Shown here: positions 1 through 64,000 of the stretch, in pieces
Layout of the letters: each line of letters starts with the position of its first letter
Position numbering within the stretch: the first letter of the stretch is position 1
IMG/VR virus record: IMGVR_UViG_3300037541_000804
Location: 62,001-126,000 of that record
Reading direction: 5' to 3' (one strand)
DNA length: 64,000 bases
Origin: a virus
The notes under the pieces: generated by a model
Databases searched by the model: none
Told to the model about the DNA's origin: nothing
Seen by the model: the letters and a program-made list of their open reading frames with translations, nothing else
Translations under genes and position numbers: made by a program

Positions 1-2719
1 TGGTTAAAAAACTCCCCGTCTGTTCTGTTGTAACGAAAGTTCCCGTCGCAGATTGTAGATTAGCAATTAATCCGCTATGATAGCCGCTTATTCCTGTAGC
101 AAAGGTAATAGTGGCATACGAGGATAGATCAACCCCAGTAATAAACCCAGAAGGATTATTAATCGGATAAAATTGCCCAGTTTGAGAGGAAGTTATAAAA
201 ACACCCGTTGTAGAGTTGATACCGTTAATCTGCCCCTGCAAATGGCCGCTAACGCCAGTAACGTATCCAGTTGACGCTAAATTTGAAACATCTGCCGCGA
301 CAAGATAAGACGAGGGATTACTTGATAATGGATAATACCTAGCATCTCCCGCTCCCGTGGTTAAAAACCCACCAGTTTGAGAAGCGGTAACGTAACTTCC
401 AATTGGTTGATAACCAGTCAAAAATCCAGTCGATCCAGACACGGTAATTGTAGAACCAGCGACAGTGACGGAGTTGTTTCCCGCTCCAGCCACGGTAATG
501 GTTCCCGAAAGACCATTAAGGGTTCCAACGCCAGCGCTACTGGCTGAAATCAATGACGCAAGATAACCGCTGACACCAGTGACGTAGCCCGTAGTTGCAT
601 AACTAGAAAGATCAACGCCAGTGATGTAATTCGCTGGGTTAGAAGCTGCATAAAATTGGCCCGTTTGACCAGTCGTAACGAAGTTTCCAGTTTGAGAATT
701 TATTGCAGATACTTGCGTTTGTAAATGCCCAGAAACTCCTGTTACATAAGGAACTGTTGCATAATTAGACAGGTTTACTCCAGTAATGTATCCACTAGGA
801 TTAGAATTGAGTGGGTAAAAAAGATTAGAATACGAGCCAGTATTAGATTGAAGCGCGTATCGAACATCTCCCGCTCCCGTAGTTAGAAATGATCCCGTAT
901 TGGCCGAAAGAGAAAACTGTCCAGTAACAGATTCGATAGCCGAAATTTGAATGTCCAAATAACCACTTATTCCAGTAACGAATGGTATCGTCGCATAGTT
1001 AGATAAATCAACACCCGTGATGAAGCCTCCAGTGCCATTTTGTATTGAAGTAATTTGTCCCTGGAGATGCCCGCTTACGCCAGTGACGTACGATTGAGTT
1101 GCGTACGTTGATAAATCGGCGGAAACCAAAAACCCGCTAGGGTTTCCCGTCAATGGATAAAACGCTCCAGTATATGCCCCAGTGGCAGATTGTAGAGTGT
1201 ATCTGTTGTCGCCCGCACCAGTTGTTAAGAACGCGCCAGTATTAGACGCCAAGGCAAACAATCCTGTGACACCCTCAACACTAGACAGGCGAGTGTTTAA
1301 GATGCCCGTCGCGGATTGTAGGTTAGAAATTAACCCACTGTGATAGCCGCTAACTCCTGTAACAAAAGCTATTGTGGCGTACTGAGATAGATCAACACCA
1401 GTAATATATCCAGAGGGATTATTGATTGGATAAAACTGACCAGTCTGAGAAGATGTTATAAAAACACCCGTCGCGGAATTAATATTATTGATCTGACCCT
1501 GTAAATATCCGCTAACGCCAGTGACATATCCTGTTGACGCTAGGCTTGAAATGTCCGCTGCAACAAGATAAGATAGTGGGTTGCTTGATAGCGGGTAATA
1601 CCTTGAATCGCCCGCTCCTGTGGTTAAAAATCCACCAGTTTGCGAAGTGGTGACATAATTACCAACTGGTTGATAACCTGTCAAAAATCCAGTCGCTCCA
1701 GACACCGTGATGGTAGAGCCAGCGACAGAGACGGTATTGTTGCCCGCTCCTGCGAGGGTTAATGATCCAGATAATCCATTAAGAGTTCTAACACCCGCGC
1801 TACTAGCCGAAATCAACGACGCAAGATAGCCGCTAACGCCAGTCACATAGCCAGTAGTTGCGTAATTAGAAAGATCAACTCCAGTAATGTAATTCGCTGG
1901 ATTAGACGCCGCATAAAACTGACCCGTCTGGCCAGTTGTAATGAAATTACCGCTTTGGGAGTTTATTGCGGAAATTTGCGCTTGCAAATAACCAGAAACT
2001 CCTGTCACATACCCAGTGGAAGCTAAACTCACTATATCGGCAGCAACAAGGTAGCTTGACGGGTTTGAAGACAGGGGATAATATCTTGAATCCGCCGCGC
2101 CAGTAATTAAAAACGAGCCAGTTTCGGATGGTCGAACAACCTGCCCCGTCACATATCTGCCGTCAATTGAGAAAATTACTGAACCGCCATCTCCAGTTCT
2201 GAAAAGCGTAACTTCGCCATTGTTTTCATTAAAATCCCCCGAAACAACATAATAATTGTTATCTACAATCTGGTTCTGCAAGTATCCAGACAAGCCCGTG
2301 ACATAGGGAATCGTCGCGTAATCGGAGAGATTTACGCCAGTAATATATCCGCTAGGATTGGTTCTCGGGTAAAAATCTAAGGAGTAAACGCCCGTTTCTG
2401 TTTTTGCGACATATCCAGTAAGATAACCTGTTTCAGCGGCTCCACCTTCTCCGCTGATTAAAACAGGGACTCCATTAACTGTCGGACGGGAAATAAAATT
2501 CTTTACGCCCGAAATGTTTTGATCACTAGTCAAATCAACAGCATTACCCGCTGTGGTGATTAACCCGCTTACGTCAATCAATTGTTGGTAAGTCGCAAAC
2601 CCTGTAATTGGATCGCTCCCATTAGGTAGATGAGTATTGGCATGAGGATATAATGCTCCACCGATTGTTACGCTCGTACTATTCGGCGGATTAATGGTTA
2701 CAGAAATATCCGTGGGCAT
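1..2719 (-). CDS. repeat-rich tail-fibre-like protein, C-terminus beyond window
   Basis: Open from an ATG at 2717-2719 to the window edge with no stop, so at least 906 residues and partial at its C-terminus. The N-terminal stretch is unique (starts MPTDISVTINPP). The rest is built of short beta-type repeats such as TGYVTGVSGYLQ and NPSGYITGVDLS, rich in Gly, Thr, Ser and Tyr. A longer period of 1263 bp (421 codons) is superimposed: 1-747 matches 1264-2010 throughout. Such Gly/Thr-rich repeats are typical of phage fibres and other host-contact virion proteins. It is the distal visible gene of the head/tail block, with an L-motif 8 bases before the start. No enzymatic or chaperone domain is visible because the end is missing. 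An alternative is a giant adhesin-like virion protein. Confidence 0.75.
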   Translation of the reverse strand, partial: MPTDISVTINPPNSTSVTIGGALYPHANTHLPNGSDPITGFATYQQLIDVSGLITTAGNAVDLTSDQNISGVKNFISRPTVNGVPVLISGEGGAAETGYLTGYVAKTETGVYSLDFYPRTNPSGYITGVNLSDYATIPYVTGLSGYLQNQIVDNNYYVVSGDFNENNGEVTLFRTGDGGSVIFSIDGRYVTGQVVRPSETGSFLITGAADSRYYPLSSNPSSYLVAADIVSLASTGYVTGVSGYLQAQISAINSQSGNFITTGQTGQFYAASNPANYITGVDLSNYATTGYVTGVSGYLASLISASSAGVRTLNGLSGSLTLAGAGNNTVSVAGSTITVSGATGFLTGYQPVGNYVTTSQTGGFLTTGAGDSRYYPLSSNPLSYLVAADISSLASTGYVTGVSGYLQGQINNINSATGVFITSSQTGQFYPINNPSGYITGVDLSQYATIAFVTGVSGYHSGLISNLQSATGILNTRLSSVEGVTGLFALASNTGAFLTTGAGDNRYTLQSATGAYTGAFYPLTGNPSGFLVSADLSTYATQSYVTGVSGHLQGQITSIQNGTGGFITGVDLSNYATIPFVTGISGYLDIQISAIESVTGQFSLSANTGSFLTTGAGDVRYALQSNTGSYSNLFYPLNSNPSGYITGVNLSNYATVPYVTGVSGHLQTQVSAINSQTGNFVTTGQTGQFYAASNPANYITGVDLSSYATTGYVTGVSGYLASLISASSAGVGTLNGLSGTITVAGAGNNSVTVAGSTITVSGSTGFLTGYQPIGSYVTASQTGGFLTTGAGDARYYPLSSNPSSYLVAADVSNLASTGYVTGVSGHLQGQINGINSTTGVFITSSQTGQFYPINNPSGFITGVDLSSYATITFATGISGYHSGLIANLQSATGTFVTTEQTGSFLT

Positions 2720-2727
2720 ATCTAGTA

Positions 2728-2733
2728 ATTACA
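2728..2733 (-). promoter_or_regulatory. L-motif TGTAAT upstream of fibre gene
   Basis: TGTAAT on the minus strand with 8 bases to the ATG at 2719 and no TTGACA-like box upstream. One of about a dozen identical hexamers placed just before late-type genes. Confidence 0.5.
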
Positions 2734-2747
2734 CCCAAAGAGGCTAA

Positions 2748-3092
2748 TCACTCGAAAGAACCGCCCAACACTTCAACAGAACCCTCTAGTATTCTAAGAG
2801 AGAGTCCAGAAAGTGGATAACCGTAAACTTCATGACTATAACTGTCTTTTGTCAAGGAGAGCGTTTGACTGGCTGATAAACTCATGTTGACAATACCAGA
2901 AGTGGCCGAAAGTATTTCTGGCGTAAAACTTGGCCCAAGTTCGCCGTCCCAACCTCGGCGCAAAACTCCAGAAAAAGAGTAACCAGAGATTGGATATTCT
3001 CCCGAAGATGTTGCAAGGTCAAAAGTGTATGAATAGGAAGCTCCACGCTCAATAGCGTATGCTCCAGTGAGATTGTATGTTGCAGCGGCCAT
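2748..3092 (-). CDS. small virion-associated protein, Ig-like/beta type
   Basis: 114 residues with alternating beta-strand pattern: ERGASYSYTFDL near 15-26, a GYSFSGVLRRGW segment near 37-48, then LSASQTLSLTKDSYSHEVY and a closing ILEGSVEVLGGSFE. This layout (rGa.f..t, G.lR, Ls..qT..l..g.Y.yev, leG.v.V) recalls short beta proteins often found beside phage tail and baseplate genes. It lies between the fibre gene and gene 3092-3583, and its ATG overlaps that gene's stop region, suggesting co-translation. Assignment to virion assembly is by resemblance and position, not by a catalytic motif. Confidence 0.6.
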   Translation of the reverse strand: MAAATYNLTGAYAIERGASYSYTFDLATSSGEYPISGYSFSGVLRRGWDGELGPSFTPEILSATSGIVNMSLSASQTLSLTKDSYSHEVYGYPLSGLSLRILEGSVEVLGGSFE

Positions 3093-3583
3093 TAGTCGAA
3101 ACGAGAGTATGTGAAGTATGGATAAGTGCCGCTTTCGAAATTATTCCATCCACCGACCTGAGATGGCGTTGCGGCGTAAAGTTGATAACTATACACCATA
3201 GTGTCAATCTCGGATTTTAAATCCTTAGCTATATCATTAAACTCGCGTGCTACTTCTTTTTTATTCACGAAAGAAATCCTATTATCTCCATCGCTAACAG
3301 AAAGGATGTTATCGCCATTTGAGGACGAGTTTAAAACCCCGCGTAAGGCATTCCTTGAAGAACGTTGGTAATAATTAACCATGTATTGGCGAGCTAAAAT
3401 GTTCGCCGCAGCATTATCAATCGAGGGGTCTTCTCCCGAAAAGTTTGTGTGGATGAGCGTGTTTAATCCGCCGACATTAGCCGACAACCATCCAGAAATT
3501 TGCGAGTGAGTAGTCGCTTCTGTATCAGAGGCGAATTCCGTCGAAAAGATTTGAGAAGCAATCGTGGAATAGATGTTTGGCAT
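3092..3583 (-). CDS. head-tail region protein, function unknown
   Basis: 163 residues, mostly helical, with hydrophilic surface and no membrane segment. It sits between capsid-side genes and tail-side genes, where head-completion or connector proteins are usually encoded. Its length and predicted helices would suit that role, but no motif proves it. The ATG at 3581-3583 is preceded 7 bases upstream by the L-motif, so it is probably the first gene of a late transcript running into 2748-3092. Confidence 0.55.
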   Translation of the reverse strand: MPNIYSTIASQIFSTEFASDTEATTHSQISGWLSANVGGLNTLIHTNFSGEDPSIDNAAANILARQYMVNYYQRSSRNALRGVLNSSSNGDNILSVSDGDNRISFVNKKEVAREFNDIAKDLKSEIDTMVYSYQLYAATPSQVGGWNNFESGTYPYFTYSRFD

Positions 3584-3590
3584 CTATTGG

Positions 3591-3596
3591 ATTACA
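3591..3596 (-). promoter_or_regulatory. L-motif TGTAAT upstream of 3092-3583
   Basis: TGTAAT with 7 bases to the ATG at 3583. No -35 hexamer is visible. Confidence 0.5.
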
Positions 3597-3837
3597 CGGT
3601 TACGCGATAAAATGAAAAAGGCTTTTTGTCAGATAGGCTGCCTACCTTAAACTCGACTGGAGTTTGAGTTCCGTCTTTCTCAAATTTATAATGAGTATGG
3701 ATTGTTTGGCCGCAAAGAGACGTGAACGATGAGCCTCCAATTTGAATAGATGGCTTTTCGAGTTTAGAAGGATCAAATTTCTTAAACTTTCGCCGCTCCT
3801 GCCAATTGGCAAATAATTCTTTAATTTTTGCAAACAT
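3592..3837 (-). CDS. small basic protein in structural block
   Basis: 81 residues starting MFAKIKELFANW. The N-terminal half is a basic amphipathic helix (ERRKFKKF), followed by a beta-rich half ending SFYRVTV. It is encoded between the 182-residue protein and the presumed head-tail gene. No family recognised. A second frame is open across the same bases, but only this frame fits the gene order and spacing. Confidence 0.5.
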   Translation of the reverse strand: MFAKIKELFANWQERRKFKKFDPSKLEKPSIQIGGSSFTSLCGQTIHTHYKFEKDGTQTPVEFKVGSLSDKKPFSFYRVTV

Positions 3838-3848
3838 ACTTTTGGCCG

Positions 3849-4397
3849 TTAAAATTTCATACCCAATGCTTCCATAGCCTTACGCTCTTCTGGATTACTT
3901 GGATTAAGAGGGCGACGGACAAATGGTTTGGGCATTTTATTCATGGCCCCAGCAGCAGCATTGCGCGAAAAGAACGACTCTTCTAGGTGTTTTTTGAGAA
4001 TCGGCGGACTCTCGAACTTGTTTAGCTGTAGTTTTTCGGCCAAAGCTTGCATGCTTGGGTAGGTCATATCGTTGAGCTTGGCTTTAAACGTGTCGAAATC
4101 GGTTGTGCCGAAGACGTTTGTTTGGTTGATGTTTAAGACTCGCTCAAGTTCTTCGCGGCTCACTTCGTCACTAGCAACAGCCACTTCTTGTTCGGGCGGA
4201 AGTTGGCCAGTAGTGATTTCTAGCAATTCTAGAGGGGTAGAAACCTTTTCTGCATTGTCGGCTGGAGGAAGAGATTCATAGCGACCATTCGCCACTTCTA
4301 GAGAAGGCGGGTTAAGTTTCGCAACAGCCTTGGCTAATTCGCCGATAGCTTTAGTTTGTTTTTCAAGTGCGGTGAGGATTGGGTCTTTCTTGGGCAT
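3849..4397 (-). CDS. structural-block protein, unknown
   Basis: 182 residues. The first 35 form a Lys/Ala/Leu helix, a Pro/Glu-rich linker follows, and the C-terminal part is basic and Pro-rich (MPKPFVRRPLNPSNPEERK). Directly follows the capsid-gene terminator. Its start is preceded by a TTAATAT box about 8 bases upstream, so it may be transcribed separately from the capsid gene. The low-complexity linker would suit a virion-associated or assembly protein. No family recognised. Confidence 0.5.
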   Translation of the reverse strand: MPKKDPILTALEKQTKAIGELAKAVAKLNPPSLEVANGRYESLPPADNAEKVSTPLELLEITTGQLPPEQEVAVASDEVSREELERVLNINQTNVFGTTDFDTFKAKLNDMTYPSMQALAEKLQLNKFESPPILKKHLEESFFSRNAAAGAMNKMPKPFVRRPLNPSNPEERKAMEALGMKF

Positions 4398-4423
4398 ATA
4401 AAGATATTAACAGCCAAAAACAA

Positions 4424-4455
4424 GAAACCCCACCCTTTTTCAAGAGCGGGGTTTC
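4424..4455 (-). terminator. rho-independent terminator after capsid gene
   Basis: Minus-strand stem GAAACCCC / GGGGTTTC (8 bp) with a 16-base loop, then TTGTTTTTGG. It lies just past the capsid stop and before the next gene's start, as expected for a high-level capsid transcript. Confidence 0.8.
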
Positions 4456-4477
4456 CACACAACACACACCAAACAAC

Positions 4478-5614
4478 TTAGAGGATCAAGCCAACCAAGC
4501 CACGAACGTCGAGAACGAGACGACCTTCTTCCATACCGCCGTAGTAGCCAATCTTATCTTGGGCGCGATTAAGAACGCCGAATTGGTTGTCGGCTTGAAG
4601 ATCAAGCGTAGAGCCAGTTTCGGAATCTGTCGCGATTAGGCGAAGCAGACACTCTTTAGAACGGTCGATGCCGATCATAATCTGGTCAGATGCGTCGGTA
4701 AACGCCGCACCTTGGCCAGCCGCGAGGTCGGTGTAGGAGGTGGAGCCAGCAGCCGCTTTAAACACGGTATTGAAGCGGCGGGATTCGCCGAATTCGTTAT
4801 ACTCATGAAACGTAATTCCGAGAAACTCGCTCATACCAGCGGACTCAAAGAGTTTTTCACGAATGCTTTCAGGAGCAGCAACGCTGTCAAGAATAGCGGA
4901 AGTGATAGGAGCGGCCTTGGTGTTAATGGCGTTGTAAGCCATGCCACGGAGTTCTTCAAGAGCTTCGGGAGAAGCAAGCATATCGGTGATACGTCCTTGG
5001 GCACCAACGGGAGTACCTTTGATCCAAGAAGTATTGATACGCTTCATGCGAAGGCGAATACCAGACAAATCTTGAGGAAGGAAACGACCTGCGACACCTA
5101 CGCGGAAGACGTGGCTAAGGCCATTAGTGTTGGCATTAGCAAGAGCATTCATTAGAGGGCCAGCGGCAAAGTTATCCTGGAGATACAGGATTTCTTGGCC
5201 GAGACGGCTCATAGCTTTTGCCACAACACCAAGACGGCTTTGGGCCGCATGTTTACGAAGGAAGCTAACGGCTGTTTCCAGCTTATAGGTGTCCACAAAC
5301 ATTTCCTGAGAAGGTGGCTTAACTTCATTCGAGCCAAGACCGCCATCAGCATGCTGGCTCCAAACGGAGAAGTAACCAACGTCGTTCACGTCGCTGAATA
5401 GGTCGAGCGGAATGGTAGGATTAGTGTCCTTCTGATACGTCATAGCCGTATAGAAGTTGCCAATCGTAGGAGCATTCATGATCGCTTCGGCGAGGGGTTT
5501 TCCCATGTATTCGGCAAAGCTAGTTTGCGCCTGCATACGAACAAGCGGATCGCGGGAAGCCATCGCTTGAATAAGCTGGATTTGTTCGGGAGTTTCTTTT
5601 AGAGTAATTTTCAT
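4478..5614 (-). CDS. major capsid protein (probable)
   Basis: 378 residues, soluble, no signal peptide. It lies next to a protease/scaffold gene (6282-7811) and a second small abundant-type virion protein (5644-6264), and is followed by a strong terminator. This is the standard capsid position and size for an HK97-fold shell protein. The N-terminus (MKITLKETPEQIQLIQAMAS) is helical, as in scaffold-like delta regions. A middle part has a long helix (spine-like), and the C-terminal third is beta-rich. Fold assignment is inferred from position and size; there is no diagnostic motif to read by eye. Confidence 0.75.
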   Translation of the reverse strand: MKITLKETPEQIQLIQAMASRDPLVRMQAQTSFAEYMGKPLAEAIMNAPTIGNFYTAMTYQKDTNPTIPLDLFSDVNDVGYFSVWSQHADGGLGSNEVKPPSQEMFVDTYKLETAVSFLRKHAAQSRLGVVAKAMSRLGQEILYLQDNFAAGPLMNALANANTNGLSHVFRVGVAGRFLPQDLSGIRLRMKRINTSWIKGTPVGAQGRITDMLASPEALEELRGMAYNAINTKAAPITSAILDSVAAPESIREKLFESAGMSEFLGITFHEYNEFGESRRFNTVFKAAAGSTSYTDLAAGQGAAFTDASDQIMIGIDRSKECLLRLIATDSETGSTLDLQADNQFGVLNRAQDKIGYYGGMEEGRLVLDVRGLVGLIL

Positions 5615-5643
5615 TGTAAAAAGGTTTTTCTAGGGTTTAGAAA

Positions 5644-6264
5644 TTATTTGCAGTCAAATTTGACCTGAGCGTATTGGCCGCTCCAACCATCTGCGTAGGT
5701 TCCAAGGCTGTTATCGCGGGAGCCAGTGCCAATTACGACGCCAAAGCGTTGAGAATCGGAGGCTGTGCAACCAGTAACCTTGCCAGAAACAGTGGAAGGC
5801 TTGATGCCATTACCAACAGTAAGGGTTCCGTCGATAGCGGAAACGCTAAGGGTAAGGATGCCCTTGGTGAGAACAGGAACATCTTGGCCTTTGACCGCCA
5901 CATTACATTCGAGAGCTTTCTGAGGATAGCGGCTAATGTATTCGCCGTTTTCATCATAAAGAGCGGTTTCCTTGAGAATGAAGCCAAGAGGAATATCGCC
6001 AGAAACGGCGGGCTTAATCTTGCGAGTTACAGATGGGCGCTGATTCCAGCCGACACCATTGTAATTGGTTTTGCCAAGATAGCTATCGCTGGAGAAGCTG
6101 ACAGGATCAAGGTCTAGATTTGCGGACGCGATGGTTGCAAGAACGCCTTCGTCGCCGAAGCCAGCGCCAGAAGTGCTTGTGTTAACATATGCATCTTCGA
6201 GAGCGAAGCCAACGACAATATCGTAGGGATTTTCTTGTTTGAATGGTAGGAGGCGTTTGGCCAT
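5644..6264 (-). CDS. head decoration or minor capsid protein (probable)
   Basis: 206 residues, Gly/Ser/Thr-rich and beta-dominated, with a start (MAKRLLPFKQENPYDIVVGF) and body typical of head decoration or stabilisation proteins. Encoded between protease/scaffold and major capsid, each separated by fewer than 30 bases, so very likely the same late operon. Two Cys residues (near 120 and 167) and a terminal Cys are present. The role is inferred from neighbours. It could alternatively be a head-fibre base protein. Confidence 0.55.
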   Translation of the reverse strand: MAKRLLPFKQENPYDIVVGFALEDAYVNTSTSGAGFGDEGVLATIASANLDLDPVSFSSDSYLGKTNYNGVGWNQRPSVTRKIKPAVSGDIPLGFILKETALYDENGEYISRYPQKALECNVAVKGQDVPVLTKGILTLSVSAIDGTLTVGNGIKPSTVSGKVTGCTASDSQRFGVVIGTGSRDNSLGTYADGWSGQYAQVKFDCK

Positions 6265-6281
6265 ATAGTTTTAGGGGTAGA

Positions 6282-7811
6282 TTAGTTAAAGGAAATTTTA
6301 ATATTGTCAGCGGAGAATGCTTTTGCCCAAGCTTCTTTGAGGTCTTCGGGGTTTTGGCCACCGTTGTTGTTTGGGATTTGTTTTTCGGAAGCTTTGGCTT
6401 CTTCTAGGGCTTTTTCGGCCAATTCTTTGTCGGAGAGCTTCTTGGTAGAGGCTTTGGAGATTTCAGTGAGTTTTTCAGCAACAAGTTTGTCAATTGAGGC
6501 TTTGGCTTCTTTTTCCTTGGCCTCTTTGCCTTTCTTGTTTTTGTCTTTCATCAGTTTGGCCATCTTATCTTTGTAGGAAGTGAAAGCAGCTTCGGACGAA
6601 TCGAGAGTTTTGAGGTCGCTCGCAAGGATTTGCTTGTCGTCAGCGTCAAGATCGAATTCTTCATCAAATTCAGCCATGCGAGCGCTGAAAAGGTCAGCAG
6701 CAGATTTGGCGGAAGCTTCGGCTTCAATTTTGGCGAGCTTGTCTTTTGTTTCGGCCAAATCTTTAACCAGAGCTTCTTGGGAAGCTTTAAATTCGGCGGA
6801 TTCTTTTTCGGCCTTTTCTTGCGAAGCCTTAGCCTCGTTGACTTTTGCCACATAACTTTCGGACGCTTCACGAATTTTGTCAGCCATAGCAGCTTCAAAA
6901 CCTTTCGTGGTGTTGTCTTTAATCATGTGGGCCTTGATTTCTTCGAGGATTTGTTCAAATTTTTCCATATTTTGCGGATGCTTGTTAGGTGTTACACTTG
7001 GTTTTTGGGATTTATCAAAATTATTTTCGGAAGATAAAGAAATTGTTGTTTTTTTCTCGGGTTCGCGGTTTGAATTGTGGGTTATAGCGCCGAGCGGCAT
7101 AATACCTGCTGGTTTTTTGGTCAACGCCACAGCCAGAGGAAGATGTTCTTTGCCGATTAAGCGGTAAATCTTTTCGCCATTATTGGTTTTGCCTTCGCCG
7201 CCGTATGCGGATAGGTATTTCTTTAATTCGCCAACGTATTTTTCGTCTCGAATGATTTCTGCCTCGTAGAAGTTTTTGCTACCAATAGCTAGGCCGAAAA
7301 CTGGAAATCCAATCTCTAGGCTTAGGCTGATACTCTTATATAGGGGGCTGTCTGGATTGGCAGAACTTTCTAGGGACGAAGCTAGTTCACTATCGGCGAT
7401 TTTATAGACTACGCCGCCAACACTGATATTGAACGGCTCTTTTGAAGCCAGCGCATCTTCCGCCGAAATAAGAACATTATCGTTATATGAGCTAAAACTA
7501 GAGGTAACTAAATGCCCAACAACTTTATCACGATTATGATTAGCGTTAACCATTTTGTTCCGCCAAAGCTGAACCGTGCCAATTGCGGCTTCTGGTTCAA
7601 GCATGTCCTCGTTTTTATTGGCGTAACCAGCGGCGCAGGCATTTGCGGCGAAAGCAAGAAGGTCGATGTTCCGATCTAGGTCGATTTCGTAAGAGGGAAT
7701 TAGCGGTCGAAGACCTTCGAGTGAGGCTTTTGAGTAAAACGGGCATTCAAAAAATGACCCGCCGTAAGAAACATTCGACTCAAAAATAGACGTATGGGCA
7801 AAATTCTCCAT
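6282..7811 (-). CDS. prohead protease fused to scaffold
   Basis: 509 residues in two parts. Residues about 1-250 are globular, with a conserved-looking segment NKMVNANHNRDKVVGHLVTS (about 88-107) in which a His precedes the VVGHL strand, resembling herpesvirus-type prohead proteases. Residues about 270-480 form an almost uninterrupted Glu/Lys/Ala coiled coil, as in scaffolding core proteins. Protease-scaffold fusions that process themselves during head assembly are common in phages. The gene is first in the capsid operon and has an L-motif upstream. The catalytic Ser cannot be assigned with certainty by eye. Confidence 0.7.
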   Translation of the reverse strand: MENFAHTSIFESNVSYGGSFFECPFYSKASLEGLRPLIPSYEIDLDRNIDLLAFAANACAAGYANKNEDMLEPEAAIGTVQLWRNKMVNANHNRDKVVGHLVTSSFSSYNDNVLISAEDALASKEPFNISVGGVVYKIADSELASSLESSANPDSPLYKSISLSLEIGFPVFGLAIGSKNFYEAEIIRDEKYVGELKKYLSAYGGEGKTNNGEKIYRLIGKEHLPLAVALTKKPAGIMPLGAITHNSNREPEKKTTISLSSENNFDKSQKPSVTPNKHPQNMEKFEQILEEIKAHMIKDNTTKGFEAAMADKIREASESYVAKVNEAKASQEKAEKESAEFKASQEALVKDLAETKDKLAKIEAEASAKSAADLFSARMAEFDEEFDLDADDKQILASDLKTLDSSEAAFTSYKDKMAKLMKDKNKKGKEAKEKEAKASIDKLVAEKLTEISKASTKKLSDKELAEKALEEAKASEKQIPNNNGGQNPEDLKEAWAKAFSADNIKISFN

Positions 7812-7825
7812 GCTGTATGGAAATT

Positions 7826-7832
7826 ATTACAC
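7826..7832 (-). promoter_or_regulatory. L-motif GTGTAAT for the capsid operon
   Basis: GTGTAAT on the minus strand, 14 bases before the protease/scaffold ATG. It faces a second GTGTAAT on the plus strand 30 bases away, so the gap carries a divergent pair of late-type boxes. Confidence 0.5.
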
Positions 7833-7861
7833 GCAAAGTTTTAGAAATAAGAAATATTCTG

Positions 7862-7868
7862 GTGTAAT
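7862..7868 (+). promoter_or_regulatory. L-motif GTGTAAT driving the 7.9 kb RNA
   Basis: Plus-strand GTGTAAT with no -35 hexamer. There is no ORF downstream before the terminator at 7928-7969, so its product would be a short RNA of about 95 bases. Confidence 0.45.
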
Positions 7869-7874
7869 ACTCGT

Positions 7875-7969
7875 TAGATAGTTGTCCTGTGAGAGGGGGA
7901 GCAATCTTCCTCTCGTTCAACTGGCGAAGGCTACCGTAACCCCTCTCACACGGTAGCCTTTTGCTTTTT
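7875..7969 (+). ncRNA. candidate structured small RNA with pseudoknot
   Basis: Between the plus-strand L-motif and a T-rich end there is no ORF. A terminator-like hairpin (AGGCTACCGT at 7928-7937 with ACGGTAGCCT at 7950-7959) is followed by TTTTGCTTTTT. Its loop contains CCCCTCTCAC (7940-7949), which is perfectly complementary to GTGAGAGGGG at 7889-7898. That same 5' segment can instead pair locally with CCTCTC at 7909-7914. The RNA could therefore switch between a local hairpin and a loop-pairing pseudoknot. The function is unknown: a regulator of late genes, a packaging RNA or an attenuator are all possible. Confidence 0.5.
7928..7969 (+). terminator. terminator hairpin with U-tract
   Basis: 10-bp perfect stem, 12-base loop, then TTTTGCTTTTT on the plus strand. 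It ends the candidate small RNA before the plus-strand primase-like gene. Confidence 0.7.
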
Positions 7970-8207
7970 CTAATCGTTTAGTTTAGCCTCAAACACGATT
8001 TTAGCGGTTATGGCAGGAAGTGAGAATCCTAGCTCCGCCGCTTTACAAAACGGAAGACTCGTTGGAGGCGCAAGTTTGATTACGAGGATAAACAAATTTC
8101 AAAGGTCGCCCTTTCTAAATCCCCATTTCTGCATGGGGAGAGGAGGGGTCTTGGCCGAGACTCTGTAGTTTTGTTTGTTGTTTTCTTTTTGCGCGGCGAA
8201 TTGCTCC
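7970..8207. other. gene-free gap with hairpins
   Basis: No ORF with a credible start. Several short inverted repeats are visible: AGCGG/CCGCT around 8010-8050, CTCGT/ACGAG near 8070-8095, and CCCCAT/ATGGGG near 8119-8136. The last is followed by a purine-rich stretch. This may extend the neighbouring structured RNA region. No canonical tRNA fold could be made. Confidence 0.3.
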
Positions 8208-8236
8208 TTGACAGGTCTGATTTATGGTTGTAGATT
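8208..8236 (+). promoter_or_regulatory. E-promoter for 8243-8944
   Basis: TTGACA at 8208-8213, 17-base spacer, TAGATT at 8231-8236, and only 6 bases to the ATG at 8243. The transcript is predicted to start at the AUG. Confidence 0.7.
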
Positions 8237-8242
8237 AACAAC

Positions 8243-8944
8243 ATGACCCGCGATTGCTACCAAATCATCACAGACGAATCAGCCCTCAAGAATTTTATTG
8301 GGTGGTTGCCCGAACTTGGCCCGAATGAGAAATTTTATTTGGCACTTTTCGCTAGAAAAAAATATAATAACACTGTTCCGTGGATTAAAACAGATAAGGC
8401 TCAATTAAAAAGATTTCTGAGCGACAAACCTAGAATGCTCGATAAAATTAAGCAACTGGAAGTCCCTTTCGGCGCGTATAATTTTGACGGAAATCCAGCG
8501 CCACAAGATTCTCTGGCACTTTACATTACGCCGAATCCTCGCGATATGTGGAAGGCTGTCCCTCGCAGCATCAAGGTATTAGCCACAGTAATTGAATGCT
8601 CTGGCAAAAATTCTAACCCGCATCAGGAAGTAATGTCAGAAATCCACCGAACTTGCGGCCAAAAGGTGTTTATCGACTTTGACGTTGACTCCAAGGACTG
8701 CGAAATCGTTAAACAGGCCGTAAATCTTGTTGATGGCAAGTGCGAATTACTAGAAACTCGCGGCGGATACCATCTTTTGGTTCGCACGAAAGATGCAAAG
8801 GCGGGATTCTCTGAAAAGTTCTGGTATAAAAAACTAGTGGCTTTGGCAGATGTAAGCGCTGATCCAAATAGCGTAATCCCCGTAGTTGGATGCACGCAAG
8901 GAATGTTCACTCCAAAATTTGTTGATCCAAAAGATTTTTCTTGA
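8243..8944 (+). CDS. primase-polymerase (AEP superfamily)-like protein
   Basis: 233 residues. The segment KVFIDFDVDS (141-150) gives the hydrophobic-D-x-D metal-binding motif (D145, D147). RGGYHLLVR (173-181) gives the sxH-type motif (H177), and a third acidic region occurs near 223-231. This order is that of the archaeo-eukaryotic primase/PrimPol core, which makes RNA or DNA primers. The protein is short, with no helicase or zinc domain. The N-terminal 120 residues are of unknown fold. It has its own leaderless E-promoter and is followed by another E-promoter. Likely role: phage DNA replication priming or repair. Confidence 0.65.
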   Translation: MTRDCYQIITDESALKNFIGWLPELGPNEKFYLALFARKKYNNTVPWIKTDKAQLKRFLSDKPRMLDKIKQLEVPFGAYNFDGNPAPQDSLALYITPNPRDMWKAVPRSIKVLATVIECSGKNSNPHQEVMSEIHRTCGQKVFIDFDVDSKDCEIVKQAVNLVDGKCELLETRGGYHLLVRTKDAKAGFSEKFWYKKLVALADVSADPNSVIPVVGCTQGMFTPKFVDPKDFS

Positions 8945-8968
8945 CAGCGGCCCAATCTCCCTTATATT
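8941..8968 (+). promoter_or_regulatory. sigma70-like promoter for 8988-9440
   Basis: TTGACA at 8941-8946, 16-base spacer, TATATT at 8963-8968, then 19 bases to the ATG. The predicted leader is about 12 bases long, unlike the leaderless genes around it, and carries no clear ribosome-binding site. Confidence 0.75.
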
Positions 8969-8987
8969 CCCACTACCCTAAAACACC

Positions 8988-9440
8988 ATGAACATCAGCA
9001 AAGCCCTAAAAGTAAAAAACCGCCTAATCGGCGAAGTCAACCGTCTCCAAGAACTCGTTAAGCGCGAAAACTCACGCCGAAACGACAACACTTCGACAGT
9101 TGATGTGGCAGAAACCGTTTCTCTTCTGGAAACTGCCCGCGAAAAACTCGTTTCTCTAAAGGGAGCGGTCAATGAAGCTTCCGCGCCAATTTCTAAAAAG
9201 TTGGCAGATTTGGCCGAAACAAAATCCCAAATCAACTTCTACAATTCCATCCCTTCAAGGGAGGGTGAAGAGCTTACCCTCATTGGCTCCAACCGAGAAA
9301 AGCTTTCCTATATGTGGACAGCCCATCTTAATCGGGAGAAGCTGGACGCAAAAGTGGTTGAGCTACAAGAGAAAACAAACGCCCTTCAAGACGAAATCGA
9401 CACCTTCAACGCTCAAACGCAGGTAAATTTCGCCGAATAA
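8988..9440 (+). CDS. coiled-coil protein, DIP1984/septicolysin-like
   Basis: 150 residues, two long helical blocks. It starts MNISKALKVKNRLIGEVNRLQELV and has a central LLETAREKLVSLKGAVNEA... segment, then KSQINFYNSI and a second coiled coil. The pattern (alkvKnrL...l...v..en...; l......L..lk.ai..aN; dL.e.Ks.i.fyn.i) resembles the DIP1984/septicolysin-like family of unknown function often carried by phages. Followed by a gene-free stretch and a weak terminator. The function stays unknown. Confidence 0.6.
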   Translation: MNISKALKVKNRLIGEVNRLQELVKRENSRRNDNTSTVDVAETVSLLETAREKLVSLKGAVNEASAPISKKLADLAETKSQINFYNSIPSREGEELTLIGSNREKLSYMWTAHLNREKLDAKVVELQEKTNALQDEIDTFNAQTQVNFAE

Positions 9441-9668
9441 TTTGGCTATAGGAGGGAGAAAGGCCGATATACTTCACTATCGCCTTCGATAAAGCGTGAA
9501 AGTCTTCGGCGATTTGTAAAGACTGACACGGCAAAATTGAAAAGCGTGGTTTGTAAGGTTTAAGACTAAACCCTTAAAAATAAAAACGTGGCTTCGGCAG
9601 AATCACCCCTCTAAATAACCCGCTCGCCTGTTGGAGAAATCCGCAGGCGGGCGCTCCTTTTCAAAAAT
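9441..9668 (+). other. gene-free segment with hairpins and weak terminator
   Basis: Contains inverted repeats AGTCTT/AAGACT (about 9490-9515) and GGTTTA/TAAACC (about 9560-9575). A CGCCTG/CAGGCG stem at 9625-9649 is followed by GGCGCTCCTTTT, which may act as a terminator. No ORF seen. Confidence 0.35.
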
Positions 9669-9836
9669 ATGAAAAAATACACCCTAACCCATAACCGCCA
9701 AACTTCAACCGTTCATGCGAACAGCGCCCTAGAAGCGTTAATTGATTATTCTCTGTTCCTAAAAAAGAACGGCCAAAACAAATTCCAATTAGAAGTAACA
9801 AAAGACGGCCAAAAGTTGGGCATTTGGGTTCGGTAG
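9669..9836 (+). CDS. short hypothetical protein
   Basis: 55 residues from ATG 9669 to TAG. Starts MKKYTLTHNRQT and ends LGIWVR, with beta-strand/helix/beta-strand character (tyTltHnr...v.AnSalEALidy; f.levt.dGqklGiw). The pattern is typical of very small phage proteins. It lies just before the converging portal gene. Function unknown. Confidence 0.55.
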   Translation: MKKYTLTHNRQTSTVHANSALEALIDYSLFLKKNGQNKFQLEVTKDGQKLGIWVR

Positions 9837-9877
9837 CTATGAAATACCACCACATTAAATCCTTAGCAAGGAAACCT

Positions 9878-11905
9878 TCAAACCAACAGGGCGGCCTCGT
9901 AAGCGCTGATTTGGTGCTCTACAGAAGCCTCCAAAATCTCGGGCCTAACACTTAGTCCGCCGATTTTATTAGGGTCTTTCACACATTCAGCGGCCAAATT
10001 CTCCCAATCAGCTTGTTCAGTAGCGCAAACCACAGACTGCATTAAGCGTTCTGCCATCTGGCTTTGGAACTCGTTAAGCGATTCAACTTTATGTTTTTCT
10101 TTTATTTTGGCCGAAATAAAGGACAAGAGATTTTCCGTGGCATAGACGGTTGTTTTAATATCTTCGACGCTGGCGACAGCAGTTTTCGCTCCATTTGGTC
10201 TGCCAGACGGTTTCATGTTTTTCTTGCTGGTAGCCTTGGGTGGCGCTGTTTCCGCCGATTTTTGGTTGTCGATAGAGTATTTCGTATTGGTATCCAGCGG
10301 TGGAGAAACAACAGGCACGGGACTCAACGGCAACCAATGGCCCTTGCGTCGTTCCTTAACATACTCTTCTTGACGAGTCATGAAATCTTCGCCCTCTGGG
10401 TCTGGGAATTGGCCCGTGCGGATAGTTTCCAAGCCAGTCTTAACGTCTAGCAATCCTAGTTCCATCATACGAGTCACCACACGCCACATTTGAGTTGGGT
10501 CTTTGGCATCTGTAACCTTAAACGTCACCTTGGGCGGCGATTGCATGCCTAGATTTTTGGCAATACGATTAATCTCGGGCTGGAGGAAATCGTTTAGGAA
10601 AGTGTTTCGTGCCTCGCGCAATTTCTCAAGAAATACTTGGACTTTTGTTTGCGTGTTGCCATACTTTTCTTCACCAATAATAACGTTTTGTAAACCCTCG
10701 GCAATATCACGATTCAGAGTCTCGTATTTGGCTGGCCCAAGAACTTTTTGCAAGTCAGGGATAATAAATTCAGCTTTTGTGGTCCAATCGCTAACCAACG
10801 TGCGGCCAACGCTCTCGTTTTTAAACAAATTTTGCATCGCCGTTAAATTGGCAGGGTTAATCCCGCCGTCTTCTGGTTTTGCGCCCATTGTAATTAGGAG
10901 AATCATATTTTCCGCCGTTCGGAGAACTGCTTGGTCCATTTTTTTCATCTCTAGTTTGGCGTTAATATCGTCTAGGACACGATAGCCGAATGGAATGGCA
11001 AACGGTTCGTAAGACTGGCGCTTATAAAAGCTAGAAACTAGGCAAGTTGGGTCTAGTTTAATGCGAATGCCGTTACTTTGCCAAGTTTTCTTAGCGAGAG
11101 CATCTTTTGCTTCTTTTGGCAGGCTTTCAGCGATTTTTTTGTCGTCTTCGTTTTGGGGATTCGCTAGTCGCAGAAGGTCATACTTGGAAAGGATAAGCTC
11201 GTATTGGTCATTGCCGAATGTGGTTGAGGCTTTAGCTACAATATTGAATGGATTAAGAAAGATATACTTAAGCGGCACAACATTTTTGCCGCCTAAAGAA
11301 TCTTCGGCCCCATAGACTTGGATTAGCTTGCGATAATCACTTTCATCAAAGGTTCCGTCCACGCGATAAATGAAAACATTACCCGAACGATAATATTCGC
11401 GGAAATATTCGTCGCAAACTTTCCAGATTTTGATTTTTTTCAGCCAAGCGTCGAAGAATTTTTTAGCTTTTTTAGTTCCAGCCTCAAAATAGAGTTCCGT
11501 ATTGGCAAACTCGCTCATTAGGTCAATAGCGTTAGCAAAAACAGCCACATTAGCGTATGCTTTTTGGCAGAGTTCAATAGCGTCACGAACGTCAACACAA
11601 TCGCTTGTGGGTGAATAGGCGTATGGGAGCATTCCCGCCCGAATAGCGGCGAATCTATCGGGAACGCCTACTAAAGCGGCGGAATTAATTCGGCGACCTG
11701 TGCTTGCGCCAGAATCGGGCGAGCTTCGGCCCGCAATAGCAGCTTTGGCCACATTGGTTAGAAGCGTGGAAGACGAAGTGTAGAATGGATCGCCAGCGGT
11801 TTGGGGTTCCCAAGAGGCGACGGCTAAGTTTTGAATTGGGGCGGGTTCTGGTTGGGAGAGTTGGTTCCAGTAGTCGGCTTTGTGCTTGGTGTATTTTCGC
11901 GGCAT
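9878..11905 (-). CDS. portal protein
   Basis: 675 residues, the size of large-phage portals. The central part reads CQKAYANVAVFANAIDLMSEFANTELYFEAG, followed by FFDAWLKKIKIWKVCDEYFREYYRSGNVFIYRVDG, the typical portal wing/stem pattern. A helical region then contains PEDGGINPANLTAMQNLFKN and KYGNTQTKVQVFLEKLREARNTFLNDFLQPEINRIA, the long stem/crown helices. It forms the dodecameric DNA entry ring that docks terminase. It follows terminase in the operon, but a GIY-YIG gene is wedged between them. An L-motif lies 8 bases before its ATG, so it can be transcribed on its own. Confidence 0.85.
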   Translation of the reverse strand: MPRKYTKHKADYWNQLSQPEPAPIQNLAVASWEPQTAGDPFYTSSSTLLTNVAKAAIAGRSSPDSGASTGRRINSAALVGVPDRFAAIRAGMLPYAYSPTSDCVDVRDAIELCQKAYANVAVFANAIDLMSEFANTELYFEAGTKKAKKFFDAWLKKIKIWKVCDEYFREYYRSGNVFIYRVDGTFDESDYRKLIQVYGAEDSLGGKNVVPLKYIFLNPFNIVAKASTTFGNDQYELILSKYDLLRLANPQNEDDKKIAESLPKEAKDALAKKTWQSNGIRIKLDPTCLVSSFYKRQSYEPFAIPFGYRVLDDINAKLEMKKMDQAVLRTAENMILLITMGAKPEDGGINPANLTAMQNLFKNESVGRTLVSDWTTKAEFIIPDLQKVLGPAKYETLNRDIAEGLQNVIIGEEKYGNTQTKVQVFLEKLREARNTFLNDFLQPEINRIAKNLGMQSPPKVTFKVTDAKDPTQMWRVVTRMMELGLLDVKTGLETIRTGQFPDPEGEDFMTRQEEYVKERRKGHWLPLSPVPVVSPPLDTNTKYSIDNQKSAETAPPKATSKKNMKPSGRPNGAKTAVASVEDIKTTVYATENLLSFISAKIKEKHKVESLNEFQSQMAERLMQSVVCATEQADWENLAAECVKDPNKIGGLSVRPEILEASVEHQISAYEAALLV

Positions 11906-11913
11906 ATAAAAAG

Positions 11914-11919
11914 ATTACA
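11914..11919 (-). promoter_or_regulatory. L-motif TGTAAT upstream of portal
   Basis: TGTAAT with 8 bases (CTTTTTAT) to the portal ATG at 11905. No -35 box. Confidence 0.5.
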
Positions 11920-11962
11920 CGCGGGCGCGGAAAGTTGGGAAAGTAACTTTGAAAGTCACAAT

Positions 11963-12712
11963 TTAACTATCGGAATTACATTTTGATGGTTCGACATATT
12001 CCCATTTAAAGCCATTTGAAGATTTTCTTTTCCCAGTTAACGCTCTAGATATGTGTTTCGCTGGAACATTCAAAAATTTAGCGGCCTCGAAAACAGAATT
12101 CCACTCATTAATAATCTCGTTTGTTATTTTATCTAACTGTCTTATTTTTTTTCTCTTAGATAGCATTGTTTTCCCCATATTTCCCAAAGATATATTTCGC
12201 CGATGTTCCTCTTTAAATTTTTTGCCGAAAAACCAATGTTTTGAGCCAGAACGTCCATCGCTTAACTTTTGTTTGGTTTCTTGACTTAAATGCTTGCCAA
12301 ATGTGTGTGACTTTTCTCCTAAATGAGCGATTCTTTGTTTTTCTTTAGTTTCCGCGCTTGCCTTACACCCCGTCCTATCAATTCCATATTCACATATATT
12401 GTATCCATATTTTGGGGTAGTTGCTTGGTAAAACTTAATCCAAAAAGATTCTCGATTAAGCAGGTATTTATTAAAACTTCTATCTTTTGTGGGGTATAGC
12501 TCCATTATTTCGCATTTGAAATTTTCAAAGCCATGTTTTATCATAGCTCTAATGAGGAATCTTTTTTTCACGGAAGATAATTCCCATTTATACAAGGGAA
12601 GCCTCTTTGATAAATTCAATGATTTGCCAATATAAATTTTTCCATTAATTAAATTGGTTATCCTATAAATTCCAGCCAAAGCTGGAATTGGGTTATTGTC
12701 ATTAATTACCAT
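11963..12712 (-). CDS. GIY-YIG homing endonuclease
   Basis: 249 residues. The N-terminal domain shows AGIYRITNLINGKIYIGKS (about 13-31), the GIY...YIG catalytic core, with a downstream Glu/Asn region. NUMOD3-type DNA-binding repeats follow (GEKSHTFGKHLSQETKQKLS and GSKHWFFGKKFKEEHRRNIS). The last 60 residues (VFEAAKFLNVPAKHISRALTGKRKSSNGFKWEYV) match a NUMOD1/helix-turn-helix tail. Such free-standing endonucleases spread by cutting alleles that lack them. Its ATG overlaps the terminase stop (TAATG), so it rides on the packaging operon between terL and portal. Confidence 0.9.
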   Translation of the reverse strand: MVINDNNPIPALAGIYRITNLINGKIYIGKSLNLSKRLPLYKWELSSVKKRFLIRAMIKHGFENFKCEIMELYPTKDRSFNKYLLNRESFWIKFYQATTPKYGYNICEYGIDRTGCKASAETKEKQRIAHLGEKSHTFGKHLSQETKQKLSDGRSGSKHWFFGKKFKEEHRRNISLGNMGKTMLSKRKKIRQLDKITNEIINEWNSVFEAAKFLNVPAKHISRALTGKRKSSNGFKWEYVEPSKCNSDS

Positions 12713-14565
12713 TATACAAAAAATGGAGTAAAAGTTTTTTGAACCTCTTCAACGGGTAGATTCCCCATGTCCCTGAATATCGAAACTCCCCAATTCCCCA
12801 ACATTAGGGCTGTAAAACTGTCTCGGCGAGCTTTATTTGGCCCACGCTGCCGTTTTAAATTCGGCGGAAGATCAAAAGACTGTGTTCCTTGCGCTGTAGA
12901 AGTCACTTCAATAAGAGCACACTGGGTTTTGGTCATTTCAATATTATCTTTCAGGTTTTCCACAAAATCTACAACATTTGGTTTTGTCGTAGCATTATCC
13001 CTAAGAAATTTTAGAGAATCAACTGGCACGGGCAGCTTAATTTGCCGCTCGAATTCCTCATCTGTCGCCGAGCTAGCGAACCAGATTTTTTTGTGGTCAA
13101 TTGCAGACTGTAGTAATTCATTGCCTTGACGAATAAAGTTACTGGACGGTTTTCTCTGTATGCAAATGCGACCTTCGCTAGCGTTATAAAGGTTACGGAT
13201 ATTTTGAATATCTTCGTGGTATTTAGTGGCATCTTCCACGTCAACGTCGATTGTTTTAATTTCCAGCTTGTCAGATTTAAAGATTTCGCTCTCATTTGCG
13301 GCGCTTAAAAACTGAACCCCACCAGCAAAGTCGAAAACAATAAACTTAATATTAAAATTCTTGAGCAAGAAATGGAAGTATTTGATATGATCCTTCATTG
13401 CTGTTCCTGGAAGGGCGTAAGAATGGACAAGGACACCAATACCAGTCTCCTTAAAGTATTTAATTACCTGAAACACAAAGTCATCAGACCCTTCTGATTC
13501 AGACCATGAAATATCGCCACTTAGAATATACTCCGCGTCTTTTTCGCCAATAGCCTCTACGCATTGACCTTCGCCATCCGCATAAGTACATTCCTTCATT
13601 TTGGACATTTTAAAGAATCCAGAGCTATCGTCCGTGAACCGCGATAAAAATTCTCTTCCAAATTGGGCTTCGCTCATTTGTGCCTTAGCGCTTGCGATCA
13701 ACGATTGGTCATAAAGCTCTTCTGGTAAACACTCATATGAGATGTGGAATACTCCGTATTTAGCATTATCTTTTCTCTTATCGTCAAAGATGGCTTTGTC
13801 ATACTCGTCATACATTGTTTTCAGATACTCAAAAGAGTAAGATGCAGAAGATAGCCCAATCATCTTATTACTTCCCCATTGGTAACGGTCTTCTTCCGTC
13901 ATCTTACCTTGAGAAATCAACTCTGTTTCGGCCTCTCTTACCTTTTTTCTATCTGTGACATCAGTGTTTGTGGATAGGAACGGGCGAATAACTTCATTGA
14001 TCAAACGAGGCGAAAGAAGCAAAAGCTCATCAATAACCATCACTTTGAAACGATAACCACGAAGCTTTCCGCCGTCGCCCGTAGGAAGGCACACCAACTG
14101 ACTGCGACCAATTCTGATAACCCATTCGTCATTCTTTAGGGAAATATCTTTATCACCAATGATTTGCTTTAGAAACTTTGCCTTTGGATCAAGTCTTAAA
14201 TCCAAGATTTTCTGCATCAATAGTCGAGCCTGACGGAAAGAGTTAGCGATGATTCCAATTTTAATTCCCTGATTTAATGACGCATAAAGAATAAGAAAAA
14301 TAGCGCAAATAAAGGACTTTCCCGACCCGCGACTACATATAGCGAGAAAGTAATCAACGTTGAACATCGCTTTTACCATCATGCTTTGGAACTCAAGAAG
14401 TTCTACTCCAGTAAGTATCTTAGACAGGAAAGTGAGATTCTCTCGAAAGAACTTTTCAAGCCATAGTTTCGCGTCCTTCTCCTCTAAAAACCCCTCCACT
14501 TTAGCAAGGTCTTCGTTAGTGTACTCTTTCTTCTTAATCGGCTGAACGCCAGCTTGCCATGCCAT
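12712..14565 (-). CDS. terL: terminase large subunit
   Basis: 617 residues. The packaging ATPase has Walker A CSRGSGKS (77-84) and Walker B VMVIDE (175-180), then a coupling-like segment around SSASYSFEY. The nuclease domain begins with SGDISWSE, whose Asp is the first metal ligand, followed by KFIVFDFAGGVQFL and NVVDF. This is the motor that cuts concatemers and pumps DNA through the portal. It overlaps the upstream nuclease gene by ATG/stop fusion, with an AGGAGG in that gene's last codons that could serve as a ribosome-binding site, one of few here. Downstream it is joined to the GIY-YIG gene. Confidence 0.93.
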   Translation of the reverse strand: MAWQAGVQPIKKKEYTNEDLAKVEGFLEEKDAKLWLEKFFRENLTFLSKILTGVELLEFQSMMVKAMFNVDYFLAICSRGSGKSFICAIFLILYASLNQGIKIGIIANSFRQARLLMQKILDLRLDPKAKFLKQIIGDKDISLKNDEWVIRIGRSQLVCLPTGDGGKLRGYRFKVMVIDELLLLSPRLINEVIRPFLSTNTDVTDRKKVREAETELISQGKMTEEDRYQWGSNKMIGLSSASYSFEYLKTMYDEYDKAIFDDKRKDNAKYGVFHISYECLPEELYDQSLIASAKAQMSEAQFGREFLSRFTDDSSGFFKMSKMKECTYADGEGQCVEAIGEKDAEYILSGDISWSESEGSDDFVFQVIKYFKETGIGVLVHSYALPGTAMKDHIKYFHFLLKNFNIKFIVFDFAGGVQFLSAANESEIFKSDKLEIKTIDVDVEDATKYHEDIQNIRNLYNASEGRICIQRKPSSNFIRQGNELLQSAIDHKKIWFASSATDEEFERQIKLPVPVDSLKFLRDNATTKPNVVDFVENLKDNIEMTKTQCALIEVTSTAQGTQSFDLPPNLKRQRGPNKARRDSFTALMLGNWGVSIFRDMGNLPVEEVQKTFTPFFV

Positions 14566-15476
14566 TAGCTTTGTCCTCCTAAAAAGTATTGCATATCGAC
14601 TCCATAAAGTTTATTTCCCAAACATAGTAGCTTAGGAATGATTAGTTGACTATTCTCTCTACTGCCAGAAAACACGAATTGTAAATGGCCGCGAAATTCT
14701 TCGACCAAAGTTCGCATATTGTGGCCAATAAAAGATAGGTTGAATTTGTGATGAGAGGTTCGCTTGAGGTCAAAAACCTTGCCCATTGGGCATTCTATAA
14801 CTACCCATAGGTAACAATCTTGGGTTTTCGCCCGATTAATTTCGCGCCGAAATCTTTCTAAGTTGTCGCCAACTAAGGTTTGACACCAATCCTCAAATGA
14901 TTTACGATCAACAGCGGTATTTGTGTAATCCGCCCCAATAGTAGAGTAATCTCCTACGTCAAGTTTATGGCATTCGCTATTCGCGAATTGCAATTTTTTT
15001 TGCTCTCGCGAATCAATCAGAATCTTCCTCTTGGAAAAGTCGTTAGACCATTCGGTGGGGAGTTTATCTTTGAACGGAGGAATTAAATTGGCCAATTCGC
15101 AGGCTTTTGAGTATGATCCAAACAATCGCTTGTATTCTTTGATCGGCGGAAGGTCGGCGAAAAATAGCTCAACCTCTGACGGCGCGAATGTGAGTTTTTT
15201 ATCTTCGGCCCTCTTCTTTAACATGTCTAAAGCTAAATCCTTAGCTTCGTTTTCTGGAGACACGTTCAGCCATTCCATCATATTCTCGCGCTGGGAGAAG
15301 TGTGTGGAAAAGTATTCATCCTTTTGTTTAAACTGAATAGCCTGCCGCGTCAACAGGTCTTTTCTCGGGAAAAATTCGCAATAATAATCGGCCACGGTCA
15401 TCCCATGCGCTTTAAAGTGCGCGTGAAGGCTTCTTTCGCTTGGAAACGTAGTCCCACATTTTTTACACGGAAACAT
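14565..15476 (-). CDS. ERCC4-type nuclease with C2H2 zinc finger
   Basis: 303 residues. The N-terminus is a C2H2 finger (C4, C7, H20, H24). The C-terminal half carries LIDSREQ (154-160; D155, R157, E158), then VGDYS (174-178) and VDRKSFEDW (189-197). This is the D-x-R-E / GDY / (D/E)RK signature of the XPF/ERCC4 nuclease fold, which cuts branched or flap DNA. It sits immediately upstream of terL and overlaps it, so it may trim replication or recombination branches before packaging, comparable in purpose to T4 endonuclease VII. No helix-hairpin-helix pair is visible. Confidence 0.8.
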   Translation of the reverse strand: MFPCKKCGTTFPSERSLHAHFKAHGMTVADYYCEFFPRKDLLTRQAIQFKQKDEYFSTHFSQRENMMEWLNVSPENEAKDLALDMLKKRAEDKKLTFAPSEVELFFADLPPIKEYKRLFGSYSKACELANLIPPFKDKLPTEWSNDFSKRKILIDSREQKKLQFANSECHKLDVGDYSTIGADYTNTAVDRKSFEDWCQTLVGDNLERFRREINRAKTQDCYLWVVIECPMGKVFDLKRTSHHKFNLSFIGHNMRTLVEEFRGHLQFVFSGSRENSQLIIPKLLCLGNKLYGVDMQYFLGGQS

Positions 15477-16555
15477 TAGAGAACCTCCTCTTTAGCTACC
15501 CCGAAGATTCGGCAAACAAAGTCATCCATGTTTTCCAGCCTGTTAGCTTCCTCAGAAATCGCCGCTCTTTGAAGTTCGGCCAACCTAAGCATATTTTTTC
15601 GTTCCTGCTCTTCTTGGGCAAGTTGAACTATGCTCACAAAACTCGTTTCATCTTTGGCCAAATTCTTCAATCTATCAGACCTGTCACCTTGCAATTTCTT
15701 AATCGTATCCGACACGCGCTTTTGGTTTTGCTGGTACTCCGAGGTTTTAGCTCCGAGCATTTCAGAAAACTTGACGGAAAACTCCGTAGGATCGTCCCCC
15801 ATTTGAGAAAACATTTCATTGAGCGTACTTATGTGGCTCGTCAAAACTTCCCCGTTCACAATATCCTTGCAAACGTTCATATAAAGATTCAACTCGTCCG
15901 CAGTCAAATCAGGCTTGTCCCACGTCAAACGCACAAACTCTTCCACAAACAAGTCTCTATCCTTATGATTTAAATACGAATCACAAATACGAATAAACCT
16001 CATCGACCCCATGTTGCACTTCAACTTTTCAACATAAGCCTTGTACTTGCCCGAAATCTTTTCAGGGTCAAGGTTTACACCAACAGAAGAGTTAATGTAA
16101 TTAACCACACGACTCAATTCTTTCGGCGCATAATATTTTGTGGCTGTAGGAGTTGATTGATCGGGCCGATAATCTGGATTAATCTCTTGCACACAAGCAT
16201 AAACCGCCCGCCATTCACGGCTCAACTTCTTTATTTCGGCCCCAAAAATCTCTTGGGCCATCTGGATAGTCGTCTTATCTTCGGCCATCCATAATTCAAT
16301 CTGGCGCTTGTTTTCGTCTGTGAGCGTAATAACATCCTCGCGCACGGGATTATGCTTTGTCTTGTAACGGAAACCTTTCTCAGCCATAAACTTTCGCACA
16401 GCAATACCTTCAATATCGCGGCCATCTTTTTTGTCGTTGCCAGTGACGAGTTTAGTCAAAAGATTAACATCAGTTACCCCTTTGCCAAAGTTGTCAGTGA
16501 TTAGCTGCTTTTGGTTATCATCTAAGGGGTATTCTTTTTTCTTGGGGGTTGCCAT
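15476..16555 (-). CDS. possible small terminase subunit
   Basis: 359 residues when started at the ATG at 16553-16555. An upstream TTG in the same frame is less likely because it lies inside the preceding small ORF. It is strongly helical and charged, with HTH-like stretches at about 20-75 and 90-125 (TLTDENKRQIELWMAEDKTTIQMAQEIFG) and a coiled coil towards the C-terminus. DNA-binding N-terminus, coiled coil and position just upstream of the nuclease-terL pair suit a terminase small subunit, but no diagnostic motif was found. An alternative is a packaging or transcription accessory factor. Confidence 0.4.
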   Translation of the reverse strand: MATPKKKEYPLDDNQKQLITDNFGKGVTDVNLLTKLVTGNDKKDGRDIEGIAVRKFMAEKGFRYKTKHNPVREDVITLTDENKRQIELWMAEDKTTIQMAQEIFGAEIKKLSREWRAVYACVQEINPDYRPDQSTPTATKYYAPKELSRVVNYINSSVGVNLDPEKISGKYKAYVEKLKCNMGSMRFIRICDSYLNHKDRDLFVEEFVRLTWDKPDLTADELNLYMNVCKDIVNGEVLTSHISTLNEMFSQMGDDPTEFSVKFSEMLGAKTSEYQQNQKRVSDTIKKLQGDRSDRLKNLAKDETSFVSIVQLAQEEQERKNMLRLAELQRAAISEEANRLENMDDFVCRIFGVAKEEVL

Positions 16556-16556
16556 G

Positions 16557-16703
16557 TTATTTTTCAATCCATAAGAGAATTGGCTCTTTAGTATTAGGGC
16601 AAATTGCCCAATGTGTATATTTGGGAGGCGGCGTTTTAAATTCTAAAAATTCTACCGTATGATCCAACTGACACCTAGCGCAGCACTTAATTGTAATATT
16701 CAT
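16557..16703 (-). CDS. 48-residue zinc-knuckle protein
   Basis: Starts with an ATG that overlaps the stop of the sigma-like gene (ATGA). It reads MNITIKCCARCQLDHTVEF and later has HWAICP. CxxC followed by a more distant H/C set suggests a single zinc site. It ends two bases before the next ATG. The tight overlap on both sides supports translation. Function unknown. Confidence 0.55.
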   Translation of the reverse strand: MNITIKCCARCQLDHTVEFLEFKTPPPKYTHWAICPNTKEPILLWIEK

Positions 16704-17377
16704 GGCCAATACTCGGCTATATCACTTTCCGCGATGATTCGTTTCGCTTCTTTGGACAAACTATCCCTATGAGCGGCCAAAATCTTCTTTTGCCCGCCCT
16801 TGTTTCTGCCGCGAAGTCTCAAAACCAGAGCGGCCTCGTCTTCTGGAATGTTGCCGATAAATAAAATCTTAAACGCCTCAAACCGCTTAGGCATCATGTG
16901 TTTTTCCAACTCAACCAAGACGCGGCGCATTGTTTCCTCGAAATTAATTGAGTCGTCTATTTTATTGTTCACCTCTTGTGAATGATGTTCTAGCTCAAGA
17001 GGCATTTTAGCATGGTAGCCATACTTCTTTGTCTTGCTCCACTTTTCGTAGAGGGGGCATTCCTCGCATTGGAGATTGCTAGGAGTTTCGGCGCAACCCT
17101 CTTCTCCAACTGCTGACTTACATTGCACGCATGGGCGAGCGTGACTCGTGTAAAGGTTGCGGAATTGGTTGTAAATCTGATTGCTGGCAATGCGTTGAAC
17201 CCATGGAGCTAGTTTGCGCGTTTGATCCCAGAGATGCCACTTTTTAGCAATGTGGGCGCGAATAATTTGGGCTATATCCTCCCAATCAATCCAACGAAGA
17301 ATACCCAGAGTCCACTTTCGGCGGCGCTTGTTTAGTTCTTTTTCAATCTGATCTGAGCAATCTTCGTAGGTTAGCAT
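16700..17377 (-). CDS. sigma-70-like transcription factor with zinc insert
   Basis: 225 residues. WIDWEDIAQIIRAHIAKKWH followed by LAPWVQRIASNQIYNQFRN (about 29-76) matches sigma region 2: a D.eDi.Q helix, then a W-x-x-RIA-x-N helix that binds core polymerase and the -10 element. A Cys cluster (CVQCKSAVGEEGC...CEECPLYEKW, about 83-111) looks like an inserted zinc knuckle. The C-terminal part (about 160-215, with EDEAALVLRLRGRNKGGQKKI) is a shortened helix-turn-helix like region 4. It could direct host polymerase to the -35-less TGTAAT motif seen before late genes, as T4 gp55 does for its own late promoters. The target motif is inference. Confidence 0.65.
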   Translation of the reverse strand: MLTYEDCSDQIEKELNKRRRKWTLGILRWIDWEDIAQIIRAHIAKKWHLWDQTRKLAPWVQRIASNQIYNQFRNLYTSHARPCVQCKSAVGEEGCAETPSNLQCEECPLYEKWSKTKKYGYHAKMPLELEHHSQEVNNKIDDSINFEETMRRVLVELEKHMMPKRFEAFKILFIGNIPEDEAALVLRLRGRNKGGQKKILAAHRDSLSKEAKRIIAESDIAEYWP

Positions 17378-17682
17378 TATAGTTTGCGGGGTTTGAATCT
17401 TTTGGCGACTGTCCCGCCGTTTTCAGAGAAAGAGAACGAGTTGAGTGTTTGAACGTATTTTTCGTCGTCGTCGGCTCCAGAAATACTAACTTGAAGACCG
17501 TCTAGTTCTGGAACGACAAATACATTGGAGCCATCTTCACTGTCGTCATCAAGTTGATGAGCAACCTTTGAGGCTTTGGTGGTTGTGGTTAGCGTGTTTA
17601 ACGATTGGCCGCAACTTGTGCAAAAGTTAGAAGTTGCAGTGGGAGCTTTCGTCCCACAGGAAGGGCAGTATTTTGGCGTCAT
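17377..17682 (-). CDS. zinc-ribbon protein
   Basis: 101 residues. It begins with CPSCG...CTSCG (about 6-24), a clear double-CxxC zinc ribbon, followed by a Ser/Thr-rich linker, an acidic patch (DDDSEDGS) and a basic end (KRFKPRKL). Its stop overlaps the start of the sigma-like gene, so the two are co-translated and may act together in transcription. A TGTAAT lies 18 bases upstream of its ATG, with a TAATAT box nearer (5 bases). Confidence 0.6.
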   Translation of the reverse strand: MTPKYCPSCGTKAPTATSNFCTSCGQSLNTLTTTTKASKVAHQLDDDSEDGSNVFVVPELDGLQVSISGADDDEKYVQTLNSFSFSENGGTVAKRFKPRKL

Positions 17683-17723
17683 GTTTAATATTAACGGCCA
17701 ATTACACTAATTAGTGGTAATTA

Positions 17724-18413
17724 TTAGAGCGCCGTGACTTGGCCGATATAGCTGGTAGTCTCGCCCTTTTCATTCTGAACAATCGACACGCTAATATGCA
17801 AGCCAATCTTTTCACCATGAGCGTTGGTGAAATTAACGGTATCTTCGAATTCACAACCGTCATTAAATGCGCTAGACCATACTTTGGTATATCTAGCCAA
17901 TTCGTCAGTCTTGATAAAGCGCTTCCACGAAAATCCTAATAATTCATTGGCCCCACAATCTAAGAATCGGGCGTAGGTTCTGTTGACCCAAGTGTTTTTG
18001 CCATGAGAATCGCAAAAGAAGTAGCCGCTTTTTGAATCATTAAGTAAGGCTGATTGGCGACTATCGCTAGCCATTTGGCGCTCTTCAATGCGTTTGATAG
18101 CGTCAAAAATAGAAGACCCGCCGTTTTTGGTAAGCTTGTCTCTGACAAAATTGGTTAAGTCCATGACAGACTTCTTTACGTCGTCTATTTCCTTTCGGCC
18201 CAAATCTATTCCAGCTTTGTTTTCGGCCATTTCAAGTTCTAGCTTTCGCGCTAATTTAATCCAGCGCCAGAAACACGCGAAAGGCTTGGCTAAGACGGTT
18301 AAACATTGCCAAACAAAACCAACCAACTCCCTATATTTAAGAGCGAGCATGAAAATCGCCGTGCCAGAAGCGATTACTTGGGCAATGTGGGAGATTAGTT
18401 CCTGTTGATCCAT
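17724..18413 (-). CDS. membrane-anchored PAS-domain protein
   Basis: 229 residues. Residues about 10-50 are hydrophobic (IAQVIASGTAIFMLAL...FVWQCLTVLAKPFACFW), one or two membrane segments. Residues 55-115 form a coiled coil. Residues about 118-229 are a PAS fold: LLNDSKSGYFFCDSHGKNTWVNRTYARFLDCGANELLGFSW...F...DEL..YT, then FEDTVNFTNAHGEKIGLHISVSIV and YIGQVTAL. PAS domains bind ligands or partners and normally feed kinases or cyclases, but no output domain follows. It starts 8 bases after an L-motif, so it is expressed with virion genes. It may be a sensor, or a receptor-mimic that joins host PAS complexes. Confidence 0.7.
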   Translation of the reverse strand: MDQQELISHIAQVIASGTAIFMLALKYRELVGFVWQCLTVLAKPFACFWRWIKLARKLELEMAENKAGIDLGRKEIDDVKKSVMDLTNFVRDKLTKNGGSSIFDAIKRIEERQMASDSRQSALLNDSKSGYFFCDSHGKNTWVNRTYARFLDCGANELLGFSWKRFIKTDELARYTKVWSSAFNDGCEFEDTVNFTNAHGEKIGLHISVSIVQNEKGETTSYIGQVTAL

Positions 18414-18421
18414 GCAAAAGG

Positions 18422-18427
18422 ATTACA
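18422..18427 (-). promoter_or_regulatory. L-motif TGTAAT upstream of PAS gene
   Basis: TGTAAT with 8 bases to the ATG at 18413. No -35 box. Confidence 0.5.
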
Positions 18428-18468
18428 GGCAAATAGGGAAAAATTCTAGACGATTATGGAAATTATAA

Positions 18469-19707
18469 CTATTTTCGCGGAATGGATTCGATCTTGTCTG
18501 CGAAATGTTTTTTATATTGATCTTCTTGGAATTTGATGTAGGCTTTATTGGCTCCAGCCCCTTTTTCTCTATTTAAGTTAAATTGCTCCATGTCCTCATT
18601 GGAACCAAACTTTTTGATCTGAAATTTGACATTTCCTTTAGTCATATCTATTAATTTATATCTAACAATCGCTGCTGGCAAAAATCCAAGATAAATAAGA
18701 GGTTTGATTTTTTGATCATAAAATTCTTGCGGCGACATTCCATATTTTTGATATGCAGTACTACTTGTTAGAGATATTCTTTTTCTTCTTTCCCCACAAC
18801 CATCAGAAAGCCATGATTGCGTACTTGCCACACGACCCCTTTCCGAAAGTTCCGCCCTCTTTGTTGGATCATTTTTGATAAGCTCCGCTCTCGCTCGGGC
18901 CTTTTCTCTGATTTTTTGCTTAGTCTCTTCGGTTTGAATTTTTCCAAACATTCCATTGTTTTCTCCCGACATATTTAACTCTCCGCTTTCATACTTCGCC
19001 TTCATTTTCAACGCTCTAATCTCAACAGCTTTTTGATACTTTTCTGGGTTTTCAATTCTATTTCTTTTGGCCGTGTCTTTCTGTTTTTGAATCCTTTCCA
19101 ATGAACGACTTCTTCCCCGCAAAGATAACTTTGGAATTCCCTTTTGAGACGCGCTCATTTTAGCTTTCGTTTCGTCGGAGTGCTTTTCCCCCTTCATACA
19201 TTTCATTGACGAATCTTTATATTCTTGAGTCATGATCCTAGACCAGCCAAGACTTTCAAATTCGGCAATTTCATCGACCTTGCTTTCGTGCAACATTACC
19301 CTTTTCTCCTTACTGTATAGCCTCACATAGGTTTTAAAATTTGGCTTTATCAAGGAATAAAGTCTCGCGTTCATATAACGACCTTCTTGGTGTGGGTTTT
19401 TCGCCCTAAGCTGTCTGAAAGCAAATATCATTTTCTGCTTTAAAAGAGAATCAAACATTTTTGTCGCACAAAGATGGACGATAAAATGTTCTTTGGCCGT
19501 TAAAAATACCAAGTTTTCCTTATCTTTTTCGCCTCCCAAGCCAAAGCTTTCTGGGAGAATATGATGAGATTCAACATACCCGAAAATCTCCTTTAAAACC
19601 TTTCGATCTTGTGGCCGTTTCAAGGCGTTCTCAATTATGCGAGAATAGTACTTTGTGTACTTGTTTTGGTTAGCTATAGAGATTACTTTTTCTAGATATA
19701 TATTCAT
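18469..19707 (-). CDS. HNH homing endonuclease with NUMOD3 repeats
   Basis: 412 residues. HHILPESFGLGGEKDKENLV...EHFIVHLCATK (about 48-84) is an HNH-type beta-beta-alpha metal nuclease core. NUMOD3 repeats follow (MKCMKGEKHSDETKAKMSASQKG; MSGENNGMFGKIQTEETKQKIREKARAR). This nuclease-first architecture is typical of intron-free mobile endonucleases. It is AT-rich compared with neighbouring virion genes and sits alone between the PAS gene and phoH, so it is most likely a selfish insertion. Confidence 0.85.
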   Translation of the reverse strand: MNIYLEKVISIANQNKYTKYYSRIIENALKRPQDRKVLKEIFGYVESHHILPESFGLGGEKDKENLVFLTAKEHFIVHLCATKMFDSLLKQKMIFAFRQLRAKNPHQEGRYMNARLYSLIKPNFKTYVRLYSKEKRVMLHESKVDEIAEFESLGWSRIMTQEYKDSSMKCMKGEKHSDETKAKMSASQKGIPKLSLRGRSRSLERIQKQKDTAKRNRIENPEKYQKAVEIRALKMKAKYESGELNMSGENNGMFGKIQTEETKQKIREKARARAELIKNDPTKRAELSERGRVASTQSWLSDGCGERRKRISLTSSTAYQKYGMSPQEFYDQKIKPLIYLGFLPAAIVRYKLIDMTKGNVKFQIKKFGSNEDMEQFNLNREKGAGANKAYIKFQEDQYKKHFADKIESIPRK

Positions 19708-19767
19708 GGCAATATATATTAACCCCGAATACTACGTTAATAGATATTACTACAGATATAACCAGAA

Positions 19768-20511
19768 TTATTCAATCATTTTCAGCTTCTCTAGGATAAA
19801 GCGAACAAATCCAGACCTAAGAATGTCCTCTTTTCGCCTCAACTCAAAGCAGTGAATACCATTATCTCTAGACTCTTGATCATTAAATTCTTCGAAAATT
19901 TCCCTAAATCCAGACTCTCCTTTTGGCAAGTAGTTTTGATGTTTGCTGTCTCCAATAAAGAAAATCCTTGTAAATTCGGCGCATCTTGTCAAGAGCATTA
20001 AAAAATCTGTGCGGGAAATGTTTGCACTCTCATCAACGATGATAGCTTTGCACGCCCAATTTTTGCCTTGGACAAATCCTACGCTCGTAGAGTCAATTCT
20101 ATTTTCTGCCTTAAGCAATTCAATTTCAGATGGCGGCAAAAGCTCTTCTAGCTTATCATAGACTAGGCAAGTGTAGGGACTAAGTTTTTCTGCCAATTCG
20201 CCTTTCAAAAATCCGACTTTGCCAGATTTCGAGCTTTCTACGGGGTTTCTGACGTAGATAATTTGGTCAATTTTCTTCTGATTAAGAAGCTTTAGCGCAG
20301 CCAAAACACAGGTATAAGTCTTAGCCGTTCCGTATAGTCCGTCAATAAACACGCATCTCGTATCCTTGTCCATGGCGGTTTTCAGAATATCAACCTGCCT
20401 TTCCGTCATATCATCCCTTTCCCTAATATGAAGCTCTTGAGAGAGTTTTTCGCGTTGAAATACCTTCGGGGATTTATCTATGCCTTTTTTAACAGCGAGT
20501 TTTTTGCTCAT
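19768..20511 (-). CDS. phoH: PhoH-like ATPase
   Basis: 247 residues. Walker A is GLYGTAKT (about 59-66, with Ala where Gly is usual). The Walker-B-like IIVDESANIS is followed by the PhoH signature around FIGDSKHQNYLPKGESGFREIFEEF. PhoH-like proteins are RNA-associated ATPases very common in marine and freshwater phages. It is flanked by the HNH gene and a virion gene, with an L-motif 16 bases upstream of its ATG. Confidence 0.85.
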   Translation of the reverse strand: MSKKLAVKKGIDKSPKVFQREKLSQELHIRERDDMTERQVDILKTAMDKDTRCVFIDGLYGTAKTYTCVLAALKLLNQKKIDQIIYVRNPVESSKSGKVGFLKGELAEKLSPYTCLVYDKLEELLPPSEIELLKAENRIDSTSVGFVQGKNWACKAIIVDESANISRTDFLMLLTRCAEFTRIFFIGDSKHQNYLPKGESGFREIFEEFNDQESRDNGIHCFELRRKEDILRSGFVRFILEKLKMIE

Positions 20512-20527
20512 GTTGGATATGTATTAT

Positions 20528-20533
20528 ATTACA
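20528..20533 (-). promoter_or_regulatory. L-motif TGTAAT upstream of phoH
   Basis: TGTAAT with 16 bases to the ATG, so a leader of roughly ten bases rather than a leaderless start. Confidence 0.45.
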
Positions 20534-20551
20534 GCCGCAAACCCAAAACCA

Positions 20552-21424
20552 CTAGAAAACATTTTCCACCAAATTGATTTGGCCGACTATTCCATCTGGC
20601 GAAACATCTAAATTCTGCGAAACAACTCTGCCCGTTGTGCAAATATTAAACAAACCATTATTCGATACCGTTCCCGTAACAAAAGTCGAAAAAGGATGAA
20701 ACGCTAAATTCAAAATTGCATTTCCACCACTAAAGTTAATAAATTCAGAAACATTTTCGCCGTTAATAGAAACCTGTTTCTCCACGCTCTCCAGAATAAC
20801 GGTTGATGGGTAAATGTCGCCTAGATTATAAATGGGCGAATGTCGAATGTTGTAAGAAATACTAATCCTCTCTTTTGAATCGGGCAAATTAACTCCAGAC
20901 CCAGAAACTCCCATTGCCAGCGCATGAATGCTTTCTAAATAAGCGCCCGAACCATTGTTTGTTAGGACATGCGAAATACTTTGGCCCGTAAAAGATTGGC
21001 CTGTTATTTCGGACAAATCGTAAACGTCAAAATCAGCAGACACTTTGACTGGCGATTGTGGAGAAATATCCAAGCCCAAATTCGACAAATAGCACTTCCG
21101 CAAGTTAAGATTTCCAAACTTTATCCTGTGTCCAAACTCAAAATCAGAGAGTAGGCCAGTAATTAGAGCCATTTGATTGTTCGTCTCGGCGGAGGAATTT
21201 GAGCCAATCAGCGGCAAAAACGTGGCCGAAAACTTCCCAACCTGAAATCCAGCCACATTATAATCGTCAAAAATTCTAGACTCACCAAAAACTTTGTTCG
21301 CTTCAAGGCTAGAATCGACGGAAAAGCTCGCATCTGTGGCCAAAAAGAACTGTCCAGTCGTCGGCGCAGTATTTTGCTCCAAAAAATTGGCAAAAATTGC
21401 AGAATTCTTATAAGAAACGAACAT
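20552..21424 (-). CDS. virion structural protein, tail tube-like (tentative)
   Basis: 290 residues, all-beta in appearance, with repeated Gly/Ser/Asn turns, no Cys cluster, no signal and no membrane segment. Paired strands such as FQVGKFSATFLPLIGSNSS and VKVSADFDVYDLSEITGQS suit a tail tube or other assembly protein. It is the first gene of the minus late block, transcribed away from the plus-strand HD gene. A minus-strand TGTAAT (21456-21461) lies about 30 bases upstream and overlaps the -10 of the divergent promoter. Function by general character only. Confidence 0.45.
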   Translation of the reverse strand: MFVSYKNSAIFANFLEQNTAPTTGQFFLATDASFSVDSSLEANKVFGESRIFDDYNVAGFQVGKFSATFLPLIGSNSSAETNNQMALITGLLSDFEFGHRIKFGNLNLRKCYLSNLGLDISPQSPVKVSADFDVYDLSEITGQSFTGQSISHVLTNNGSGAYLESIHALAMGVSGSGVNLPDSKERISISYNIRHSPIYNLGDIYPSTVILESVEKQVSINGENVSEFINFSGGNAILNLAFHPFSTFVTGTVSNNGLFNICTTGRVVSQNLDVSPDGIVGQINLVENVF

Positions 21425-21429
21425 TTTTA

Positions 21430-21458
21430 TTGACAGGAACCTTAATCCTCACTATATT
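21430..21458 (+). promoter_or_regulatory. E-promoter for 21466-22065, overlapping a minus L-motif
   Basis: TTGACA at 21430-21435, 17-base spacer, TATATT at 21453-21458, 7 bases to the ATG at 21466. The bases 21456-21461 read TGTAAT on the minus strand, so early plus and late minus polymerases would compete for the same DNA. Confidence 0.75.
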
Positions 21459-21465
21459 ACACTCC

Positions 21466-22065
21466 ATGAGAGAAAACCTACGCCCATACACCAATCAATT
21501 ATCCAACCCAGCTTTATACGCGGCTTGCTTAAAATTAGACGATTACCCCAACTTTTGGACACATCCAGGTTCCGTTTTTTCCCACCATGGATATGTTGGC
21601 GGGTTGTGGATTCACACAAAAGAAGTTGTCGATTTTGCCCTACACCAAGCACAACAGTTTCCCGCCGTTAACAAAGACGTTTTGATTGCCGCCGCACTTT
21701 GGCATGACTTGGCGAAAGTTTGGGATTATAAACTCGCCCTATATTACGCCCATCAATACAATGAACTTCCAAAACACTACGTTTTAAAGGAAGAAAGCTT
21801 CCAAACTTGGAAAAAGGTTTACATCGCCGACTCCGATTACAAAAATCAAATCCACCACATCACAGGCTCAACCGCTGAATTCACCCATCACGCACTAAAT
21901 TGTGGAGTTGATAGAAAAATTATTAACCAAATAACCCACTGCATAATTTCGCACCATGGAAGGAAAGATTGGGGCAGCATCAAAGAGCCACAAACTTTAG
22001 AATCTTTGATTCTTCATCATGCCGACAATTTGAGCGCAAAATTCGGCCCGCGAAAGGATAAATAA
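21466..22065 (+). CDS. HD-domain phosphohydrolase / YhaM-like nuclease
   Basis: 199 residues when started at the ATG placed 7 bases after the -10 box; a longer frame from 21397 runs through the promoter and is rejected. SHHGYVGGLWIHTKEVVDFA supplies the first His, LIAAALWHDLAKVWDY the HD pair, and ITHCIISHHGRKDWGS...ILHHADNLSAKF the later His/Asp ligands. The SHHG...G....P.t.Ea..lH.aDnL end is characteristic of the YhaM 3'-5' exoribonuclease HD domain. It lacks an N-terminal OB domain. It starts the plus-strand early operon. Confidence 0.8.
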   Translation: MRENLRPYTNQLSNPALYAACLKLDDYPNFWTHPGSVFSHHGYVGGLWIHTKEVVDFALHQAQQFPAVNKDVLIAAALWHDLAKVWDYKLALYYAHQYNELPKHYVLKEESFQTWKKVYIADSDYKNQIHHITGSTAEFTHHALNCGVDRKIINQITHCIISHHGRKDWGSIKEPQTLESLILHHADNLSAKFGPRKDK

Positions 22066-22066
22066 T

Positions 22067-22720
22067 ATGTCAAAGAAAAGCAATTTAAAATACTCAATCA
22101 AAGAATTACAAAAGGCGCTATCCATTTTTGGAGACTCATATAAAACGGAGGTAGAATTCTTTCTGGAGTTTCTGGAGACAAATCCTTTGAAGAAGCGGTC
22201 TTTGATCCCAAGCGGCGGGAACGACTGTATTATGACGCCGCCAGAATTGGCAGAACAAATTGTCGGTCATTTTTCCAGGCTTGTTAACGAAACTCATTTG
22301 AATTTTCTTGAGCCATGTCGCGGAGAAGGGGCGTTTTATAATGCGATGCTAAGAGTAGTTTCGAGCAAAGCCCATAAAGATGCCGAATTTGATTGGTGTG
22401 AGCTATCAGAAGGTAAAGATTTTCTTGATCTTAAATTTAATCTATTTAAATACGATTTTATTTTTACAAATCCGCCATTCTCTAAGCTTCGCGCTTTCTT
22501 AAAAAAGAGTATGGAATTGGCCGACAATATTGTTTTTCTTTGCCCCGTAAATCACATTCTGGGGTTAAAGGCTCGTAAAAGAGATGTAAAAGAAGCTGGA
22601 TTTTTTGTTAGAGAAGTCTGTAGAGTCGAAAAACCCATTGAATGGCCAAGTTCTGGATTTGAGTATGCGGCAATTTATTTATCAAGACAGGCGGGCGATT
22701 GTAAATTCTCCGAACTTTGA
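22067..22720 (+). CDS. class I SAM-dependent DNA methyltransferase (adenine type)
   Basis: 217 residues. MTPPELAEQIVGHFS begins the methyltransferase fold. LNFLEPCRGEGAFYNAM (about 84-100) is the AdoMet-binding motif I in its E-P-C/S-x-G-x-G form. FIFTNPPFSKLRAFL is motif IV (NPPF), diagnostic of N6-adenine or amino-methyl transfer. The start is 2 bases after the HD gene stop. No target-recognition domain or endonuclease partner is next to it, so protection against host restriction is the likeliest role. Confidence 0.8.
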   Translation: MSKKSNLKYSIKELQKALSIFGDSYKTEVEFFLEFLETNPLKKRSLIPSGGNDCIMTPPELAEQIVGHFSRLVNETHLNFLEPCRGEGAFYNAMLRVVSSKAHKDAEFDWCELSEGKDFLDLKFNLFKYDFIFTNPPFSKLRAFLKKSMELADNIVFLCPVNHILGLKARKRDVKEAGFFVREVCRVEKPIEWPSSGFEYAAIYLSRQAGDCKFSEL

Positions 22721-22740
22721 ACCCTCACCCCTCCGCCGCT

Positions 22741-22857
22741 TTGAAAATTCCTAAATCTTGGAAACTCGCCAGAAAATACCTCAAACAGTTCGGCCTCACA
22801 AGGGGCGAACAGAATCTACTTTTGGCCGTGCTGAAAATCAAAGATCAAATTAAGTGA
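22741..22857 (+). CDS. 38-residue basic protein
   Basis: Begins at TTG 22741 and its stop (TGA) overlaps the GTG start of the deaminase gene. It is a Lys/Leu-rich helix pair (MKIPKSWKLARKYLKQFGL...LLLAVLKIKDQIK). Supported only by frame, overlap and helical periodicity. The start codon is unusual. Confidence 0.4.
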   Translation: MKIPKSWKLARKYLKQFGLTRGEQNLLLAVLKIKDQIK

Positions 22858-23255
22858 ACAAGAAGTTGTCTCGCGCTATTGAAATAGCCAAATGTTTAAA
22901 GCCATTTAAGCAGAACGGACAGCAGTTTCACGTTTCAATCGCTTACGCCAAGAATAAGATTGTGTCTATTGGCTATAATTCCTACACCCACGAGAATCTA
23001 GATCACCGTTTCGGCAAATACAAACCCACAAGAGCGGGTTCTAATTATCGCGCCTGTAGGCATTCGGAAACAGAAATGCTCCGACGCTTGAAAGGATCAA
23101 CAAAAGATTTGACAATCTGCAATGTTCGGATTGATAATAATGGCGAACCAGCAATAGCCAGCCCATGCAGAAATTGTCTCAAAATTCTTGACTCTTTAGG
23201 CTATCGGCGTATATTGTTCTCCATAGACAGCTATTCATACGGAACAATAGAATGA
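22854..23255 (+). CDS. cytidine/deoxycytidylate deaminase-fold protein
   Basis: 133 residues starting at GTG 22854 (overlapping the previous stop). ACRHSETEML (about 67-76) is the H-x-E zinc/proton-shuttle motif and SPCRNCLKIL (about 101-110) the PCxxC motif of the deaminase fold. A strand follows with RRILFSIDS. It could supply dUMP for phage DNA synthesis, or edit nucleic acid. The extended middle part (HENLDHRFGKYKPTRAGSNYR) is not typical of plain dCMP deaminase. ATGA overlap with the next gene. Confidence 0.75.
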   Translation: MNKKLSRAIEIAKCLKPFKQNGQQFHVSIAYAKNKIVSIGYNSYTHENLDHRFGKYKPTRAGSNYRACRHSETEMLRRLKGSTKDLTICNVRIDNNGEPAIASPCRNCLKILDSLGYRRILFSIDSYSYGTIE

Positions 23256-23536
23256 ACCGCCCAATCAAAGACCTAATCCAAACCCGCCAAAAACTCCTCC
23301 CCGAATGGTCGGCGGAAACAATTAGTTTTGTGGACGAACTCTACTCCCGCCTAGAATGGGCCGAAACAGAAGTTGAAGTGTTCAACCTGCGCCTAAAAGG
23401 AGAATGGACGGCTGGCTCGAAACTCTATACTAAAAAAGAACTTGACAACGAGACAACGAAGGCTTACAATCGGGGATACAAAGATGGAGAAGAAAACTTC
23501 TACGGCGAAAACCGTGACGGCCATTTTATACGATGA
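23252..23536 (+). CDS. hypothetical protein
   Basis: 94 residues, helical N-terminal two thirds (QTRQKLLPEWSAETISFVDELYSRLEWAETEVEVFNLRL) and a short Gly/Tyr/Arg-rich end (AYNRGYKDGEENFYGENRDG). The N-Y/F-G-Y.dGe pattern is common in small phage proteins of unknown role. ATGA overlaps on both sides. Confidence 0.65.
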   Translation: MNRPIKDLIQTRQKLLPEWSAETISFVDELYSRLEWAETEVEVFNLRLKGEWTAGSKLYTKKELDNETTKAYNRGYKDGEENFYGENRDGHFIR

Positions 23537-23709
23537 CTAAAAATGCAAACACATCAAAAGCCACTTTATGGGACGAAGACGATACCTGTCCTCAATGTGG
23601 GGATTGTATTGGGCCTATATGGTGGCTGGAATGCTGTGGTTTAGTAATGTGTGACGATTGCAGGGATAAGCATGATGTAAAATATCATTTCAATTTAACC
23701 CAAGAATGA
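23533..23709 (+). CDS. 58-residue zinc-binding protein
   Basis: CPQCGDC...ECCGLVMCDDCRDKH gives two Cys pairs and a His, a small treble-clef or cross-brace zinc module. Starts at an ATG overlapping the upstream TGA and ends overlapping the next ATG, strong evidence for translation. Function unknown. Confidence 0.6.
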   Translation: MTKNANTSKATLWDEDDTCPQCGDCIGPIWWLECCGLVMCDDCRDKHDVKYHFNLTQE

Positions 23710-23915
23710 AAGACTCTGACTTAATTATTAACTTTTACCCTCCGCGAAATAAAGGTGGCCAATATGTAGGAATTTCCTACGGCATCCAAGTTATTCACAA
23801 TCCCACAGGCTTGCAGGCAATTGTTAACACCGAACGCTCCCAACCCAAGAATAGAAACGTCGCCAAATCCATGATCGAGTGGGGATTAAACGAAATAGGA
23901 TGGAAAGATGACTAA
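23706..23915 (+). CDS. hypothetical protein
   Basis: 69 residues, alpha/beta. It contains GGQYVGISYGIQVIHNPTGLQAIVNTERSQ, a three-strand pattern, and then a helix (NVAKSMIEWGLNEIGW). The early part resembles the small RF-1/PrfA-type fold (helix after strands), but no GGQ-loop context supports a release factor. Overlaps both neighbours by a few bases. Confidence 0.55.
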   Translation: MKDSDLIINFYPPRNKGGQYVGISYGIQVIHNPTGLQAIVNTERSQPKNRNVAKSMIEWGLNEIGWKDD

Positions 23916-24147
23916 AACATATAACCAATTCAAAACCCTTGGCCATCTCGTTAAAAAGGGCGAAAAAAGCATTGGCAAAAACGAAAACGGCCAATCTGTG
24001 TTTCGACTCGACCAAACTCTTCCTATTTGTGAACCAGAAGAATTGGCCGATATTAAAGTTAAGATGGCCCAATACGCTACCCACGCAGTTTTCGATAGCG
24101 CAATCAGAAACGAAGCATATGTAATTTGCTGCGAAAACCAAGAATAA
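23908..24147 (+). CDS. hypothetical protein
   Basis: 79 residues. It begins MTKTYNQFKTLGHLVKKGEKSIGKNENG and so resembles ArdC-like N-terminal fragments (the ..W...G..VkkGek.i.. pattern of antirestriction or ssDNA-binding domains), but it is short and the resemblance is weak. Overlaps the previous gene by 8 bases. Confidence 0.5.
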   Translation: MTKTYNQFKTLGHLVKKGEKSIGKNENGQSVFRLDQTLPICEPEELADIKVKMAQYATHAVFDSAIRNEAYVICCENQE

Positions 24148-24150
24148 TTT

Positions 24151-24381
24151 ATGACCCAAGAACAACTAATCACCAATCAACAACTAAAAATCCACCAACT
24201 TGAGGCCGATAATAAAGACCTAATTAATTGTATCCAACGACTTCGCTCGGATATGATTTGTATCGGCGGGCCGCTAAATGATAACGTTCTAGAATATTCC
24301 CCCAAGCAATTGATGGTCTTTCAAAGGATGGATCGCCACATCGAAGAAGTAAGAGATTTCCTATATAAAGAACAAGAATAA
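24151..24381 (+). CDS. small coiled-coil protein
   Basis: 76 residues. Residues 1-35 form a heptad-rich helix (QLKIHQLEADNKDLINCIQRLRSD), then a short loop and a second helix. Typical of small phage accessory proteins. Four bases downstream of the previous stop. Confidence 0.55.
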   Translation: MTQEQLITNQQLKIHQLEADNKDLINCIQRLRSDMICIGGPLNDNVLEYSPKQLMVFQRMDRHIEEVRDFLYKEQE

Positions 24382-24415
24382 TTTAACCAAAAAAAAAACC
24401 AAACCACAAAACACC

Positions 24416-24913
24416 ATGCCTAATTTTGACATTACCCCGAACACTATTGCCGAAACAATCACCAAATTGATTACCTCCAATCACCCCGAACTCGTAGAAG
24501 CAAACGCTACTGTTGACACGATTTTCGCCTTTGACAACAACGGCGGATTCCCCGTGAAAACAAACGGCTACCCTTCTTCGGCCAACATTAAAATCAGCAA
24601 TCTAAAAAGTCGCGTAAAAGGCGCGGCGGATGCTGAAATCTGTATTGATCGTGAGGCATTTAACGCTATGAGCACTCCACAACAGGAAGCGTTGTTGGAT
24701 CGAGAGCTTCACAAACTGGTTGCAAAGCGAGACAAAGAAGGGGCCATTAAAACCGACGATGCCGAACGGCCAATTCTCAAGCTAAAGAAGTTCGACTATA
24801 TGCTTGGCTGGTTTAAGGAAATTGCAGTCCGACATGGCAGCGACTCTCCAGAAGTCTATCAGGCGAGTATTTTGTGGCAAAAAGATGGGCGGACTTTCTT
24901 TCCCAAAATCTAA
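24416..24913 (+). CDS. putative phage metallopeptidase-like protein, degenerate
   Basis: 165 residues. EICIDREAFNAMSTPQQEALLDRELHKLV (about 80-108) follows the pattern of phage metallopeptidase-like proteins, where a beta strand precedes s..q...ll.HElcH. Here the first His is replaced by Asp (DRELH), so a full HExxH zinc site is absent. Either a different metal site or an inactive homologue. The stop overlaps the next start (TAATG). Confidence 0.45.
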   Translation: MPNFDITPNTIAETITKLITSNHPELVEANATVDTIFAFDNNGGFPVKTNGYPSSANIKISNLKSRVKGAADAEICIDREAFNAMSTPQQEALLDRELHKLVAKRDKEGAIKTDDAERPILKLKKFDYMLGWFKEIAVRHGSDSPEVYQASILWQKDGRTFFPKI

Positions 24914-25155
24914 TGTCTAACGGAGAACTCCAAGAAAAGGTTGACCTGTTAGAAGACGTTTTCCGCCGAATTGCCTTGAGCTTAGGAGTCGGCGGATACA
25001 ATTCTACAACCGTTGATCCAATCTCATTCTACGACAAAATCAGTTGGGGCATTGACGAGTTTGCCAAAAGTTACCACCAACTGCAAGTCGATTTGGCCGA
25101 GAAAAAGTTCAAAGAACAATGCGCCGCAATAACAGCTAACGCCCTAGAGGATTAA
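24913..25155 (+). CDS. hypothetical helical protein
   Basis: 80 residues from the ATG that overlaps the previous stop; an upstream ATG in the same frame lies well inside the previous gene. Helical with Glu/Leu heptads (LQEKVDLLEDVFRRIALSLG; VDLAEKKFKEQCAAITANALED). No family recognised. Confidence 0.55.
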   Translation: MSNGELQEKVDLLEDVFRRIALSLGVGGYNSTTVDPISFYDKISWGIDEFAKSYHQLQVDLAEKKFKEQCAAITANALED

Positions 25156-25157
25156 TT

Positions 25158-25418
25158 ATGATCGGCTCATACGCACAACTCAACACCAACGTTTGGCCGT
25201 TCTTGGCTGGAACCCAATTCAAGATCGAAAGCGAAGATGATGGCATGTATTCACTCTGCGATTTCTTTCGCGGCCCAACAAGTGACGGACAAATCGTGAC
25301 TTGCGAATGGAAAGAATGCAATTACATTGACAAGAAAGACTACAAAGGCATAACCAAGAACGACACATTGGAACCCTATTACGAAGAAAAACCAGACTGG
25401 GAGCGCGACCATCCATAA
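25158..25418 (+). CDS. hypothetical acidic protein
   Basis: 86 residues, beta-rich and acidic, with aromatic clusters (NVWPFLAGTQFKIESEDDGMYSLCDFF). Two bases after the preceding stop. No motif seen. Confidence 0.55.
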   Translation: MIGSYAQLNTNVWPFLAGTQFKIESEDDGMYSLCDFFRGPTSDGQIVTCEWKECNYIDKKDYKGITKNDTLEPYYEEKPDWERDHP

Positions 25419-25419
25419 T

Positions 25420-25587
25420 ATGAAAGTCCCAACTCACGAATTCTGGATTTCTTCGTCCTCATCTACTGGAAGGGGCAAATTCAAAAAATTTGTCCTGCTT
25501 GAAGATTACAATAAATTGCTAAAACAACGCGCCCAAAACAAAGAATGCTCGCCAATTAGATTGTTGGTGCCTCTGGAGTTCCGATAA
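25420..25587 (+). CDS. 55-residue hypothetical protein
   Basis: ATG at 25420 to TAA at 25585-25587, one base after the previous stop; its stop overlaps the next ATG. Starts MKVPTHEFWISSS, with a Lys-rich second half. Confidence 0.5.
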   Translation: MKVPTHEFWISSSSSTGRGKFKKFVLLEDYNKLLKQRAQNKECSPIRLLVPLEFR

Positions 25588-25739
25588 TGTTTAACTATTT
25601 TAAAAAACGCGCCCAAAAGAAAAGACAAAAACTCGGCGGAAGATGGGAAAACATTAAATATCTATTCCATAGCCGAATACATCCCTACCATCCTTTGGGC
25701 GCTCAAGATTGTCCTTTTCCCACAAGGGTCTTAAATTAG
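25587..25739 (+). pseudogene. 5' part of a small gene apparently split by an HNH insertion
   Basis: Starts by TAATG overlap with the previous gene: MFNYFKKRAQKKRQKLGG. From about 25654 the frame runs antisense through the 3' end of the minus-strand HNH gene and stops at 25739, so the last 30 codons are unlikely to be native. A small Cys-containing frame resumes at 26441-26548 and feeds into the next gene by ATGA overlap, as expected if one gene of about 60 codons was interrupted. Confidence 0.45.
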
Positions 25740-26442
25740 TATAATGAAAGCATCTCTTTTGATCGTCCTCCCTAGTTAGGTCAAAAGTGTTGCATGGACG
25801 GATATGATCAATATGCCATTTATCAATGCCTTTCCCTCTATTTTCCCAACTCATCCCATCCACAAATTGATCTTCTAAATATTTTATTAAAAACTCAATT
25901 GAACACCCAACAAGCTCCATAGATTTTTTCATTTTTTGAGATTTTGCCAACCTTATTACATTGGCTATTCTACACGCTAGAATAGCACGAATCTTTCCCT
26001 GTTCTTTGTTTCTTTTTTGACGAGCGCTAATCTCTTCTGAGAACAAGTGGGAAGATTTGCTTCTATAAAAGTGTTCCATTTTTACAGAGCTTTCTCTGCC
26101 TTTTAAGCAAAATGGCCTACCAGCAATAGTCGCAATTATTTGCCGCCTCGCTTTTAGTCTATAAACCAATCTTGCCTCTTCATTGTCATAAGGTTTTCCA
26201 AGATAAATAAAAATTGTTAAATTGTTAAGACAATCAAATTCCTCCTTAGATTTCAAATCAACCAAAGTGAAAATAAGAGCGTCCTTATTTTTTGTTAAAC
26301 AAAATCTATTACCCACAACTTTCTGATTCCCAATTTTCAAATGTCCAAAATTTGAATGATCACCACCAAACTTCCTCGCTAATTCTCTAATTGATTCTGT
26401 GGTGGGTCTTTTAGTTATTACGTCGTAGATTTCTTCGTTCAT
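25654..26442 (-). CDS. HNH homing endonuclease
   Basis: 262 residues. The C-terminal module reads FLIKYLEDQFVDGMSWEN...WHIDHIRPCNTFDL...HYTNLRPLWEKDN, a complete HNH core (H-I-D-H, then N and a final NLRPLW helix). Residues 1-150 form an unrelated N-terminal DNA-binding part. It is on the minus strand inside a plus-strand operon, is AT-rich, and has its own L-motif 11 bases upstream of the ATG. The same C-terminal module occurs as a fragment at 50477-50668. Confidence 0.88.
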   Translation of the reverse strand: MNEEIYDVITKRPTTESIRELARKFGGDHSNFGHLKIGNQKVVGNRFCLTKNKDALIFTLVDLKSKEEFDCLNNLTIFIYLGKPYDNEEARLVYRLKARRQIIATIAGRPFCLKGRESSVKMEHFYRSKSSHLFSEEISARQKRNKEQGKIRAILACRIANVIRLAKSQKMKKSMELVGCSIEFLIKYLEDQFVDGMSWENRGKGIDKWHIDHIRPCNTFDLTREDDQKRCFHYTNLRPLWEKDNLERPKDGRDVFGYGIDI

Positions 26443-26548
26443 GTATATACCATATTACACATTTCAATGGAATAGCGAAACCAGAGGCCGACCCTGTATT
26501 CTATGCAGAGGAACACCAGTTGTTGAAATTTATAATCCAAAGCTATGA
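26441..26548 (+). pseudogene. 3' part of the split small gene (CILCRG)
   Basis: 35 codons, MYIPYYTFQWNSETRGRP then CILCRGTPVVEIYNPKL. The ATG overlaps the divergent HNH start, so it may be fortuitous, with the sequence from about 26450 being the displaced 3' end of gene 25587. The CxxCRG turn looks like half a zinc site. Its TGA overlaps the next ATG (ATGA), which supports former co-translation. Confidence 0.4.
26454..26459 (-). promoter_or_regulatory. L-motif TGTAAT upstream of HNH gene
   Basis: TGTAAT with 11 bases to the HNH ATG at 26442. The endonuclease carries the same late-type signal as virion genes. Confidence 0.45.
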
Positions 26549-26700
26549 CTAACCCGCTAAAACCATCAAATATAAAGTGCGACTGCGGCGAACTCCCCAA
26601 AGACCATTTCCAAGGAGTCGGCCAATGTCTAAAAAACGGTTGCACATGGTATCATCCTAATGTAAAGTATATCAGCAGAAAGAAAAACGGCCCGAAATAA
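26545..26700 (+). CDS. 51-residue zinc-binding protein
   Basis: ATG overlaps the upstream TGA. CDCGELPKDHF...GQCLKNGCTWYH provides Cys/His ligands for one zinc. The C-terminus is basic. Two bases before the next ATG. Confidence 0.55.
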   Translation: MTNPLKPSNIKCDCGELPKDHFQGVGQCLKNGCTWYHPNVKYISRKKNGPK

Positions 26701-26702
26701 TT

Positions 26703-26948
26703 ATGACTTTCTCCTATTTAACAGCACTTATACTGTTCACTACATATGTAGTGATTGATATGCTCTACGCTTACTATGTGGTTTGCGTTACCAAAAAACT
26801 TGCATGTCGGGCGGCTTGTTGCTCGATGGTGATTTATTCGTTGTTGGCGTATGGAGTGGTTAGTTATTCACAAAATATTTGGTATCTTATTCCTCTCGCC
26901 AGCGGGGCGTGGTTGGGAACATTTCTAACTGTAAAATTTGTAAAATAA
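26703..26948 (+). CDS. small integral membrane protein
   Basis: 81 residues with three hydrophobic segments (about 4-28, 36-53 and 58-77). Four Cys lie in or near the membrane (VVCV; ACRAACC). Few charges except KK and a K at each end. It could be an inner-membrane effector or superinfection-exclusion factor. No family recognised. Confidence 0.6.
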   Translation: MTFSYLTALILFTTYVVIDMLYAYYVVCVTKKLACRAACCSMVIYSLLAYGVVSYSQNIWYLIPLASGAWLGTFLTVKFVK

Positions 26949-26949
26949 A

Positions 26950-27387
26950 GTGCCAACCTGCCAAAACATTAACCGCTATCGCGCCGAAGTTTGGCACGAA
27001 AACCTTTCGCCCGAAAATAATGCTTGGATTTCTATCGGCGAACCAGAAATCCCCGATTCCATTATCTGTAACAGGATTTTGGACAATTTGCCGTATTTGA
27101 AATTGTGGTTTTGGGACGTAACAGAAACCGTTCAAGATGAGTTCGGCGATTCTTACTTTCCGCCGAATGAAAAAGACGCGGTTCAAATCGTTCGCTTTAT
27201 TCTCCAGAATCGCGGCAAAAACTTTATCGTCAATTGCAAAGCTGGAATTTCCAGAAGCGGCGCAATCTGCAAGTTTTTAGAAGAAACCCTTGACTACGAC
27301 TGGATTAGTGGTAAAGATAGGGCGCGGCCCAACTCTTTGTTGCTAGAACTTCTAAAACAGGAGTTTGTTTGCTTTTCGGGCCAATAG
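26950..27387 (+). CDS. dual-specificity/tyrosine phosphatase-like protein
   Basis: 145 residues from a GTG start one base after the previous stop. FIVNCKAGISRSGAICKFL (about 92-110) is the CX5R P-loop of cysteine phosphatases (C96, R102) with the usual Ser/Gly after Arg. An Asp-containing loop earlier (FWDVTE, about 54-59) could supply the general acid. The fold also occurs in RNA 5'-phosphatases, so the substrate (protein, RNA or phosphoinositide) is open. Rare in phages. Confidence 0.7.
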   Translation: MPTCQNINRYRAEVWHENLSPENNAWISIGEPEIPDSIICNRILDNLPYLKLWFWDVTETVQDEFGDSYFPPNEKDAVQIVRFILQNRGKNFIVNCKAGISRSGAICKFLEETLDYDWISGKDRARPNSLLLELLKQEFVCFSGQ

Positions 27388-27426
27388 TTCAAGCAATCTT
27401 TGATTTACGCCGCCAAAACCAAACAT

Positions 27427-27594
27427 ATGACCAAACACCTAATTCCCTCCATCCAGAAATCTTTGGGGCCAATTTTTGAATACTTTTTGGCCGAATTAGA
27501 AAAACAAGACGGCAAAAGGTTGGATATACGGTTGACTGTTAAAGAAAATGATGTTAAACTAGAGTATGGAGTATCGCCTGTAGATCATGACTAA
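27427..27594 (+). CDS. 55-residue hypothetical protein
   Basis: Starts at ATG 27427 (an earlier TTG in frame is less likely). Helix (IPSIQKSLGPIFEYFLAELEKQ) followed by two strands (RLDIRLTVKENDVKLEYGV). ATGA-type overlap with the next gene. Confidence 0.5.
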   Translation: MTKHLIPSIQKSLGPIFEYFLAELEKQDGKRLDIRLTVKENDVKLEYGVSPVDHD

Positions 27595-27973
27595 CAACCC
27601 AACATACATTTCTGGCCAACAGGCGTGGGATAAGCTTATTTCGCTCGACTATACAGGAGAAAACTCGTATCACAATTTTTTTCGTGATTGGGATATTTTT
27701 TATCGTCCACATTGGGCGTCTCTTGGAGATGGCAAAGGCAAAACCAAGGAGGAGCCTATTCAAGTCTCATTTAACTGGATAATCCATAGGCAATACAACG
27801 CTCACGGTTATCAAGCGGTAGAAAATCCGCCGTATTATGAACTGTGTGTAAGTATGCCCCCAGATTCGAGAAATAAGCATTTTCCAACGTATCGCGCTCC
27901 ACGATTTTTTTGGAATAACAAAAGAGGCTTAAGTGAGATTTTTCTAGCGCCAAAAATTGATTTTCAAATCTAA
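27587..27973 (+). CDS. hypothetical protein, aromatic-rich
   Basis: 128 residues with many Trp, Tyr, Phe and His; Cys at one position only. Contains NFFRDWDIFYRPHWASLGDG and QVSFNWIIHRQYNAHGY. Overlaps the preceding gene by 8 bases. No family recognised. Confidence 0.6.
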   Translation: MTNNPTYISGQQAWDKLISLDYTGENSYHNFFRDWDIFYRPHWASLGDGKGKTKEEPIQVSFNWIIHRQYNAHGYQAVENPPYYELCVSMPPDSRNKHFPTYRAPRFFWNNKRGLSEIFLAPKIDFQI

Positions 27974-27985
27974 TTTCTTATCAGA

Positions 27986-28237
27986 ATGACCAAAGACCAA
28001 CTAAACTTCCGCCGCACGATTCTGGCCCATCAAGCCATTATTGATGCGTCCAGATACGCTATTGACGAGGTGGCGATGGCTGTTATTGATGATTTTCACT
28101 TTTTGGATTACAAGGTATCAACCTTCTGGACTTGCGAAGATTCGCCGATTGGAGTTTGCGTATGGGTTTTAAACCAAGGAATTTTTGATATAAATTGTCG
28201 GTGTAGGTATTGCGGCAATCCCGTGGAGAGAAAATGA
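27986..28237 (+). CDS. hypothetical protein with C-terminal Cys pair
   Basis: 83 residues. Helix, then strands, ending CRCRYCGNPVER, a zinc-knuckle-like C-x-C-x2-C. Its TGA overlaps the next ATG. Confidence 0.6.
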   Translation: MTKDQLNFRRTILAHQAIIDASRYAIDEVAMAVIDDFHFLDYKVSTFWTCEDSPIGVCVWVLNQGIFDINCRCRYCGNPVERK

Positions 28238-28431
28238 TTATGACCAACCTAATCAAACGCTCCCTAACGACAGCCCTTAAACTCCCTTTCTCTATCGCGT
28301 GGGACTGCGTTAGTCTTGGTAATATGGGTGAGGGCAGTTCCACGTCTAAGGTTTTAGCCGAACACAAGAGAGAAAAGCAAGTGGACGAGATTCTAGAACT
28401 TTTAAAGAGAATTGGCGATTCTCAAATTTGA
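28234..28431 (+). CDS. 65-residue hypothetical protein
   Basis: Starts at the ATG overlapping the upstream TGA (a TTG eight codons earlier is disfavoured). N-terminal amphipathic/hydrophobic stretch (TALKLPFSIAWDCVSLG), then a charged helix (VDEILELLKRIGDSQI). The start resembles small phage proteins where an alternative hydrophobic helix sits at the membrane. The stop lies inside the perfect palindrome at 28418-28435. Confidence 0.5.
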   Translation: MIMTNLIKRSLTTALKLPFSIAWDCVSLGNMGEGSSTSKVLAEHKREKQVDEILELLKRIGDSQI

Positions 28432-28435
28432 GAAT
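28418..28435. repeat. palindrome ATTCTCAAATTTGAGAAT (site 1)
   Basis: Perfect 18-base palindrome at the end of gene 28234-28431 and 12 bases before the next ATG. Core TTCTCA-N4-TGAGAA recurs seven times between 28.4 and 38.7 kb. Confidence 0.65.
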
Positions 28436-28447
28436 ACTTTTGGCCGT

Positions 28448-28687
28448 ATGAAAGGCTCTTATGAATTTATTTCCGCCGATTGTTGGCGGCATATTCAAGA
28501 ATGCGTTGATTCTGATTGCGAATGGTGCGAATGGTTGGTAGAAAACGGGTTTACAACATCTTGTGAGGCTTGTGGCCACGTTGGAGATAATGAATCAGAT
28601 GGTTGGGATTCTATTATAGATGAGAATGGTGGGGTGACAGTTTTATGCCCCGAATGTAAAGAAAAGATTTTGGCCGATTGTTCTTGA
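28448..28687 (+). CDS. zinc-binding hypothetical protein
   Basis: 79 residues from ATG 28448. CEWCEW, then CEACGHVGD and CPECKEKI form CxxC pairs; the last two give a zinc ribbon. An upstream TTG start would cross the palindrome and is not used. Confidence 0.6.
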   Translation: MKGSYEFISADCWRHIQECVDSDCEWCEWLVENGFTTSCEACGHVGDNESDGWDSIIDENGGVTVLCPECKEKILADCS

Positions 28688-28712
28688 CTCTTTTATTTCC
28701 CTGTCTTAATAT
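28684..28712 (+). promoter_or_regulatory. E-promoter for 28718-29086
   Basis: TTGACT at 28684-28689, 17-base spacer, TAATAT at 28707-28712, 5 bases to the ATG. Shows that the leaderless arrangement is not confined to minus-strand genes. Confidence 0.75.
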
Positions 28713-28717
28713 ACCAC

Positions 28718-29086
28718 ATGTTCACAGACGACTTTATCCACGGCGAATGTAATGGCCGCAATATGTATGATTATGATTACGAAGAGGATGAATATGGTTT
28801 TGGCCCGCCTCCGAAGGTTAATCTTATCGGCAAAATTAAAGCCAAAACAGCTAAAGCAGCGCTCTTTGAATTGGCCGCTGTTGACCCATATACAGAATAT
28901 CCAGAAGATTTTGAAATCGGTGGGGAACAGTGGTTGCCGTTATCACAAATCGAAACGTCATCATTGCAGTCACCATACAATTTAGAGTCTGTCCCAGAAG
29001 AGCTAAAAGATTTCGTAAAAATCATTGCCCCGCTTTGGCTTGCGAATAAGTTTAAGAGTCGTTTTAAGGGAAAGATTGTTTTTTAA
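28718..29086 (+). CDS. hypothetical acidic protein
   Basis: 122 residues, very acidic N-terminus with Tyr/Asp runs (YDYDYEEDEYGFG), basic C-terminus (ANKFKSRFKGKIVF). Last plus-strand gene before the change of composition and strand. No family recognised. Confidence 0.6.
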   Translation: MFTDDFIHGECNGRNMYDYDYEEDEYGFGPPPKVNLIGKIKAKTAKAALFELAAVDPYTEYPEDFEIGGEQWLPLSQIETSSLQSPYNLESVPEELKDFVKIIAPLWLANKFKSRFKGKIVF

Positions 29087-29415
29087 TTTCGGCCCGCCTT
29101 GTAGAAAAGCTCCCAGAAAATTAGTCGTCCGACATTTTTTGCGAATTTATTAGGAGGAGATAAAAAGAGCGGCCCAAAGTTTTAGACAATGGGTGGCGGG
29201 TATGGGGGGGGGAGGCTATAGAGATGTGCTTATTATATGGGGAAGAGATGAAGATTTATATAGAGGAGTAGAGACTATACTGTAGATGCAAAGACGCTAA
29301 AGATTGGAGAATGGTTTGGTTTTTAAAATGTCAGATATAAATGGCCACTACCCCCCCAGGCGTTCTCCCTAAGAAAGCCCCCTAAAAGTTTGGCTTAATG
29401 GGTATCCCTACCCAC

Positions 29416-29435
29416 CCCTAGGTCACTTGCCTAGT
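29416..29435 (+). repeat. CCTAGGT-N6-CCTAGT repeat, copy 1
   Basis: CCCTAGGT, CACTTG, CCTAGT. The same spacing recurs at 29556, 29647 and 31927. Confidence 0.5.
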
Positions 29436-29555
29436 CCATCCTCCTACTCCATTCACCTAAGCACACCCTGTCGCGATCAGGGTCAAGCCTAGTCATTATC
29501 CTTACACCGTTTCATCGTTTTGTATAGGGTTAACGTTCAAGGTGCCAAATCTCCT

Positions 29556-29575
29556 CCCTAGGTAACACACCTACG
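29556..29575 (+). repeat. CCTAGGT-N6-CCTA repeat, copy 2
   Basis: CCCTAGGT, AACACA, CCTACG. It lies in the loop side of the GGTGCC/GGCACC hairpin. Confidence 0.5.
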
Positions 29576-29646
29576 CCTTGCTATCGGCATAGTGTGTGGC
29601 ACCTACTAAAGAGACTAAGCGCACCATAGGGAGGGTATCTATCCCT

Positions 29647-29665
29647 CATAGGTGCGTTGCCTAGT
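29647..29665 (+). repeat. CCTAGGT-N6-CCTAGT repeat, copy 3 (degenerate left half)
   Basis: CATAGGT, GCGTTG, CCTAGT. Overlaps the second hairpin and the 3' end of ORF 29661-29762. Confidence 0.45.
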
Positions 29666-29762
29666 AGTAAGGGGCGCTGATGTCAGGCCCATCGTCTTCC
29701 TTCTCATGCTTTTCCCTAAGGTAAGCAAGCCATTTCTCTAGTGTTTCTTCTTCATCTTCCAT
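29661..29762 (-). CDS. 33-residue acidic peptide
   Basis: MEDEEETLEKWLAYLREKHE then an acidic tail ending in Tyr-Tyr. Codons are open from ATG to TAG, with an amphipathic helix. The CCCCTA/TAGGGG pseudoknot-like structure lies in its leader. Small and supported only by frame and helix, so tentative. Confidence 0.35.
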   Translation of the reverse strand: MEDEEETLEKWLAYLREKHEKEDDGPDISAPYY

Positions 29763-29770
29763 AGTGATAA

Positions 29771-29817
29771 CCCCTAGGTGATTAAACCCCTTGCGCCTAG
29801 GGGAGCGGCGCAAGGGG
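29771..29817. promoter_or_regulatory. hairpin with loop-pairing segment
   Basis: Perfect 11-bp stem CCCCTTGCGCC (29787-29797) / GGCGCAAGGGG (29807-29817). The loop TAGGGGAGC contains TAGGGG, complementary to CCCCTA at 29771-29776. It lies between ORFs 29828-29890 and 29661-29762 on the minus strand, so it could act as attenuator, terminator or leader element. Its design resembles the 7.9 kb RNA. Confidence 0.5.
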
Positions 29818-29827
29818 GCGGTGGCGC

Positions 29828-29890
29828 TTACTTGCTGGCAGTGACAGCACCAAGAATTAAACCAATTAGAATCAAGATGATGATTTCCAT
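29828..29890 (-). CDS. 20-residue hydrophobic peptide
   Basis: One membrane-spanning stretch of Ile/Leu/Gly between an N-terminal Glu and a C-terminal Lys. Its ATG follows the stop of 29903-30265 by 12 bases. Resembles other micro-membrane ORFs here (36672-36734, 55818-55901, 56106-56189). Confidence 0.4.
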   Translation of the reverse strand: MEIIILILIGLILGAVTASK

Positions 29891-29902
29891 GGGTTAATGC
29901 GT

Positions 29903-30265
29903 TTACTCGTCAGCGTATCCGCATGCATATGCCTCGCCGTATGCCTTACGAATGCCTCGCTGACTAGGCATCAAAAGCGAGTGCTCGCGCATAGAATCCA
30001 TACGCTTAGAACGTGCGAATTCGCACAAGTCGATTTCTTCGTCCGCGCCTTCTTCGTCCTCATCATACGCCACGTTGTACGGGGCGCCATAGAGCGACAG
30101 CCTAGCATCATGCTCGCGAACCTTACTCATGCAGGGCATTGGAAAGCGAGGGCGCGAGACTGGCGTACCGAGTGATTCGGGCGCGAGGATAACAGGTGAG
30201 AAACGACCCGAGCAAAGGTCAAGGCGTTCAGCTTGCGATAAGTTACTGGCTAATGAGTTAATCAT
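29903..30265 (-). CDS. hypothetical protein
   Basis: 120 residues. Basic/Pro-rich first half (RPRFPMPCMSKVREHDARLSLYG), a strongly acidic centre (DEDEEGADEEIDLCEF) and an Ala/Tyr/Gly end. An opposite-strand frame also lies here but lacks promoter support. A sigma70-type promoter at 30451-30478 would give a structured leader of about 180 bases, unlike the leaderless genes around. Confidence 0.5.
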   Translation of the reverse strand: MINSLASNLSQAERLDLCSGRFSPVILAPESLGTPVSRPRFPMPCMSKVREHDARLSLYGAPYNVAYDEDEEGADEEIDLCEFARSKRMDSMREHSLLMPSQRGIRKAYGEAYACGYADE

Positions 30266-30450
30266 ATGTTTTGTTTGTTTAGTGTTTAATGTCTGCGCAC
30301 TAGCTTAGGTGCAATGCGCAGACTAGAACACTAGCTCTAGTCACCTATCCAAGGGCGGGGCCGTCGCGAGTCATTCGGCCTTTACGCTAGCAGGGGCCGC
30401 TTATGCTGGCGTGGCGCTCTATGCGCTCCGCGCTCCCTACTGACACGCCT
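30266..30450 (-). promoter_or_regulatory. long structured leader of 29903-30265
   Basis: Contains a 9-bp stem GTCTGCGCA/TGCGCAGAC (30291-30323) and several GC-rich inverted repeats. Between this leader and the DUF932 terminator there is no ORF. A candidate regulatory leader. Confidence 0.4.
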
Positions 30451-30478
30451 ATAATATAGGTAAATAATCCCTTGTCAA
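30451..30478 (-). promoter_or_regulatory. sigma70-like promoter with long leader
   Basis: TTGACA (30473-30478), 16-base spacer, TATTAT (30451-30456) on the minus strand. Confidence 0.6.
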
Positions 30479-30508
30479 CTCCCGAACAGGAAAAGAATAA
30501 AAAAAACA

Positions 30509-30537
30509 ATTGTAAAAAGATTGTAAGGAAATTGTAA
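30509..30537 (+). repeat. three ATTGTAA direct repeats at 11-bp period
   Basis: ATTGTAA at 30509, 30520 and 30531, one helical turn apart, within AT-rich DNA between a promoter and a terminator. Iteron-like; could bind an initiator or regulator. Confidence 0.5.
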
Positions 30538-30604
30538 GACTCAAAAGATGCAATCTTGGCATGCTTTGTGAAGCAAAGTAACCCTTGTACCTGGTACGCA
30601 AAAA

Positions 30605-30626
30605 GGGCGCGGATTGCTCCGCGCCC
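30605..30626 (-). terminator. terminator of the DUF932 gene
   Basis: GGGCGCGG/CCGCGCCC stem (8 bp, 6-base loop) followed on the minus strand by TTTTTGCG, just past the stop of 30638-31711. Confidence 0.8.
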
Positions 30627-30637
30627 CTCGTTAGCTG

Positions 30638-31711
30638 CTAGGCTCTAGCCAGCAAAGGCAAAACCTTGCTTTGCATGCTGGCTCCCATCTTGCGCCAGCT
30701 TTCCCGCGTACCTTCGTCAAGCAAGCCAGACACAAAACGCGTTTTGTGCTCCGCCGCTCCTGCAAACTCCGCTTTGTACATGCGTTCGGCGGAATCGCTC
30801 TTTTTGCCCGTGCCCTCGCCGCTTGTCCAATATTCCGTTGCGCCGTTTGCCAGATCATAGAGCGAGCGGCCAGAATTGCCCCGCCCGCGATAAGCTAAGC
30901 GCGTGATTTCTTCCGCCGCATTTTGCGAGCGCGTAGCAAGCTCGTCCGTCTTATCCTGCATGCTGGCAAAATAGCCAAGGGGGATTTGCTTCATGGCTTG
31001 CGTGTCGGAATCAATCCTCGCCAGCTCTTCCATGCAACGCACAAATTCGCCACGTCCTGCCATGATGGCTTGAACCATTTCCGCCACATGGGCAATTTTC
31101 AGACTGGCGTTTTGCGTATGATAAACGGAAAAACCAACTTCACCTTGCGCCTCCAATGACCAACGCAACGTATTCATGCAGACAATCCGAATCATCGAAT
31201 CGTAACAGCGCAAGCCAAGCGTGCCATCGTGCGAAGTAACAAAATTCAAAGACGTTTTAATTGTCTCGTCATTAAAACGAGTTTTTACGCGCAAATCTTC
31301 CCCGATTGACACGCTAGCGAAACACTTTTTCCCGCCCTCAAGCGTTCCTGCGCATGTGACCGTTGCGCCGTTGTCTAAAACATCCGCCAGCGAATCGCGA
31401 AGCAAGGCAAACAATTCGGCGTTTTCGATGGGCCGATAACTGTTTTTTGGAATGTGAAGCGGCACAATCTCGTTGGCGGTGCCGACAAGATCAGGACGGC
31501 AGGCGCGATAATCAGCGGCCAAAACCTTATGATTCGGCATAACGTACGTTTTCTCGTCAACGGTGAAGCTGGCATTTCCTTCAATGATTCGAGGGGATAA
31601 ATAAATAAATTCGTTTTCCCCGATTGAAGGAACAACGGTGGCGAGTTTATGCCATTCGCTCCCTTGGGTGGAAAAGATGGCGTCGATAGGCTTGATGATT
31701 CCGTGTGACAT
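30638..31711 (-). CDS. DUF932 family protein
   Basis: 357 residues. It begins with a WHKLATVV-type segment and has the core YDSMIRIVCMNTLRWSLEAQ then VYHTQNASLKIAHVAEMVQAI (about 173-225), the conserved centre of DUF932/phage-plasmid proteins. That family is common on phages and plasmids, with unknown biochemical role and possibly DNA-associated. Codon use is richer in GC (CGC, GCG, AAG) than the flanking AT-rich genes, and it sits in the repeat-rich island, hinting at separate acquisition. Followed by its own terminator. Confidence 0.8.
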   Translation of the reverse strand: MSHGIIKPIDAIFSTQGSEWHKLATVVPSIGENEFIYLSPRIIEGNASFTVDEKTYVMPNHKVLAADYRACRPDLVGTANEIVPLHIPKNSYRPIENAELFALLRDSLADVLDNGATVTCAGTLEGGKKCFASVSIGEDLRVKTRFNDETIKTSLNFVTSHDGTLGLRCYDSMIRIVCMNTLRWSLEAQGEVGFSVYHTQNASLKIAHVAEMVQAIMAGRGEFVRCMEELARIDSDTQAMKQIPLGYFASMQDKTDELATRSQNAAEEITRLAYRGRGNSGRSLYDLANGATEYWTSGEGTGKKSDSAERMYKAEFAGAAEHKTRFVSGLLDEGTRESWRKMGASMQSKVLPLLARA

Positions 31712-31926
31712 ATAGTTAGAGCGTTAGAGTTTGGATTATCTGCGAGGAGAAATTGTCTCCCGTCACTCTTAATATGGAATAGATTTTTCCACCGTGCAAC
31801 AACCAATTCATCTTTTTCGGCGTTATAATTTCCAGAACGGGCCATTCTAGCTTTTATAAGCGGCAGGATCATAATCTGATTCAATTTTTCGCCCCTAATA
31901 CTGTTCAACCGAACATCATCATTCAA

Positions 31927-31945
31927 CCTAGGTTGCGTCCCTAGT
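31927..31945 (+). repeat. CCTAGGT-N6-CCTAGT repeat, copy 4
   Basis: CCTAGGT, TGCGTC, CCTAGT. It lies upstream of the DUF932 gene, 2.5 kb from copy 1 in the same orientation. Confidence 0.5.
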
Positions 31946-32010
31946 CTCTATAGGTGAACGGCGTAAAACGCTCTCGTAGGAAATTCTCCCTCGTTATCTC
32001 CCGTAGGGAG

Positions 32011-32028
32011 ATGCCCTACGGCGAGTAT
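32011..32028 (+). repeat. 18-bp inverted repeat, left arm
   Basis: ATGCCCTACGGCGAGTAT, exactly the reverse complement of 33534-33551. The pair encloses gene 32236-32871 and a micro-ORF. Confidence 0.6.
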
Positions 32029-32067
32029 ATTTGCAGGCTGTACTATTTGACCGAAAACAAAAACAAT

Positions 32068-32085
32068 TTTCTCAAAAATGAGAAT
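32068..32085. repeat. palindrome TTCTCA-N4-TGAGAA (site 2)
   Basis: TTTCTCAAAAATGAGAAT, core intact, one outer mismatch. Confidence 0.55.
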
Positions 32086-32171
32086 CCGCGCTAAAAAATC
32101 GAATCGTTTAAATTTGTTCTGAGCGTCAGGATAGCGGCCTCAAAATCGGGCGCTTTAAAACGAAAGGAAAC

Positions 32172-32227
32172 AGCCCTATCGGCTTATTTGCCAACTTAGG
32201 CAAATATCTTATTTGACCGTTAGGGCT
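32172..32227 (-). terminator. compound terminator after 32236-32871
   Basis: Outer stem AGCCCTA/TAGGGCT with an adjoining CGG/CCG, enclosing an inner ATTTGCC/GGCAAAT hairpin. On the minus strand it is followed by GTTTCCTTTCGTTTT. Confidence 0.6.
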
Positions 32228-32235
32228 TTCTCAAC

Positions 32236-32871
32236 TCATGCCAGCGGCCTCATCAAATCTTCCAATGGGTTAAATCGGGCGGGATTTGCATAGCAGCCAG
32301 TGTTTTGCTCAACGGGCTTATTTGCGGCAATCCACTTTTCAAAGGTGGTTGTTGAGTGTCCTTTAGCGACACTCTCGCCAAACTCGCGCATGATTTTATT
32401 TCTAGCGTCTAACTCATTTTCAGCCAAAACAGCGATTGAACAGCCATATTCATTATTATAGAATTTATAACCGTCCATCCAACGGGTGAGGGAAACATCT
32501 GGAATTGTTTTTTCCGTGACGAATTGACTCAAGCGAGAATCATATTCCACTCGCTCGATTCTCAATTCTGAGAATTTGGCGAGAATGTTTTCTGGCGACT
32601 CTTCAAACATGTTATCTGGAATGATTTTTTTCAGCAGTTTCAAAGCATTTGAAACATGATCCACGCAATTTCCACGCGCTTCAATTGTGGTACGCATGCC
32701 GTACCAGCCCTTATTAGTGTGGTCGGACTGGAAACGCATAACAATCAATTCATCCATGGAGGTTGAATTGAATTCGCCACGCTTCAAAATTTGAAGATTG
32801 AGATGCTTAAAACCATTTGAGGTTTCGCTTGAGACTCTGAAACCGAACTTTGGGCAGGTGATTTTGTTCAT
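32236..32871 (-). CDS. hypothetical protein
   Basis: 211 residues, mixed alpha/beta. The N-terminal strands read FGFRVSSETSNGFKHLNLQILKRGEF, followed by a helical middle with an acidic stretch. Promoter TTGCAT, 18 bases, TATTAA, 4 bases before ATG. Palindrome site 3 (32558-32575) lies inside the gene. Lies between the DUF932 gene and a gene-poor stretch. No family recognised. Confidence 0.6.
   Translation of the reverse strand: MNKITCPKFGFRVSSETSNGFKHLNLQILKRGEFNSTSMDELIVMRFQSDHTNKGWYGMRTTIEARGNCVDHVSNALKLLKKIIPDNMFEESPENILAKFSELRIERVEYDSRLSQFVTEKTIPDVSLTRWMDGYKFYNNEYGCSIAVLAENELDARNKIMREFGESVAKGHSTTTFEKWIAANKPVEQNTGCYANPARFNPLEDLMRPLA
32558..32575. repeat. palindrome TTCTCA-N4-TGAGAA (site 3)
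   Basis: ATTCTCAATTCTGAGAAT, within the coding region of 32236-32871. Confidence 0.55.
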
Positions 32872-33185
32872 GCTTTTAATATGCCACGTTGGAAACTATA
32901 TGCAAGTTAATTCTGCTCTTTTTCTTTGCGCCAAAATATAAAGAAATAAACCTTGCTCCGACTCCTTTTCTCGATTATCTTAAAACACGGGAGCGTGAAG
33001 GGAGCGCCAGTCCGACAAGTCTAAGGGAACGCGCCCAAAAATAATTATAAAAACCATAATCCCTTAAAATTTTACCCTTGCGAGAATTTCCTAAGATATT
33101 CGCGGCCCCTTATGTTTCGGGCGTCTTAGGGATTGTCGGTGGTTTGTTTTGTAAGATAGCGCGGGACTTCCGCGTTGTCAAACTT
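32872..33185. other. gene-free region
   Basis: No ORF with promoter or overlap support. Several short GC-rich clusters and a CTAAG-rich stretch are visible; nothing definite. Confidence 0.3.
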
Positions 33186-33275
33186 TTATTTAGGACTTTT
33201 CATCCAAGTGCTCCCATTTTCATGCAGGGTATATCCTAGATTAATCATAAAGTCGGCGAATTGTTTTTCATTCAT
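33186..33275 (-). CDS. 29-residue peptide
   Basis: MNEKQFADFMINLGYTLHEN then GSTWMKSPK. An E-promoter (TTGATT, 17 bases, TAAAAT, 6 bases to ATG) precedes it, which supports a real leaderless gene despite its size. Confidence 0.5.
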   Translation of the reverse strand: MNEKQFADFMINLGYTLHENGSTWMKSPK

Positions 33276-33351
33276 GGGTTTATTTTACCACAGGGAAAGA
33301 AGGGAATCAAGTATTATTTGTTATTTCGGCCAAAATTAAAAAGCATTTTGT

Positions 33352-33369
33352 TTTCTCACTTTTGAGAAT
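33352..33369. repeat. palindrome TTCTCA-N4-TGAGAA (site 4)
   Basis: TTTCTCACTTTTGAGAAT, core intact. Confidence 0.55.
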
Positions 33370-33533
33370 GCAGTAAAAACGGGGTCTTAGGGTGTTTTCC
33401 GATAGGATAACCCCTAACAAAAAGGCCCGCCCTCCTTTTGAGAGAGCGAGCTAAAACTTTTCACCCTTATTTGATGCCGAAGGGTTTCTAGGGAGAGGTA
33501 GAAGATGCACCTAGAGGTTTTCTGGTTATGGAA

Positions 33534-33551
33534 ATACTCGCCGTAGGGCAT
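33534..33551 (-). repeat. 18-bp inverted repeat, right arm
   Basis: Exact reverse complement of 32011-32028. Confidence 0.6.
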
Positions 33552-33581
33552 AGGGGAAACCCCTATAACCCCTAGGCATTA

Positions 33582-33782
33582 TCAATCTTTGCTTTCTTCG
33601 TCCTCATCTTCTTCTTCTTCTTCAAGCCATCCGATACGTTGCGCCATATCGGCCACATCGCTTTCGCTCATGTATGCAAGGCACTCGCGCACGATTGCGG
33701 CGGGATCAAGAACGCCTTCGTCCATCATTTCGAGGACTTTGCAGGTTGCTTGGCGAACGTTTGGGTGAGTTGAGAATCTCAT
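33582..33782 (-). CDS. small acidic protein
   Basis: 66 residues ending in a Glu/Asp run. Two helices (RQATCKVLEMMDEG; DPAAIVRECLAYMSESDVADMAQRIGW). Promoter TTGCGC, 16 bases, TACACT, 9 bases before ATG. Possibly a DNA-mimic or regulator; unproven. Confidence 0.6.
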   Translation of the reverse strand: MRFSTHPNVRQATCKVLEMMDEGVLDPAAIVRECLAYMSESDVADMAQRIGWLEEEEEDEDEESKD

Positions 33783-33820
33783 AGTAAGGGAAGTGTAAGG
33801 GTTATTTGAGCGGGCGCAAG

Positions 33821-33988
33821 TTAATTTTTGCAGTTTTCTTCATGAATTCGCCGTCCTTCTGAAACGATAGTCATGGCGGCGGAAAAGGAGATTTCTTTAC
33901 GCTCGGCGAATTTTTCGACTGTCAAATAATCATTGACGTATTCGAGGTAGAGGTCAGAGAGAATGGAGCGGAGTGATTTGTTTTGCAT
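33821..33988 (-). CDS. 55-residue helical protein
   Basis: MQNKSLRSILSDLYLEYVND, then a helix-turn-helix-like stretch YLTVEKFAERKEISFSAAMT. Promoter TTGCAC, 18 bases, TATTAC, 4 bases before ATG. This is the pattern of common small phage proteins in which lt...fA...gis...A is followed by ...G. Function unknown. Confidence 0.6.
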   Translation of the reverse strand: MQNKSLRSILSDLYLEYVNDYLTVEKFAERKEISFSAAMTIVSEGRRIHEENCKN

Positions 33989-34030
33989 GAGAGTAATATG
34001 CAGGTTATTTGAAGGAGTGCAAGGTTTTTT

Positions 34031-34264
34031 TTAAACATTATGCACAATATATTCATGGCACGCGGCCAAACATTCACGCGGGGAACCTCCTACGAGCATG
34101 CGCTGGCAGCAATGGCGAGCGAGCTGCTCAATTGTGGCAAGGTCAATTGCAGAGTAATTGCATCTCCCCCCTACCATAAAGCGCATAATGTGGCCTTTTT
34201 CGGCCAATTTAGCGTTTAAGATTTCAACGTCAGCAATGAGGTTGTTGTGAGTGTATCGTTTCAT
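34031..34264 (-). CDS. hypothetical protein
   Basis: 77 residues with a strand-helix pattern, a Gly-Gly-Arg-Cys-Asn turn (MVGGRCNYSAIDLA) and a helix containing a Cys pair (ARHCCQRMLVGGSPRECLAACHEYI). A strong E-promoter precedes it. Recurrent in phages as a small DUF; no function can be given. Confidence 0.65.
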   Translation of the reverse strand: MKRYTHNNLIADVEILNAKLAEKGHIMRFMVGGRCNYSAIDLATIEQLARHCCQRMLVGGSPRECLAACHEYIVHNV

Positions 34265-34271
34265 GGAGAGT

Positions 34272-34299
34272 ATTATATAAGGATAACAGAGAGAATCAA
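34272..34299 (-). promoter_or_regulatory. E-promoter for 34031-34264
   Basis: TTGATT, 16-base spacer, TATAAT (34272-34277), 7 bases to the ATG. Confidence 0.75.
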
Positions 34300-34455
34300 G
34301 AGGTATTTGTAGATTAGGGCAGGAAAAGAAAGTTAGGCTAGGCTAAGATTGTTATTTGCGAGAAAGAAAAGCCAAGGATAATACTTTACCAACTAGTCAA
34401 CTATTCTCTTCTCTAAAAACAAACCTTTTCTCTTTTTCTCCCCTAGTATTCTTCC

Positions 34456-34761
34456 TTACTGTTTTTCCATTAGGAACTCGTTTATTTTCTTTACTAGGTC
34501 ATCATTGTCTTTTCCATCTTCATAAGCGGCGCAATTTCCCAAACGGCGCTTTGCTTTAACAAGCAAGTCAAGCATTTTTCTTTGATCTAATGGGCGTTCC
34601 ACGTTTTGTTCCACGTTGGCAGCATGAATGCTCGAAAGGGTTATTTCATCGCGGAAACACTCTCTAAATCCTTCGCGAATTCCAGTTTCAATTTCAGAAA
34701 GCGAAGCTGGTTTTTGTCCGCAATTTGTTTCGACTTCAGTAACGAAAACTTGTTTGTTCAT
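34456..34761 (-). CDS. hypothetical protein
   Basis: 101 residues, helical, with an amphipathic centre and charged end. TTGACG with a weak TAGCTT -10, 5 bases from ATG. A gene-free pyrimidine-rich stretch of 190 bases separates it from 34031-34264. Confidence 0.55.
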   Translation of the reverse strand: MNKQVFVTEVETNCGQKPASLSEIETGIREGFRECFRDEITLSSIHAANVEQNVERPLDQRKMLDLLVKAKRRLGNCAAYEDGKDNDDLVKKINEFLMEKQ

Positions 34762-34869
34762 GGTCTAAGCTAATCTAAGATTCCCCACCCGTCAAGCCAT
34801 AAAAAAGAAAAAAGACTAAACAAGGGCGGCCAAAAATATCCAAACAAAGGATTTAACACGTCGGGGAGT

Positions 34870-35124
34870 TCAATCGTAAACAAATCTTGTCCTAGTTATT
34901 TCAGTATGCCCGCAATGGGCGCATTTGCAATAATAAATCTCTTCGCACCAACCTTGATAATCGACAAATTCTGTTTTATTTTGGAAGATTTGATTACCAT
35001 ATTTATCTCTTGAATACCAATTTGGGTTTTTAGTCCAAGAGTGGCTTCCTTTACGGCAATTAATTTCTCTTCGATTTTTTAAGAAAAGACAGAATTTATT
35101 TTGGAGGTTTTTGAAAATGCTCAT
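34870..35124 (-). CDS. zinc-finger hypothetical protein
   Basis: 84 residues, basic. KGSHSW early and CKCAHCGHTEITR near the C-terminus, a CxCxxCGH knuckle. This form is seen in many phage DUFs. Follows 35128-35298 with an ATG three bases past that stop. Confidence 0.6.
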   Translation of the reverse strand: MSIFKNLQNKFCLFLKNRREINCRKGSHSWTKNPNWYSRDKYGNQIFQNKTEFVDYQGWCEEIYYCKCAHCGHTEITRTRFVYD

Positions 35125-35127
35125 AAT

Positions 35128-35298
35128 TCAGTTATCCATTTCTTCCCATTCTTTTTCAATCGCCCAATGAGAGGAAAAACTTCGTAAATAAAAACCATAA
35201 TCGTCTCCTAGAGGAATATTTCTATCGCTCATGTATTTTAAGCACTCTTCTTTTGTGCCGCGAAAGACGATTTCCTGTTTCAGATGCGTTGTAATCAT
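35128..35298 (-). CDS. 56-residue hypothetical protein
   Basis: Start set at the ATG 35296-35298, which lies 6 bases after TATAGT of a perfect E-promoter (TTGACA, 17 bases); an upstream TTG would lie in the promoter. Contains QEIVFRGTKEECLKYMSDR, a beta-hairpin then helix as in many small phage proteins. Confidence 0.65.
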   Translation of the reverse strand: MITTHLKQEIVFRGTKEECLKYMSDRNIPLGDDYGFYLRSFSSHWAIEKEWEEMDN

Positions 35299-35356
35299 GG
35301 GGAGACTATAATCCCTCAATTATTCCTTGTCAAGCGGCCAAATCACAAAAGACAAT

Positions 35357-35515
35357 TCACGGCTCAATAATAATGCTTTGGATTTCTTTTGGGATTGAAC
35401 GATAACCATTCTCGGTTTCGAGAATCAAAAGAACATCTTCATCCATCGCCTCCAAAACTTCGGAAAAAGTGATTTGTTCGATTTTGGCGTTTGGATAAGT
35501 GATTGTTGCTTTCAT
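35357..35515 (-). CDS. 52-residue hypothetical protein
   Basis: MKATITYPNAKIEQITFSEV then LEAMDEDVLLILETENGYRS. Beta-helix-beta pattern. Palindrome site 5 (ATTCTCGGTTTCGAGAAT)lies in its coding region. Confidence 0.6.
   Translation of the reverse strand: MKATITYPNAKIEQITFSEVLEAMDEDVLLILETENGYRSIPKEIQSIIIEP
35408..35425. repeat. palindrome variant TTCTCG-N4-CGAGAA (site 5)
   Basis: ATTCTCGGTTTCGAGAAT. The compensating change at both arms (A to G, T to C) keeps the dyad. Confidence 0.55.
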
Positions 35516-35521
35516 AAGCGA

Positions 35522-35550
35522 ATAATAACCCCTACTTCATACCTTGTCAA
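35522..35550 (-). promoter_or_regulatory. E-promoter for 35357-35515
   Basis: TTGACA (35545-35550), 17-base spacer, TATTAT (35522-35527), 6 bases to ATG. Confidence 0.75.
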
Positions 35551-35559
35551 GCGGCCAAA

Positions 35560-35793
35560 TCACTTACTTGGAAATCCTTTTAATTCGATTTTCATTCTTT
35601 CGGCCATTAGTCGCACGCCAGAAAGCAATTCAGAACGGCTCCTGTCGAGGGAAACGTGGTACATTCCAACCTGATATTGCTCGCGTTTAGGTTCAAAACT
35701 GAAAACCTCTTCTGGATTCCAAATACCATAAGTGGTTTCCTTTACGACGATTCCGTTAGTAAGGGCGAATTGAATGATTTGGTCTTTGGTCAT
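35560..35793 (-). CDS. hypothetical protein
   Basis: 77 residues. MTKDQIIQFALTNGIVVKET at the start resembles the N-terminus of 45513-45716 (MTKDQLQAYCL), a helix-turn start common in phage DUFs. E-promoter TTGACA, 17 bases, TAATAT, 6 bases. Confidence 0.6.
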   Translation of the reverse strand: MTKDQIIQFALTNGIVVKETTYGIWNPEEVFSFEPKREQYQVGMYHVSLDRSRSELLSGVRLMAERMKIELKGFPSK

Positions 35794-35824
35794 GGCAAGA
35801 TATTACTTCAATATTTTAAACTTG

Positions 35825-36118
35825 TCAAGCCGCCGTCAAATCTTTTTCGCGTTCAACGGAAACATTTCCATTCGGCCATTTTACCTCATAGCGGCCAAAT
35901 CCATTCTCCATATAAAAACCATAAACTTCACCAACTCCAATCCCCTGATTAAAACGAGAATATGGAGACGGCTTAACTTTCGCACCCATTGCAAAAATCT
36001 GTTTTTCTTTTCCTGCGGGCGTGGCGGGGATTTTGAGGTTTTTGTAGTAGCCAAAAAATTGGCGGTTTTCTTCGATTTGTTGAAGGACAGAAAGAGCGGC
36101 GAGTTTGTTTGGGTTCAT
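35825..36118 (-). CDS. hypothetical protein
   Basis: 97 residues: helical N-terminus (KLAALSVLQQIEENRQFFGYYKNL), then a basic loop and beta strands (VGEVYGFYMENGFGRYEVKWPNGNVSVER) with a Gly/Tyr pattern. E-promoter TTGCGT, 17 bases, TATATT, 6 bases. Confidence 0.6.
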   Translation of the reverse strand: MNPNKLAALSVLQQIEENRQFFGYYKNLKIPATPAGKEKQIFAMGAKVKPSPYSRFNQGIGVGEVYGFYMENGFGRYEVKWPNGNVSVEREKDLTAA

Positions 36119-36174
36119 GCGGAGAATATATCAGCTAATTATTCCCCACGCAAGCTAAAAAGATGAGTTTGTGT

Positions 36175-36594
36175 CTAAACTTCTTTCGGCCAAACAATTT
36201 TTTGTCCCCATGTTCTACCGTCGTTATCTTCTAGCAGTTCGGGCGGAGTCAGTTCTACGACTCTAAAACGATTCAATTTATTCTTTTCGGCGTATTTAAG
36301 AGCGGCCTTTTCACTAGGAAAGCGTTTTGCCTTCTTAGTGTTCATGATTGACCGTGTTCTTCCATCCGTAGAAATGTATTCCCATAGTTCCCCGCTAGAA
36401 TCGGCGTAAATGTAAACCTCAATTTCAAAACACACGGGGCGCGGCAATTTCTTAACCTCATCATCTGGCTTGAAGTCTGCCGTTATAATCACGTCTCCGC
36501 TCCTTGCGGTGATAGAAATCCTTGGGATTTCATCAAACAAACCAGTTAATTTACCAATCCTTTCAACCTTAGCGTACTGCCAGTTTTCCGCCAT
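36175..36594 (-). CDS. hypothetical protein
   Basis: 139 residues, beta-rich first half (ISITARSGDVIITADFKPDDE) and a helical segment KAKRFPSEKAALKYAEKNKLN. The latter pattern is typical of a short SPOR-like or DUF1653-type alpha/beta fold, but no family can be fixed. No clear E-promoter. Confidence 0.6.
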   Translation of the reverse strand: MAENWQYAKVERIGKLTGLFDEIPRISITARSGDVIITADFKPDDEVKKLPRPVCFEIEVYIYADSSGELWEYISTDGRTRSIMNTKKAKRFPSEKAALKYAEKNKLNRFRVVELTPPELLEDNDGRTWGQKIVWPKEV

Positions 36595-36671
36595 ATCATA
36601 ACCAAAATCTAAAAGAATTTAATCTTTTGGGAGGATGTGTTTTGCTTTCATTTGTTTTTTAGGGTTAAGCC

Positions 36672-36734
36672 CTATTTCTTTAACTCAATCCATGCCCCTA
36701 TCAGCACGCAAACCAGCAAGAACAGCCCAAACAT
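36672..36734 (-). CDS. 20-residue membrane peptide
   Basis: One hydrophobic span rich in Leu/Val/Phe followed by Trp-Ile-Glu-Leu-Lys-Lys. Its ATG overlaps the stop of 36734-37018 (TAATG), which strongly suggests coupled translation. Confidence 0.5.
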   Translation of the reverse strand: MFGLFLLVCVLIGAWIELKK

Positions 36735-37018
36735 TAAGCAACCTCCTTGGTTTTGTATTTGACGGCTCCCACGGATACGAAGGAAATCCCTTTCATGGCG
36801 GCAAATTCCTTAATATCGGCCAAGCTCCCGATATACTGTCCAAACTGATACTTGTCGCCCTTGAATCCAAGTTTCTTGAGCTTGGGAGGAAGTTCCGCAA
36901 CCTGCCCCCTGTCTTTCTTACTTGCGAAGTTCCACAGCCGCTTTTGATGCTTAAAGCGTGGAGATTGCCAGATTGAGGATGGTTTGATTTCGCTGCGGGG
37001 TTCAATTTCTTGTTTCAT
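36734..37018 (-). CDS. hypothetical basic protein
   Basis: 94 residues, Lys/Arg-rich. A compact second half (LGFKGDKYQFGQYIGSLADIKEFAAMKGISFVSVGAVKYK) contains strand-helix alternation. E-promoter TTGCAA, 17 bases, TATATT, 6 bases. Confidence 0.6.
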   Translation of the reverse strand: MKQEIEPRSEIKPSSIWQSPRFKHQKRLWNFASKKDRGQVAELPPKLKKLGFKGDKYQFGQYIGSLADIKEFAAMKGISFVSVGAVKYKTKEVA

Positions 37019-37042
37019 GGGTAGAATATAGCGTTTAAAAAT

Positions 37043-37264
37043 TTACTTTGCAAGCTCAAATCCAATTACTTGCACAAATTTATCGCCATTGCTGGCATAA
37101 ATAAATCCGTCGCAATCAAAATCATCTCCCGTGTCGGGATTAATCGGCACGCCCGAATAATCAAGATTTGCCAAAGAAATAAATGTTTCGTTAATTTCCG
37201 CGCCCTCTTCGGTTTCTTGGAAATAGCGCAGGAATGTCGAATCGGTGATGGGTGACGTTTTCAT
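37043..37264 (-). CDS. hypothetical acidic protein
   Basis: 73 residues with an Asp-rich stretch (NPDTGDDFDCDGFIYASNGDKFVQVIGF). The C-terminal YASNGD.f.qV.g pattern suggests a small beta fold. Strong E-promoter. Confidence 0.6.
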   Translation of the reverse strand: MKTSPITDSTFLRYFQETEEGAEINETFISLANLDYSGVPINPDTGDDFDCDGFIYASNGDKFVQVIGFELAK

Positions 37265-37270
37265 AGGATT

Positions 37271-37298
37271 ATATTAGCAATTAACAACTACTTGTCAA
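37271..37298 (-). promoter_or_regulatory. E-promoter for 37043-37264
   Basis: TTGACA (37293-37298), 16-base spacer, TAATAT (37271-37276), 6 bases to ATG; a TATAAT is also present three bases nearer. Confidence 0.75.
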
Positions 37299-37452
37299 GT
37301 CCACAAGCGGCCAAAAATCGGCCCTTGTCAAAGTTCCCGTTGTCATTCATGTTTATAACAACGATTGCGGCGGCTTTTGCTTCTGCTATTTGCCCAGCCT
37401 CAACATAGAGTTTGATGAAACGGGCGGCGAGGATAAAATGCTTTTTGCTCAT
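37288..37452 (-). CDS. 54-residue hypothetical protein
   Basis: MSKKHFILAARFIKLYVEAG, then an Ala-rich helix and DNGNFDKGRFLAACGL. The F...A..i...........f......DN.nFD..RFl.AcG pattern is common in small phage proteins of unknown role. TAGACA with TATAGT 5 bases before ATG. Confidence 0.65.
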   Translation of the reverse strand: MSKKHFILAARFIKLYVEAGQIAEAKAAAIVVINMNDNGNFDKGRFLAACGLDK

Positions 37453-37482
37453 AAAAGACTATATACTGGTTTAAACCCTTGT

Positions 37483-37890
37483 CTAGCGGATTTCCATCAA
37501 ATCATTAATGCTTTCCACCGTGTCGAAAATTTTCTTCAACTTGGCACTTTGTTTCTGACAAGCATTAAAGGTTTTCTCCGCCTTGCGCGAATCGGCATCA
37601 TATCCAAATTCGCTGCAAAATTCCTCAAAAGAATCGGGACAATTAAATTCGCTTGAACAGCAGGCAAGAACCGAATATTCGTCCAATTCAGTTTTCCCCG
37701 CGTTGAAATTGTTTACCGAATCAAAGAAATCAAACGACACACGGCGATTCTCATTTTTGAGAGTCACGATAAAATGATTAACTTTTCTGTCAGGACTCCA
37801 TGGCGGAGACTTCTTATTGACCAGTTTGGCGGAAAACTTGATTCCGTGTTTAGCAAGGAAATCGGCGGCTTGTTGTTGGTAGTCGTTCAT
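37483..37890 (-). CDS. hypothetical protein
   Basis: 135 residues. AADFLAKHGIKFSAKLVNKKSPPWSPDRKVNHFIVTLKNENRRVSFDFFDSVN then a CCSSEFNCPDSFEEFCSEFGYDADSRKAEKTFNACQ segment. This F......G........ytLs..gr..sf.F..S; ...dt..FaceyGyD.ds.kA...y matches a widespread phage DUF of unknown function. E-promoter TTGACA, 16 bases, TAACTT, 6 bases. Palindrome site 6 lies within it. Confidence 0.7.
   Translation of the reverse strand: MNDYQQQAADFLAKHGIKFSAKLVNKKSPPWSPDRKVNHFIVTLKNENRRVSFDFFDSVNNFNAGKTELDEYSVLACCSSEFNCPDSFEEFCSEFGYDADSRKAEKTFNACQKQSAKLKKIFDTVESINDLMEIR
37747..37764. repeat. palindrome TTCTCA-N4-TGAGAG (site 6)
   Basis: ATTCTCATTTTTGAGAGT, one mismatch in the right arm. Confidence 0.5.
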
Positions 37891-37926
37891 GGGGTGAAGT
37901 TAGGTTAGATTTGGCCGTTGTCAAAA

Positions 37927-38112
37927 TTATTCGGTAATTTCTCGAATATCCTCGGTTCCATTATTGTTTCGGAAGTCTTCATCAATCCAATCTTGGATGA
38001 ATTCCAGAAAGCCCTCTTGTGTTGGCTCTTCCCCGATTTCTTCGCAACATTCCAGATAGGCGGCTGGATTGTACTCCATTGTGCGGGTGACTCGTATGTT
38101 GTTTAGCTTCAT
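37927..38112 (-). CDS. hypothetical acidic protein
   Basis: 61 residues with the helix EEPTQEGFLEFIQDWIDEDF, a small DUF pattern. E-promoter TTGACT, 15 bases, TATATA. Confidence 0.6.
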   Translation of the reverse strand: MKLNNIRVTRTMEYNPAAYLECCEEIGEEPTQEGFLEFIQDWIDEDFRNNNGTEDIREITE

Positions 38113-38143
38113 AGGGCGAGTATATAACAGGTTAATGGTTGAG

Positions 38144-38311
38144 TCAAGGAATTTCTACAAGGCACTCGTAACTATTTTGTGGAGATTGTTTTTCATATTG
38201 TTTTTCCAATTGAGAACAATATCTTTCGGCCCTTTCAACAGAATCGAAACTGGATTCTTCCCTACGATGAAATTCAACGCCGTTTCGTTTGAAAATAAAA
38301 ATCAATTTCAT
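38144..38311 (-). CDS. 55-residue hypothetical protein
   Basis: Start set at the ATG lying 6 bases after TATAAT of an E-promoter (TTGACT); the longer frame would start in the promoter. Beta-beta-helix: KLIFIFKRNGVEFHRREESSFDSVERAERYC. Confidence 0.6.
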   Translation of the reverse strand: MKLIFIFKRNGVEFHRREESSFDSVERAERYCSQLEKQYEKQSPQNSYECLVEIP

Positions 38312-38344
38312 AGGTTTATTATACCAATTATTTCGGCCAGTCAA

Positions 38345-38515
38345 CTAAAAACGAAAATGCCCCTTGTCTTTCTGTTTCGCAAACCAGCTTCCCTTTTTAT
38401 ATTGTTCGTTTTCGGTTATTTTTTCGCGCTTAAATTCGTCAAAATTTTCTACGTCGTGCCATTCGGTTATTTCGCCGTTTGGGGATTTGTATGTAATTTG
38501 ATACTTTGTTTGCAT
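38345..38515 (-). CDS. 56-residue basic protein
   Basis: MQTKYQITYKSPNGEITEWH at the start, Lys/Glu-rich end. No motif. Starts near the stop of 38532-38762 (17-base gap). Confidence 0.5.
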   Translation of the reverse strand: MQTKYQITYKSPNGEITEWHDVENFDEFKREKITENEQYKKGSWFAKQKDKGHFRF

Positions 38516-38531
38516 AAACAACAATAAACGA

Positions 38532-38762
38532 TTATTCTTTGTGGCGCAAATGCTTTTTATAAATTACGCCTGATTCTTTTCGGGCCGTTTCAATCATTCT
38601 TCTTGCTTTCATAGAAAAGCAAATGTCACCGCACTTGTCGCAAATTTCATGCGGCACATTCTCAATTATGAGAATTTGACCGTTTCCACCCGTTGTTTCG
38701 TATGGGCGTAAAATTGTTTCATAAAAACCGTTAGCACATTCAAAGCATGGAATGTTTATCAT
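38532..38762 (-). CDS. YgiT-type zinc-finger protein
   Basis: 76 residues. CFECANG near 6-12 and CDKCGDICFSMKARRMIE near 41-58, separated by strands with VPHEI. This is the YgiT/MqsA N-terminal zinc-finger arrangement (C..C...............v....C..CGe..f). MqsA-like antitoxins continue with an HTH, absent here. Could be a stand-alone transcription or RNA-binding regulator. Palindrome site 7 falls inside. Textbook E-promoter. Confidence 0.7.
   Translation of the reverse strand: MINIPCFECANGFYETILRPYETTGGNGQILIIENVPHEICDKCGDICFSMKARRMIETARKESGVIYKKHLRHKE
38658..38675. repeat. palindrome TTCTCA-N4-TGAGAA (site 7)
   Basis: ATTCTCAATTATGAGAAT, inside the YgiT-type gene. Confidence 0.55.
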
Positions 38763-38768
38763 GGCTAA

Positions 38769-38797
38769 ATTATAATGCAGAATTATTCTGCCGTCAA
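38769..38797 (-). promoter_or_regulatory. E-promoter for 38532-38762
   Basis: TTGACG (38792-38797), 17-base spacer, perfect TATAAT (38769-38774), 6 bases to ATG. The clearest example of the leaderless layout. Confidence 0.8.
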
Positions 38798-39010
38798 TAG
38801 AAACTTCTCTTTATGCCCATCATTCAACACCATGCTCCAAAATTGTCTCTCGAAACGATATTCTCCGCTAATTAAATTAACCAGTTTATCCACAATCCAA
38901 TAATCAACAAACCAAACAACTTCCCCATGCTGGTTGTGATTTTCCCAACAATTCTGGAAAATATATGCCACATATTTAGAGCGGCGAAAGGTTTTTCGTT
39001 TAGCAATCAT
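38783..39010 (-). CDS. hypothetical protein
   Basis: 75 residues, with aromatic strand FQNCWENHNQHGEVVWFVDYWIVDK. Begins inside the last codons of 39000-39239 (11-base overlap). Confidence 0.55.
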   Translation of the reverse strand: MIAKRKTFRRSKYVAYIFQNCWENHNQHGEVVWFVDYWIVDKLVNLISGEYRFERQFWSMVLNDGHKEKFLLTAE

Positions 39011-39239
39011 ATTTTCTGTCTATGAATCCCCAACCACGGCAGATTTCGCATTCAAATTCAGGATCACCATATCTTGCTCCCGTTTCCGTATTTCTCACGC
39101 CATCGCCAGCGCAAATCGGGCAGCGGCGCTTAAACGGCCAGCCGCTTAGAATCCAAAATTTCCATGATTGGAAATCCCATTGCAAACAATAGTATTTATA
39201 GTAAAGAATGTCCCATTTGTCGATTAGTTTTTGCAACAT
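39000..39239 (-). CDS. DnaJ-type zinc-knuckle protein
   Basis: 79 residues. CPICAGDGVRNTETG...FECEICRGWGFIDR gives two CxxCxGxG knuckles, half of the DnaJ cysteine-rich domain. The N-terminus is a Trp-rich helix. Likely one zinc. Function unknown. Confidence 0.65.
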   Translation of the reverse strand: MLQKLIDKWDILYYKYYCLQWDFQSWKFWILSGWPFKRRCPICAGDGVRNTETGARYGDPEFECEICRGWGFIDRKYDC

Positions 39240-39242
39240 AAA

Positions 39243-39461
39243 TCAAAACGGATAATGAGCCATCATTGCGCAAACAAAGTCGCCCAACTTCCACCGTTTA
39301 GAAACGCGGTCAAGCAAATTCATTCCAGGGGCAAATCTCCCGTATTTGTGCAACTCCATGATTTGTTTTGTTGCGATGGAGAGAGCAATCTGGCGCAAGT
39401 GCGGCCATTTGTGAGCGTTTAAAGCGAAGGCAATTTTGGCGGAAGTGGATAGATCGTTCAT
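39243..39461 (-). CDS. hypothetical helical protein
   Basis: 72 residues, mostly helical (IAFALNAHKWPHLRQIALSIATKQIMELHKYG; LLDRVSKRWKLGDFVCAMMAHYPF). ATGA-type overlap with 39458-39892. Confidence 0.55.
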   Translation of the reverse strand: MNDLSTSAKIAFALNAHKWPHLRQIALSIATKQIMELHKYGRFAPGMNLLDRVSKRWKLGDFVCAMMAHYPF

Positions 39462-39892
39462 GGATTCAATCTTACCACTTCACCGCTGTCTTGCAAGATG
39501 AAAAGTGGATATTTTTGCTTTATTTTCTCTTCTGGAATATCCGTTCCCTCAAGATCAAGAAAGCGCAAATTATTTTTCGCGCCAAGCATTTTCATGGCCT
39601 TATGTACTGCGGGATACCACTTTTTCTTAGGAGAATCTAGCCTTAATTGAATAAAGAAAAACTCCATGTTTTGCCTCTCATCGCTAGGAATAACACAATA
39701 AGTTACAAAACTGTTATCGTAATCGGGATTTTTTACCCTGATTTCTTTAACCCATTGTCCATTCTTGCGGAAATAACGCCCGCTACAATAAAAAGTGCAA
39801 GTTTTGCCGCAAAACTTCTCGCAGTTTTGATCTAAACGATTTGAAAGTTTTTTGCTGCAAGGTTTTTCTCGGAAAATGTATTTTTCGTTCAT
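39458..39892 (-). CDS. hypothetical Cys-containing protein
   Basis: 144 residues. CEKFCGKTCTFYCSG near 24-38 forms a zinc-like Cys cluster; the rest is alpha/beta. Promoter TTGACG, 18 bases, TATTAA, 4 bases. Confidence 0.6.
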   Translation of the reverse strand: MNEKYIFREKPCSKKLSNRLDQNCEKFCGKTCTFYCSGRYFRKNGQWVKEIRVKNPDYDNSFVTYCVIPSDERQNMEFFFIQLRLDSPKKKWYPAVHKAMKMLGAKNNLRFLDLEGTDIPEEKIKQKYPLFILQDSGEVVRLNP

Positions 39893-39896
39893 GGCT

Positions 39897-40034
39897 TTAA
39901 TATGCGACTAAATCACTCCCCGTCAACCTTTTTATTTCGGCGATAGGCTTTTTTGCTAACCATGCGAAAAGATGGCGGCGGCAAGAGTTTGCGTGTTTTC
40001 TTGGCTTTGAGTTTGATTGAGAAGAGAATCATAC
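39897..40034 (-). CDS. 45-residue basic protein
   Basis: Arg/Lys/Ser-rich (MILFSQSNSKPRKHAN; then CRRHLFAWLAKKPIAEIKRL). Supported by a strong E-promoter directly before its ATG. Confidence 0.5.
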
Positions 40035-40039
40035 GAGAT

Positions 40040-40068
40040 ATTACTCGTAATATAATGTCTTGTCAATC
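40040..40068 (-). promoter_or_regulatory. E-promoter for 39897-40034
   Basis: TTGACA (40063-40068), 17-base spacer, TAATAT (40040-40045), 5 bases to ATG. Confidence 0.75.
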
Positions 40069-40088
40069 GCTTTTAAAGACATTCGCCG

Positions 40089-40502
40089 CTAAAACGAATA
40101 ATTGTCCCACTTTTCCCGCTCTGTTTCAGCTTCCGCAAGTCTGGCCTTCAATTCCGAAATAGTTTCTTGGCAGGGTTCGTCGTTACTTTCTTCGCCTGAT
40201 ATTTCTTCTTCGATAGCTTCAATTTGAGAATCAATCTCAGAAACCAAATCGTCCTTCACGCTATCACATTCGTCACCGTCGTAATATTCGTTGTTTATTT
40301 CGACAAAATCTTCTTCACTAATCCAATCGGCTAACCCGCAACGGTATGCCGTAGGATCAAGCTCTTTTAGGGCATTACTTGTATTGAAACTCATTCCCGC
40401 AATAGTACAACCAGGATAAATATCATCAAGCATGTCGCTGTAACGACTGTCAACGTCAATGGCTTCTAGTTCGGCGACAATCAGGGATTCGAGTTTGTTC
40501 AT
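40089..40502 (-). CDS. hypothetical very acidic protein
   Basis: 137 residues with pI clearly low; a long Glu/Asp-rich stretch (about 80-115) followed by coiled coil. Could be a DNA mimic, but only charge supports this. E-promoter TTGACT, 17 bases, TAAAAT, 5 bases. Confidence 0.6.
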   Translation of the reverse strand: MNKLESLIVAELEAIDVDSRYSDMLDDIYPGCTIAGMSFNTSNALKELDPTAYRCGLADWISEEDFVEINNEYYDGDECDSVKDDLVSEIDSQIEAIEEEISGEESNDEPCQETISELKARLAEAETEREKWDNYSF

Positions 40503-40532
40503 GTATTATTTTAAGCTAAAATTAAGCAATAG

Positions 40533-40916
40533 TCAAATCCTTTCGGCCAATTTCAATTCCAGCCAAGCAGGATTTTTATTCTCACTGTCAAGGCGTAATT
40601 GCTCATTCATCCAATTTTGCATTTCTTCGTGAAAATAACGCTCTCTTTCCTGTTCATATTCACGTCGAAATTCAATCTCGCTTTCATATTCGATGGCAGA
40701 AACGCTAAGGCAAGACTGGTTATATTTTTGAAAAACTTTTTCAGCCTCTTCTCTTGAATCAAACCAATGGGCGGTTCTTTTCCATCCTTGAGGGGTTAGA
40801 TAACGGGAGAATTTCATGCCTCGAAATTCTTCAAAGTAAGAGACGTACCACTTGTTTAGAACGTCTGCGCCGTATGTTACCGCGCTAGTTGCTTGATTAA
40901 ATGATGGAATAATCAT
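40533..40916 (-). CDS. hypothetical protein
   Basis: 127 residues. Aromatic N-terminal half (WYVSYFEEFRGMKFSRYLTPQGWKRTAHWF) and Glu/Arg-rich helix (YEQERERYFHEEMQNWMNEQ). E-promoter TTGACT, 17 bases, GATAAT, 5 bases. Confidence 0.6.
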   Translation of the reverse strand: MIIPSFNQATSAVTYGADVLNKWYVSYFEEFRGMKFSRYLTPQGWKRTAHWFDSREEAEKVFQKYNQSCLSVSAIEYESEIEFRREYEQERERYFHEEMQNWMNEQLRLDSENKNPAWLELKLAERI

Positions 40917-40952
40917 GGGTTATTATCAGCCAATGTTTTCGTCGAGTCAAGG

Positions 40953-41609
40953 TCAATTTACCAATTTAGCGGCCAATTCTCGAATTGCGGCCCAAAGAAC
41001 GGGCGAGTTATGTTTGCTTCCACTAATGGAATAGCCAGTTTGGCCGATTTTAGAAACGTTAGCGCGGCCAAAGCCCAAGGTTTTAATGGGCAGTTTAACA
41101 CTTCGCTCCTTGCAGGCACGCTCAAAATCGGGCCATTCAATCATTTCGCCGTTCTTAAAAACTAATACAGAGTATTTGTGCGCTTGTTCGGTTCTTTCAA
41201 ATCGTTCTTGTTTTTGTTTTTGGATTTCGGCGTCACGAATGGCATTTTCGGTTTTAGCTTTTTCGCGAGCTTCGGCGGCTTTTTGTTCGTAAACTTCTGG
41301 AAAGTCAATCGCGGCTTCCCATTCTGCCATTTTAGCGTCACAAGTGGCATTGACGCTCTCCATCAAAGCGGGGATATTATCAATAAATGTAACATGAAAA
41401 GGGCAAAAACAATTCCTAACTTTGACAAAAAGCTGGCGTTTGTCATCTTCGATGTGCTCGAAAACGATTTTGTTTTTGTCAGTCTTGAAGTAATACTTTC
41501 GGCCAATTGGCCCAAGGTAAACGGGATGTTTACCCTCGTATGGAGTCAATTCAACGTTTGCTTCGGCGAAAACGATTTTGGCGGGGAAAAAGAATGCAAA
41601 TTTGTTCAT
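40953..41609 (-). CDS. hypothetical protein
   Basis: 218 residues in three parts: beta-rich about 1-75, a long charged helix about 90-145 (KAAEAREKAKTENAIRDAEIQ), then a C-terminal alpha/beta piece with Gly turns. Strong E-promoter (TTGACA, 16 bases, TATATT, 6 bases). No family recognised. Confidence 0.6.
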   Translation of the reverse strand: MNKFAFFFPAKIVFAEANVELTPYEGKHPVYLGPIGRKYYFKTDKNKIVFEHIEDDKRQLFVKVRNCFCPFHVTFIDNIPALMESVNATCDAKMAEWEAAIDFPEVYEQKAAEAREKAKTENAIRDAEIQKQKQERFERTEQAHKYSVLVFKNGEMIEWPDFERACKERSVKLPIKTLGFGRANVSKIGQTGYSISGSKHNSPVLWAAIRELAAKLVN

Positions 41610-41639
41610 GGGTGAAATATACTGGTTAATCTGCGACTG

Positions 41640-41849
41640 TCAAATCCATTCTAGCCGATACCTGAAACAGTTAAAGTTAATCCATTTATTTCGGCGCGTT
41701 GGTTTACTGGACAAGTCCCAACGATAAACGCATTTTTTATTTTGCGCCAAATTGTCTGAATAAATAACTACATCAAATCGTTTAACGTTTGGGGCGTATT
41801 TTAGAAGAATTTCATCCGTGGATGGTTCTTTGCGGGCGTATAGTGTCAT
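41640..41849 (-). CDS. hypothetical basic protein
   Basis: 69 residues; strands with Arg/Lys and aromatic residues. E-promoter TTGACG, 17 bases, TATATT, 5 bases. Confidence 0.6.
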   Translation of the reverse strand: MTLYARKEPSTDEILLKYAPNVKRFDVVIYSDNLAQNKKCVYRWDLSSKPTRRNKWINFNCFRYRLEWI

Positions 41850-41879
41850 GCGGGAATATAGCGTTTAAATCACCAAACG

Positions 41880-42284
41880 TCAAACCAATTCTTGCCATTC
41901 TTCTTCGGCGCAATTGTTATAAACGTAATAGATTTTGCCAAGATGTTTTAATCTTGCAAGAATGCCCTTAATAATTTCGTCGCTTTTGCCCCAACATCCA
42001 AGGCTAAATATGATTTTCTGCCCATCATGAATGTCTTTCATGTCACAGTCGCAGTCAAACCACACATAAAGCATTCTCTTTTCGTCTCCATCCAAAAAAT
42101 GCACGCGAAAACCTTTTGCATGAGGAACGCAAATTTCAAATTCGGCGCGAACACTTGCAATTTTCTTTAGGCGTTTTAGATCGTGATTGGAGTATCGCGT
42201 TCCGAGAAAATCATAAATGATTTGCGCGATTTCAAAAACGTCTTTTTTATCTGTGGCGACAAATCCTTGTGTTGAGCTTCCCAT
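41880..42284 (-). CDS. hypothetical protein
   Basis: 134 residues, alpha/beta. The start GSSTQGFVATDKKDVFEIAQIIYDFL resembles an N-terminal strand-helix of immunity-type or DUF proteins. Contains FDCDCDMKD, an acidic Cys pair. E-promoter TTGACG, 16 bases, TATACT, 6 bases. Confidence 0.6.
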   Translation of the reverse strand: MGSSTQGFVATDKKDVFEIAQIIYDFLGTRYSNHDLKRLKKIASVRAEFEICVPHAKGFRVHFLDGDEKRMLYVWFDCDCDMKDIHDGQKIIFSLGCWGKSDEIIKGILARLKHLGKIYYVYNNCAEEEWQELV

Positions 42285-42319
42285 GTCGAGAGTATAGTTT
42301 ATTACTTGCCCGCGTCAAC

Positions 42320-42652
42320 TTAATACTGGCTAAATCCCCAATTTTTGGCCAGTTCTTCCAAATTGATTGTGTGTTTGTCTTTATAGACGATGAAAAAGCG
42401 ATTAAGTTCTTCTTTTGAGGAAAAATCCTTGTAATAGGCGCTATCGTCTCGCCATCCAACGTGTGCCCTGAACCAACTAGGTTCTTCGCTTGGCTCCAAG
42501 TATTCGAGAAAACTAATTGACAATTCCGAATCGCAAGAGCTGTTAAATTCAAACTCTTGAGTCTTTTCTTCGGACGGCCAAACTCGTTCGCCCCAAATTC
42601 CAACGCGCTTGCGAAATGAGAAGCTAGAATATTTTGGTTGTTTCTTTTTCAT
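42320..42652 (-). CDS. hypothetical protein
   Basis: 110 residues; strands with Trp (WGERVWPSEEKTQEFEF), acidic middle. Follows 42656-42859 with a short gap (stop, 3 bases, ATG). Confidence 0.55.
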   Translation of the reverse strand: MKKKQPKYSSFSFRKRVGIWGERVWPSEEKTQEFEFNSSCDSELSISFLEYLEPSEEPSWFRAHVGWRDDSAYYKDFSSKEELNRFFIVYKDKHTINLEELAKNWGFSQY

Positions 42653-42655
42653 AAG

Positions 42656-42859
42656 CTAAAACAACATCAAGCATTTGCCGCTCTCGTCAACATAATAGCC
42701 GCCGAAAATATTGTCAGATTTCATCCAACGCAAACCACGATCTTTGCAAAAATCATGGCATTCGTCAACCGTTCCTTCAAAAATCACGGGCAAATCAAAA
42801 TACGTCTTGCCGCCGTCTAGTTGAGTGTGTGAATGGAAATCGCGGACTGTTGTTTTCAT
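42656..42859 (-). CDS. hypothetical protein
   Basis: 67 residues: YFDLPVIFEGTVDECHDFCKDRGLRW, then a Gly-rich strand pair. This layout (..v.fkGT.eEc..f....) is shared with 35128-35298, suggesting two members of one small fold. E-promoter TTGACG, 16 bases, TATAAT, 7 bases. Confidence 0.65.
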   Translation of the reverse strand: MKTTVRDFHSHTQLDGGKTYFDLPVIFEGTVDECHDFCKDRGLRWMKSDNIFGGYYVDESGKCLMLF

Positions 42860-42890
42860 GTGTTAAATTATACCCGTTAAATGGGCCGCG

Positions 42891-43184
42891 TCAATAGTTT
42901 TTGACTAATTCGGCGCGTTTTCTACCCCAAAATTCACGACGCTGATTGCAGCCGTGGAAGTTTCGGCATTTGTCAACTGGAATCTGGTATTTTCCTTCGT
43001 TTTTGCGCGAAAAGTAAATTATCTCCAAGTCAAAAACGTTTCTATGCTTGTTGTGAACACTATACCAACGTCGCGAAATTTTAGTGATTGAGAATGATTT
43101 GGCGTTTTTGCACCATGATTTTATCCTGTAAAGGGCATGTTCTCTGCTAGAGTGCCCTCCTAAACGTAACGAATGAGTCTCCAT
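42891..43184 (-). CDS. hypothetical basic protein
   Basis: 97 residues, Arg/Lys/His-rich. ATG overlaps the upstream stop (TAATG). No motif beyond scattered Cys. Confidence 0.55.
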   Translation of the reverse strand: METHSLRLGGHSSREHALYRIKSWCKNAKSFSITKISRRWYSVHNKHRNVFDLEIIYFSRKNEGKYQIPVDKCRNFHGCNQRREFWGRKRAELVKNY

Positions 43185-43384
43185 TATAAAACCAGTTGTC
43201 TTTCTTCTTCGGCGAAATCTGATTTGATTGTTAGGGTTCCTTCTAGGAGAATTTGCTTATAGCCGCCCGATTTATCGCAATCTATATAGCTGCCTTTTAG
43301 GTCAACCCAATGACTAGACCAAAAAAGTTTGCCATCCAAGTTTCTAAAAACAAGGTGGCCATCTTCATAAGAGAGTTTTTTCAT
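43184..43384 (-). CDS. 66-residue hypothetical protein
   Basis: Start at the ATG overlapping the TGA of 43381-43596; a longer frame would begin inside that gene. All-beta: FRNLDGKLFWSSHWVDLKGS...ILLEGTLTIKSDF. Confidence 0.6.
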   Translation of the reverse strand: MKKLSYEDGHLVFRNLDGKLFWSSHWVDLKGSYIDCDKSGGYKQILLEGTLTIKSDFAEEERQLVL

Positions 43385-43596
43385 GATAAAATATTGGGCC
43401 AATCGCTTAATTTTTCTGTTGGGACATTAACCATTGAAGCGTACAGGGCGGGAACGGCTTTTTGGGCTTGTTGCATTTTCTCAAGAGCAGTTATTTCTCC
43501 AATTTTGAGTCTCCACAAGCGTAAAGACGCAGCAATCAGGGTTTTCCAAAAGACAAACGTGCGTTCGTCTAGGTTGAATGATTGGGCGGTTGTCAT
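43381..43596 (-). CDS. hypothetical helical protein
   Basis: 71 residues, mainly helical with Trp/Leu (FVFWKTLIAASLRLWRLKIGEITALEKMQQAQKAVPALYASM). In a four-gene run starting at 43904. Confidence 0.55.
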   Translation of the reverse strand: MTTAQSFNLDERTFVFWKTLIAASLRLWRLKIGEITALEKMQQAQKAVPALYASMVNVPTEKLSDWPNILS

Positions 43597-43607
43597 TTGT
43601 TAGTAAA

Positions 43608-43904
43608 TTATCCCAAACAAGTCATTTGAATTGTGCATCCACCCATCCAAACGCGCCCATTTTCAACTTTTTCCTCCGAATAAACGAGGGTAAAATCTTT
43701 AGGTGAAACGGTCTCAAAAATGTTAGAGTATTGGCGGATAATATCAGCCTTCAAAAGGTCAAGCATTTCTTCGGAGTTTTCGCCGATGAACGCCTTGATA
43801 TTGTAGCACAAATCAATTGGTTTGTCAAAACGCCAAACAACAGCAAGTGTGTGTTTGTAGTCGTTTTTGTTGAAGCGTAATTCGACTGGAAAAATGATTC
43901 TCAT
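43608..43904 (-). CDS. hypothetical protein
   Basis: 98 residues, alpha/beta, starts MRIIFPVELRFNKNDYKHTL. First gene of the 43.9-42.9 kb run, behind a strong E-promoter. Confidence 0.6.
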   Translation of the reverse strand: MRIIFPVELRFNKNDYKHTLAVVWRFDKPIDLCYNIKAFIGENSEEMLDLLKADIIRQYSNIFETVSPKDFTLVYSEEKVENGRVWMGGCTIQMTCLG

Positions 43905-43910
43905 GGTTAG

Positions 43911-43938
43911 ATTATATAAGCAATTGGCCGCTAGTCAA
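43911..43938 (-). promoter_or_regulatory. E-promoter for 43608-43904
   Basis: TTGACT (43933-43938), 16-base spacer, TATAAT (43911-43916), 6 bases to ATG. Confidence 0.75.
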
Positions 43939-44327
43939 GCCCTACCCATAAACTTCTCAATCGAATCGCCAACTGAAACGCCCCACATTGGCACAAGCTC
44001 ATCCGTTCCAACAAAACAGGGCTTTGTGTTCAAAATTGAAAGCCAATAGCCCTTTGCTAGAATATCAACGCCGTTGTCTTTTTCGATTCTATTTGCCGCT
44101 TCTTCGCTGGTTACTTGGATGCTAACGCAACTTTCACATCCGCCGTTTGGATTATCGGTTAAAGGAATAGTGATTACATTATTGTGAATGGCGTTTAGCA
44201 TGTGCATTCCCATCCCGCCGTATTCATCTGGATTAGCGGCCAAATCAGCGGCCCGAATGGTTTTTTCGTCTTTGCGGAGATAGTAGCGTGTTCGTTTCAT
44301 GAGAATATAGTCGGTTGTTTTTGTCAT
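43935..44327 (-). CDS. hypothetical protein
   Basis: 130 residues from the ATG overlapping the previous stop (TAATG). Contains DNPNGGCESCVSIQVTSEEAANRIEKDNG, a Cys pair in a turn before a helix. Alternative start 10 codons later. Confidence 0.55.
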   Translation of the reverse strand: MTKTTDYILMKRTRYYLRKDEKTIRAADLAANPDEYGGMGMHMLNAIHNNVITIPLTDNPNGGCESCVSIQVTSEEAANRIEKDNGVDILAKGYWLSILNTKPCFVGTDELVPMWGVSVGDSIEKFMGRA

Positions 44328-44548
44328 TAGGCAAACCACTTTTCGGCAATTTTGTCCTTTATTTTTTGGCGCTCATTTTCGGCGGCCCAATGTTTTACCT
44401 CTTGAATAATCTCATAAAATGTGGGCAAATGGTAAAAATTAAATCCGCCGTATTCGCAATAGTCAAGGACTTGTTGGCCGTTTTTCTTTTTGTAATAGAT
44501 TTTAAAGCCTAGGTCTAGGAGTTGTTGTTCAGTGAATGGTTTGTTCAT
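44327..44548 (-). CDS. hypothetical protein
   Basis: 73 residues. MNKPFTEQQLLDLGFKIYYK, then helix FYEIIQEVKHWAAENERQKIKDKIAEKWF. Start follows 44552-44722 by 3 bases. Confidence 0.55.
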   Translation of the reverse strand: MNKPFTEQQLLDLGFKIYYKKKNGQQVLDYCEYGGFNFYHLPTFYEIIQEVKHWAAENERQKIKDKIAEKWFA

Positions 44549-44551
44549 GGT

Positions 44552-44722
44552 TTATTCAATTTCAATTTCGGCGTGAAATCCTACAATTTCTTGTTCATTG
44601 TATGAGCCAGCGTATTCTTCTTTGATTCTTACGCTGGAATCTTTAACCTTAAATTGGGTTTTCGCCGAAACATATTCGGCGATGGCTTGGTGGATTTCGT
44701 TTTGTTTTAGGACGATTTGCAT
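44552..44722 (-). CDS. 56-residue hypothetical protein
   Basis: MQIVLKQNEIHQAIAEYVSA then beta hairpin (VRIKEEYAGSYNEQEIVGFHAEIEIE). The strand-helix-strand design resembles a very common phage DUF. Three bases between its ATG region and the stop of 44726-44887. Confidence 0.55.
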   Translation of the reverse strand: MQIVLKQNEIHQAIAEYVSAKTQFKVKDSSVRIKEEYAGSYNEQEIVGFHAEIEIE

Positions 44723-44725
44723 AGT

Positions 44726-44887
44726 TTAGTTCCCCACTCTTGAGCAGTTAATGAATCGGCAATCTGGATGCAGAAACTCAAACTTATCCCTCACATCGTT
44801 TTCATAAGTCCCGCGCATTTCAAAGTAATCGCGCTGACCGAATTTGTCAATAAAATTAACCTTGAAAAGGTAAGTTGTCTGGTTCAT
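44726..44887 (-). CDS. 53-residue hypothetical protein
   Basis: MNQTTYLFKVNFIDKFGQRD, followed by KFEFLHPDCRFINCSRV. Tight gaps on both sides in a polycistronic run. Confidence 0.55.
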   Translation of the reverse strand: MNQTTYLFKVNFIDKFGQRDYFEMRGTYENDVRDKFEFLHPDCRFINCSRVGN

Positions 44888-44888
44888 A

Positions 44889-45056
44889 TTAGACACTTGG
44901 AATCATTCGCTGGACATTTTGCCTTAGTTCTTTCGCTTTTTCGTAAAGAAAAAACAAATCAAGCCTATCTGCATCATCTTCGGAAGCTGATTTTAGAAGA
45001 TTTTCTATCCCGTCAAGAATGTTTTCGCAGTCGTAGAGGTTGTTTAGAGTAATCAT
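44889..45056 (-). CDS. 55-residue helical protein
   Basis: MITLNNLYDCENILDGIENL then an acidic helix. ATG overlaps the stop of 45053-45481 (ATGA). Confidence 0.55.
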   Translation of the reverse strand: MITLNNLYDCENILDGIENLLKSASEDDADRLDLFFLYEKAKELRQNVQRMIPSV

Positions 45057-45481
45057 TCCCTATAGTAATACGTTTCGCCGTCATAGTCAACCGATGAGTA
45101 GTCCATCATTAAAGAATTTGCCGCCGCTTCCCAATCAATGTGACAAGCGGGCCAGCCTCCGTCTCGATCAATTGCGCCGATTCTTTCGGCGTAATTTTGG
45201 GCGTATTCCTCAAAATCCTGTTCGCGAATTAATTCCACTCCATGAAACCACTCGCGCCCGAATTGTTCGCGCAAATCAAGCAGGTTCTTCAATTCTTCGT
45301 AATCGCTGAAATCCCATTCATAGCCAAGTTCTTCATCTGTAAGATTTTCGCCGCTTGGGATTTGAAGTTTTTCTTTAATTTCGGCGATTTGCTCAACAGT
45401 CAAGCACTCTTTCCACTCGTTAAAAGAGGTTTGGAGTTCTTCTAGGCGCTCGTTTAAGTTTCTGGAGTCGAGGGTTTTCAT
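45053..45481 (-). CDS. ArdA-like hypothetical protein (tentative)
   Basis: 142 residues, very acidic (Glu/Asp near 30 percent in parts). The end reads WHGVELIREQDFEEYAQNYAERIG, then WPACHIDWEAAANSLMMDYSSVDYDGETYYYRE. The combination of i....d....yA.......... followed by yiDWe.aA..l..DY.....dG..Yy is the C-terminal signature of ArdA-type antirestriction proteins, which mimic DNA and block type I restriction enzymes. The N-terminal ArdA domain is short or missing. E-promoter TTGACT upstream. Confidence 0.65.
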   Translation of the reverse strand: MKTLDSRNLNERLEELQTSFNEWKECLTVEQIAEIKEKLQIPSGENLTDEELGYEWDFSDYEELKNLLDLREQFGREWFHGVELIREQDFEEYAQNYAERIGAIDRDGGWPACHIDWEAAANSLMMDYSSVDYDGETYYYRE

Positions 45482-45512
45482 GCCTTTATTATTGGCTATT
45501 TTGGGTCGAAAG

Positions 45513-45716
45513 TCAAGGGTTATTGCAGCTTTCCCAATACTTTTGTAAGTGATTTTGGGCCGTGTTCATGGCATCGTCAATCAGTTCGCCTTCGGAAAGC
45601 GCCCTGTCTGAAAATCCTTTAAAAACTGTTCTCTTTTTATTCGCTGGCGTGTTTGCGTAGGCAATCCACCAGTTAGCTTGAGCAAGGCAATATGCTTGTA
45701 ATTGATCTTTTGTCAT
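45513..45716 (-). CDS. hypothetical helical protein
   Basis: 67 residues. MTKDQLQAYCLAQANWWIAY and a second helix ending CNNP. E-promoter TTGACT, 17 bases, CATAAT, 5 bases. Confidence 0.6.
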   Translation of the reverse strand: MTKDQLQAYCLAQANWWIAYANTPANKKRTVFKGFSDRALSEGELIDDAMNTAQNHLQKYWESCNNP

Positions 45717-45746
45717 AAGAAATTATGGTTTAAAAACCCCAACAAG

Positions 45747-45908
45747 TCAAGTCCAAAAACTCTTTTCACAATCGGAGCATTGGTGCTCTGCAACAACGCA
45801 TTTATTTTCCCTGTCGCACGGGTCAAGAGATTGAGCCTCCCAGAAAACCATGTAAGTTGTCAAGGTTTTTGAGCCGCAAAAGGGGCAGAAAATGATTAGC
45901 TCGTTCAT
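45747..45908 (-). CDS. 53-residue zinc-ribbon protein
   Basis: CPFCGSKTL near the start and CSDCEKSFW near the end; an acidic loop with two more Cys lies between. A compact zinc ribbon. Three bases from 45911-46330. Confidence 0.6.
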   Translation of the reverse strand: MNELIIFCPFCGSKTLTTYMVFWEAQSLDPCDRENKCVVAEHQCSDCEKSFWT

Positions 45909-45910
45909 GG

Positions 45911-46330
45911 CTAGGAAAGTAAAATTTGCAAACTTTTGGCGTATTTTAGGATTTGTTTGTCTGTAGGAGAGTCGGCCAAGTTGGCTAGATTGTCGGCGAT
46001 TTTGACGCGGATAGCAAGTTGATTGCCACTGTTTTTAATCGTGCGAATATTATCCTCGTAGCTGATTCGTTTGTCGAGAGTGAGGAGTAGAATGGCGCTA
46101 ATAACTCGCCCATTAATACCAGCAAGCTCCAAAGAAACAATGGACGCCCCAGATTCGACGCTATCATGAAGGTATGCCGTTGCAATCAGTTCATCATCAA
46201 ACCCAAAACGATCACCTGCAACTCTTGCTACGTCAATAACATGATTAAAATATGGCGCGGTTCCATCTCTTCTAAATTCATTTTTGTGAATTTCTTTTGC
46301 CAACTCGTAAGCAATGTCTTGTTGTCTCAT
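45911..46330 (-). CDS. MESH1/SpoT-like HD hydrolase
   Basis: 139 residues from the second ATG; the first lies inside the promoter. H near 13, then RRDGTAPYFNHVIDVA (about 20-35), LIATAYLHDSVE (about 50-61, the HD pair), LDKRISYEDNI and VKIADNLANL. These are the HD motifs of (p)ppGpp hydrolases of the MESH1/SpoT family, including the conserved R-x-G...Y..H start. Only the hydrolase domain is present. It may remove host alarmones and keep growth up during infection. E-promoter TTGACA, 17 bases, GATTAT, 6 bases. Confidence 0.75.
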   Translation of the reverse strand: MRQQDIAYELAKEIHKNEFRRDGTAPYFNHVIDVARVAGDRFGFDDELIATAYLHDSVESGASIVSLELAGINGRVISAILLLTLDKRISYEDNIRTIKNSGNQLAIRVKIADNLANLADSPTDKQILKYAKSLQILLS

Positions 46331-46348
46331 ATTTTTATAATCAACCAT

Positions 46349-46531
46349 TCACGGCAACTTGTCAAGTGGCGGATAAAAAACCTCAAAGATTTCGCCGTCG
46401 TTTGTGTATCGTCCATTCACTTTCCAGAATGGCTCAACGTTCAGAATTTGCTGCTTCTTTGGGGCGAAAATTTCTGGCAATGCGCCAAGAAAAACTCCGC
46501 CGAGAATTGCTAGAACAAAGAGTCCTTTCAT
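46349..46531 (-). CDS. small secreted or membrane-anchored protein
   Basis: 60 residues: MKGLFVLAILGGVFLGALPE is a signal peptide or membrane anchor, followed by about 38 soluble residues with aromatic and Pro content. Located beside the muramidase. Could be a lysis accessory such as a spanin-like piece, though it lacks a lipobox or coiled coil. E-promoter TTGACT, 16 bases, TATATT, 6 bases. Confidence 0.6.
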   Translation of the reverse strand: MKGLFVLAILGGVFLGALPEIFAPKKQQILNVEPFWKVNGRYTNDGEIFEVFYPPLDKLP

Positions 46532-46548
46532 GGGTTTAATATAGGGGT

Positions 46549-47178
46549 TTATTCCCGCGAGTCAACCAAGTAGATTGTTTTTCCCCAAAGTTTCTCCATC
46601 TTGTCGAGTACACCGCCAAGCCAGTACTTGTTCAGGCTTTTAGGATCATTCTTTGCGCCAACAGGGCAGTAAATCCTTTGAACGCCCACAATCGTAGGGT
46701 TTTTGCTGTAAAGTCGGCCAGCTAGTAATTTTGCCGAAAACTCAATACACTCGTCAACACTTTCAAACGTGTGATACTTTCCTTTAAGAAAGATGCCGAA
46801 CACATTGTTTTTCTCTCGCGCAAACAAAGATTTGCCGTTTGCCGATTCGTGCATAGCAATTGCGACCAAAAATATCGGACAAATGTTATTTTTTCGTGCT
46901 TCGGCCAAAAACTTCTCCCCTTTGCCCGCTAAAACTCCGCCCAAAAATTGATCCAGTCGCCCGCTTGCGATGATTGAGTGGTTGTGAATATTATAATCCT
47001 TAGACAAGGAAACCGTTTTTACAGGCTTAGCTTTCGGAACGAAGATTCTTTTAGCGTTTAGCGCCATCTCTCGGAAGGCGTCAAGCAGTTTAACGCTTTT
47101 TCGAGCTTTTGTTTCGGCGTATCCGTGATGAATTGATAGGCCGACAATGGCTAGAATGATTAGGCTAATGGTTTTCAT
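46549..47178 (-). CDS. secreted glucosaminidase/muramidase (lysin)
   Basis: 209 residues. An N-terminal signal peptide (MKTISLIILAIVGLSIHHGYA) is followed by a basic linker, then a FlgJ/LytG-type glucosaminidase domain: LDQFLGGVLAGKGEKFLAEA, ICPIFLVAIAMHESANGKSLFAREKNNVFGIF (catalytic Glu in HESANG), YHTFESVDECIEFSAKLL, and a C-terminal Y.....DP..LN..W. It cleaves peptidoglycan glycan strands. The signal sequence would let it leave the cytoplasm without a holin. It sits in the small-gene region rather than beside the holin-like gene at 58 kb. Confidence 0.82.
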   Translation of the reverse strand: MKTISLIILAIVGLSIHHGYAETKARKSVKLLDAFREMALNAKRIFVPKAKPVKTVSLSKDYNIHNHSIIASGRLDQFLGGVLAGKGEKFLAEARKNNICPIFLVAIAMHESANGKSLFAREKNNVFGIFLKGKYHTFESVDECIEFSAKLLAGRLYSKNPTIVGVQRIYCPVGAKNDPKSLNKYWLGGVLDKMEKLWGKTIYLVDSRE

Positions 47179-47181
47179 GGG

Positions 47182-47304
47182 TTATTCGATTTCTCCAAAC
47201 AAGAGACCAAAGGCTTTCCAGCCGTATTTTTCAAACACTGGAATTGCTGGCATAGCAATAATTCCGACAATAAACAGTTCGTAAATGTGGTCGAGGATTT
47301 TCAT
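47182..47304 (-). CDS. 40-residue membrane-associated peptide
   Basis: MKILDHIYELFIVGIIAMPA and a Pro/aromatic second half. One amphipathic-hydrophobic helix. Stop is 3 bases before the lysin ATG, so the two are co-translated. A lysis accessory is plausible. Confidence 0.5.
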   Translation of the reverse strand: MKILDHIYELFIVGIIAMPAIPVFEKYGWKAFGLLFGEIE

Positions 47305-47324
47305 GTTATTTTGTGTGTTTAAAC

Positions 47325-47510
47325 TTAACCGACAACCTGCCACCCTGCAATCATTTTTTCGGTTTCTTTAATAGCGGCGAAGTCTGGCGTTAGTTTGCTT
47401 TTAAGCGGCACGATTCGTTCAATGGCAATCCATTTTTCGCCGTGAAGGGTTGTCAAGTCGGAGGCGTATTTTTTAGCGGCCTTTTTGGTTGTCGGGTAGT
47501 GGTAAAGCAT
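47325..47510 (-). CDS. hypothetical basic protein
   Basis: 61 residues. Helix KAAKKYASDLTTLHGEKWIAIERIVPL, a strand-helix pattern. E-promoter TTGACG, 15 bases, TATATA, 7 bases. Confidence 0.6.
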   Translation of the reverse strand: MLYHYPTTKKAAKKYASDLTTLHGEKWIAIERIVPLKSKLTPDFAAIKETEKMIAGWQVVG

Positions 47511-47540
47511 GGGTGAGTATATATCAGTTATTTTCGCCCG

Positions 47541-47891
47541 TCAAACAAATTCTTCCCACTCTTTTTCTTTCATCGCGGCATACTGTTCGGCGGAAAGCGC
47601 GAAAACGCTGATTAGCGCGTCTGGTTCGGCTTGCACGATGAAATCGCCGACTGACAAGGGAGAAATGCAAGAAACAGCTTCGCCGTCAACCATGAACGAG
47701 CAAAAGAACCCGCTTTCTTGTTTCTTTTTTGTTTTTAGGGTGCTCAATTGTTTGTCGATTTCGACGATCAACTGGCCCTTTTCTTTTCTGGGGATTTCAG
47801 AATCGGCCAACAAATCATTTTTGGCCGCGATTAGTCCAACGCGGGACATTTTTTGGATTTCTTGGACAAAGGTTAAGAGATTGTGGGGCAT
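47541..47891 (-). CDS. hypothetical protein
   Basis: 116 residues. Start set at the ATG 6 bases after TATATT of an E-promoter (TTGACG, 16 bases); five further in-frame codons upstream lie in the promoter. Helical first half with Lys/Glu, then beta and a final Glu-rich helix. Confidence 0.6.
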   Translation of the reverse strand: MPHNLLTFVQEIQKMSRVGLIAAKNDLLADSEIPRKEKGQLIVEIDKQLSTLKTKKKQESGFFCSFMVDGEAVSCISPLSVGDFIVQAEPDALISVFALSAEQYAAMKEKEWEEFV

Positions 47892-47911
47892 GGTTTTAAT
47901 ATACAAAATAA

Positions 47912-48391
47912 TTACCGCACGTCAACCACATTCTCCAACTTCACCATGACAAAAGGTGATTGATTTTTGTCTTCCAACTCAAGCCTAGTTTTCTTTGGAG
48001 ACAATTCGCTAGACAAAACCATGTTTTCAATCGTTTCTTCGGAGACTTGTTTTCCGTCCATGAAGAAAATGCTTTTTGGTTTGTTGCCAGAAATATTTAC
48101 GCCCAAAGATGTATTTCCGTTAAAGCCTTCATAGAGTTTTAGGCCGTCTTGATAAAAACACCGTTTAACACCATTGGGAAGATGGGGAACTTCACGCTCT
48201 TCTGACTGGATGCCAGCCTTTACATTGGCCGTATTCGCATATTCAACGCCGAACAATCCTTGGATTTGAGACTGTTTCTCAATATGAGCGGTAAATCCCT
48301 TTTTGAGCTTAACAGGTCGGCGTGTGGTTAGGCTAAAAATTGAGCCTTTGGGGCGGTTTGCTAGGCGGCGGGTAATTTCGGTGATTTTCAT
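47912..48391 (-). CDS. hypothetical protein
   Basis: 159 residues, basic N-terminus (RRLANRPKGSIFSLTTRRPVKLKKG) and beta/alpha remainder. It begins with the short motif ITEITRRLANRPKGSIF, reminiscent of phage ssDNA- or RNA-interacting DUFs; this is no more than an impression. One base after 48393-48521. Confidence 0.55.
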   Translation of the reverse strand: MKITEITRRLANRPKGSIFSLTTRRPVKLKKGFTAHIEKQSQIQGLFGVEYANTANVKAGIQSEEREVPHLPNGVKRCFYQDGLKLYEGFNGNTSLGVNISGNKPKSIFFMDGKQVSEETIENMVLSSELSPKKTRLELEDKNQSPFVMVKLENVVDVR

Positions 48392-48392
48392 T

Positions 48393-48521
48393 TTATTTAA
48401 GTCTTTTAGGTAATTCTACGCCATATTTCAACCAGTGCCAAATCATTGTTTGGGCCGTGCCTTGTTCATGTTGCCAGCCGAGATTTAACTCAGGATGATT
48501 TTTCGTTTGGCGCTTTTTCAT
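48393..48521 (-). CDS. 42-residue hypothetical protein
   Basis: MKKRQTKNHPELNLGWQHEQ then GTAQTMIWHWLKYGVELPKR. Overlaps the end of 48490-48936 by 32 bases in another frame and abuts the next gene, typical of coupled phage ORFs. Confidence 0.45.
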   Translation of the reverse strand: MKKRQTKNHPELNLGWQHEQGTAQTMIWHWLKYGVELPKRLK

Positions 48522-48936
48522 CAATCAATAAAGCGTTAAACTCCTTCTCTGTCAACGGGTTTGAGTCAATATATTCGCCGTCTTTGGGTGATTCCAAGGT
48601 GTAGAGAATTTCAATCAGTTCTTTGGATTTTTCTTCCTGAACGGCGAGGGCAATTTCTTTCTTTAAGTTACTGGTTTTCAACGCGATAGCGCCAGCGACG
48701 ACTTGAAAGAGCGGCGATTTCTCGCGGGGTTTAAGGGAATCTCGCAATTCTTTATTGTCGGCCAAAAGAGGCAAAACTGGCATTTTTACTTGGCGCAAGA
48801 ACATTCTTGTTTTATCATCGCGGCCCAAACAAAAGAATTCATTAGTTTGTCGGCGCTTCTTCTGTTCGGTCAAGTAATAGAATGCGTTGTTGACTTGATC
48901 TACTGTAGCGAATTGAGTGTATTTGTCTTTAATCAT
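48490..48936 (-). CDS. hypothetical protein
   Basis: 148 residues, charged, alpha/beta with a FNALLIDEKAP end. TQFATVDQVNNAFYYLTEQKKRR is an N-terminal helix pair. ATGA overlap with 48933-49166. Confidence 0.55.
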   Translation of the reverse strand: MIKDKYTQFATVDQVNNAFYYLTEQKKRRQTNEFFCLGRDDKTRMFLRQVKMPVLPLLADNKELRDSLKPREKSPLFQVVAGAIALKTSNLKKEIALAVQEEKSKELIEILYTLESPKDGEYIDSNPLTEKEFNALLIDEKAPNEKSS

Positions 48937-49166
48937 GGTTTCAATTTACGTTTATTATTCCAGTTGTCAAGATGTTTTTGACACATATCAATCCAACCTA
49001 TCAACGCCTCGTCTTTGGTTAGAATCGCCCGCTTCTTTACCTCAAACAAGAATTCGGCGTATTCTTTCGGGCGCGAAGAGTAATAGCGATTGATTTGCCA
49101 ATAGTCGAACCCCCTTACAAGGCCCAAGTGTTTAATACAGCGAAAGAGGTTTTTTAGGGATTGCAT
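48933..49166 (-). CDS. hypothetical basic protein
   Basis: 77 residues, Arg/Lys/Tyr-rich helix bundle. Next to the left end of the first tnpB element. TAAAAT precedes the ATG, but the place expected for a -35 box is element DNA, so the insertion may have removed it. Confidence 0.55.
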   Translation of the reverse strand: MQSLKNLFRCIKHLGLVRGFDYWQINRYYSSRPKEYAEFLFEVKKRAILTKDEALIGWIDMCQKHLDNWNNKRKLKP

Positions 49167-49257
49167 GATTTTATTAGTAAATTGACGAAAAGAAAACCCC
49201 TTCGTTTACGGAGGGGATGAATTTTCGCATTGTTTTAGGAAATTTTGTAAAAGTTAG

Positions 49258-49263
49258 TGTAAT
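49258..49263 (+). promoter_or_regulatory. L-motif TGTAAT of element 1
   Basis: TTAGTGTAATATA context, 9 bases to the tnpB ATG. The same context precedes tnpB of element 2. Confidence 0.5.
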
Positions 49264-49272
49264 ATAATTTGA

Positions 49273-50433
49273 ATGACGCATCGCGGCTACAAATATCGCA
49301 TATATCCAACAGCTTGTCAAGAGGGAATCTTGCGCAAAACGATTGGATCGTGTAGATTTGTGTACAATTGGGCGCTGGCACAGCGGCGAGAGGCGTGGGT
49401 GACGAGTAAAAAAAGCGTTTCTTACAGCGCAACGTCCAAAGGTTTGACCGAACTCAAGGAGTCGCCCGAGAAAGTTTGGCTTAACGACGTTTCAAGCGTT
49501 TGCTTACAACAAAGTTTGCGAAATCTTGATTTGGCGTTTAACAACTTTTTTCGCAAAAAATCCGCATATCCATCTTTCAAGAGTCGAAAAAATGGTGGCA
49601 GTGCGCGATTTATGGATAACGCTTTCCAAATTAAAGGAGATGGCTTGTTTCTTGCAAAAATTAAAACGCCAATCGTGATTAAGTGGTCGCGTCAGCTTTC
49701 CAGCGCTCCTAATTCATGCACAATTTCCCAAAACGCTGCGGGTCAGTGGTTTGCATCGTTCTTGTGCGAGGAAGAAATACCTCACTTGCCGCCAACGAAT
49801 AACAAGGTTGGCATTGACGTTGGAATTGAAAACTTTGCCACACTTTCAGACGGGCGAAAATTTCAATCTCCGAAAGCGATTCGTAAGTTGCGCAAAAAGT
49901 TAGCATGCTTGCAAAAGCGTCACTCGCGCAAGCAAAAAGGCTCTAAAAACCGTGAACGCGCTCGCAAAAAGGTTGCCCGCGTTCACCAGCACATCGCAGA
50001 TGTGCGTAAAGATTTTCTCCACAAACTGTCAACTCAACTCGTTCGCGAAAACCAAGCGATTGCAATTGAGGATTTGGCGGTGTCAAACATGGTTAAGAAC
50101 CGCAAACTTTCTCGCTGTATCAGCGAGCAAGGCTGGCGCGACTTTCGCACTATGCTTGAATACAAGTGCGAATGGTATGGGCGAGAACTACTTGTCGTTG
50201 ACAGGTTTTTTCCCTCATCCAAGACCTGTTCTTGTTGTGGAGCGAAAGCAGAGTTAACATTGAAAGATCGTGTTTGGAGTTGCGCCTGTGGCGCAACGCA
50301 TGATCGCGACGTGAACGCCGCGAAAAACATTTTGGCCGCTGGACAAGCGGTTGCAGCCTGTGGAGCTGACGGAAGACCAACGAAGAACTACGTTCTTCGC
50401 GGCAGTCGGCAACGAAGCAGGAAACCTTCTTAG
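49273..50433 (+). CDS. tnpB: TnpB RNA-guided nuclease, element 1
   Basis: 386 residues. N-terminal helix-turn-helix (MTHRGYKYRIYPTACQEGILR), wedge region, then RuvC: VGIDVGIENFATL (first Asp), IAIEDLAVSNMVKN (Glu) and HDRDVNAAKNIL (last Asp). The zinc module is CSCCG...CACG, with C-x-C in the second knuckle where the second copy has C-x2-C. All three catalytic acids remain, so the protein should be active. TnpB cuts DNA guided by an omega RNA made from its own right end. Confidence 0.9.
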   Translation: MTHRGYKYRIYPTACQEGILRKTIGSCRFVYNWALAQRREAWVTSKKSVSYSATSKGLTELKESPEKVWLNDVSSVCLQQSLRNLDLAFNNFFRKKSAYPSFKSRKNGGSARFMDNAFQIKGDGLFLAKIKTPIVIKWSRQLSSAPNSCTISQNAAGQWFASFLCEEEIPHLPPTNNKVGIDVGIENFATLSDGRKFQSPKAIRKLRKKLACLQKRHSRKQKGSKNRERARKKVARVHQHIADVRKDFLHKLSTQLVRENQAIAIEDLAVSNMVKNRKLSRCISEQGWRDFRTMLEYKCEWYGRELLVVDRFFPSSKTCSCCGAKAELTLKDRVWSCACGATHDRDVNAAKNILAAGQAVAACGADGRPTKNYVLRGSRQRSRKPS

Positions 50434-50496
50434 CAACGAGAAGAATCCCCGTCGTTCACGGCGGGGAGTATGTCAATTAGAAAAACAATTCAAACA
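50330..50496 (+). ncRNA. predicted omega RNA of element 1 with guide into HNH sequence
   Basis: By analogy with IS605 TnpB systems, the RNA scaffold overlaps the 3' end of tnpB and ends in the right-end hairpin. The guide is whatever follows TGTCAA. Here it would be TTAGAAAAACAATTCAAACA, part of the HNH coding sequence. The 5' boundary is a guess. Confidence 0.45.
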
Positions 50497-50668
50497 AGGA
50501 ATGACATGGGAAAATCATGGTGTTCATGGGTGGCATATTGACCACATAATCCCACTGTCCTCTGCCAAGGACGATATTGAACTGTTGAAAAAACTTTGCC
50601 ATTATACTAATCTTCAACCTCTTTGGGCCGAAGAAAACAGGATTAAATCTAACAAGATAACAGCTTAA
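50477..50668 (+). pseudogene. C-terminal fragment of an HNH endonuclease gene
   Basis: Reads LEKQFKQGMTWENHGVHGWH, IDHIIPLSSAKDDIELLK and HYTNLQPLWAEENRIK: the H-I-D-H and NLqPLW halves of an HNH core, the same module as the end of 25654-26442. The N-terminal half is missing; the bases left of the element encode nothing of it. Its stop overlaps the end of the converging RuvB-like gene by 20 bases. Confidence 0.75.
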
Positions 50669-51584
50669 CCACTTCTCGCCCTTTCGATGATAGCTCTCGC
50701 TTCCCATTAAGGCGCAAAAATCCCTTCTTTAATAGGTGATGCTCATGATCTTGACGCAAGGCTGTAGCTGGAACGCTCATGCATGCTGAAATTTCTGTCA
50801 GGGTCATTGGCCCGCGTTCGTAAAGCAATTTTAGTATCCCAAGCTCCAAATTATCGAGTCCGTGAACTTTAATATCTGCAATATTTGAGAGATTCGCAAA
50901 GTCCGCCGAATCAAAAGAATTTCTTTTCTTAATCGCACAAAAGTTAGCCACCTTGCGAGCCATTTGTCCAGCATCGCGAGGATTTGGCCTGATACTATCA
51001 ACAATTTCCTCCAAAATATTATCCTCGAATTCGATTTCTGGCACGTTTAATTGAATAATTTGCATTAGTTCGCTCTTTGAATACGGTGCAAGAGAAACAA
51101 CCTCCATTCGGCTCTTCAACGGTTTGCCAAGTTTATTAGAATCCGTAGTGGCAAAATTCATCGACAATTTGCAAAAATCAAACTCATAATCTGTCCCGTC
51201 GTGATTAACGCGGCGAATATGGCTCTTTTCAGTGTTAAGCAGGGTCAAAAACCACGTTTGGACGGCGCGAGGAAGCTCGTGTGACTCGTCTAGCAAAAGA
51301 CAAACGTTCTCCCTATCAACAATATGAGGCATATATACATTGTCGATAAACCACTGAACGCTTTTAACGTTTGCAGAGTTAATTTCGATATATTTGCCCG
51401 TTGTTCCAGACTTAGTAATCTCTTTTGCAAACTCTCGAATGAACCTTGTTTTCCCAAACCCAAAAGCCCCCGTGAACAAAAGATGTGGCAATGGCCGTCC
51501 TGCTTCGCGGGTTTCTAGGTGAAACGATAGCAAAGACTTGATTTTATCCTGTCCCGTTAGATTAGCGAATAGTGTTTTAGTCAT
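50649..51584 (-). CDS. ruvB: RuvB-like branch-migration ATPase
   Basis: 311 residues. Short N-terminal part (LTGQDKIKSLLSFHLETREAGRPLPHLLFTGAFGFGKTRFI) with Walker A GAFGFGKT, Walker B VCLLLDESHEL, sensor-1 FATTDS, and the arginine-finger/sensor-2 region GKPLKSRMEVVSLAPYS. An AAA+ lid with PNPRDAGQMARKVANFCAIK follows, then a winged helix starting HGLDNLELGILKLLYERGPMTLTEISACMSVP, exactly the RuvB order. RuvB drives Holliday junction migration with RuvA. No ruvA was seen here, so host RuvA or another phage factor may serve. Strong E-promoter. Confidence 0.8.
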   Translation of the reverse strand: MTKTLFANLTGQDKIKSLLSFHLETREAGRPLPHLLFTGAFGFGKTRFIREFAKEITKSGTTGKYIEINSANVKSVQWFIDNVYMPHIVDRENVCLLLDESHELPRAVQTWFLTLLNTEKSHIRRVNHDGTDYEFDFCKLSMNFATTDSNKLGKPLKSRMEVVSLAPYSKSELMQIIQLNVPEIEFEDNILEEIVDSIRPNPRDAGQMARKVANFCAIKKRNSFDSADFANLSNIADIKVHGLDNLELGILKLLYERGPMTLTEISACMSVPATALRQDHEHHLLKKGFLRLNGKRELSSKGREVVKLLSC

Positions 51585-51590
51585 GTGAGT

Positions 51591-51618
51591 ATATTAGATG
51601 ATTAATTTTCACTGTCAA
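51591..51618 (-). promoter_or_regulatory. E-promoter for the ruvB-like gene
   Basis: TTGACA (51613-51618), 16-base spacer, TAATAT (51591-51596), 6 bases to ATG. Confidence 0.75.
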
Positions 51619-51859
51619 GAATTACTGCGGAAAACAGTGTTTCGCCATCCCTTTCGGCGGATTCCTTACGACTGATTTCATTACAGGCCACAAGCGCTTT
51701 GTAATTTTCGCTTTCTGAGAAGTCTTGAAGAAGGATTTTTGAAATTGCTTCAAACAGTTCTTCCTTTTGTTTCGGGGAGACTGGTTGAGAAGCATAATGA
51801 TTCCAGCAAGCAGAGACCATGTTAGAGCATTCTTTGAGCACTTGTTGTTTTGTTATCAT
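51602..51859 (-). CDS. hypothetical helical protein
   Basis: 85 residues, helical, Cys early (KECSNMVSACWNHYA). E-promoter TTGACA, 17 bases, TAATAT, 9 bases. Confidence 0.6.
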   Translation of the reverse strand: MITKQQVLKECSNMVSACWNHYASQPVSPKQKEELFEAISKILLQDFSESENYKALVACNEISRKESAERDGETLFSAVILDSEN

Positions 51860-51893
51860 AGCGTGAGTATATTAAGTGGTTAATCGGGCCGTG

Positions 51894-52100
51894 TCAACTG
51901 AATTGGAAAGCTTCAACGACAATTTCTGGCTCTTTTTCAACTTTCGACGGAATTACTTGAAACGTTTGGGCGAAGTTTTTTGCTGCCCGTTTTTGAAGAT
52001 CAACTCGCGAAGCCTTGAATTCTTCGTCATCAGTGAATCCGAGTGCGCGGAGTTGGTTGATTGTCATAGTGACAAAGCTGGTTGAGCCGTGGGTTCTCAT
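51894..52100 (-). CDS. hypothetical protein
   Basis: 68 residues. VTMTINQLRALGFTDDEEFKASRVDLQKRAAKNFA is a helical region, then PEIVVEAFQF. Promoter not evident. Confidence 0.5.
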   Translation of the reverse strand: MRTHGSTSFVTMTINQLRALGFTDDEEFKASRVDLQKRAAKNFAQTFQVIPSKVEKEPEIVVEAFQFS

Positions 52101-52104
52101 GTGG

Positions 52105-52224
52105 TTATTTGTTGAAAAAGTCTAGGTCAGTAAGGAGCTTTAGTCCAGCGAATTCTTGGGTTGGAACTTTTTTATCCCAATATTTCATGCGAGTTTCAAA
52201 AGAGGCGTGTTGGCAATCGTTCAT
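52105..52224 (-). CDS. 39-residue hypothetical protein
   Basis: MNDCQHASFETRMKYWDKKV then a Leu/Asp helix. TTGACT lies upstream but with an unusual 21-base distance to TATTAT. Four bases from 51894-52100. Confidence 0.45.
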   Translation of the reverse strand: MNDCQHASFETRMKYWDKKVPTQEFAGLKLLTDLDFFNK

Positions 52225-52250
52225 GATAATACTCTCCATTATTTTTGCCA

Positions 52251-52652
52251 TTAGTCAAACCCATTCCCAAACACTTCATCGTAATCGTAATTAAAATGCT
52301 CACAATAATCAAACACTGTGTCCTTTTGGCGGCGGGTTACATCGTCGCCCCTAAATGTGGATTTCCTACAATCGCCAAGCCATGATAGGTTTTTAACGCA
52401 CATCCAGCCTTGTGACAGAAGCCAGCTTTCCCATGATTGGTCAAAGCCGCTCTTTGAATATCGGCCCTTTTTACGAGAATTTTCATTCGCGCCGCATTTA
52501 AAAACCGCCAAATAGGTTGCAGCAATCTCATGTTTTGCGCCGCTAAATCCGTAAAAGTCGCCGTTTGGCGCAATCCACGCATTATATTCAAAATTAGCGT
52601 CTGGAATCTCTTGTGGGATTTTGTCTTGGAAGATTATGTTGATCTTTTTCAT
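52251..52652 (-). CDS. hypothetical protein
   Basis: 133 residues from the ATG after TATATT (TGGACA, 16 bases, TATATT, 6 bases); 26 upstream in-frame codons overlap the promoter. NAWIAPNGDFYGFSGAKHEIAA and SWESWLLSQGWMCVKNLSW.. are the two halves of a pattern (W..p.G.f......H...A; ..sWe.wL...GWi.v) seen in many phage DUFs. Function unknown. Confidence 0.65.
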   Translation of the reverse strand: MKKINIIFQDKIPQEIPDANFEYNAWIAPNGDFYGFSGAKHEIAATYLAVFKCGANENSRKKGRYSKSGFDQSWESWLLSQGWMCVKNLSWLGDCRKSTFRGDDVTRRQKDTVFDYCEHFNYDYDEVFGNGFD

Positions 52653-52669
52653 CCAGCCAATATACCCAT

Positions 52670-53113
52670 TTACTTCCCCTTGTCCAGTCTTTTGTATCCC
52701 CAAGTTTTGCGGCGATTTGCTTCGTGCCACTCAATAGGTTCTCCGTGTAGGCAATTATCGTAATAAGCATCAAAGATTACGCCGTTCTTAATTACTTGCA
52801 AGTGTTCGGTGGTAAACACCAAATATGTGCCGCGTTTGAATTTATCAACTGATTTTAAAATCGGGCGATTCTTTAGCCAAACGGTTTTTCTCTTTCGGCC
52901 AAAGTTTTTGGTCAGAGAGAGGGCTTCATCCCACGTCATATATTTGCGCCAAGCGTAGATTTTCTTTTTCGGCCAATTCTTTGACTTGCGCAATTTTCCA
53001 AGTCGCCATTGGACTTTGTAAACTGGTTCTCCCGTGATTAGGGAAACAGCCACCGTTCCACAAGAGAAATCACACTCGGGAAAGTCGGCCCGATTAAAGG
53101 TTTTCAACTTCAT
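52670..53113 (-). CDS. papain-like cysteine peptidase-fold protein (probable)
   Basis: 147 residues. FSCGTVAVSLITG (about 16-28) puts a Cys at the start of a helix as in C39/NlpC peptidases. RGTYLVFTTEHLQVIKNGVIFDAYYDN (about 93-119) supplies a strand with a His (EHLQV) and a following Asp/Asn, giving a plausible Cys-His-Asn/Asp triad. Small proteins of this shape occur in phages and may hydrolyse peptides or amides. Activity is inferred from the motif order. Last minus gene before the tRNA-like sequence. Confidence 0.55.
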   Translation of the reverse strand: MKLKTFNRADFPECDFSCGTVAVSLITGEPVYKVQWRLGKLRKSKNWPKKKIYAWRKYMTWDEALSLTKNFGRKRKTVWLKNRPILKSVDKFKRGTYLVFTTEHLQVIKNGVIFDAYYDNCLHGEPIEWHEANRRKTWGYKRLDKGK

Positions 53114-53158
53114 CTCTTATTTTGGCCGAAAATAACGAACAAATCAAGAAAAAAAGAT

Positions 53159-53256
53159 TGAACGCGACAAGATTTGAACTTGTTCTCTCCATTTGCGTGC
53201 CTACTCCAGAATTAACTGTCTCGGACTTGAGTATGCTACCATTACATTACGCGCTC
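53159..53256 (-). tRNA. tRNA-like gene with abnormal anticodon arm
   Basis: 98 bases. 5' GAGCGCG pairs with CGCGTTC (one G-U) as a 7-bp acceptor stem. ATGT/GCAT with loop AATGGTA is a good D-arm. ACAAG-TTCAAAT-CTTGT is a perfect T-arm. Between D-arm and T-arm lie about 48 bases, too many for a class I and awkward for a class II tRNA. TACTC/GAGTA can form the anticodon stem, but with a 22-base loop. It may be a decayed, intron-bearing or mimic tRNA. No CCA is encoded. The isotype cannot be assigned. Confidence 0.5.
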
Positions 53257-53410
53257 AAATTGGAAATGAGAATTGCCACTTTCGATACTACGAAAAGTCC
53301 CTAATCCTCCCTTGCGGGTAGTGGCCCGTTTTGCATTAGGCTCTCATTGTTTAGAAATTATTGCCTGTCTCTCCAAGCTGTCACCGATGGCCTTTACCAA
53401 ACCACGCGCA
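53257..53410. other. gene-free stretch with nested hairpins
   Basis: CCTAAT/ATTAGG encloses CGGG/CCCG (about 53300-53343), and ACTTTCG can pair with CGAAA-GT just before (about 53277-53300). It lies between the tRNA-like gene and element 2 and may be part of a longer structured RNA. Confidence 0.35.
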
Positions 53411-53495
53411 AAGAAAGCCCCTTCCTTTAGGTAGGGGATGAATTTGCGGTCAAACAAAATAATTAAAAAGTTTTTGGGTGTTTTTTAACAATTAG

Positions 53496-53501
53496 TGTAA
53501 T
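53496..53501 (+). promoter_or_regulatory. L-motif TGTAAT of element 2
   Basis: TTAGTGTAATATA, 9 bases to the TTG start of tnpB. Confidence 0.5.
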
Positions 53502-53510
53502 ATATGGTGA

Positions 53511-54701
53511 TTGCACCACCGCGCTTACAAATTCCGAATTTATCCAACGACAGCGCAAGAACAAATCTTGCGGCAGACGATTGGGTGTACGCGGTTCATC
53601 TATAATTGGGCGCTGGCCCAAAGAAGGGAGGCATGGGTGCAAGATAAGAAAAACATGACCTATGCAAAGTCTTGCAAAGCGTTGACGGAGTTAAAAGACT
53701 CGCCAGAGCGCGAGTGGCTTAACGATGTGTCAAGCGTTTGCTTGCAACAAAGCCTCAATAACTTGGACGTTGCATTCGGCAATTTCTTTAAGAAGCGGGC
53801 GGCATATCCCAGCTTTAAGTCTCGCAAAAACGGTGGTTCTGCGCGGTTTATGGGCAACGCCTTTCGGCTGAAAGGCGAAAGCCTCTTCCTCGCGAAGATT
53901 AAAACGCCAATTAAAGTTCAATGGTCGCGCCCGCTTTCCAGCGTTCCGAACTCCATTACCGTTTCTCAAAACGCCAGCGGTCAATGGTTTGCGTCGTTCC
54001 TTTGTGAGGAGGAAATTGAAAAGCTTCCGCCTTCCAACGGTCGAATCGGTATCGACGTTGGTATTGAAAATTTTGCCACACTCTCGGATGGGTGCAAATT
54101 TCAATCTCCAAAAGCAATTCGTAAACTGCGCAAGAAAATGGCACGCCTGCAAAAGAGTCATTCGCGTAAGCAAAAAGGCTCCAAAAACCGTGAACGCACT
54201 CGCAAAAAAGTCGCCCGCCTTCACCAGCATATTTCAGATGTGCGCAAAGATTTTCTCCACAAACTGTCAACTCAACTCGTTCGCGAAAACCAAGCGATAG
54301 CGTTAGAAGACTTGTCTGTATCAAACATGGTTAAGAACCGCAAACTTTCTCGCTGTATCAGCGAGCAAGGCTGGCGAGACTTTCGCACCATGCTTGAATA
54401 CAAATGCGAATGGTATGGGCGCGAGCTACTAATAGTAGATCGTTGGTTTCCAAGCAGCAAAACCTGCTCATGTTGTGGAGCGAAGGCTAGCTTTGGCCTA
54501 GAAACAAGGCAATGGACGTGTGGCGGCTGCGGCGCTAGCCATGACCGAGACGTTAACGCCGCAAAAAACATTTTGGCCGCTGGACAAGCGGTGTCAGACT
54601 GTGGAGTGGACGGAAGACCAACGAAGAACTATGTTCTTCGGGGCAGGACACTACGAAGCAGTAAATCAAAGGCGCGAGCCAAGGAATCCCCGTCTCTTTA
54701 G
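53511..54701 (+). CDS. tnpB: TnpB RNA-guided nuclease, element 2
   Basis: 396 residues, beginning at TTG (MHHRAYKFRIYPTTAQEQIL); the ATG and GTG just upstream are out of frame. RuvC residues are complete: IGIDVGIENFATL, IALEDLSVSNMVKN and HDRDVNAAKNIL. Zinc module CSCCG...CGGCG (C-x2-C). Same domain order as copy 1, with a central stretch nearly identical at DNA level and more divergent ends. Confidence 0.9.
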   Translation: MHHRAYKFRIYPTTAQEQILRQTIGCTRFIYNWALAQRREAWVQDKKNMTYAKSCKALTELKDSPEREWLNDVSSVCLQQSLNNLDVAFGNFFKKRAAYPSFKSRKNGGSARFMGNAFRLKGESLFLAKIKTPIKVQWSRPLSSVPNSITVSQNASGQWFASFLCEEEIEKLPPSNGRIGIDVGIENFATLSDGCKFQSPKAIRKLRKKMARLQKSHSRKQKGSKNRERTRKKVARLHQHISDVRKDFLHKLSTQLVRENQAIALEDLSVSNMVKNRKLSRCISEQGWRDFRTMLEYKCEWYGRELLIVDRWFPSSKTCSCCGAKASFGLETRQWTCGGCGASHDRDVNAAKNILAAGQAVSDCGVDGRPTKNYVLRGRTLRSSKSKARAKESPSL

Positions 54702-54738
54702 GGCGGGGAGGATGTCAACTGTCTAATAAAACTTTAGC
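54570..54738 (+). ncRNA. predicted omega RNA of element 2
   Basis: Scaffold over the tnpB 3' end and right hairpin; guide after TGTCAA would be CTGTCTAATAAAACTTTAGC, which runs into the left arm of the inverted repeat at 54729. The 5' boundary is a guess. Confidence 0.4.
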
Positions 54739-54861
54739 ACGCTAAATTCGTTCCGTCAATCCCCAAGACACAATATCGAGGGGCGAAACCATTAACCGTT
54801 GGTTCCAGCAATCAACCCATTTGTAGGGTGCCTATCGCGTTTAGGCACGGTGCTAAAGTTT
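54729..54861. ncRNA. candidate structured RNA closed by a 12-bp stem
   Basis: AAACTTTAGCAC (54729-54740) pairs perfectly with GTGCTAAAGTTT (54850-54861). Inside are four further helices: CCCC/GGGG (54761-54764/54780-54783), AACC/GGTT (54794-54797/54801-54804), ACCC/GGGT (54815-54818/54826-54829) and GTGCCTA/TAGGCAC (54828-54834/54842-54848); the last two overlap by two bases. No ORF crosses it. The strand is undecided: it follows the stop of 54868-55122 on the minus strand and element 2 on the plus strand. Confidence 0.5.
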
Positions 54862-54867
54862 AAGAAA

Positions 54868-55122
54868 TTAGGAATGCAGCTTGTGGTTCGTATAAGCGGC
54901 TTTGAACTTGGGATAGCTCTTGTATTTGGTCAAGTCTTTTTCAACCATTACGCGGTGAATGCTGTTGATAGAGCAACCTCGCTTGCGCATAGCGCTAACG
55001 GTTTCCGCCTCGTCAGAAGCCATAATCGCCCTTGGTCTTCCGAGGTTCTTAATGCGGCCATTCGCAAGAATTTTTGCGCGAGCTACTAGCTGATCTACGA
55101 TTTGTTTGTTTTTGTTGTTCAT
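54868..55122 (-). CDS. HTH-like hypothetical protein
   Basis: 84 residues, basic. RPRAIMASDEAETVSAMRKRGCSINSIHRVMVEKD (about 30-64) has the resolvase-type helix-turn-helix pattern (a...l...G.Si..I.....), so it may bind DNA. No catalytic domain. Confidence 0.65.
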   Translation of the reverse strand: MNNKNKQIVDQLVARAKILANGRIKNLGRPRAIMASDEAETVSAMRKRGCSINSIHRVMVEKDLTKYKSYPKFKAAYTNHKLHS

Positions 55123-55188
55123 TTTAGTTTAGGTTTATTTTGTTTTTTCAGAAGGGGTTTTAGGGAGTTTGGCCGAAAGGCTTAACCC

Positions 55189-55407
55189 CTAAGCGTTAGC
55201 GATAATAGACTGTAGTTCAAAAACCACGGATTGCAAGTCGTTTTTAATTCGGCGCAGGGCGTCTGGTTGTTTTTCGTGTTTGGCGATTGAACCACCGATA
55301 AGATAATACATGTTTTGCACCACGTCAACTGCTTCCGTGGAATAGTCGAGAATTTCTTGTCGCGGGTTATTTGTTAGGCTGGGGGCGATGCGGTCGATGA
55401 GTTTCAT
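55189..55407 (-). CDS. hypothetical helical protein
   Basis: 72 residues; helices separated by a Gly-Gly (VVQNMYYLIGGSIAKHEKQPDALRRIKNDLQSVV). Possibly a small oligomeric regulator. No E-promoter seen; probably follows 55411-55596. Confidence 0.55.
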   Translation of the reverse strand: MKLIDRIAPSLTNNPRQEILDYSTEAVDVVQNMYYLIGGSIAKHEKQPDALRRIKNDLQSVVFELQSIIANA

Positions 55408-55410
55408 AGT

Positions 55411-55596
55411 TTAGTCAATTCTAAGGAAGTCTTCGCCTTCCGTCAAGTTATTTGTGTCTATTTTTGGGTCAGTTTCATCAATTTCGTCGCCAGCGTCAAA
55501 ATGTTCGGTTTCCCAATAAGGATTCCAGCAACAACCGTCGCCGCAAAAGTCGCCGTTGTCAACGTAGAGTTCGCAAGAGTGTAGGAGGGAAATCAT
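55411..55596 (-). CDS. hypothetical acidic protein
   Basis: 61 residues, Asp/Glu-rich, with CELYVDNGDFCGDGCCWN, a Cys cluster in a turn-rich stretch. Three bases between its stop and 55407. Confidence 0.55.
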   Translation of the reverse strand: MISLLHSCELYVDNGDFCGDGCCWNPYWETEHFDAGDEIDETDPKIDTNNLTEGEDFLRID

Positions 55597-55613
55597 GTGT
55601 TTTGTTTTTAAAA

Positions 55614-55814
55614 TTATGCGCTGCCGTAGCGGAAACTTTTCCAGCCATCTCCGTAATTAGAAAATCCAAGTTCTTCTAATTTGGCCGTGTCTTCTTCTGA
55701 AATTTCAGCATCGTCATAACCGCAAATCCACAATTCGTCATGCTCGCAATGAGTTTGGTATGGTTCGTCACCATATTTAAGGAAAATGGTTAGTGCTTCG
55801 ATTAGGTTTTTCAT
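55614..55814 (-). CDS. hypothetical acidic protein
   Basis: 66 residues; helix EALTIFLKYGDEPYQTHCEHDELWICG followed by EEDTAKLEELGFSNYGDGWKSFRYGSA. The ....dt.kLeelGf......w.SF.ygSa ending is a recurrent phage small-protein signature. Function unknown. Confidence 0.65.
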   Translation of the reverse strand: MKNLIEALTIFLKYGDEPYQTHCEHDELWICGYDDAEISEEDTAKLEELGFSNYGDGWKSFRYGSA

Positions 55815-55817
55815 GGG

Positions 55818-55901
55818 TTATTTCTTGAGAACCAGTAGAACTGGCAGTGCGACGAAACAAATCGCCGCAATCCAGATTAAGATTTTGAAGATTGTTTGCA
55901 T
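55818..55901 (-). CDS. 27-residue membrane peptide
   Basis: One hydrophobic helix (Ile/Ala/Val/Leu) between MQTIFK and a Lys-Lys end. Three bases before the ATG of 55614-55814. Confidence 0.5.
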   Translation of the reverse strand: MQTIFKILIWIAAICFVALPVLLVLKK

Positions 55902-55902
55902 A

Positions 55903-56109
55903 TTAGTTGAGAACAATAATCGACTTATCTGGCGGAGTCAAGCCGAAATTCTTTTGCGGCGGGGTTTTATTTGGCCGACCATTCGCCGCTAGCTGAAATA
56001 GAGCAACAGCAACAACACCAGCCATAAATATAGACAAAATCAACCAAACAATTGGCCCAAAAATAATCCATCCAAGGAATTTGGCCGTTTTTAAAAGCAT
56101 AATTTTCAT
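55903..56109 (-). CDS. small membrane protein
   Basis: 68 residues from the ATG that overlaps the stop of 56106-56189 (ATGA). Hydrophobic span FLGWIIFGPIVWLILSIFMAGVVAVALF, then a polar tail with Pro. Type I or II single-span protein of unknown function. Confidence 0.55.
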   Translation of the reverse strand: MKIMLLKTAKFLGWIIFGPIVWLILSIFMAGVVAVALFQLAANGRPNKTPPQKNFGLTPPDKSIIVLN

Positions 56110-56189
56110 GAAAATAAAGACGCAAAAATGAAAACAAGAACAGCCGACAAACCCAATACACAAACGAAATTCTCTGGGGTAAAGGTCAT
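56106..56189 (-). CDS. 27-residue membrane peptide
   Basis: MTFTPENFVCVLGLSAVLVF and an aromatic end: one membrane helix. ATGA overlaps at both ends, supporting translation within the chain 56245-55818. Confidence 0.5.
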   Translation of the reverse strand: MTFTPENFVCVLGLSAVLVFIFASLFS

Positions 56190-56245
56190 TGTTTTTCGAT
56201 TAGTTTTTTGGCCTCGTTGACACAATCTAACAAAAAATCATTCAT
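56186..56245 (-). CDS. 19-residue peptide
   Basis: Charged helix (starts MNDFLLDCVNE). A purine-rich GAGAAGGAA lies just upstream, a possible ribosome-binding site. The ATGA junction with 56106-56189 is its best support. Confidence 0.3.
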   Translation of the reverse strand: MNDFLLDCVNEAKKLIEKQ

Positions 56246-56264
56246 TTCCTTCTCGTCTCCCGTG

Positions 56265-56324
56265 TTAGCGTTTTTTGTTAATGAGCGGGAATAGAGCGTT
56301 TTTGATTTGTTGTAGGGTGAACAT
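56265..56324 (-). CDS. 19-residue peptide
   Basis: MFTLQQIKNALFPLINKKR, an amphipathic helix. Lies directly after 56331-56573. Tentative. Confidence 0.3.
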   Translation of the reverse strand: MFTLQQIKNALFPLINKKR

Positions 56325-56330
56325 GTGTTG

Positions 56331-56573
56331 TTAGTCTTCGTTGTCAAAATATTCGGTGTATTGTTTACCATTGTCAAATAGATAATTCAACAAGGCTTCT
56401 CTATCTTCCGAAACGGCGATAATTGAGACGGCCAAGGATTCATCCTTTGTGCGAATGTCTTGAAGAATGCAGTATTTATTTTTGCCGCTACCATCATCGT
56501 ATTTTTCGATATGGCAGTAGTCAGGATGTACTGCTGGGCGAAAGGAGATTTGAGGATATTTTTCTTCTTTCAT
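56331..56573 (-). CDS. hypothetical protein
   Basis: 80 residues, beta-rich centre (YCILQDIRTKDESLAVSIIAVSEDREALLNYLF), acidic end. Begins 2 bases after the stop of 56575-56733. Confidence 0.55.
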   Translation of the reverse strand: MKEEKYPQISFRPAVHPDYCHIEKYDDGSGKNKYCILQDIRTKDESLAVSIIAVSEDREALLNYLFDNGKQYTEYFDNED

Positions 56574-56574
56574 G

Positions 56575-56733
56575 CTAATATCGGGCGCGGCAATCTACAT
56601 TTAGGCAAATTCCTTGGCCGTGACGGGTAAAGTTTAGCGTTGTTCCGCATTTTCGGCAGAAACCGCAGAATTTGCAGATTTTGCAGATTTTGCCGAGGTA
56701 GTAGAGAAAGCGGAGATGTAGTTTGCGAATCAT
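56575..56733 (-). CDS. 52-residue Cys-rich protein
   Basis: CKICKFCGFCRKCGTT in the middle and GICLNVDCRARY at the end: closely spaced CxxC pairs as in zinc ribbons or small metal carriers. ATGA overlap with 56730-57176. Confidence 0.6.
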   Translation of the reverse strand: MIRKLHLRFLYYLGKICKICKFCGFCRKCGTTLNFTRHGQGICLNVDCRARY

Positions 56734-57176
56734 AGCGATAGTGTAGTATGCCAGTAACTCTCAAAGCTGTCAACCAATTCCCAACAATAATCTTTCTTGC
56801 AATCGTTGTTGTAGAGGTATGAGCCGTCTGGAAGAACGAACGATAATAGTCCGTCTCCATTCCAATAATAAAGCATTTTTATTGAGCGATTGTTGCTGAT
56901 TTGAAACTCTTTACAGTTGAAGATTTCGGCGCAGGTGAAGAAATTTTCGCAAGTTTCATCGCATTTTAGGAATGTATTTGGTTCGTTTTCGCAATCCCAT
57001 TCTGGCACAGGCTGTTTTGGTAGCTCAATAACATTTTCGCGCAGTTCAAAGGTTGAATAGCAGCCTAATGTGTAATCTGGCCCAATTCTATCCTGTTTAA
57101 AAAACAAGTGGCGCAAGTGTTCGCCAACGAGGTTGGGGTTGTCTTGGGCGTTGACAGAGAGATTTAGAGAGAACAT
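56730..57176 (-). CDS. hypothetical protein
   Basis: 148 residues, beta-rich, with several Cys (CDETCENFFTCAEIFNCKEF). E-promoter TTGACG, 17 bases, TAGTTT, 5 bases. No family recognised. Confidence 0.55.
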   Translation of the reverse strand: MFSLNLSVNAQDNPNLVGEHLRHLFFKQDRIGPDYTLGCYSTFELRENVIELPKQPVPEWDCENEPNTFLKCDETCENFFTCAEIFNCKEFQISNNRSIKMLYYWNGDGLLSFVLPDGSYLYNNDCKKDYCWELVDSFESYWHTTLSL

Positions 57177-57253
57177 CTTCCAAACTACACTTTTTTGTTT
57201 GGGCCGTCAAATGTTTTTGTTAAATTTTTGCGGCAGGAGGTTGGGTTTTTGAA

Positions 57254-57259
57254 TGTAAT
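57254..57259 (+). promoter_or_regulatory. L-motif TGTAAT of the metallopeptidase gene
   Basis: TGTAAT with 7 bases (ATGGGGT) to the ATG at 57267. No -35 box. Confidence 0.5.
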
Positions 57260-57266
57260 ATGGGGT

Positions 57267-57896
57267 ATGAAAGCTTCTTCTCGCGCAAGGAAAATCCTTA
57301 AATCTTTCCCGCAGGATGTTCAAAAATACTTTCTAAAAATAGACAAAAAGCTCCAAAAACAGGGCTACACTTTTTTTCTTGGCGGCGGAAAGTCTCTTTA
57401 TAATAGCGGGAAATGCTCTGGTTACTTTTGTCCCACAAGTAGGGTTTTGGCCGTTTCTATTGGAGGCTTATTAGAAGACTCTATTTCAACGCTGACGCAC
57501 GAATACTGTCACTATTTGCAATATAAAAATAAATCATCAATTTGGCACAGTTGTAAAATCTATAGCGGTCATCAAAGGTTCTTAAATTATCTTAGTGGTT
57601 CTAAAATTTATAAGGCTAGAGAATGCACTATCGCTGCGCTCCTTCTTGAATTAGATTGCGAAAAAAGGGCCATTCGCGCTCTAAAAAGATGGCCAAAATA
57701 TATAGATATTAATTTAGCAAAAAAAAGCGCAACTGCTTATATTTTGTCCCATTGGTGGATGTTGGAAAACAGAAAATGGCCAACCACTAGTATCTATAGC
57801 AAAAAAATTCTTTGTCACTGCCCAAACAAATTCCTAAAGTCTTATCTTAATGTCCCAGAAAAAATAGCCATTGCTTTCAAACGTCACTTAAGATAA
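57267..57896 (+). CDS. zinc metallopeptidase-like protein (HEYCH)
   Basis: 209 residues from the ATG just after the L-motif; a longer frame starts 24 codons earlier, across the motif. ISTLTHEYCHYLQYKNKSS (about 78-96) is an HExxH zinc site with the helix expected for gluzincin/SprT-like peptidases. An acidic region (ECTIAALLLELDCEKRAI) downstream could provide the third ligand. The only long plus-strand gene in this part and expressed with a late-type signal, so a virion or lysis-stage role is possible. It is AT-rich and may be a recent arrival. Confidence 0.7.
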   Translation: MKASSRARKILKSFPQDVQKYFLKIDKKLQKQGYTFFLGGGKSLYNSGKCSGYFCPTSRVLAVSIGGLLEDSISTLTHEYCHYLQYKNKSSIWHSCKIYSGHQRFLNYLSGSKIYKARECTIAALLLELDCEKRAIRALKRWPKYIDINLAKKSATAYILSHWWMLENRKWPTTSIYSKKILCHCPNKFLKSYLNVPEKIAIAFKRHLR

Positions 57897-57980
57897 GTAT
57901 GCTATAAAAGCAAACCAATTTTGTCAAATTCGCACAAAAGGATTCCGCCCAATTTAAAAGAGGCATTTGATCGTTGGTGT

Positions 57981-58013
57981 AAATAAAAAACCCTCGCCTT
58001 TTGAGCGAGGGTT
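57981..58013 (-). terminator. terminator after the holin-like gene
   Basis: AACCCTCGC/GCGAGGGTT stem (9 bp, 7-base loop) followed on the minus strand by TTTTATTT. Confidence 0.8.
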
Positions 58014-58032
58014 GATTAGTTCTTTTAATGAA

Positions 58033-58212
58033 TTATTTCTTTTTGAAATTCAGGGCCAAGTAATTGACCACTTTTGCTACTTTCGCAACCCAACTATTGT
58101 CCTTGTCTGAGGGAGTGAGATTTGCGACTAGGGATGCCACGGTGACAATTCCAGTCACAATGGCAATAAGGGCTTCTGCGTTGTCGGTAATGAATTTAAT
58201 GGAATCTTGCAT
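58033..58212 (-). CDS. holin-like small membrane protein
   Basis: 59 residues. Residues about 13-32 form one hydrophobic helix (ALIAIVTGIVTVASLVANLT), followed by TPSDKDNSWVAKV and a second amphipathic helix ending in LNFKKK. This NLTP..KD..wv.K....v..lALN..K layout is common in small phage membrane proteins found near lysis genes. The leader carries GGGGAG, a possible ribosome-binding site, and an L-motif lies 23 bases upstream. It has its own terminator, so it is a single-gene late unit. Confidence 0.6.
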   Translation of the reverse strand: MQDSIKFITDNAEALIAIVTGIVTVASLVANLTPSDKDNSWVAKVAKVVNYLALNFKKK

Positions 58213-58235
58213 AGGGTGAAATCTTTCTCCCCTAG

Positions 58236-58241
58236 ATTACA
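58236..58241 (-). promoter_or_regulatory. L-motif TGTAAT of the holin-like gene
   Basis: TGTAAT with 23 bases to the ATG; unlike the leaderless cases this leaves room for the purine-rich GGGGAGAAAG. Confidence 0.5.
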
Positions 58242-58242
58242 C

Positions 58243-58380
58243 TTAAAACTGCAAAATTCTCTCCAACAATCTTTGTTGCCTGCGTTTAAGGCAGTTAGAG
58301 TAGCGTGTTTTTTTCGGCCCATACCAATACCAGTAACAGAACGACAAAAACGAATAAAAAAAGTACTTAATAATCACCAT
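58243..58380 (-). CDS. 45-residue basic protein with hydrophobic start
   Basis: MVIIKYFFYSFLSFCYWYWY is aromatic/hydrophobic, then an Arg/Lys-rich helix. Its ATG overlaps the stop of 58374-58583. Membrane-associated peptide, function unknown. Confidence 0.5.
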   Translation of the reverse strand: MVIIKYFFYSFLSFCYWYWYGPKKTRYSNCLKRRQQRLLERILQF

Positions 58381-58583
58381 TTTTCTTTTGGGCAGGGTTT
58401 GTTGCTGAAAATCTTTGCTTTCAACATGCATTTGCAAACGGAACAATGGGCAACTGGCGTGTCAGCTTTAAATTCGCACGAGTTGCAAATTGCCAAGCGA
58501 GCTTCGCCCTTTTTAAATTGTTCGGCGGAGGGAGAAAAGGCCGTTCCCCATGATTTTAAAATGTCAAGAATGTTAATCGGCAT
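58374..58583 (-). CDS. DUF6171-like zinc protein
   Basis: 69 residues. An R-containing helix precedes CNSCEFK, then HCSVCKCMLKAKIFSNKPCPKEKW. The C..C...........C.vCkC.l..K......CP..kW pattern is that of a widespread phage zinc protein. Overlaps both neighbours. Confidence 0.7.
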   Translation of the reverse strand: MPINILDILKSWGTAFSPSAEQFKKGEARLAICNSCEFKADTPVAHCSVCKCMLKAKIFSNKPCPKEKW

Positions 58584-58977
58584 ATTCTATTCCGTATATA
58601 TTACCCGTAATTGTGTGATGTGAGCAATTTCTCATCGACAAATCAATATGTTCCTCCGTCAAGTCTTTAAGGATGAATTCCCCATCGCGCCAAACTACTT
58701 GATACTCAGTCTCAAAAACAACCATTTCTAGTATATCGCCCAAATAGATTTTCCGACCCGCCGAATCAAAATAACCGCTCCAAGGTTCCACGACAAAGTT
58801 TCTGGAATCATGCTCCACGACAAAATCGCCTTCATCTTCGTATGGTGCTTGTCTTACGATTTCTATAATTCCGCCAGTCGGCAAGAGGGCAAACTCGCTC
58901 GTAGTCCGTTGATTGGACGGCCAGAACGGGGAATTGGTGTAGAGGTTGGCCTTCTTGGAAAACAGTCGAAAATTCAT
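58573..58977 (-). CDS. YopX-like protein
   Basis: 134 residues. WSGYFDSAGRKIYLGDILEMVVFETEYQVVWRDGEFIL (about 68-105) and HHTITGNIYGIEYAD at the end match the YopX pattern (tGl.DknGk.iyeGDIv......y.v.wddg.f; ..viGNIyenpe). YopX proteins are common in phages; function unknown. A 12-codon ORF (ending in an ATGA overlap with this ATG) precedes it and may couple its translation. Confidence 0.78.
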   Translation of the reverse strand: MNFRLFSKKANLYTNSPFWPSNQRTTSEFALLPTGGIIEIVRQAPYEDEGDFVVEHDSRNFVVEPWSGYFDSAGRKIYLGDILEMVVFETEYQVVWRDGEFILKDLTEEHIDLSMRNCSHHTITGNIYGIEYAD

Positions 58978-59012
58978 GGTTTTTTAATTTGCTCTTTAGT
59001 GAGTTGTTTCAT

Positions 59013-59216
59013 TTAATTATCAAGCAAATACTTGATTCGTTCAGGAAGAAGTTTAACTCTGCTTGGAACTTCATGCAGGTAATCTTTTAGAACTTCTCGC
59101 ACTTGCTTTAGAGTCTTGAGTTCTGATTCAATTACGGTGACGATAAACGCTTCATGATCAAAATCTTTCGGCGGAAAAGCGGGGAGAAGATAGGAAAATC
59201 TTTCAGAAAGGTTCAT
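59013..59216 (-). CDS. hypothetical helical protein
   Basis: 67 residues: AFIVTVIESELKTLKQVREVLKDYLHEVPSRVKLLPERIKYLLDN, two helices around a Pro turn. Follows the coiled-coil gene by 13 bases. Confidence 0.55.
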   Translation of the reverse strand: MNLSERFSYLLPAFPPKDFDHEAFIVTVIESELKTLKQVREVLKDYLHEVPSRVKLLPERIKYLLDN

Positions 59217-59229
59217 GTTAGAATTTAGC

Positions 59230-59823
59230 CTATTTTTCGATAATTACAAGCTTTTTCTCTAATTCTTCAATATTCCATGTCAAGGCTCGATTTTCAACAC
59301 TTAGTTTCGCCACTTCTTCTTTTAATTCAGCGATTATTTCGTCCGCTTCGGAAAGTAATTGAACCTTGTCTTCGTATTCTTCCTGTAGCTTAGAAATGTT
59401 TTTAGCGTCATTCGCGACTAGGTTAATTTCGGCAATTAGGCCAAAATGCCTGACAGCTTCTTCTATTTCGTCCCAAAGAGTTTTTGTCGTTTCTGGATCG
59501 TCGCCGAAATTGTCGGTCCACTTTTCGAGTTCTTCTTCTACGTCTGATTTGGCGTCTTTAAGGTCTTGGATTTCGGATTCGAGGTTTTTAATTGAATCTT
59601 TAAGGCCGCTCACCTTATCCTCTTGGGCTTTTTGCTCTCCCTCACAATCAACCAAAATCTTAATCGCCGCTGTTCGGCCTATTATTCTATAGGCTTTAAT
59701 AATCGGGAACTCTTGGCCGTCTGGATATTCCGCTAAAACTGGAATAGGGCAACCATTGATGCCGAAAAGACACCGTTCAATTTCTTCGTTCTTAATATAG
59801 GCTGAAATAGATTCTGGATTCAT
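59230..59823 (-). CDS. coiled-coil protein
   Basis: 197 residues. Residues 1-60 are globular with two Cys; residues about 65-195 form two long acidic heptad blocks (LKDSIKNLESEIQDLKDAKSDVEEELEKW; EIIAELKEEVAKLSVENRALTWNIEELEKKL). Probably dimeric. The ATG overlaps the stop of 59820-59984 (ATGA). Confidence 0.65.
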   Translation of the reverse strand: MNPESISAYIKNEEIERCLFGINGCPIPVLAEYPDGQEFPIIKAYRIIGRTAAIKILVDCEGEQKAQEDKVSGLKDSIKNLESEIQDLKDAKSDVEEELEKWTDNFGDDPETTKTLWDEIEEAVRHFGLIAEINLVANDAKNISKLQEEYEDKVQLLSEADEIIAELKEEVAKLSVENRALTWNIEELEKKLVIIEK

Positions 59824-59984
59824 TGTTTTTGCTGAATTAATAGTTGGACTTTTCTCAAGGCTACTTCTGCGTCCAAAAGAGGGGCTTTCAGTCGTGCGGG
59901 CAATGTAGAGTCTTTTTGCGCGAAGTCAAGTTTTGGAATGATAAAATCAAAAATAACAGCAAGGTATTCTTCTGGATCAGTCAT
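59820..59984 (-). CDS. 54-residue hypothetical protein
   Basis: MTDPEEYLAVIFDFIIPKLD then a helix with Leu/Arg/Gln. Overlaps genes on both sides by a few bases. Confidence 0.55.
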   Translation of the reverse strand: MTDPEEYLAVIFDFIIPKLDFAQKDSTLPARLKAPLLDAEVALRKVQLLIQQKQ

Positions 59985-60210
59985 TTAGTTGTTCCTCCCA
60001 TTTTTTGAAAAGATGGTCAGCATATTCTGTTAAAAAATTTGTTATATCTACAATGTTTGTTCCATCGTCCCACGCTACGGCTGTAATCTCATAGCGTTCT
60101 GGAATTGGCGGATCGCCCAAACTATATTTATATTCGCCCGTGGCTTTCTCCGCTTGATGAATTTCTACTTCAAAAATTAGTCTAGGGTCTGTTAATGAAG
60201 AAATTTGCAT
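59977..60210 (-). CDS. hypothetical protein
   Basis: 77 residues from the ATG one base after the stop of 60212-60601; a longer in-frame extension overlaps that gene. LIFEVEIHQAEKATGEYKYSL... then EITAVAWDDGTNIVDITNFL, a beta sandwich-like pattern, and a terminal helix. Confidence 0.55.
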   Translation of the reverse strand: MQISSLTDPRLIFEVEIHQAEKATGEYKYSLGDPPIPERYEITAVAWDDGTNIVDITNFLTEYADHLFKKWEEQLND

Positions 60211-60211
60211 A

Positions 60212-60601
60212 TTACTTTTTGCCAATTTTGTGGTAATATTTTTCAAAATCCTCTGGAGTTTCCATGCAAATAAATCCCCCTGCAATTGAATCAGCTTCAC
60301 CACTTTCGCCCATCTTCTTCGACAAGTCAACCTCGGGAAGGTAGGCGTTAACAATTACATCCTCGTCTAAACCTCCCATTCGATAGTAGCAAAGTTTTTC
60401 TTTAGCGTTGTCGGGTTGAACGTATCTATCCAAAGACCATAGATAAACCACCTTTTCTTCACCGTTTTTCCACTCGTCGCCTTCTCTGTCTGGCGAAGAT
60501 AGCAACTCGAAAATTACATTATGGGCAGCTTCATTTGGGCCACGGTAAATAAACTTTGGGCGCTTGTTTTTAGGAGCGGGTTGGTTGGGAGAATCAGTCA
60601 T
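60212..60601 (-). CDS. hypothetical protein
   Basis: 129 residues. Basic start (NKRPKFIYRGPNEAAHNVIFELLSS), aromatic middle and an acidic end. ATGA-type overlap with 60598-60933. Confidence 0.55.
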   Translation of the reverse strand: MTDSPNQPAPKNKRPKFIYRGPNEAAHNVIFELLSSPDREGDEWKNGEEKVVYLWSLDRYVQPDNAKEKLCYYRMGGLDEDVIVNAYLPEVDLSKKMGESGEADSIAGGFICMETPEDFEKYYHKIGKK

Positions 60602-60933
60602 GCGTTAATATCGTAGAGCTTTTTCAACTTGTCAAGGGCCACAAAAACACCAATTTTTTTACAGAAGGCGTCTCCCACATAACAATCGGCCCGAATAACG
60701 ATCTTTTCTTCTCCCTTTTGAAGTTCCAATTCTGTTGCTCCCCCACGTTCTGACACCATTTCGTATCCAAAGCCGCCGCGTTTAATATTTTCGCGAATAG
60801 CTCTGTCGGAAATGAGCGGTTCAAGTTTGTCTTTCCACTTCTTGCGGCGCATGTGTTTAACTGAAACTTTGTAACCCTGCGATTTGAGATTTTGCAAGGC
60901 GGCGGTGTTTGGGGCGGGTTTGGTGTTTTTCAT
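60598..60933 (-). CDS. hypothetical basic protein
   Basis: 111 residues from the ATG directly after 60936-61133; the longer frame overlaps that gene. KVSVKHMRRKKWKDKLEPL, then GFGYEMVSERGGATELELQKGEEKIVIRADCYVGDAFCKKIGVFVALDKL. The hkR.......ls..a..R......GG.Te.eL......v...a.C...D.FnrK.GvkiAl.rL pattern is a common phage DUF (unknown function). Confidence 0.7.
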   Translation of the reverse strand: MKNTKPAPNTAALQNLKSQGYKVSVKHMRRKKWKDKLEPLISDRAIRENIKRGGFGYEMVSERGGATELELQKGEEKIVIRADCYVGDAFCKKIGVFVALDKLKKLYDINA

Positions 60934-60935
60934 AA

Positions 60936-61133
60936 TTATTTTTTGAACTTTACGAGTTTGACGAAGGTTGCAGCGGCTACTAGAATGGCTACGGGAACGG
61001 CTACCCACCACGGGGAGATAAGGGATGCCAGCCAAAATGTGACTACAAACGGTACAACGGCCAAAAGCACTAAAAATAGACAAAAAATAGCACACCCAAA
61101 ATTGTTATTGGGGAGTAGGATTGGGTTAGGCAT
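60936..61133 (-). CDS. small two-span membrane protein
   Basis: 65 residues with hydrophobic spans about 13-35 and 41-58, basic C-terminus (VKLVKFKK). Strong E-promoter. Function unknown. Confidence 0.6.
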   Translation of the reverse strand: MPNPILLPNNNFGCAIFCLFLVLLAVVPFVVTFWLASLISPWWVAVPVAILVAAATFVKLVKFKK

Positions 61134-61139
61134 GGGTTA

Positions 61140-61168
61140 ATTATAGCTTGTTATTTCAACGAGTTCAA
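61140..61168 (-). promoter_or_regulatory. E-promoter for 60936-61133
   Basis: TTGAAC (61163-61168), 17-base spacer, TATAAT (61140-61145), 6 bases to ATG. Confidence 0.7.
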
Positions 61169-61659
61169 CTGTTTTTTGTACTTTTCTTGGCCGCTTCAAC
61201 TAACATTTCTCTGATAGCCTGCCATTCGCTGTTTCGGTAGGCGCTCTCGACATACACGAAAGCTCCAGAAAGATTATGAGAATTATTAAGAATATAGTTC
61301 TCCGCATTTTGGCGAATGAAAAACGCCTGCTCAAATTTGTCGATAAACTTAATATACCGCTTCTCCCAATCGTCGGGGTCAAAGTCTTCGCCCGAATATG
61401 GGTCTTTGGGCAATTCTGGAATGACTTGTTCGCCGTTACTGTCAATGCTGATTGACCGATAATCGGTTGCCTCGTTGTATTTTTCCTCTAGTTCCTCAAA
61501 CTCCGAATAGTCTAATTCATCTTCGCCGTTTACATAAATGATTTTGTCGGAGTCGAAATCGCTGTCAACGCAGATTTCTTGTTTGCTGTACACACAGTAA
61601 ATCGGAGATTCGGTCGCCAAACCGTTTTGCGTGAGAATATTTTGGAGGTTGTTAATCAT
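61165..61659 (-). CDS. hypothetical acidic protein
   Basis: 164 residues from the ATG one base past the stop of 61661-61846. Very acidic first 90 residues, with FDSDKIIYVNGEDELDYSEFEELEEKYNEATDYRSISIDS. DNA-mimic character is possible but unproven. Confidence 0.6.
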   Translation of the reverse strand: MINNLQNILTQNGLATESPIYCVYSKQEICVDSDFDSDKIIYVNGEDELDYSEFEELEEKYNEATDYRSISIDSNGEQVIPELPKDPYSGEDFDPDDWEKRYIKFIDKFEQAFFIRQNAENYILNNSHNLSGAFVYVESAYRNSEWQAIREMLVEAAKKSTKNS

Positions 61660-61660
61660 G

Positions 61661-61846
61661 TTAAAAATTCTTTCCAAGCAAAAACGCCAAATTCAATACC
61701 GCAGCAACTCCCATTATCGCACTCCCGACAAAGAACATCATCAAAGGAACGACTTTACCTTTATCGGGATCATCTCCCGCCGAATAACCAATCCATCCAA
61801 AAGATAAGATAGTAAAAAACAACAAAAAATAATGAGCCTCATTCAT
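61661..61846 (-). CDS. small two-span membrane protein
   Basis: 61 residues: spans about 5-22 and 34-56 linked by a polar loop (SAGDDPDKGKV). Resembles 60936-61133 in layout. TTGACG with CACATT 5 bases before ATG. Confidence 0.55.
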   Translation of the reverse strand: MNEAHYFLLFFTILSFGWIGYSAGDDPDKGKVVPLMMFFVGSAIMGVAAVLNLAFLLGKNF

Positions 61847-61859
61847 GGGTTAATGTGTA

Positions 61860-62480
61860 TTAGAATTCCGACCCGTCAATCTTTTTTCGTGGTTTGTAAA
61901 CGCGAACGTGAAAGAGTCTAAAATCCCCATTGTCATCCATGAATTTATTGATTACTTCCATCTTGTCGCCGCGAGGTAAATCTGGCATTGCGTCGTTAAT
62001 AATTTGCCAAAGTTTTGGGTAACTTTTATTCTCGATTAAATGACGAATCGTGTCTTGACACTCTTCTGGAACTAAGAAATCCTTGTATTTCATTTCCTCC
62101 AAACCTTCAATCTTTGGCGGAGGTTCGCCGCTTGGATTCAAATCCGCACCGTCAAATTCTCTACCACTGCCAAAATATCCGCCGTTTTTCTTTAGCGCAA
62201 GATATTGTTCAATTTGTTTTTGGATTTCGTAGGCGATTTGGGGTTCTTTGCCGATGCTTGAGTTGCAAATTCCTGGCCCGCCGTTTGGTGGATAGTCTGG
62301 GAAGAACGCTTGCTGAATTGGCCGACAAAGTTCCTCCATTTTATCCCAGTCTAAGTCATGGTATTGTTTGGGGAAGATTTGTTCAAGAGCGGTTTTGGGC
62401 TGGTTAATACGGAAGCGTTGAAAGGCTTCTAGCGCGGCCAAAATTACTTGAATTTGTGGTTCGGAAAGGGTTATTTTCAT
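61860..62480 (-). CDS. hypothetical protein
   Basis: 206 residues, helical N-terminus (IQVILAALEAFQRFRINQPKTALEQI), Pro/Gly-rich middle and a mixed C-terminal part. The first 60 residues look like a phage DUF that reads L....l..a....f.R...gq...i. E-promoter TTGACA, 17 bases, TAATAT, 9 bases. Confidence 0.6.
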   Translation of the reverse strand: MKITLSEPQIQVILAALEAFQRFRINQPKTALEQIFPKQYHDLDWDKMEELCRPIQQAFFPDYPPNGGPGICNSSIGKEPQIAYEIQKQIEQYLALKKNGGYFGSGREFDGADLNPSGEPPPKIEGLEEMKYKDFLVPEECQDTIRHLIENKSYPKLWQIINDAMPDLPRGDKMEVINKFMDDNGDFRLFHVRVYKPRKKIDGSEF

Positions 62481-62492
62481 GTGTTTTATATA

Positions 62493-62729
62493 TTAAACTA
62501 AGTTCCCCGATTTGTCAACGGGCCATTCTGGATGTTTTTCGTCGTTGAATGGGCGACTAAGTTCTCCGCATTTTGGGCAACTTTCATCGCTAGGACTTTG
62601 GCAATCGCGAGATTTTTCCTTCCAATAGTTTTCGCAATCTTCACAATGAAAGAACCTATAGCCTGCAACGGGTTTTCGCGGCTTCCAATGAGTTTCGGCG
62701 AGTTGTTGGATGGCGTCATTCAAGTTCAT
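62493..62729 (-). CDS. zinc-ribbon hypothetical protein
   Basis: 78 residues: FFHCEDCENYWKEKSRDCQSPSDESCPKCGELSRPF, a C2-C2 zinc ribbon of the kind shared by small phage proteins. Other frames are open here but this one has the Cys pattern and the gene overlap with 62726-62977. Confidence 0.65.
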   Translation of the reverse strand: MNLNDAIQQLAETHWKPRKPVAGYRFFHCEDCENYWKEKSRDCQSPSDESCPKCGELSRPFNDEKHPEWPVDKSGNLV

Positions 62730-62977
62730 GCGTAAAAATCTATTCTCGCTTCCATGTGTAATTGGGCGTTTTTATCTAACTTTTTAAACTCTTTGCAAAT
62801 CAAGTAAAGATGTTTCGCGGCGTTCATTCCGCTCGTTTCGGCGCGAAAACAAAATGATTGCCCGTTTTCCTGCTTGTCAAAAACAATGTCTTCGCCGCCC
62901 CAAATTAAATCAACAAGTTTTCTTATAGAAACTCGTTTGGAATTGTGGGTTCCTTTGATGTGTGTCCATTCGCTCAT
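62726..62977 (-). CDS. hypothetical protein
   Basis: 83 residues, beta-rich start and helical second half (AAKHLYLICKEFKKLDKNAQLHMEARIDFYA). ATGA overlap with 62493-62729. Confidence 0.55.
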   Translation of the reverse strand: MSEWTHIKGTHNSKRVSIRKLVDLIWGGEDIVFDKQENGQSFCFRAETSGMNAAKHLYLICKEFKKLDKNAQLHMEARIDFYA

Positions 62978-62982
62978 AGGTT

Positions 62983-63153
62983 TTAAATTTGCGCTGTGAG
63001 AACTTCTTCATACGAGAATACGGGCACAAACAAGACCCACCAAGTTGTTTTCTTGATTTTTGCGTTGTAGGTTTTAGCGTGAGAGATGCCTTCGCGGCCA
63101 TCTTCTCGAACGTTACAAGAGCGGAGGAAGATTTGAGTGGTTTTTTCGATCAT
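62983..63153 (-). CDS. 56-residue hypothetical protein
   Basis: MIEKTTQIFLRSCNVREDGR and KIKKTTWWVLFVPVFSYEEV. ATG to TAA fits the space between its neighbours. Confidence 0.55.
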   Translation of the reverse strand: MIEKTTQIFLRSCNVREDGREGISHAKTYNAKIKKTTWWVLFVPVFSYEEVLTAQI

Positions 63154-63164
63154 ATTTTGTCTTT

Positions 63165-63611
63165 TTAAATTTTAAGAGAGGAAATTATTGCCACGCACTT
63201 GTTTTTGCCCTTGTTGATGAAACTGTGCGGTTTTTGGTCATTCAAAATAAAAATATCAAATTTATTTAAATTTCCTTGATCTATTTTATCGGCCTCATTC
63301 ATGAACTGAATTTCACCGCTTCCATAAATCATAATGATAACGCAATCATATTTTGACCGAAAGCCTAACGAATCTACATGCATTCCAATACTTCCAAATC
63401 TAAATAAACGGCAATCCAAAACCTCCCTACCTATCTTTCGCGCCGAAAGAAATTCTTTGAAAAATTCCTCATGGTTGAATCCGCTGATTTCAAAAGAGTC
63501 AACTTTTTGGTCGCCATTTTCTTTATATTTAGGGAATTTTAGCGCTGAGAGTTGTTTTTTCTCGGATTCCGTTAATTTCATATCGTATGGGTGCATGCGT
63601 CCATTCTCCAT
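63165..63611 (-). CDS. 2OG-Fe(II)/cupin-like protein (tentative)
   Basis: 148 residues. GMHVDSLGFRSKYDCVIIMIYGSGEIQFM (about 76-104) has H-x-D at the start of a double-stranded beta helix, and FDIFILNDQKPHSFINKG (about 118-135) supplies a distal His. H-x-D...H is the iron site of 2-oxoglutarate oxygenases; a cupin would use a different pattern. The protein is short and the R that binds 2-oxoglutarate is not obvious, so the enzyme class is open. Confidence 0.5.
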   Translation of the reverse strand: MENGRMHPYDMKLTESEKKQLSALKFPKYKENGDQKVDSFEISGFNHEEFFKEFLSARKIGREVLDCRLFRFGSIGMHVDSLGFRSKYDCVIIMIYGSGEIQFMNEADKIDQGNLNKFDIFILNDQKPHSFINKGKNKCVAIISSLKI

Positions 63612-63613
63612 AG

Positions 63614-63880
63614 TTAAATATCGTATGGTGTAGTGTCAAAATTTACTTGCCATTCAACATTTTCATCATAAAAGTCAAACGAACAAACGACATTGCTGTG
63701 TCCAGCAAACTCTTTTCTATAAAAGACGGCAATATCTGGTTGGTTATCAAGAACATCCCACAATATATAAGGAAACTTCTTTAATTCCTCATTCAAATTC
63801 AAATCGGAAAGGGATGATTGGAGCATTCCTGCATATTTGTTTGTAATGTATTTGGCGGTTTTTTGCGCTCTTTTAATCAT
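63614..63880 (-). CDS. hypothetical protein
   Basis: 88 residues. Basic helical start (KRAQKTAKYITNKYAGMLQ), beta-rich end with SFDFYDENVEWQVNF. TTGACA upstream with CATATC about 5 bases before ATG. Two bases before 63611. Confidence 0.55.
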   Translation of the reverse strand: MIKRAQKTAKYITNKYAGMLQSSLSDLNLNEELKKFPYILWDVLDNQPDIAVFYRKEFAGHSNVVCSFDFYDENVEWQVNFDTTPYDI

Positions 63881-63917
63881 GGTTTGATATGTTCGCTATT
63901 TACAAGGATTTGTCAAC

Positions 63918-64000
63918 TTATTTTGCGGCCAATTCTCTAATTTTGAAGATGGCGTGACATTTTCCCTTTAACTCGGTTTCAAATAATACTTCCCGCCCAT
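63918..64000 (-). CDS. partial hypothetical protein, N-terminus beyond window
   Basis: Open frame entering from the right edge and ending at TAA 63918-63920: ...GREVLFETELKGKCHAIFK then RELAAK. Too short to classify. Confidence 0.45.
   Translation of the reverse strand, partial: GREVLFETELKGKCHAIFKIRELAAK

Follow-up and report, generated by a model that had tools for sequence, protein, structure and literature searches.

A predicted late sigma factor with a Cys4 linker module and a GTGTAAT element before gene starts in a large group of uncultured phages

The sigma operon and its genomic setting

The stretch of DNA analysed here (the window, 64 kb) runs from 62001 to 126000 in a virus record of 165,329 bases, which carries tailed-phage genes for a terminase, a tape measure, UvsX-like and DnaB-like proteins, a primase, a DNA polymerase, RNR and PhoH. 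A portal-like ORF (9878..11905) is backed by weak matches only. On the minus strand, a two-gene operon encodes a small zinc-ribbon protein followed by a sigma-like protein of 225 residues, hereafter Zn-sigma. The features of this locus are as follows.

16700..17377, minus strand: Zn-sigma, ECF-like sigma70-family protein, 225 aa, ATG at 17377
17138..17377, minus strand: sigma2 domain, residues 1-80 (Sigma70_r2 in relatives; VIA match to RpoE sigma2)
17300..17302, minus strand: residue 26, Ile in the window member and Ala, Ser or Cys in relatives; the residue that best tracks the sixth promoter base
17222..17245, minus strand: KKWHLWDQ loop, residues 45-52, near-invariant by sequence conservation
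17057..17131, minus strand: Cys4 module C83-X2-C86-X8-C95-X11-C107 in the sigma2-sigma4 linker (conservation, 181 non-redundant loci)
16712..16948, minus strand: sigma4-like domain, residues 144-222 (AlphaFold2, VIA, Sigma70_r4_2)
17377..17682, minus strand: zinc-ribbon protein, 101 aa (Zn_ribbon_3, E=1.2e-5), overlapping the Zn-sigma start codon by one base
17701..17707, minus strand: GTGTAAT, 18 nt before the ATG of the zinc-ribbon/Zn-sigma operon

Zn-sigma is a divergent, ECF-like sigma70-family protein. The Sigma70_r2 profile matched 34/34 relatives (best E 1.2e-6), the window member taken alone scoring below the Pfam cut-off (E=3.7e-4, 20.7 bits against 24 bits). A model computed with AlphaFold2 from 34 natural sequences reached a pLDDT of 76 and a pTM of 0.39, so that single domains are usable and their relative placement is not. 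ECF sigmas were its top PDB matches in Foldseek (E 0.012, probability 0.96). With VIA, residues 1-80 superposed on RpoE sigma2 (Z 8.8, 2.4 Å over 77 residues) and residues 144-222 on the -35-binding sigma4 domain of SigL (Z 8.2, 2.5 Å over 71 residues), Z values that lie around the level at which helical matches can arise by chance. Nevertheless, two separate domains each match their counterpart in a single family, in the correct order, and the sequence profiles agree. A PDB sequence search with the family profile returned nothing significant, and under the curated ECF model TIGR02937 the window member scored 17.0 bits and one relative 30.7, short of the cut-off of 42.9. The layout, sigma2 and sigma4 with no sigma3, is that of ECF (group 4) sigmas, and the C-terminus carries a conserved Asp followed by hydrophobic residues. 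The initial annotation had described a phage sigma-like factor with a clear region 2 and had proposed structure prediction as a check for a sigma-2 fold; the profile and fold matches bear out the description, and the sigma2 fold was recovered. Its view of region 4 as short or lost does not hold, since a sigma4-like domain is predicted and Sigma70_r4_2 matched 8/34 relatives.

The four cysteines between regions 2 and 4 are kept in 181/181, 176/177, 176/176 and 181/181 non-redundant relatives. There is no invariant His, and the CCHC pattern C-X2-C-X4-H-X4-C is absent. The inserted module recognised earlier is thus real, but it is a Cys4 module rather than a zinc knuckle; from its sequence, it is expected to bind zinc. 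The coupling to an upstream zinc-ribbon gene was likewise confirmed and extends well beyond the window: an ORF with two CxxC pairs ends at most 40 nt from the Zn-sigma start in 54/54 loci with a readable upstream neighbour, which suggests that the zinc-ribbon protein is probably a co-factor of Zn-sigma.

Several neighbours of the operon were also noted. Adjoining it is a gene with its own TGTAAT box (17724-18413, minus strand); the PAS-domain protein that it encodes has a hydrophobic stretch at the N-terminus and is possibly a sensor. Two homing-endonuclease-like genes with NUMOD3 lie on the same strand, one of GIY-YIG type beside the terminase gene (11963-12712) and one of HNH type near the sigma operon (18469-19707). 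A further minus-strand ORF (14565-15476), with the terminase gene on one side and the ORF after Zn-sigma on the other, combines a C2H2-finger-like start with an ERCC4-type nuclease domain.

Relatives of Zn-sigma occur on hundreds of uncultured viral contigs. Scanning IMG/VR with the window member gave 271, and scans with other members gave at least 578 and at least 589; the records concerned are fragments of viruses. No homologue was found among isolate phages in 50,697 phage records (best E=3). Genome contigs gave three matches, all on MAG contigs (Halobacteriovorax, an unnamed bacterium and Flavobacteriaceae), and since these taxa are discordant we make no host call for the phages carrying Zn-sigma.

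The GTGTAAT motif and other start-proximal elements

The motif TGTAAT, singled out earlier as the candidate target of the sigma-like factor, is modestly over-represented in the window as a whole, with 49 sites against 33 expected (1/100 shuffles as high). Its placement is far more striking. GTGTAA ending 6-20 nt before an ATG was seen 13 times in the 165-kb record against 0.48 expected, ranking 1/4096 among hexamers, and it held the first of the 4096 ranks upstream of starts in 9/9 large genomes with Zn-sigma (z 11.5-21.2; 8-16 observed per genome against 0.16-0.54 expected). Gene starts were assigned by a greedy longest-ORF procedure, on which these counts depend. Stretches of the control phages T4, S-SSM4, Slash and phiEco32 gave 0 sites before starts, and the reverse complement of GTGTAA was not enriched, which indicates a directional motif. 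Run without supervision on 579 regions upstream of genes in relatives, EM returned aaaGTGTAAt, with a log-likelihood ratio of 330 against 46 for shuffled sequences; on the 165-kb record alone it returned the early TTGACA box and not GTGTAA. At least one GTGTAA-type site was present in 152/181 non-redundant Zn-sigma loci. Besides the site before the sigma operon, the following were located in the window.

3591..3597, minus strand: GTGTAAT ahead of ORF 3092..3583 (7 nt to its ATG), predicted late promoter
7826..7832, minus strand: GTGTAAT ahead of ORF 6282..7811 (14 nt to its ATG), predicted late promoter
11914..11920, minus strand: GTGTAAT ahead of the portal-like ORF 9878..11905 (8 nt to its ATG), predicted late promoter
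18422..18427, minus strand: TGTAAT (variant CTGTAAT) ahead of the PAS-domain ORF 17724..18413 (8 nt to its ATG)
20528..20533, minus strand: TGTAAT (variant CTGTAAT) ahead of the PhoH ORF 19768..20511 (16 nt to its ATG)
26454..26460, minus strand: GTGTAAT ahead of ORF 25654..26442 (11 nt to its ATG), which has a weak endonuclease VII-like match
49257..49263, plus strand: GTGTAAT ahead of the TnpB-like ORF 49273..50433 (9 nt to its ATG)
53495..53501, plus strand: GTGTAAT ahead of the TnpB-like ORF 53511..54701 (9 nt to its start)

Across the 165-kb record, the motif or its TGTAAT core also precedes the tape measure gene, a glycosyltransferase-like gene and a homing endonuclease gene. The genes served suggest that their timing would be late. 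A third TnpB-like (IS605 OrfB) gene lies in the same record (L084:13366-14532, plus strand), and a separate AGTGTAATAT box stands 9 nt ahead of each of the three start codons, as though a TnpB-like mobile element had adopted the late promoter of the phage.

The distance between GTGTAA and the ATG peaks at 8 nt (44 sites), with further sites at 9 (28), 10 (10) and 12 nt (12). At 8-10 nt no space is left for a Shine-Dalgarno sequence, and such a site was found at 1/113 starts with GTGTAA. Upstream of the motif no column exceeded 0.15 bit over matched background, in agreement with the earlier proposal of promoters lacking a -35 box. Among genes that overlap or abut the upstream gene, GTGTAA was found at 4/355 (1%), against 15-31% elsewhere; being nearly absent at the former and frequent at the latter, the motif behaves as a promoter. 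An artefact of stop codons was discarded, as only 5/113 GTGTAA sites double as the stop codon of the upstream gene. From the sequence evidence, GTGTAAT is most likely a -10-only promoter yielding nearly leaderless late mRNAs. Counting the last T of TGTAAT as -7 would place initiation about 3 nt or less from the ATG at the commonest spacings.

The same genomes carry promoters of a different type. Elements of the form TTGACN-N15..19-TAnnnT precede 99 starts in nine large genomes, with a spacer of mostly 16-17 nt and a -10 that typically ends 6 nt before the ATG, a position from which one would expect early mRNAs to be leaderless and the host to translate such mRNAs well. In the window, between about 28000 and 64000, a textbook TTGACA-N16/17-TATAAT promoter stands ahead of many short ORFs, its -10 ending some 6 nt from the ATG. 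Upstream of the Zn-sigma operon itself, a TATAAT-type element was present at 30 of 54 loci and GTGTA at 6, the former being what is expected for a factor made ahead of the late genes; the GTGTAAT before the operon in the window makes self-activation possible. The TATAAT box recurs 4-8 nt before the zinc-ribbon ATG of relatives (for example L019, L125 and L133), with clade-specific A/T-rich words further upstream, and is a candidate middle promoter. A search for a single-subunit phage RNA polymerase (PF00940) gave no match, but the control was silent too, so that this is no evidence of absence.

Candidate readers of the motif

The bearing of Zn-sigma on the motif was analysed through covariation between the protein and the sixth promoter base. 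The share of sites with GTGTAA followed residue 26 of Zn-sigma, being 198/215 with A26, 59/149 with S26 and 3/16 with C26; in the tree, S26 and C26 arose in different clades. In two disjoint clades the residue 26 column ranked 4th and 2nd of 225 and had the best combined rank, linker columns ranking above it in one clade. Within clades, the association with the sixth base had Fisher values of 5e-8 and 2e-24, uncorrected for phylogeny, and an independent-pairs test was not significant, with too few pairs and little power. Residue 49 (L to Q), which had given a Fisher value of 4e-19 on 62 loci and full genomes, was set aside when it weakened at 181 loci and residue 26 explained more. That the sixth base shifts with residue 26 in two separate clades points to Zn-sigma as the reader of the motif. 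An ECF-type sigma2 domain also suits a G-T-N-N-A-A element, and the mostly TATAAT-type element before the operon of Zn-sigma, together with the covariation, favours the same assignment. The near-invariant KKWHLWDQ loop may be the counterpart of the -10 specificity loop of ECF sigmas, as its sequence suggests. Co-occurrence, position statistics and covariation thus support the proposed target indirectly, and more exactly as GTGTAAT; a second phage sigma is a serious rival for it. This and a third sigma-like ORF lie elsewhere in the record.

record 160266-160838 (L087:16266-16838), minus strand: second sigma, HSGIY family (about 185-215 aa)
record 131269-131820 (L086:7269-7820), minus strand: third sigma-like ORF, ECF-like (Sigma70_r2, TIGR02937)

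According to the best surviving alternative, which we regard as unlikely though worth serious attention, the HSGIY sigma reads GTGTAAT and Zn-sigma reads, say, a middle promoter or modulates RNA polymerase. The HSGIY sigma folds like group-3 sigmas (sigma32, SigB), matches phage sigma PHROGs and was present in every checked record above 105 kb, one 104-kb record giving none, so that co-occurrence alone does not separate the two sigmas. Its KFSTY-type region 2, however, resembles that of factors reading TATAAT-like boxes, and among 21 aligned sequences it has no convincing region-2 column separating genomes with a strict motif from those with a relaxed one, whereas Zn-sigma has such a column. 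A good deal less probable is that a host sigma factor reads GTGTAAT and that the phages use the host's own promoter type. Our comparison covers phage genomes, which leaves this reading some room; but the same genomes have ordinary TTGACA/TATAAT promoters at other genes (the 99 starts above), and GTGTAA stays the same throughout a very diverse group of phages in which Zn-sigma is equally constant. About as improbable is a role of GTGTAAT as an operator or as a translation-initiation signal of the mRNA. The fixed short distance to the start codon would suit such a signal, yet the -10 of the early TTGACA promoters lies similarly near the ATG (mode 6 nt), so that the spacing fits a -10 element, and the scarcity at overlapping genes (4/355), when the motif is common elsewhere, led us to reject a translation element. 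Finally, the third, ECF-like ORF matches Sigma70_r2 and TIGR02937, but most relatives with the same motif gave only matches of the Zn-sigma and HSGIY types with a region-2 model, and we consider it a most improbable reader. The factor that reads GTGTAAT would therefore be Zn-sigma rather than the second phage sigma, a conclusion we hold with fair though incomplete confidence.

Another start-proximal word, GTTAGTATAAT, recurs in the 165-kb record, GTTAGTA being seen 6 times against 0.23 expected. Its sites lie, for example, upstream of L087 152195-153397, L087 155151-155543 and L082 14566-15204, and its reader is possibly one of the extra sigmas.

Comparison with known sigma factors and proposed mechanism

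Zn-sigma would work like T4 gp55 and phiEco32 gp36; by sequence it is a member of neither, and its fold is nearest to ECF sigmas. T4 gp55 is a late sigma acting on a single -10-like box with no -35 (PMC2988020), and the earlier parallel with it stands as regards the promoter. It fails as regards the protein: gp55 consists of sigma2 plus small extensions and gp33 acts in place of sigma4 (PMC2988020), whereas Zn-sigma carries sigma2 and a sigma4-like domain in one chain. The family profile gave no match to gp55 of S-SSM4, and the T4 late motif is TATAAATA as against GTGTAAT. The acidic-hydrophobic C-terminus of Zn-sigma may parallel the tail by which gp55 binds the clamp; in eight records neither a gp45-type clamp nor a bacterial beta-clamp scored over the cut-off, a search that divergent clamps could escape. 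The gp36 protein of phiEco32 is also a phage-encoded sigma, serving middle and late genes from a one-element promoter without a -35 (PMC8948821). It recognises the single element tAATGTAtA, with starts 6-8 bp downstream, and has been described as lacking homology to region 4 (PMC8948821). There is no detectable sequence match between gp36 and the Zn-sigma family, and neither a Cys4 module nor a zinc-ribbon partner is reported for gp36.

Bacterial ECF (group 4) sigmas such as RpoE, SigH and SigL share the two-domain sigma2-sigma4 layout and provide the best fold matches. The sigmaE -10 of E. coli and Salmonella, GTCAAA (PMC1804206), has four of six letters in common with GTGTAA. Unlike these sigmas, Zn-sigma has the Cys4 linker module and a constant zinc-ribbon partner and stays below ECF family cut-offs, and GTGTAA promoters lack the -35 that accompanies the -10 in ECF promoters. 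Gp47 of phage 7-11 is another late phage sigma, whose C-terminal part shows a relationship to region 4 (PMC8948821), but its promoters are bipartite, GTAAtg-N16-aCTA (PMC8948821), while the phages with Zn-sigma conserve one element.

We propose that Zn-sigma is probably the late sigma factor of a large group of uncultured phages, reading a single -10-like GTGTAAT with no -35. Early genes would be expressed from host-type TTGACA-N16/17-TATAAT promoters. The sigma2 domain of Zn-sigma would then dock on the core of the host RNA polymerase and read one -10-like element, GTGTAAT, in an A/T-rich setting and without a -35. The sigma4-like domain would probably grip the beta-flap tip instead of reading a -35 box, the Cys4 module being placed in the linker between the two domains, and the zinc-ribbon protein from the same operon would act as a constant partner. 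Initiation is predicted at the start codon or a few nucleotides from it, giving nearly leaderless late mRNAs. The full picture is more tentative, and we give it somewhat less than even credence: a one-chain late sigma whose zinc module joins sigma2 and sigma4, with a constant zinc-ribbon partner, a -10-only promoter and leaderless late mRNAs, as the last stage of a three-stage cascade that would start with host sigma70 and pass through a group-3-like phage sigma to Zn-sigma, in a major group of uncultured aquatic phages. In the open-access literature we found no earlier description of GTGTAAT promoters, zinc-bearing phage sigmas or phage leaderless late sigma systems.

Hundreds of viral contigs share the Zn-sigma system, which has no homologue in the isolate phages searched, so that the motif would allow late genes to be mapped throughout a large group of uncultured phages. 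Because the sixth base covaries with residue 26, promoter specificity can be tested directly, and from the spacing of 8-10 nt most late proteins would be expected to come from leaderless mRNAs. A review of T4 late transcription asks why the sigma2 and sigma4 functions are split, no fused late sigma being known (PMC2988020). With sigma2 and a sigma4-like domain in one chain, Zn-sigma is a natural candidate for such a fused late sigma.

Follow-up and report, generated by a model that had tools for sequence, protein, structure and literature searches.

A cluster of seven near-identical 18-bp palindromes in a large phage: possible dispersed operators

The locus and its palindromes

The window analysed here spans 64,000 nucleotides (62001-126000) of a virus record that is 165,329 bp long and comes from a large phage. 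In window coordinates, genes running rightward occupy 23-29 kb and those running leftward 30-64 kb, and the two groups converge on a noncoding hub (29087..29902). At 90-96 kb the record has some of its highest noncoding content, surpassed only at its extreme start. The leftward early genes are rich in promoters of their own: a TTGACA/TATAAT-type promoter lies no more than 60 bases ahead of the start codon in 29 out of 75, as compared to 1.4 in shuffled sequences, and the -10 box ends just 5-6 bases before the ATG in 23 of these 29 genes.

Seven near-identical 18-bp palindromes of the type WTTCTCRWWWWYGAGAAW occur in this region, all within 10.3 kb of the record. An earlier note on this DNA had listed seven such sites, and each was found where it had been placed. 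Palindrome 1 (28418..28435; ATTCTCAAATTTGAGAAT) is a perfect 18-bp dyad that overlaps the stop codon of the ORF 28234-28431, at the left side of the hub. Palindrome 2 (32068..32085; TTTCTCAAAAATGAGAAT) is noncoding and is flanked by the genes 30638-31711 and 32236-32871. The latter, a minus-strand gene for a protein of 211 aa, contains palindrome 3 (32558..32575; ATTCTCAATTCTGAGAAT), 296 nt past its start codon. Palindrome 4 (33352..33369; TTTCTCACTTTTGAGAAT) is again noncoding and is located upstream of a weak minus-strand promoter (-35 box at 33310). The other three are found within minus-strand genes: palindrome 5 (35408..35425; ATTCTCGGTTTCGAGAAT) in gene 35357-35515, 90 nt past the start codon; palindrome 6 (37747..37764; ATTCTCATTTTTGAGAGT) in the 135-aa gene 37483-37890, at 126 nt; and palindrome 7 (38658..38675; ATTCTCAATTATGAGAAT) in gene 38532-38762, at 87 nt.

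Four palindromes are thus within predicted genes, two are noncoding and one covers a stop codon, while none of the seven is positioned on a strong TTGACA/TATAAT (sigma-70-like) promoter. Two of them follow a strong promoter located close to the start codon, at distances of 87 and 90 nt. This agrees with the earlier view that the sites are mostly inside genes or away from promoters and are not classical promoter operators; the overlap with controlled promoters that marks lambda CI-type sites is not seen.

Number, clustering and reading frame

The palindrome set is real and non-random, and it is probably functional. Three sites (28418, 32558 and 38658) match the dyad perfectly (14/14), three (32068, 33352 and 37747) have a single mismatch and one (35408) has two. 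The core TTCTCA-N4-TGAGAA, which was originally thought to be common to all seven, is present in five; site 5 has TTCTCG-N4-CGAGAA and site 6 has TTCTCA-N4-TGAGAG. The change in site 5 is a symmetric G/C double change that keeps the dyad, as had been pointed out.

Over the full length of the record (165,329 bp) there are five exact copies of the 16-mer, while order-3 Markov sequences contain a mean of 0.017. All five copies belong to the cluster and none occurs outside; the earlier note had seen no full copy left of 28 kb or right of 39 kb. The earlier note would have abandoned the idea if the count had been no higher than expected or if the sites had been spread evenly over the genome, and neither is the case. 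Since a pattern picked after the fact should not be judged alone, all dyads of the record were scored in an unbiased scan (all 6-bp arms, spacers of 0-14 bp, low-complexity arms excluded), and this dyad ranks first by total as well as by clustering. When up to two mismatches to the 18-mer are allowed, a single extra match is obtained in the whole record (at 151890). At a threshold of at least two mismatches the excess merges into the background, and the claim therefore depends on the strong sites.

A common reading frame is shared by sites 5, 6 and 7, which encode [I/T]L-x-x-EN in it (their offsets of 90, 126 and 87 are all divisible by 3). Codon coincidence could thus account for part of the signal, with some of the three having arisen by chance at the protein level and the true set being smaller. 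Coding sequence can indeed yield such families, as a different dyad, TTGAGA-N5-TCTCAA, occurs four times in one frame elsewhere. We nevertheless regard this explanation as very improbable, because site 3 uses a different frame, site 1 falls on a stop codon and sites 2 and 4 are outside coding sequence, and because the exact count and the clustering are extreme and noncoding copies exist in relatives.

Form of the site

Alignment of the half-sites results in a sharply bounded, symmetric 18-bp consensus, and the 12 flanking bases on each side of the aligned sites carry no clear information. In a set of 14 sites from three phages, TCTC/GAGA is invariant and the spacer is 87.5% A/T, while pairing covariation is not above that of shuffles and outer pairs are often broken. 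It is the sequence, not the pairing, that is conserved. The bounded consensus, the fixed TCTC/GAGA and the broken outer pairs without covariation fit the half-sites of a dimer better than a stem-loop and, judged from the sequences, the palindromes look like the DNA operator of a dimer rather than an RNA hairpin; recognition by a dimeric DNA-binding protein is very probable.

An action as RNA hairpins, in which the transcribed stem-loops would serve processing, antitermination or protein binding, is accordingly given a very low probability. Every site can be folded into a short stem with a 4-nt loop, the pairing in site 5 survives the double change, and a pattern scan picked up one site as similar to a weak terminator; set against this, the arms are fixed in sequence and the loop is variable, and a search of Rfam produced no match.

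Relatives and turnover of the sites

A 148-kb relative, with a terminase about 75% identical, carries six sites with at most one mismatch as compared to 1.0 expected, and a 12.7-kb relative carries two as compared to 0.06 expected. Both have a site beside or inside a noncoding hub that matches the window at 29.1-29.9 kb; in the 148-kb relative, two sites are also found in structural genes. No cluster of palindromes was detected in either of the distant relatives examined, which are 204 and 225 kb long, and searches with the DUF932 protein or with the 211-aa protein alone retrieved no relatives among viral contigs. A bounded symmetric consensus of about 16-20 bp which is more frequent than by chance and recurs in relatives is what characterises dispersed operators of dimeric helix-turn-helix (HTH) proteins in general, and all of these features are present.

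For the genes containing sites 3 and 6, the alignment to the homolog in the 148-kb relative is gapless at the palindrome, and the palindrome is missing from the corresponding codons of the relative. Sites therefore arise or decay by point substitution and not by insertion, and a mobile palindromic element was rejected on the basis of the same gapless alignments.

The same dyad elsewhere

In a collection scan restricted to this dyad, close tandem pairs were found in several unrelated phage groups, mostly in intergenic positions. Such pairs also occur in bacterial genomes, where some are upstream of wHTH-like regulator genes. Any simple dyad may serve as an operator somewhere and only this one was scanned, so these occurrences support just the capacity to act as a DNA operator and are no evidence for a common binder. 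Naming the binder from other phages was rejected, as no one regulator is shared among the dyad carriers. A text search of the literature for the motif gave as its sole match an unrelated paper on a baculovirus vector.

These occurrences bear on the possibility that the operator belongs to a host transcription factor, which the phage would exploit or titrate. Tandem pairs in unrelated phages, bacterial copies upstream of regulator genes and the failure to find a phage repressor of a known family would all be in keeping with a host-encoded regulator. However, the bacterial genomes tested have just 2-8 exact copies each and come from many phyla, which makes convergent use of a simple dyad likely, and the phage sites are off promoters. 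We consider a host regulator unlikely, if somewhat less so than the other alternatives. Searches with TnpB and with the UV-endonuclease (UvdE) for indications of the host returned distant matches only.

Candidate binding proteins

Neither this phage nor its 148-kb relative gave a match to HTH_3 (CI-type repressors), ParB_N, AAA_31 (ParA; this search covers AAA_31 partition ATPases only) or the tyrosine integrases, while the positive controls worked in each case. ParABS and lysogeny were rejected as candidate systems on these results. Pfam scans of most predicted proteins had no repressor family among the first 25 families listed per scan.

Two small proteins are candidate binders, based on predicted structure and sequence. 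The first (33821..33988, minus strand) has 55 aa and a predicted three-helix HTH fold, with a mean pLDDT of 94.9 in a single-sequence prediction. Its best matches in a structural search are mostly HTH DNA-binding proteins, none of them significant, and it matches PHROGs 26669 and 4907 (both function-unannotated) and, weakly, a Cox-like excisionase/repressor; a homolog was not found in the motif-bearing 148-kb relative. The second (54868..55122, minus strand) has 84 aa, with a GRPR arm and a helical, HTH-like segment. This protein had already been put forward as a DNA-binding candidate; it does look HTH-like and has a homolog (44% identical) in the 148-kb relative. A fold search gave no significant match. 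The other protein proposed at that time, encoded at 38532-38762, resembles a short Cys-rich protein of uncertain family and is not a clear DNA-binder.

The family searches also weaken the earlier suggestion of partition sites. On this explanation, the dispersed palindromes would lie near a hub for replication or segregation, and a phage protein bound to them would hold or tether the genome independently of transcription. The palindromes resemble chromosomal parS (PMC5016525) in their size, in being clustered regionally and in their disregard for coding sequence, and they are grouped around the internal genome segment that is richest in noncoding DNA. Yet the searches that detected ParB_N and ParA in control genomes were empty for both phages, no sign of plasmid-like prophage maintenance was found, and GC skew has no turning point at the hub, which also led us to reject the hub as an origin by this measure. 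A centromere-like or DNA-organising role is thus improbable in our view.

Interpretation

Of the explanations considered, we favour, with a confidence that stays somewhat short of even, one where the palindromes are operators of a phage-encoded HTH dimer that acts along the DNA in a stoperator-like manner. A single sequence-specific homodimeric protein, most likely a small phage-encoded HTH protein, would occupy all seven palindromes, with contacts to TTCTC in two major grooves that are separated by about one helical turn and lie on either side of the AT-rich centre. The sites are found around the noncoding hub and in or between small early genes, off promoters, which makes action along the DNA the most likely mode. 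The bound protein may most likely be a stoperator-like roadblock or a silencing anchor that limits transcription of the early segment.

The operator model is supported by the presence of predicted HTH proteins in the same gene block as the sites, and the tandem pairs of the dyad elsewhere fit a DNA operator. Several observations speak against it. Sites are present in only a few of the about 75 mostly separately promoted early genes, and would thus be a weak means of silencing the block. No HTH_3 repressor was found, nor an integrase that would imply lysogeny, and the distant relatives are devoid of the cluster. In the 148-kb relative there are the two structural-gene sites and no homolog of the 55-aa protein, and the fold search with the 84-aa protein was non-significant.

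A more far-reaching version concerns a phage without recognisable lysogeny genes, where many early genes are separately promoted leaderless units. In this version, position-free, 18-bp intragenic palindromes that turn over by point substitution would be the roadblocks or anchors at which a new class of HTH protein, very small at 55-84 aa, acts. We consider this combination as a whole unlikely. If a small phage protein does bind, the set would represent a compact and testable case, in a large environmental phage, of regulation or genome organisation that is intragenic and independent of promoters, and would open access to early-gene control in an uncultured lineage. How operators originate within coding sequence could be studied through the differences in sites between relatives.

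Comparison with known systems

The operators/stoperators of L5, a cluster A mycobacteriophage, are many copies of one short site, mostly off promoters, that block elongation (PMC6550527); they are described as 13 bp long and asymmetric (PMC9283540). The present set is similar in that multiple copies of one short site occur in a phage genome, most of them not associated with a promoter. The L5 sites, however, are predominantly in one orientation relative to transcription, number up to about 30 per genome and have a known repressor, whereas those described here are 18-bp symmetric dyads, just seven in a single 10-kb region, and the searches described above yielded no cognate repressor, while small HTH-like proteins are present. 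The earlier likening to stoperators is a fair functional analogy that does not extend to the form, number or distribution of the sites.

Chromosomal parS sites, which may be scattered in several copies around an origin (PMC5016525), are likewise palindromic and clustered in one part of a replicon, but they differ in sequence, and members of the ParB_N and ParA families were not found here. Membership of the site set in either the L5 or the ParABS family is not supported.

In phage P1, 22 operators of the C1 repressor are dispersed over a large genome (PMC8546580), which is the likeness to the present case. The P1 operators are asymmetric 17-bp sites that repress lytic genes, whereas lysogeny genes were not found in the phage analysed here. 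The SPBRE element of SPbeta was, like the palindromes, spotted in silico as a repeated element in a large phage genome. It differs in being a 15-bp motif of promoter and intergenic regions that is bound by MrpR, a repressor with a tyrosine-recombinase fold; the palindromes avoid promoters, and an integrase-family protein was not detected. Compared to P1 C1, L5 and SPBRE as a group, the present set shares the dispersal and the location off promoters, but its sites are symmetric and restricted to one region, and no recognised repressor goes with them. By analogy with these three systems, where dispersed phage operators are already known, the site set is ordinary in kind; in the case of SPBRE, 24 years passed between the in silico discovery of the element and the identification of MrpR (PMC10516654).

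Promoters of early genes and a possible promoter of non-early genes

A promoter of the sigma-70 type occurs at most 60 nt upstream of 29 of the 75 leftward early genes (window 30000-64000, - strand), where shuffled sequences gave 1.4. Since the -10 box ends just 5-6 nt upstream of the ATG in 23 promoter-bearing genes of this set, and since Shine-Dalgarno-like sequences are rare (11 of 278 genes), the early mRNAs of this region are apparently leaderless as a systematic feature.

The motif GTGTAA[TC] is found no more than 40 nt upstream of 17 of the 139 non-early genes of the virus record vs a single one of the 75 early genes, a distribution from which we consider it a possible late promoter. 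Its spacing to the start of non-early genes is often 7-8 nt, and examples among structural genes are located upstream of those at window 9878-11905 and 6282-7811 (both - strand). Among the proteins encoded in the record is one with sigma-70 region 2.

Other repeats and the Cys-rich protein

The noncoding segment (window 29087-33600, and 12900-17100 of sequence L216) abounds in short CCTAGG/TAGGG-like hairpins, some having a 7-nt loop on a 5-bp stem, a hairpin-rich style that is common to the relatives; no Rfam match was obtained in the window. A TnpB-like gene is present in three copies (window 49273-50433 and 53655-54701, record 53349-54575) with 73-77% DNA identity, and an exact 35-bp piece of this repeat recurs at record position 130385.

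Another dyad, TTGAGA-N5-TCTCAA, has four copies in the record vs 0.03 expected (record positions 9698, 14181, 17492 and 110266, the last being window 48266). All four copies are in the identical codon frame, with the peptide [L/V/I]-E-x-x-S-Q.

The gene at window 38532-38762, which hosts the seventh palindrome, specifies a 76 aa protein with two Cys pairs (CFEC...CDKC). Judged by eye, it resembles a zinc finger of the YgiT/MqsA type; its Pfam and PHROG matches are weak.

The palindrome in an unrelated phage

Eight exact TTCTCA-N4-TGAGAA sites were encountered within about 20 kb of an unrelated phage (IMG/VR contigs 3300017736_001617 and 3300017784_003989). All eight are situated in short gaps separating co-directional genes, and the set is in its own right a strong example of dispersed operator sites.
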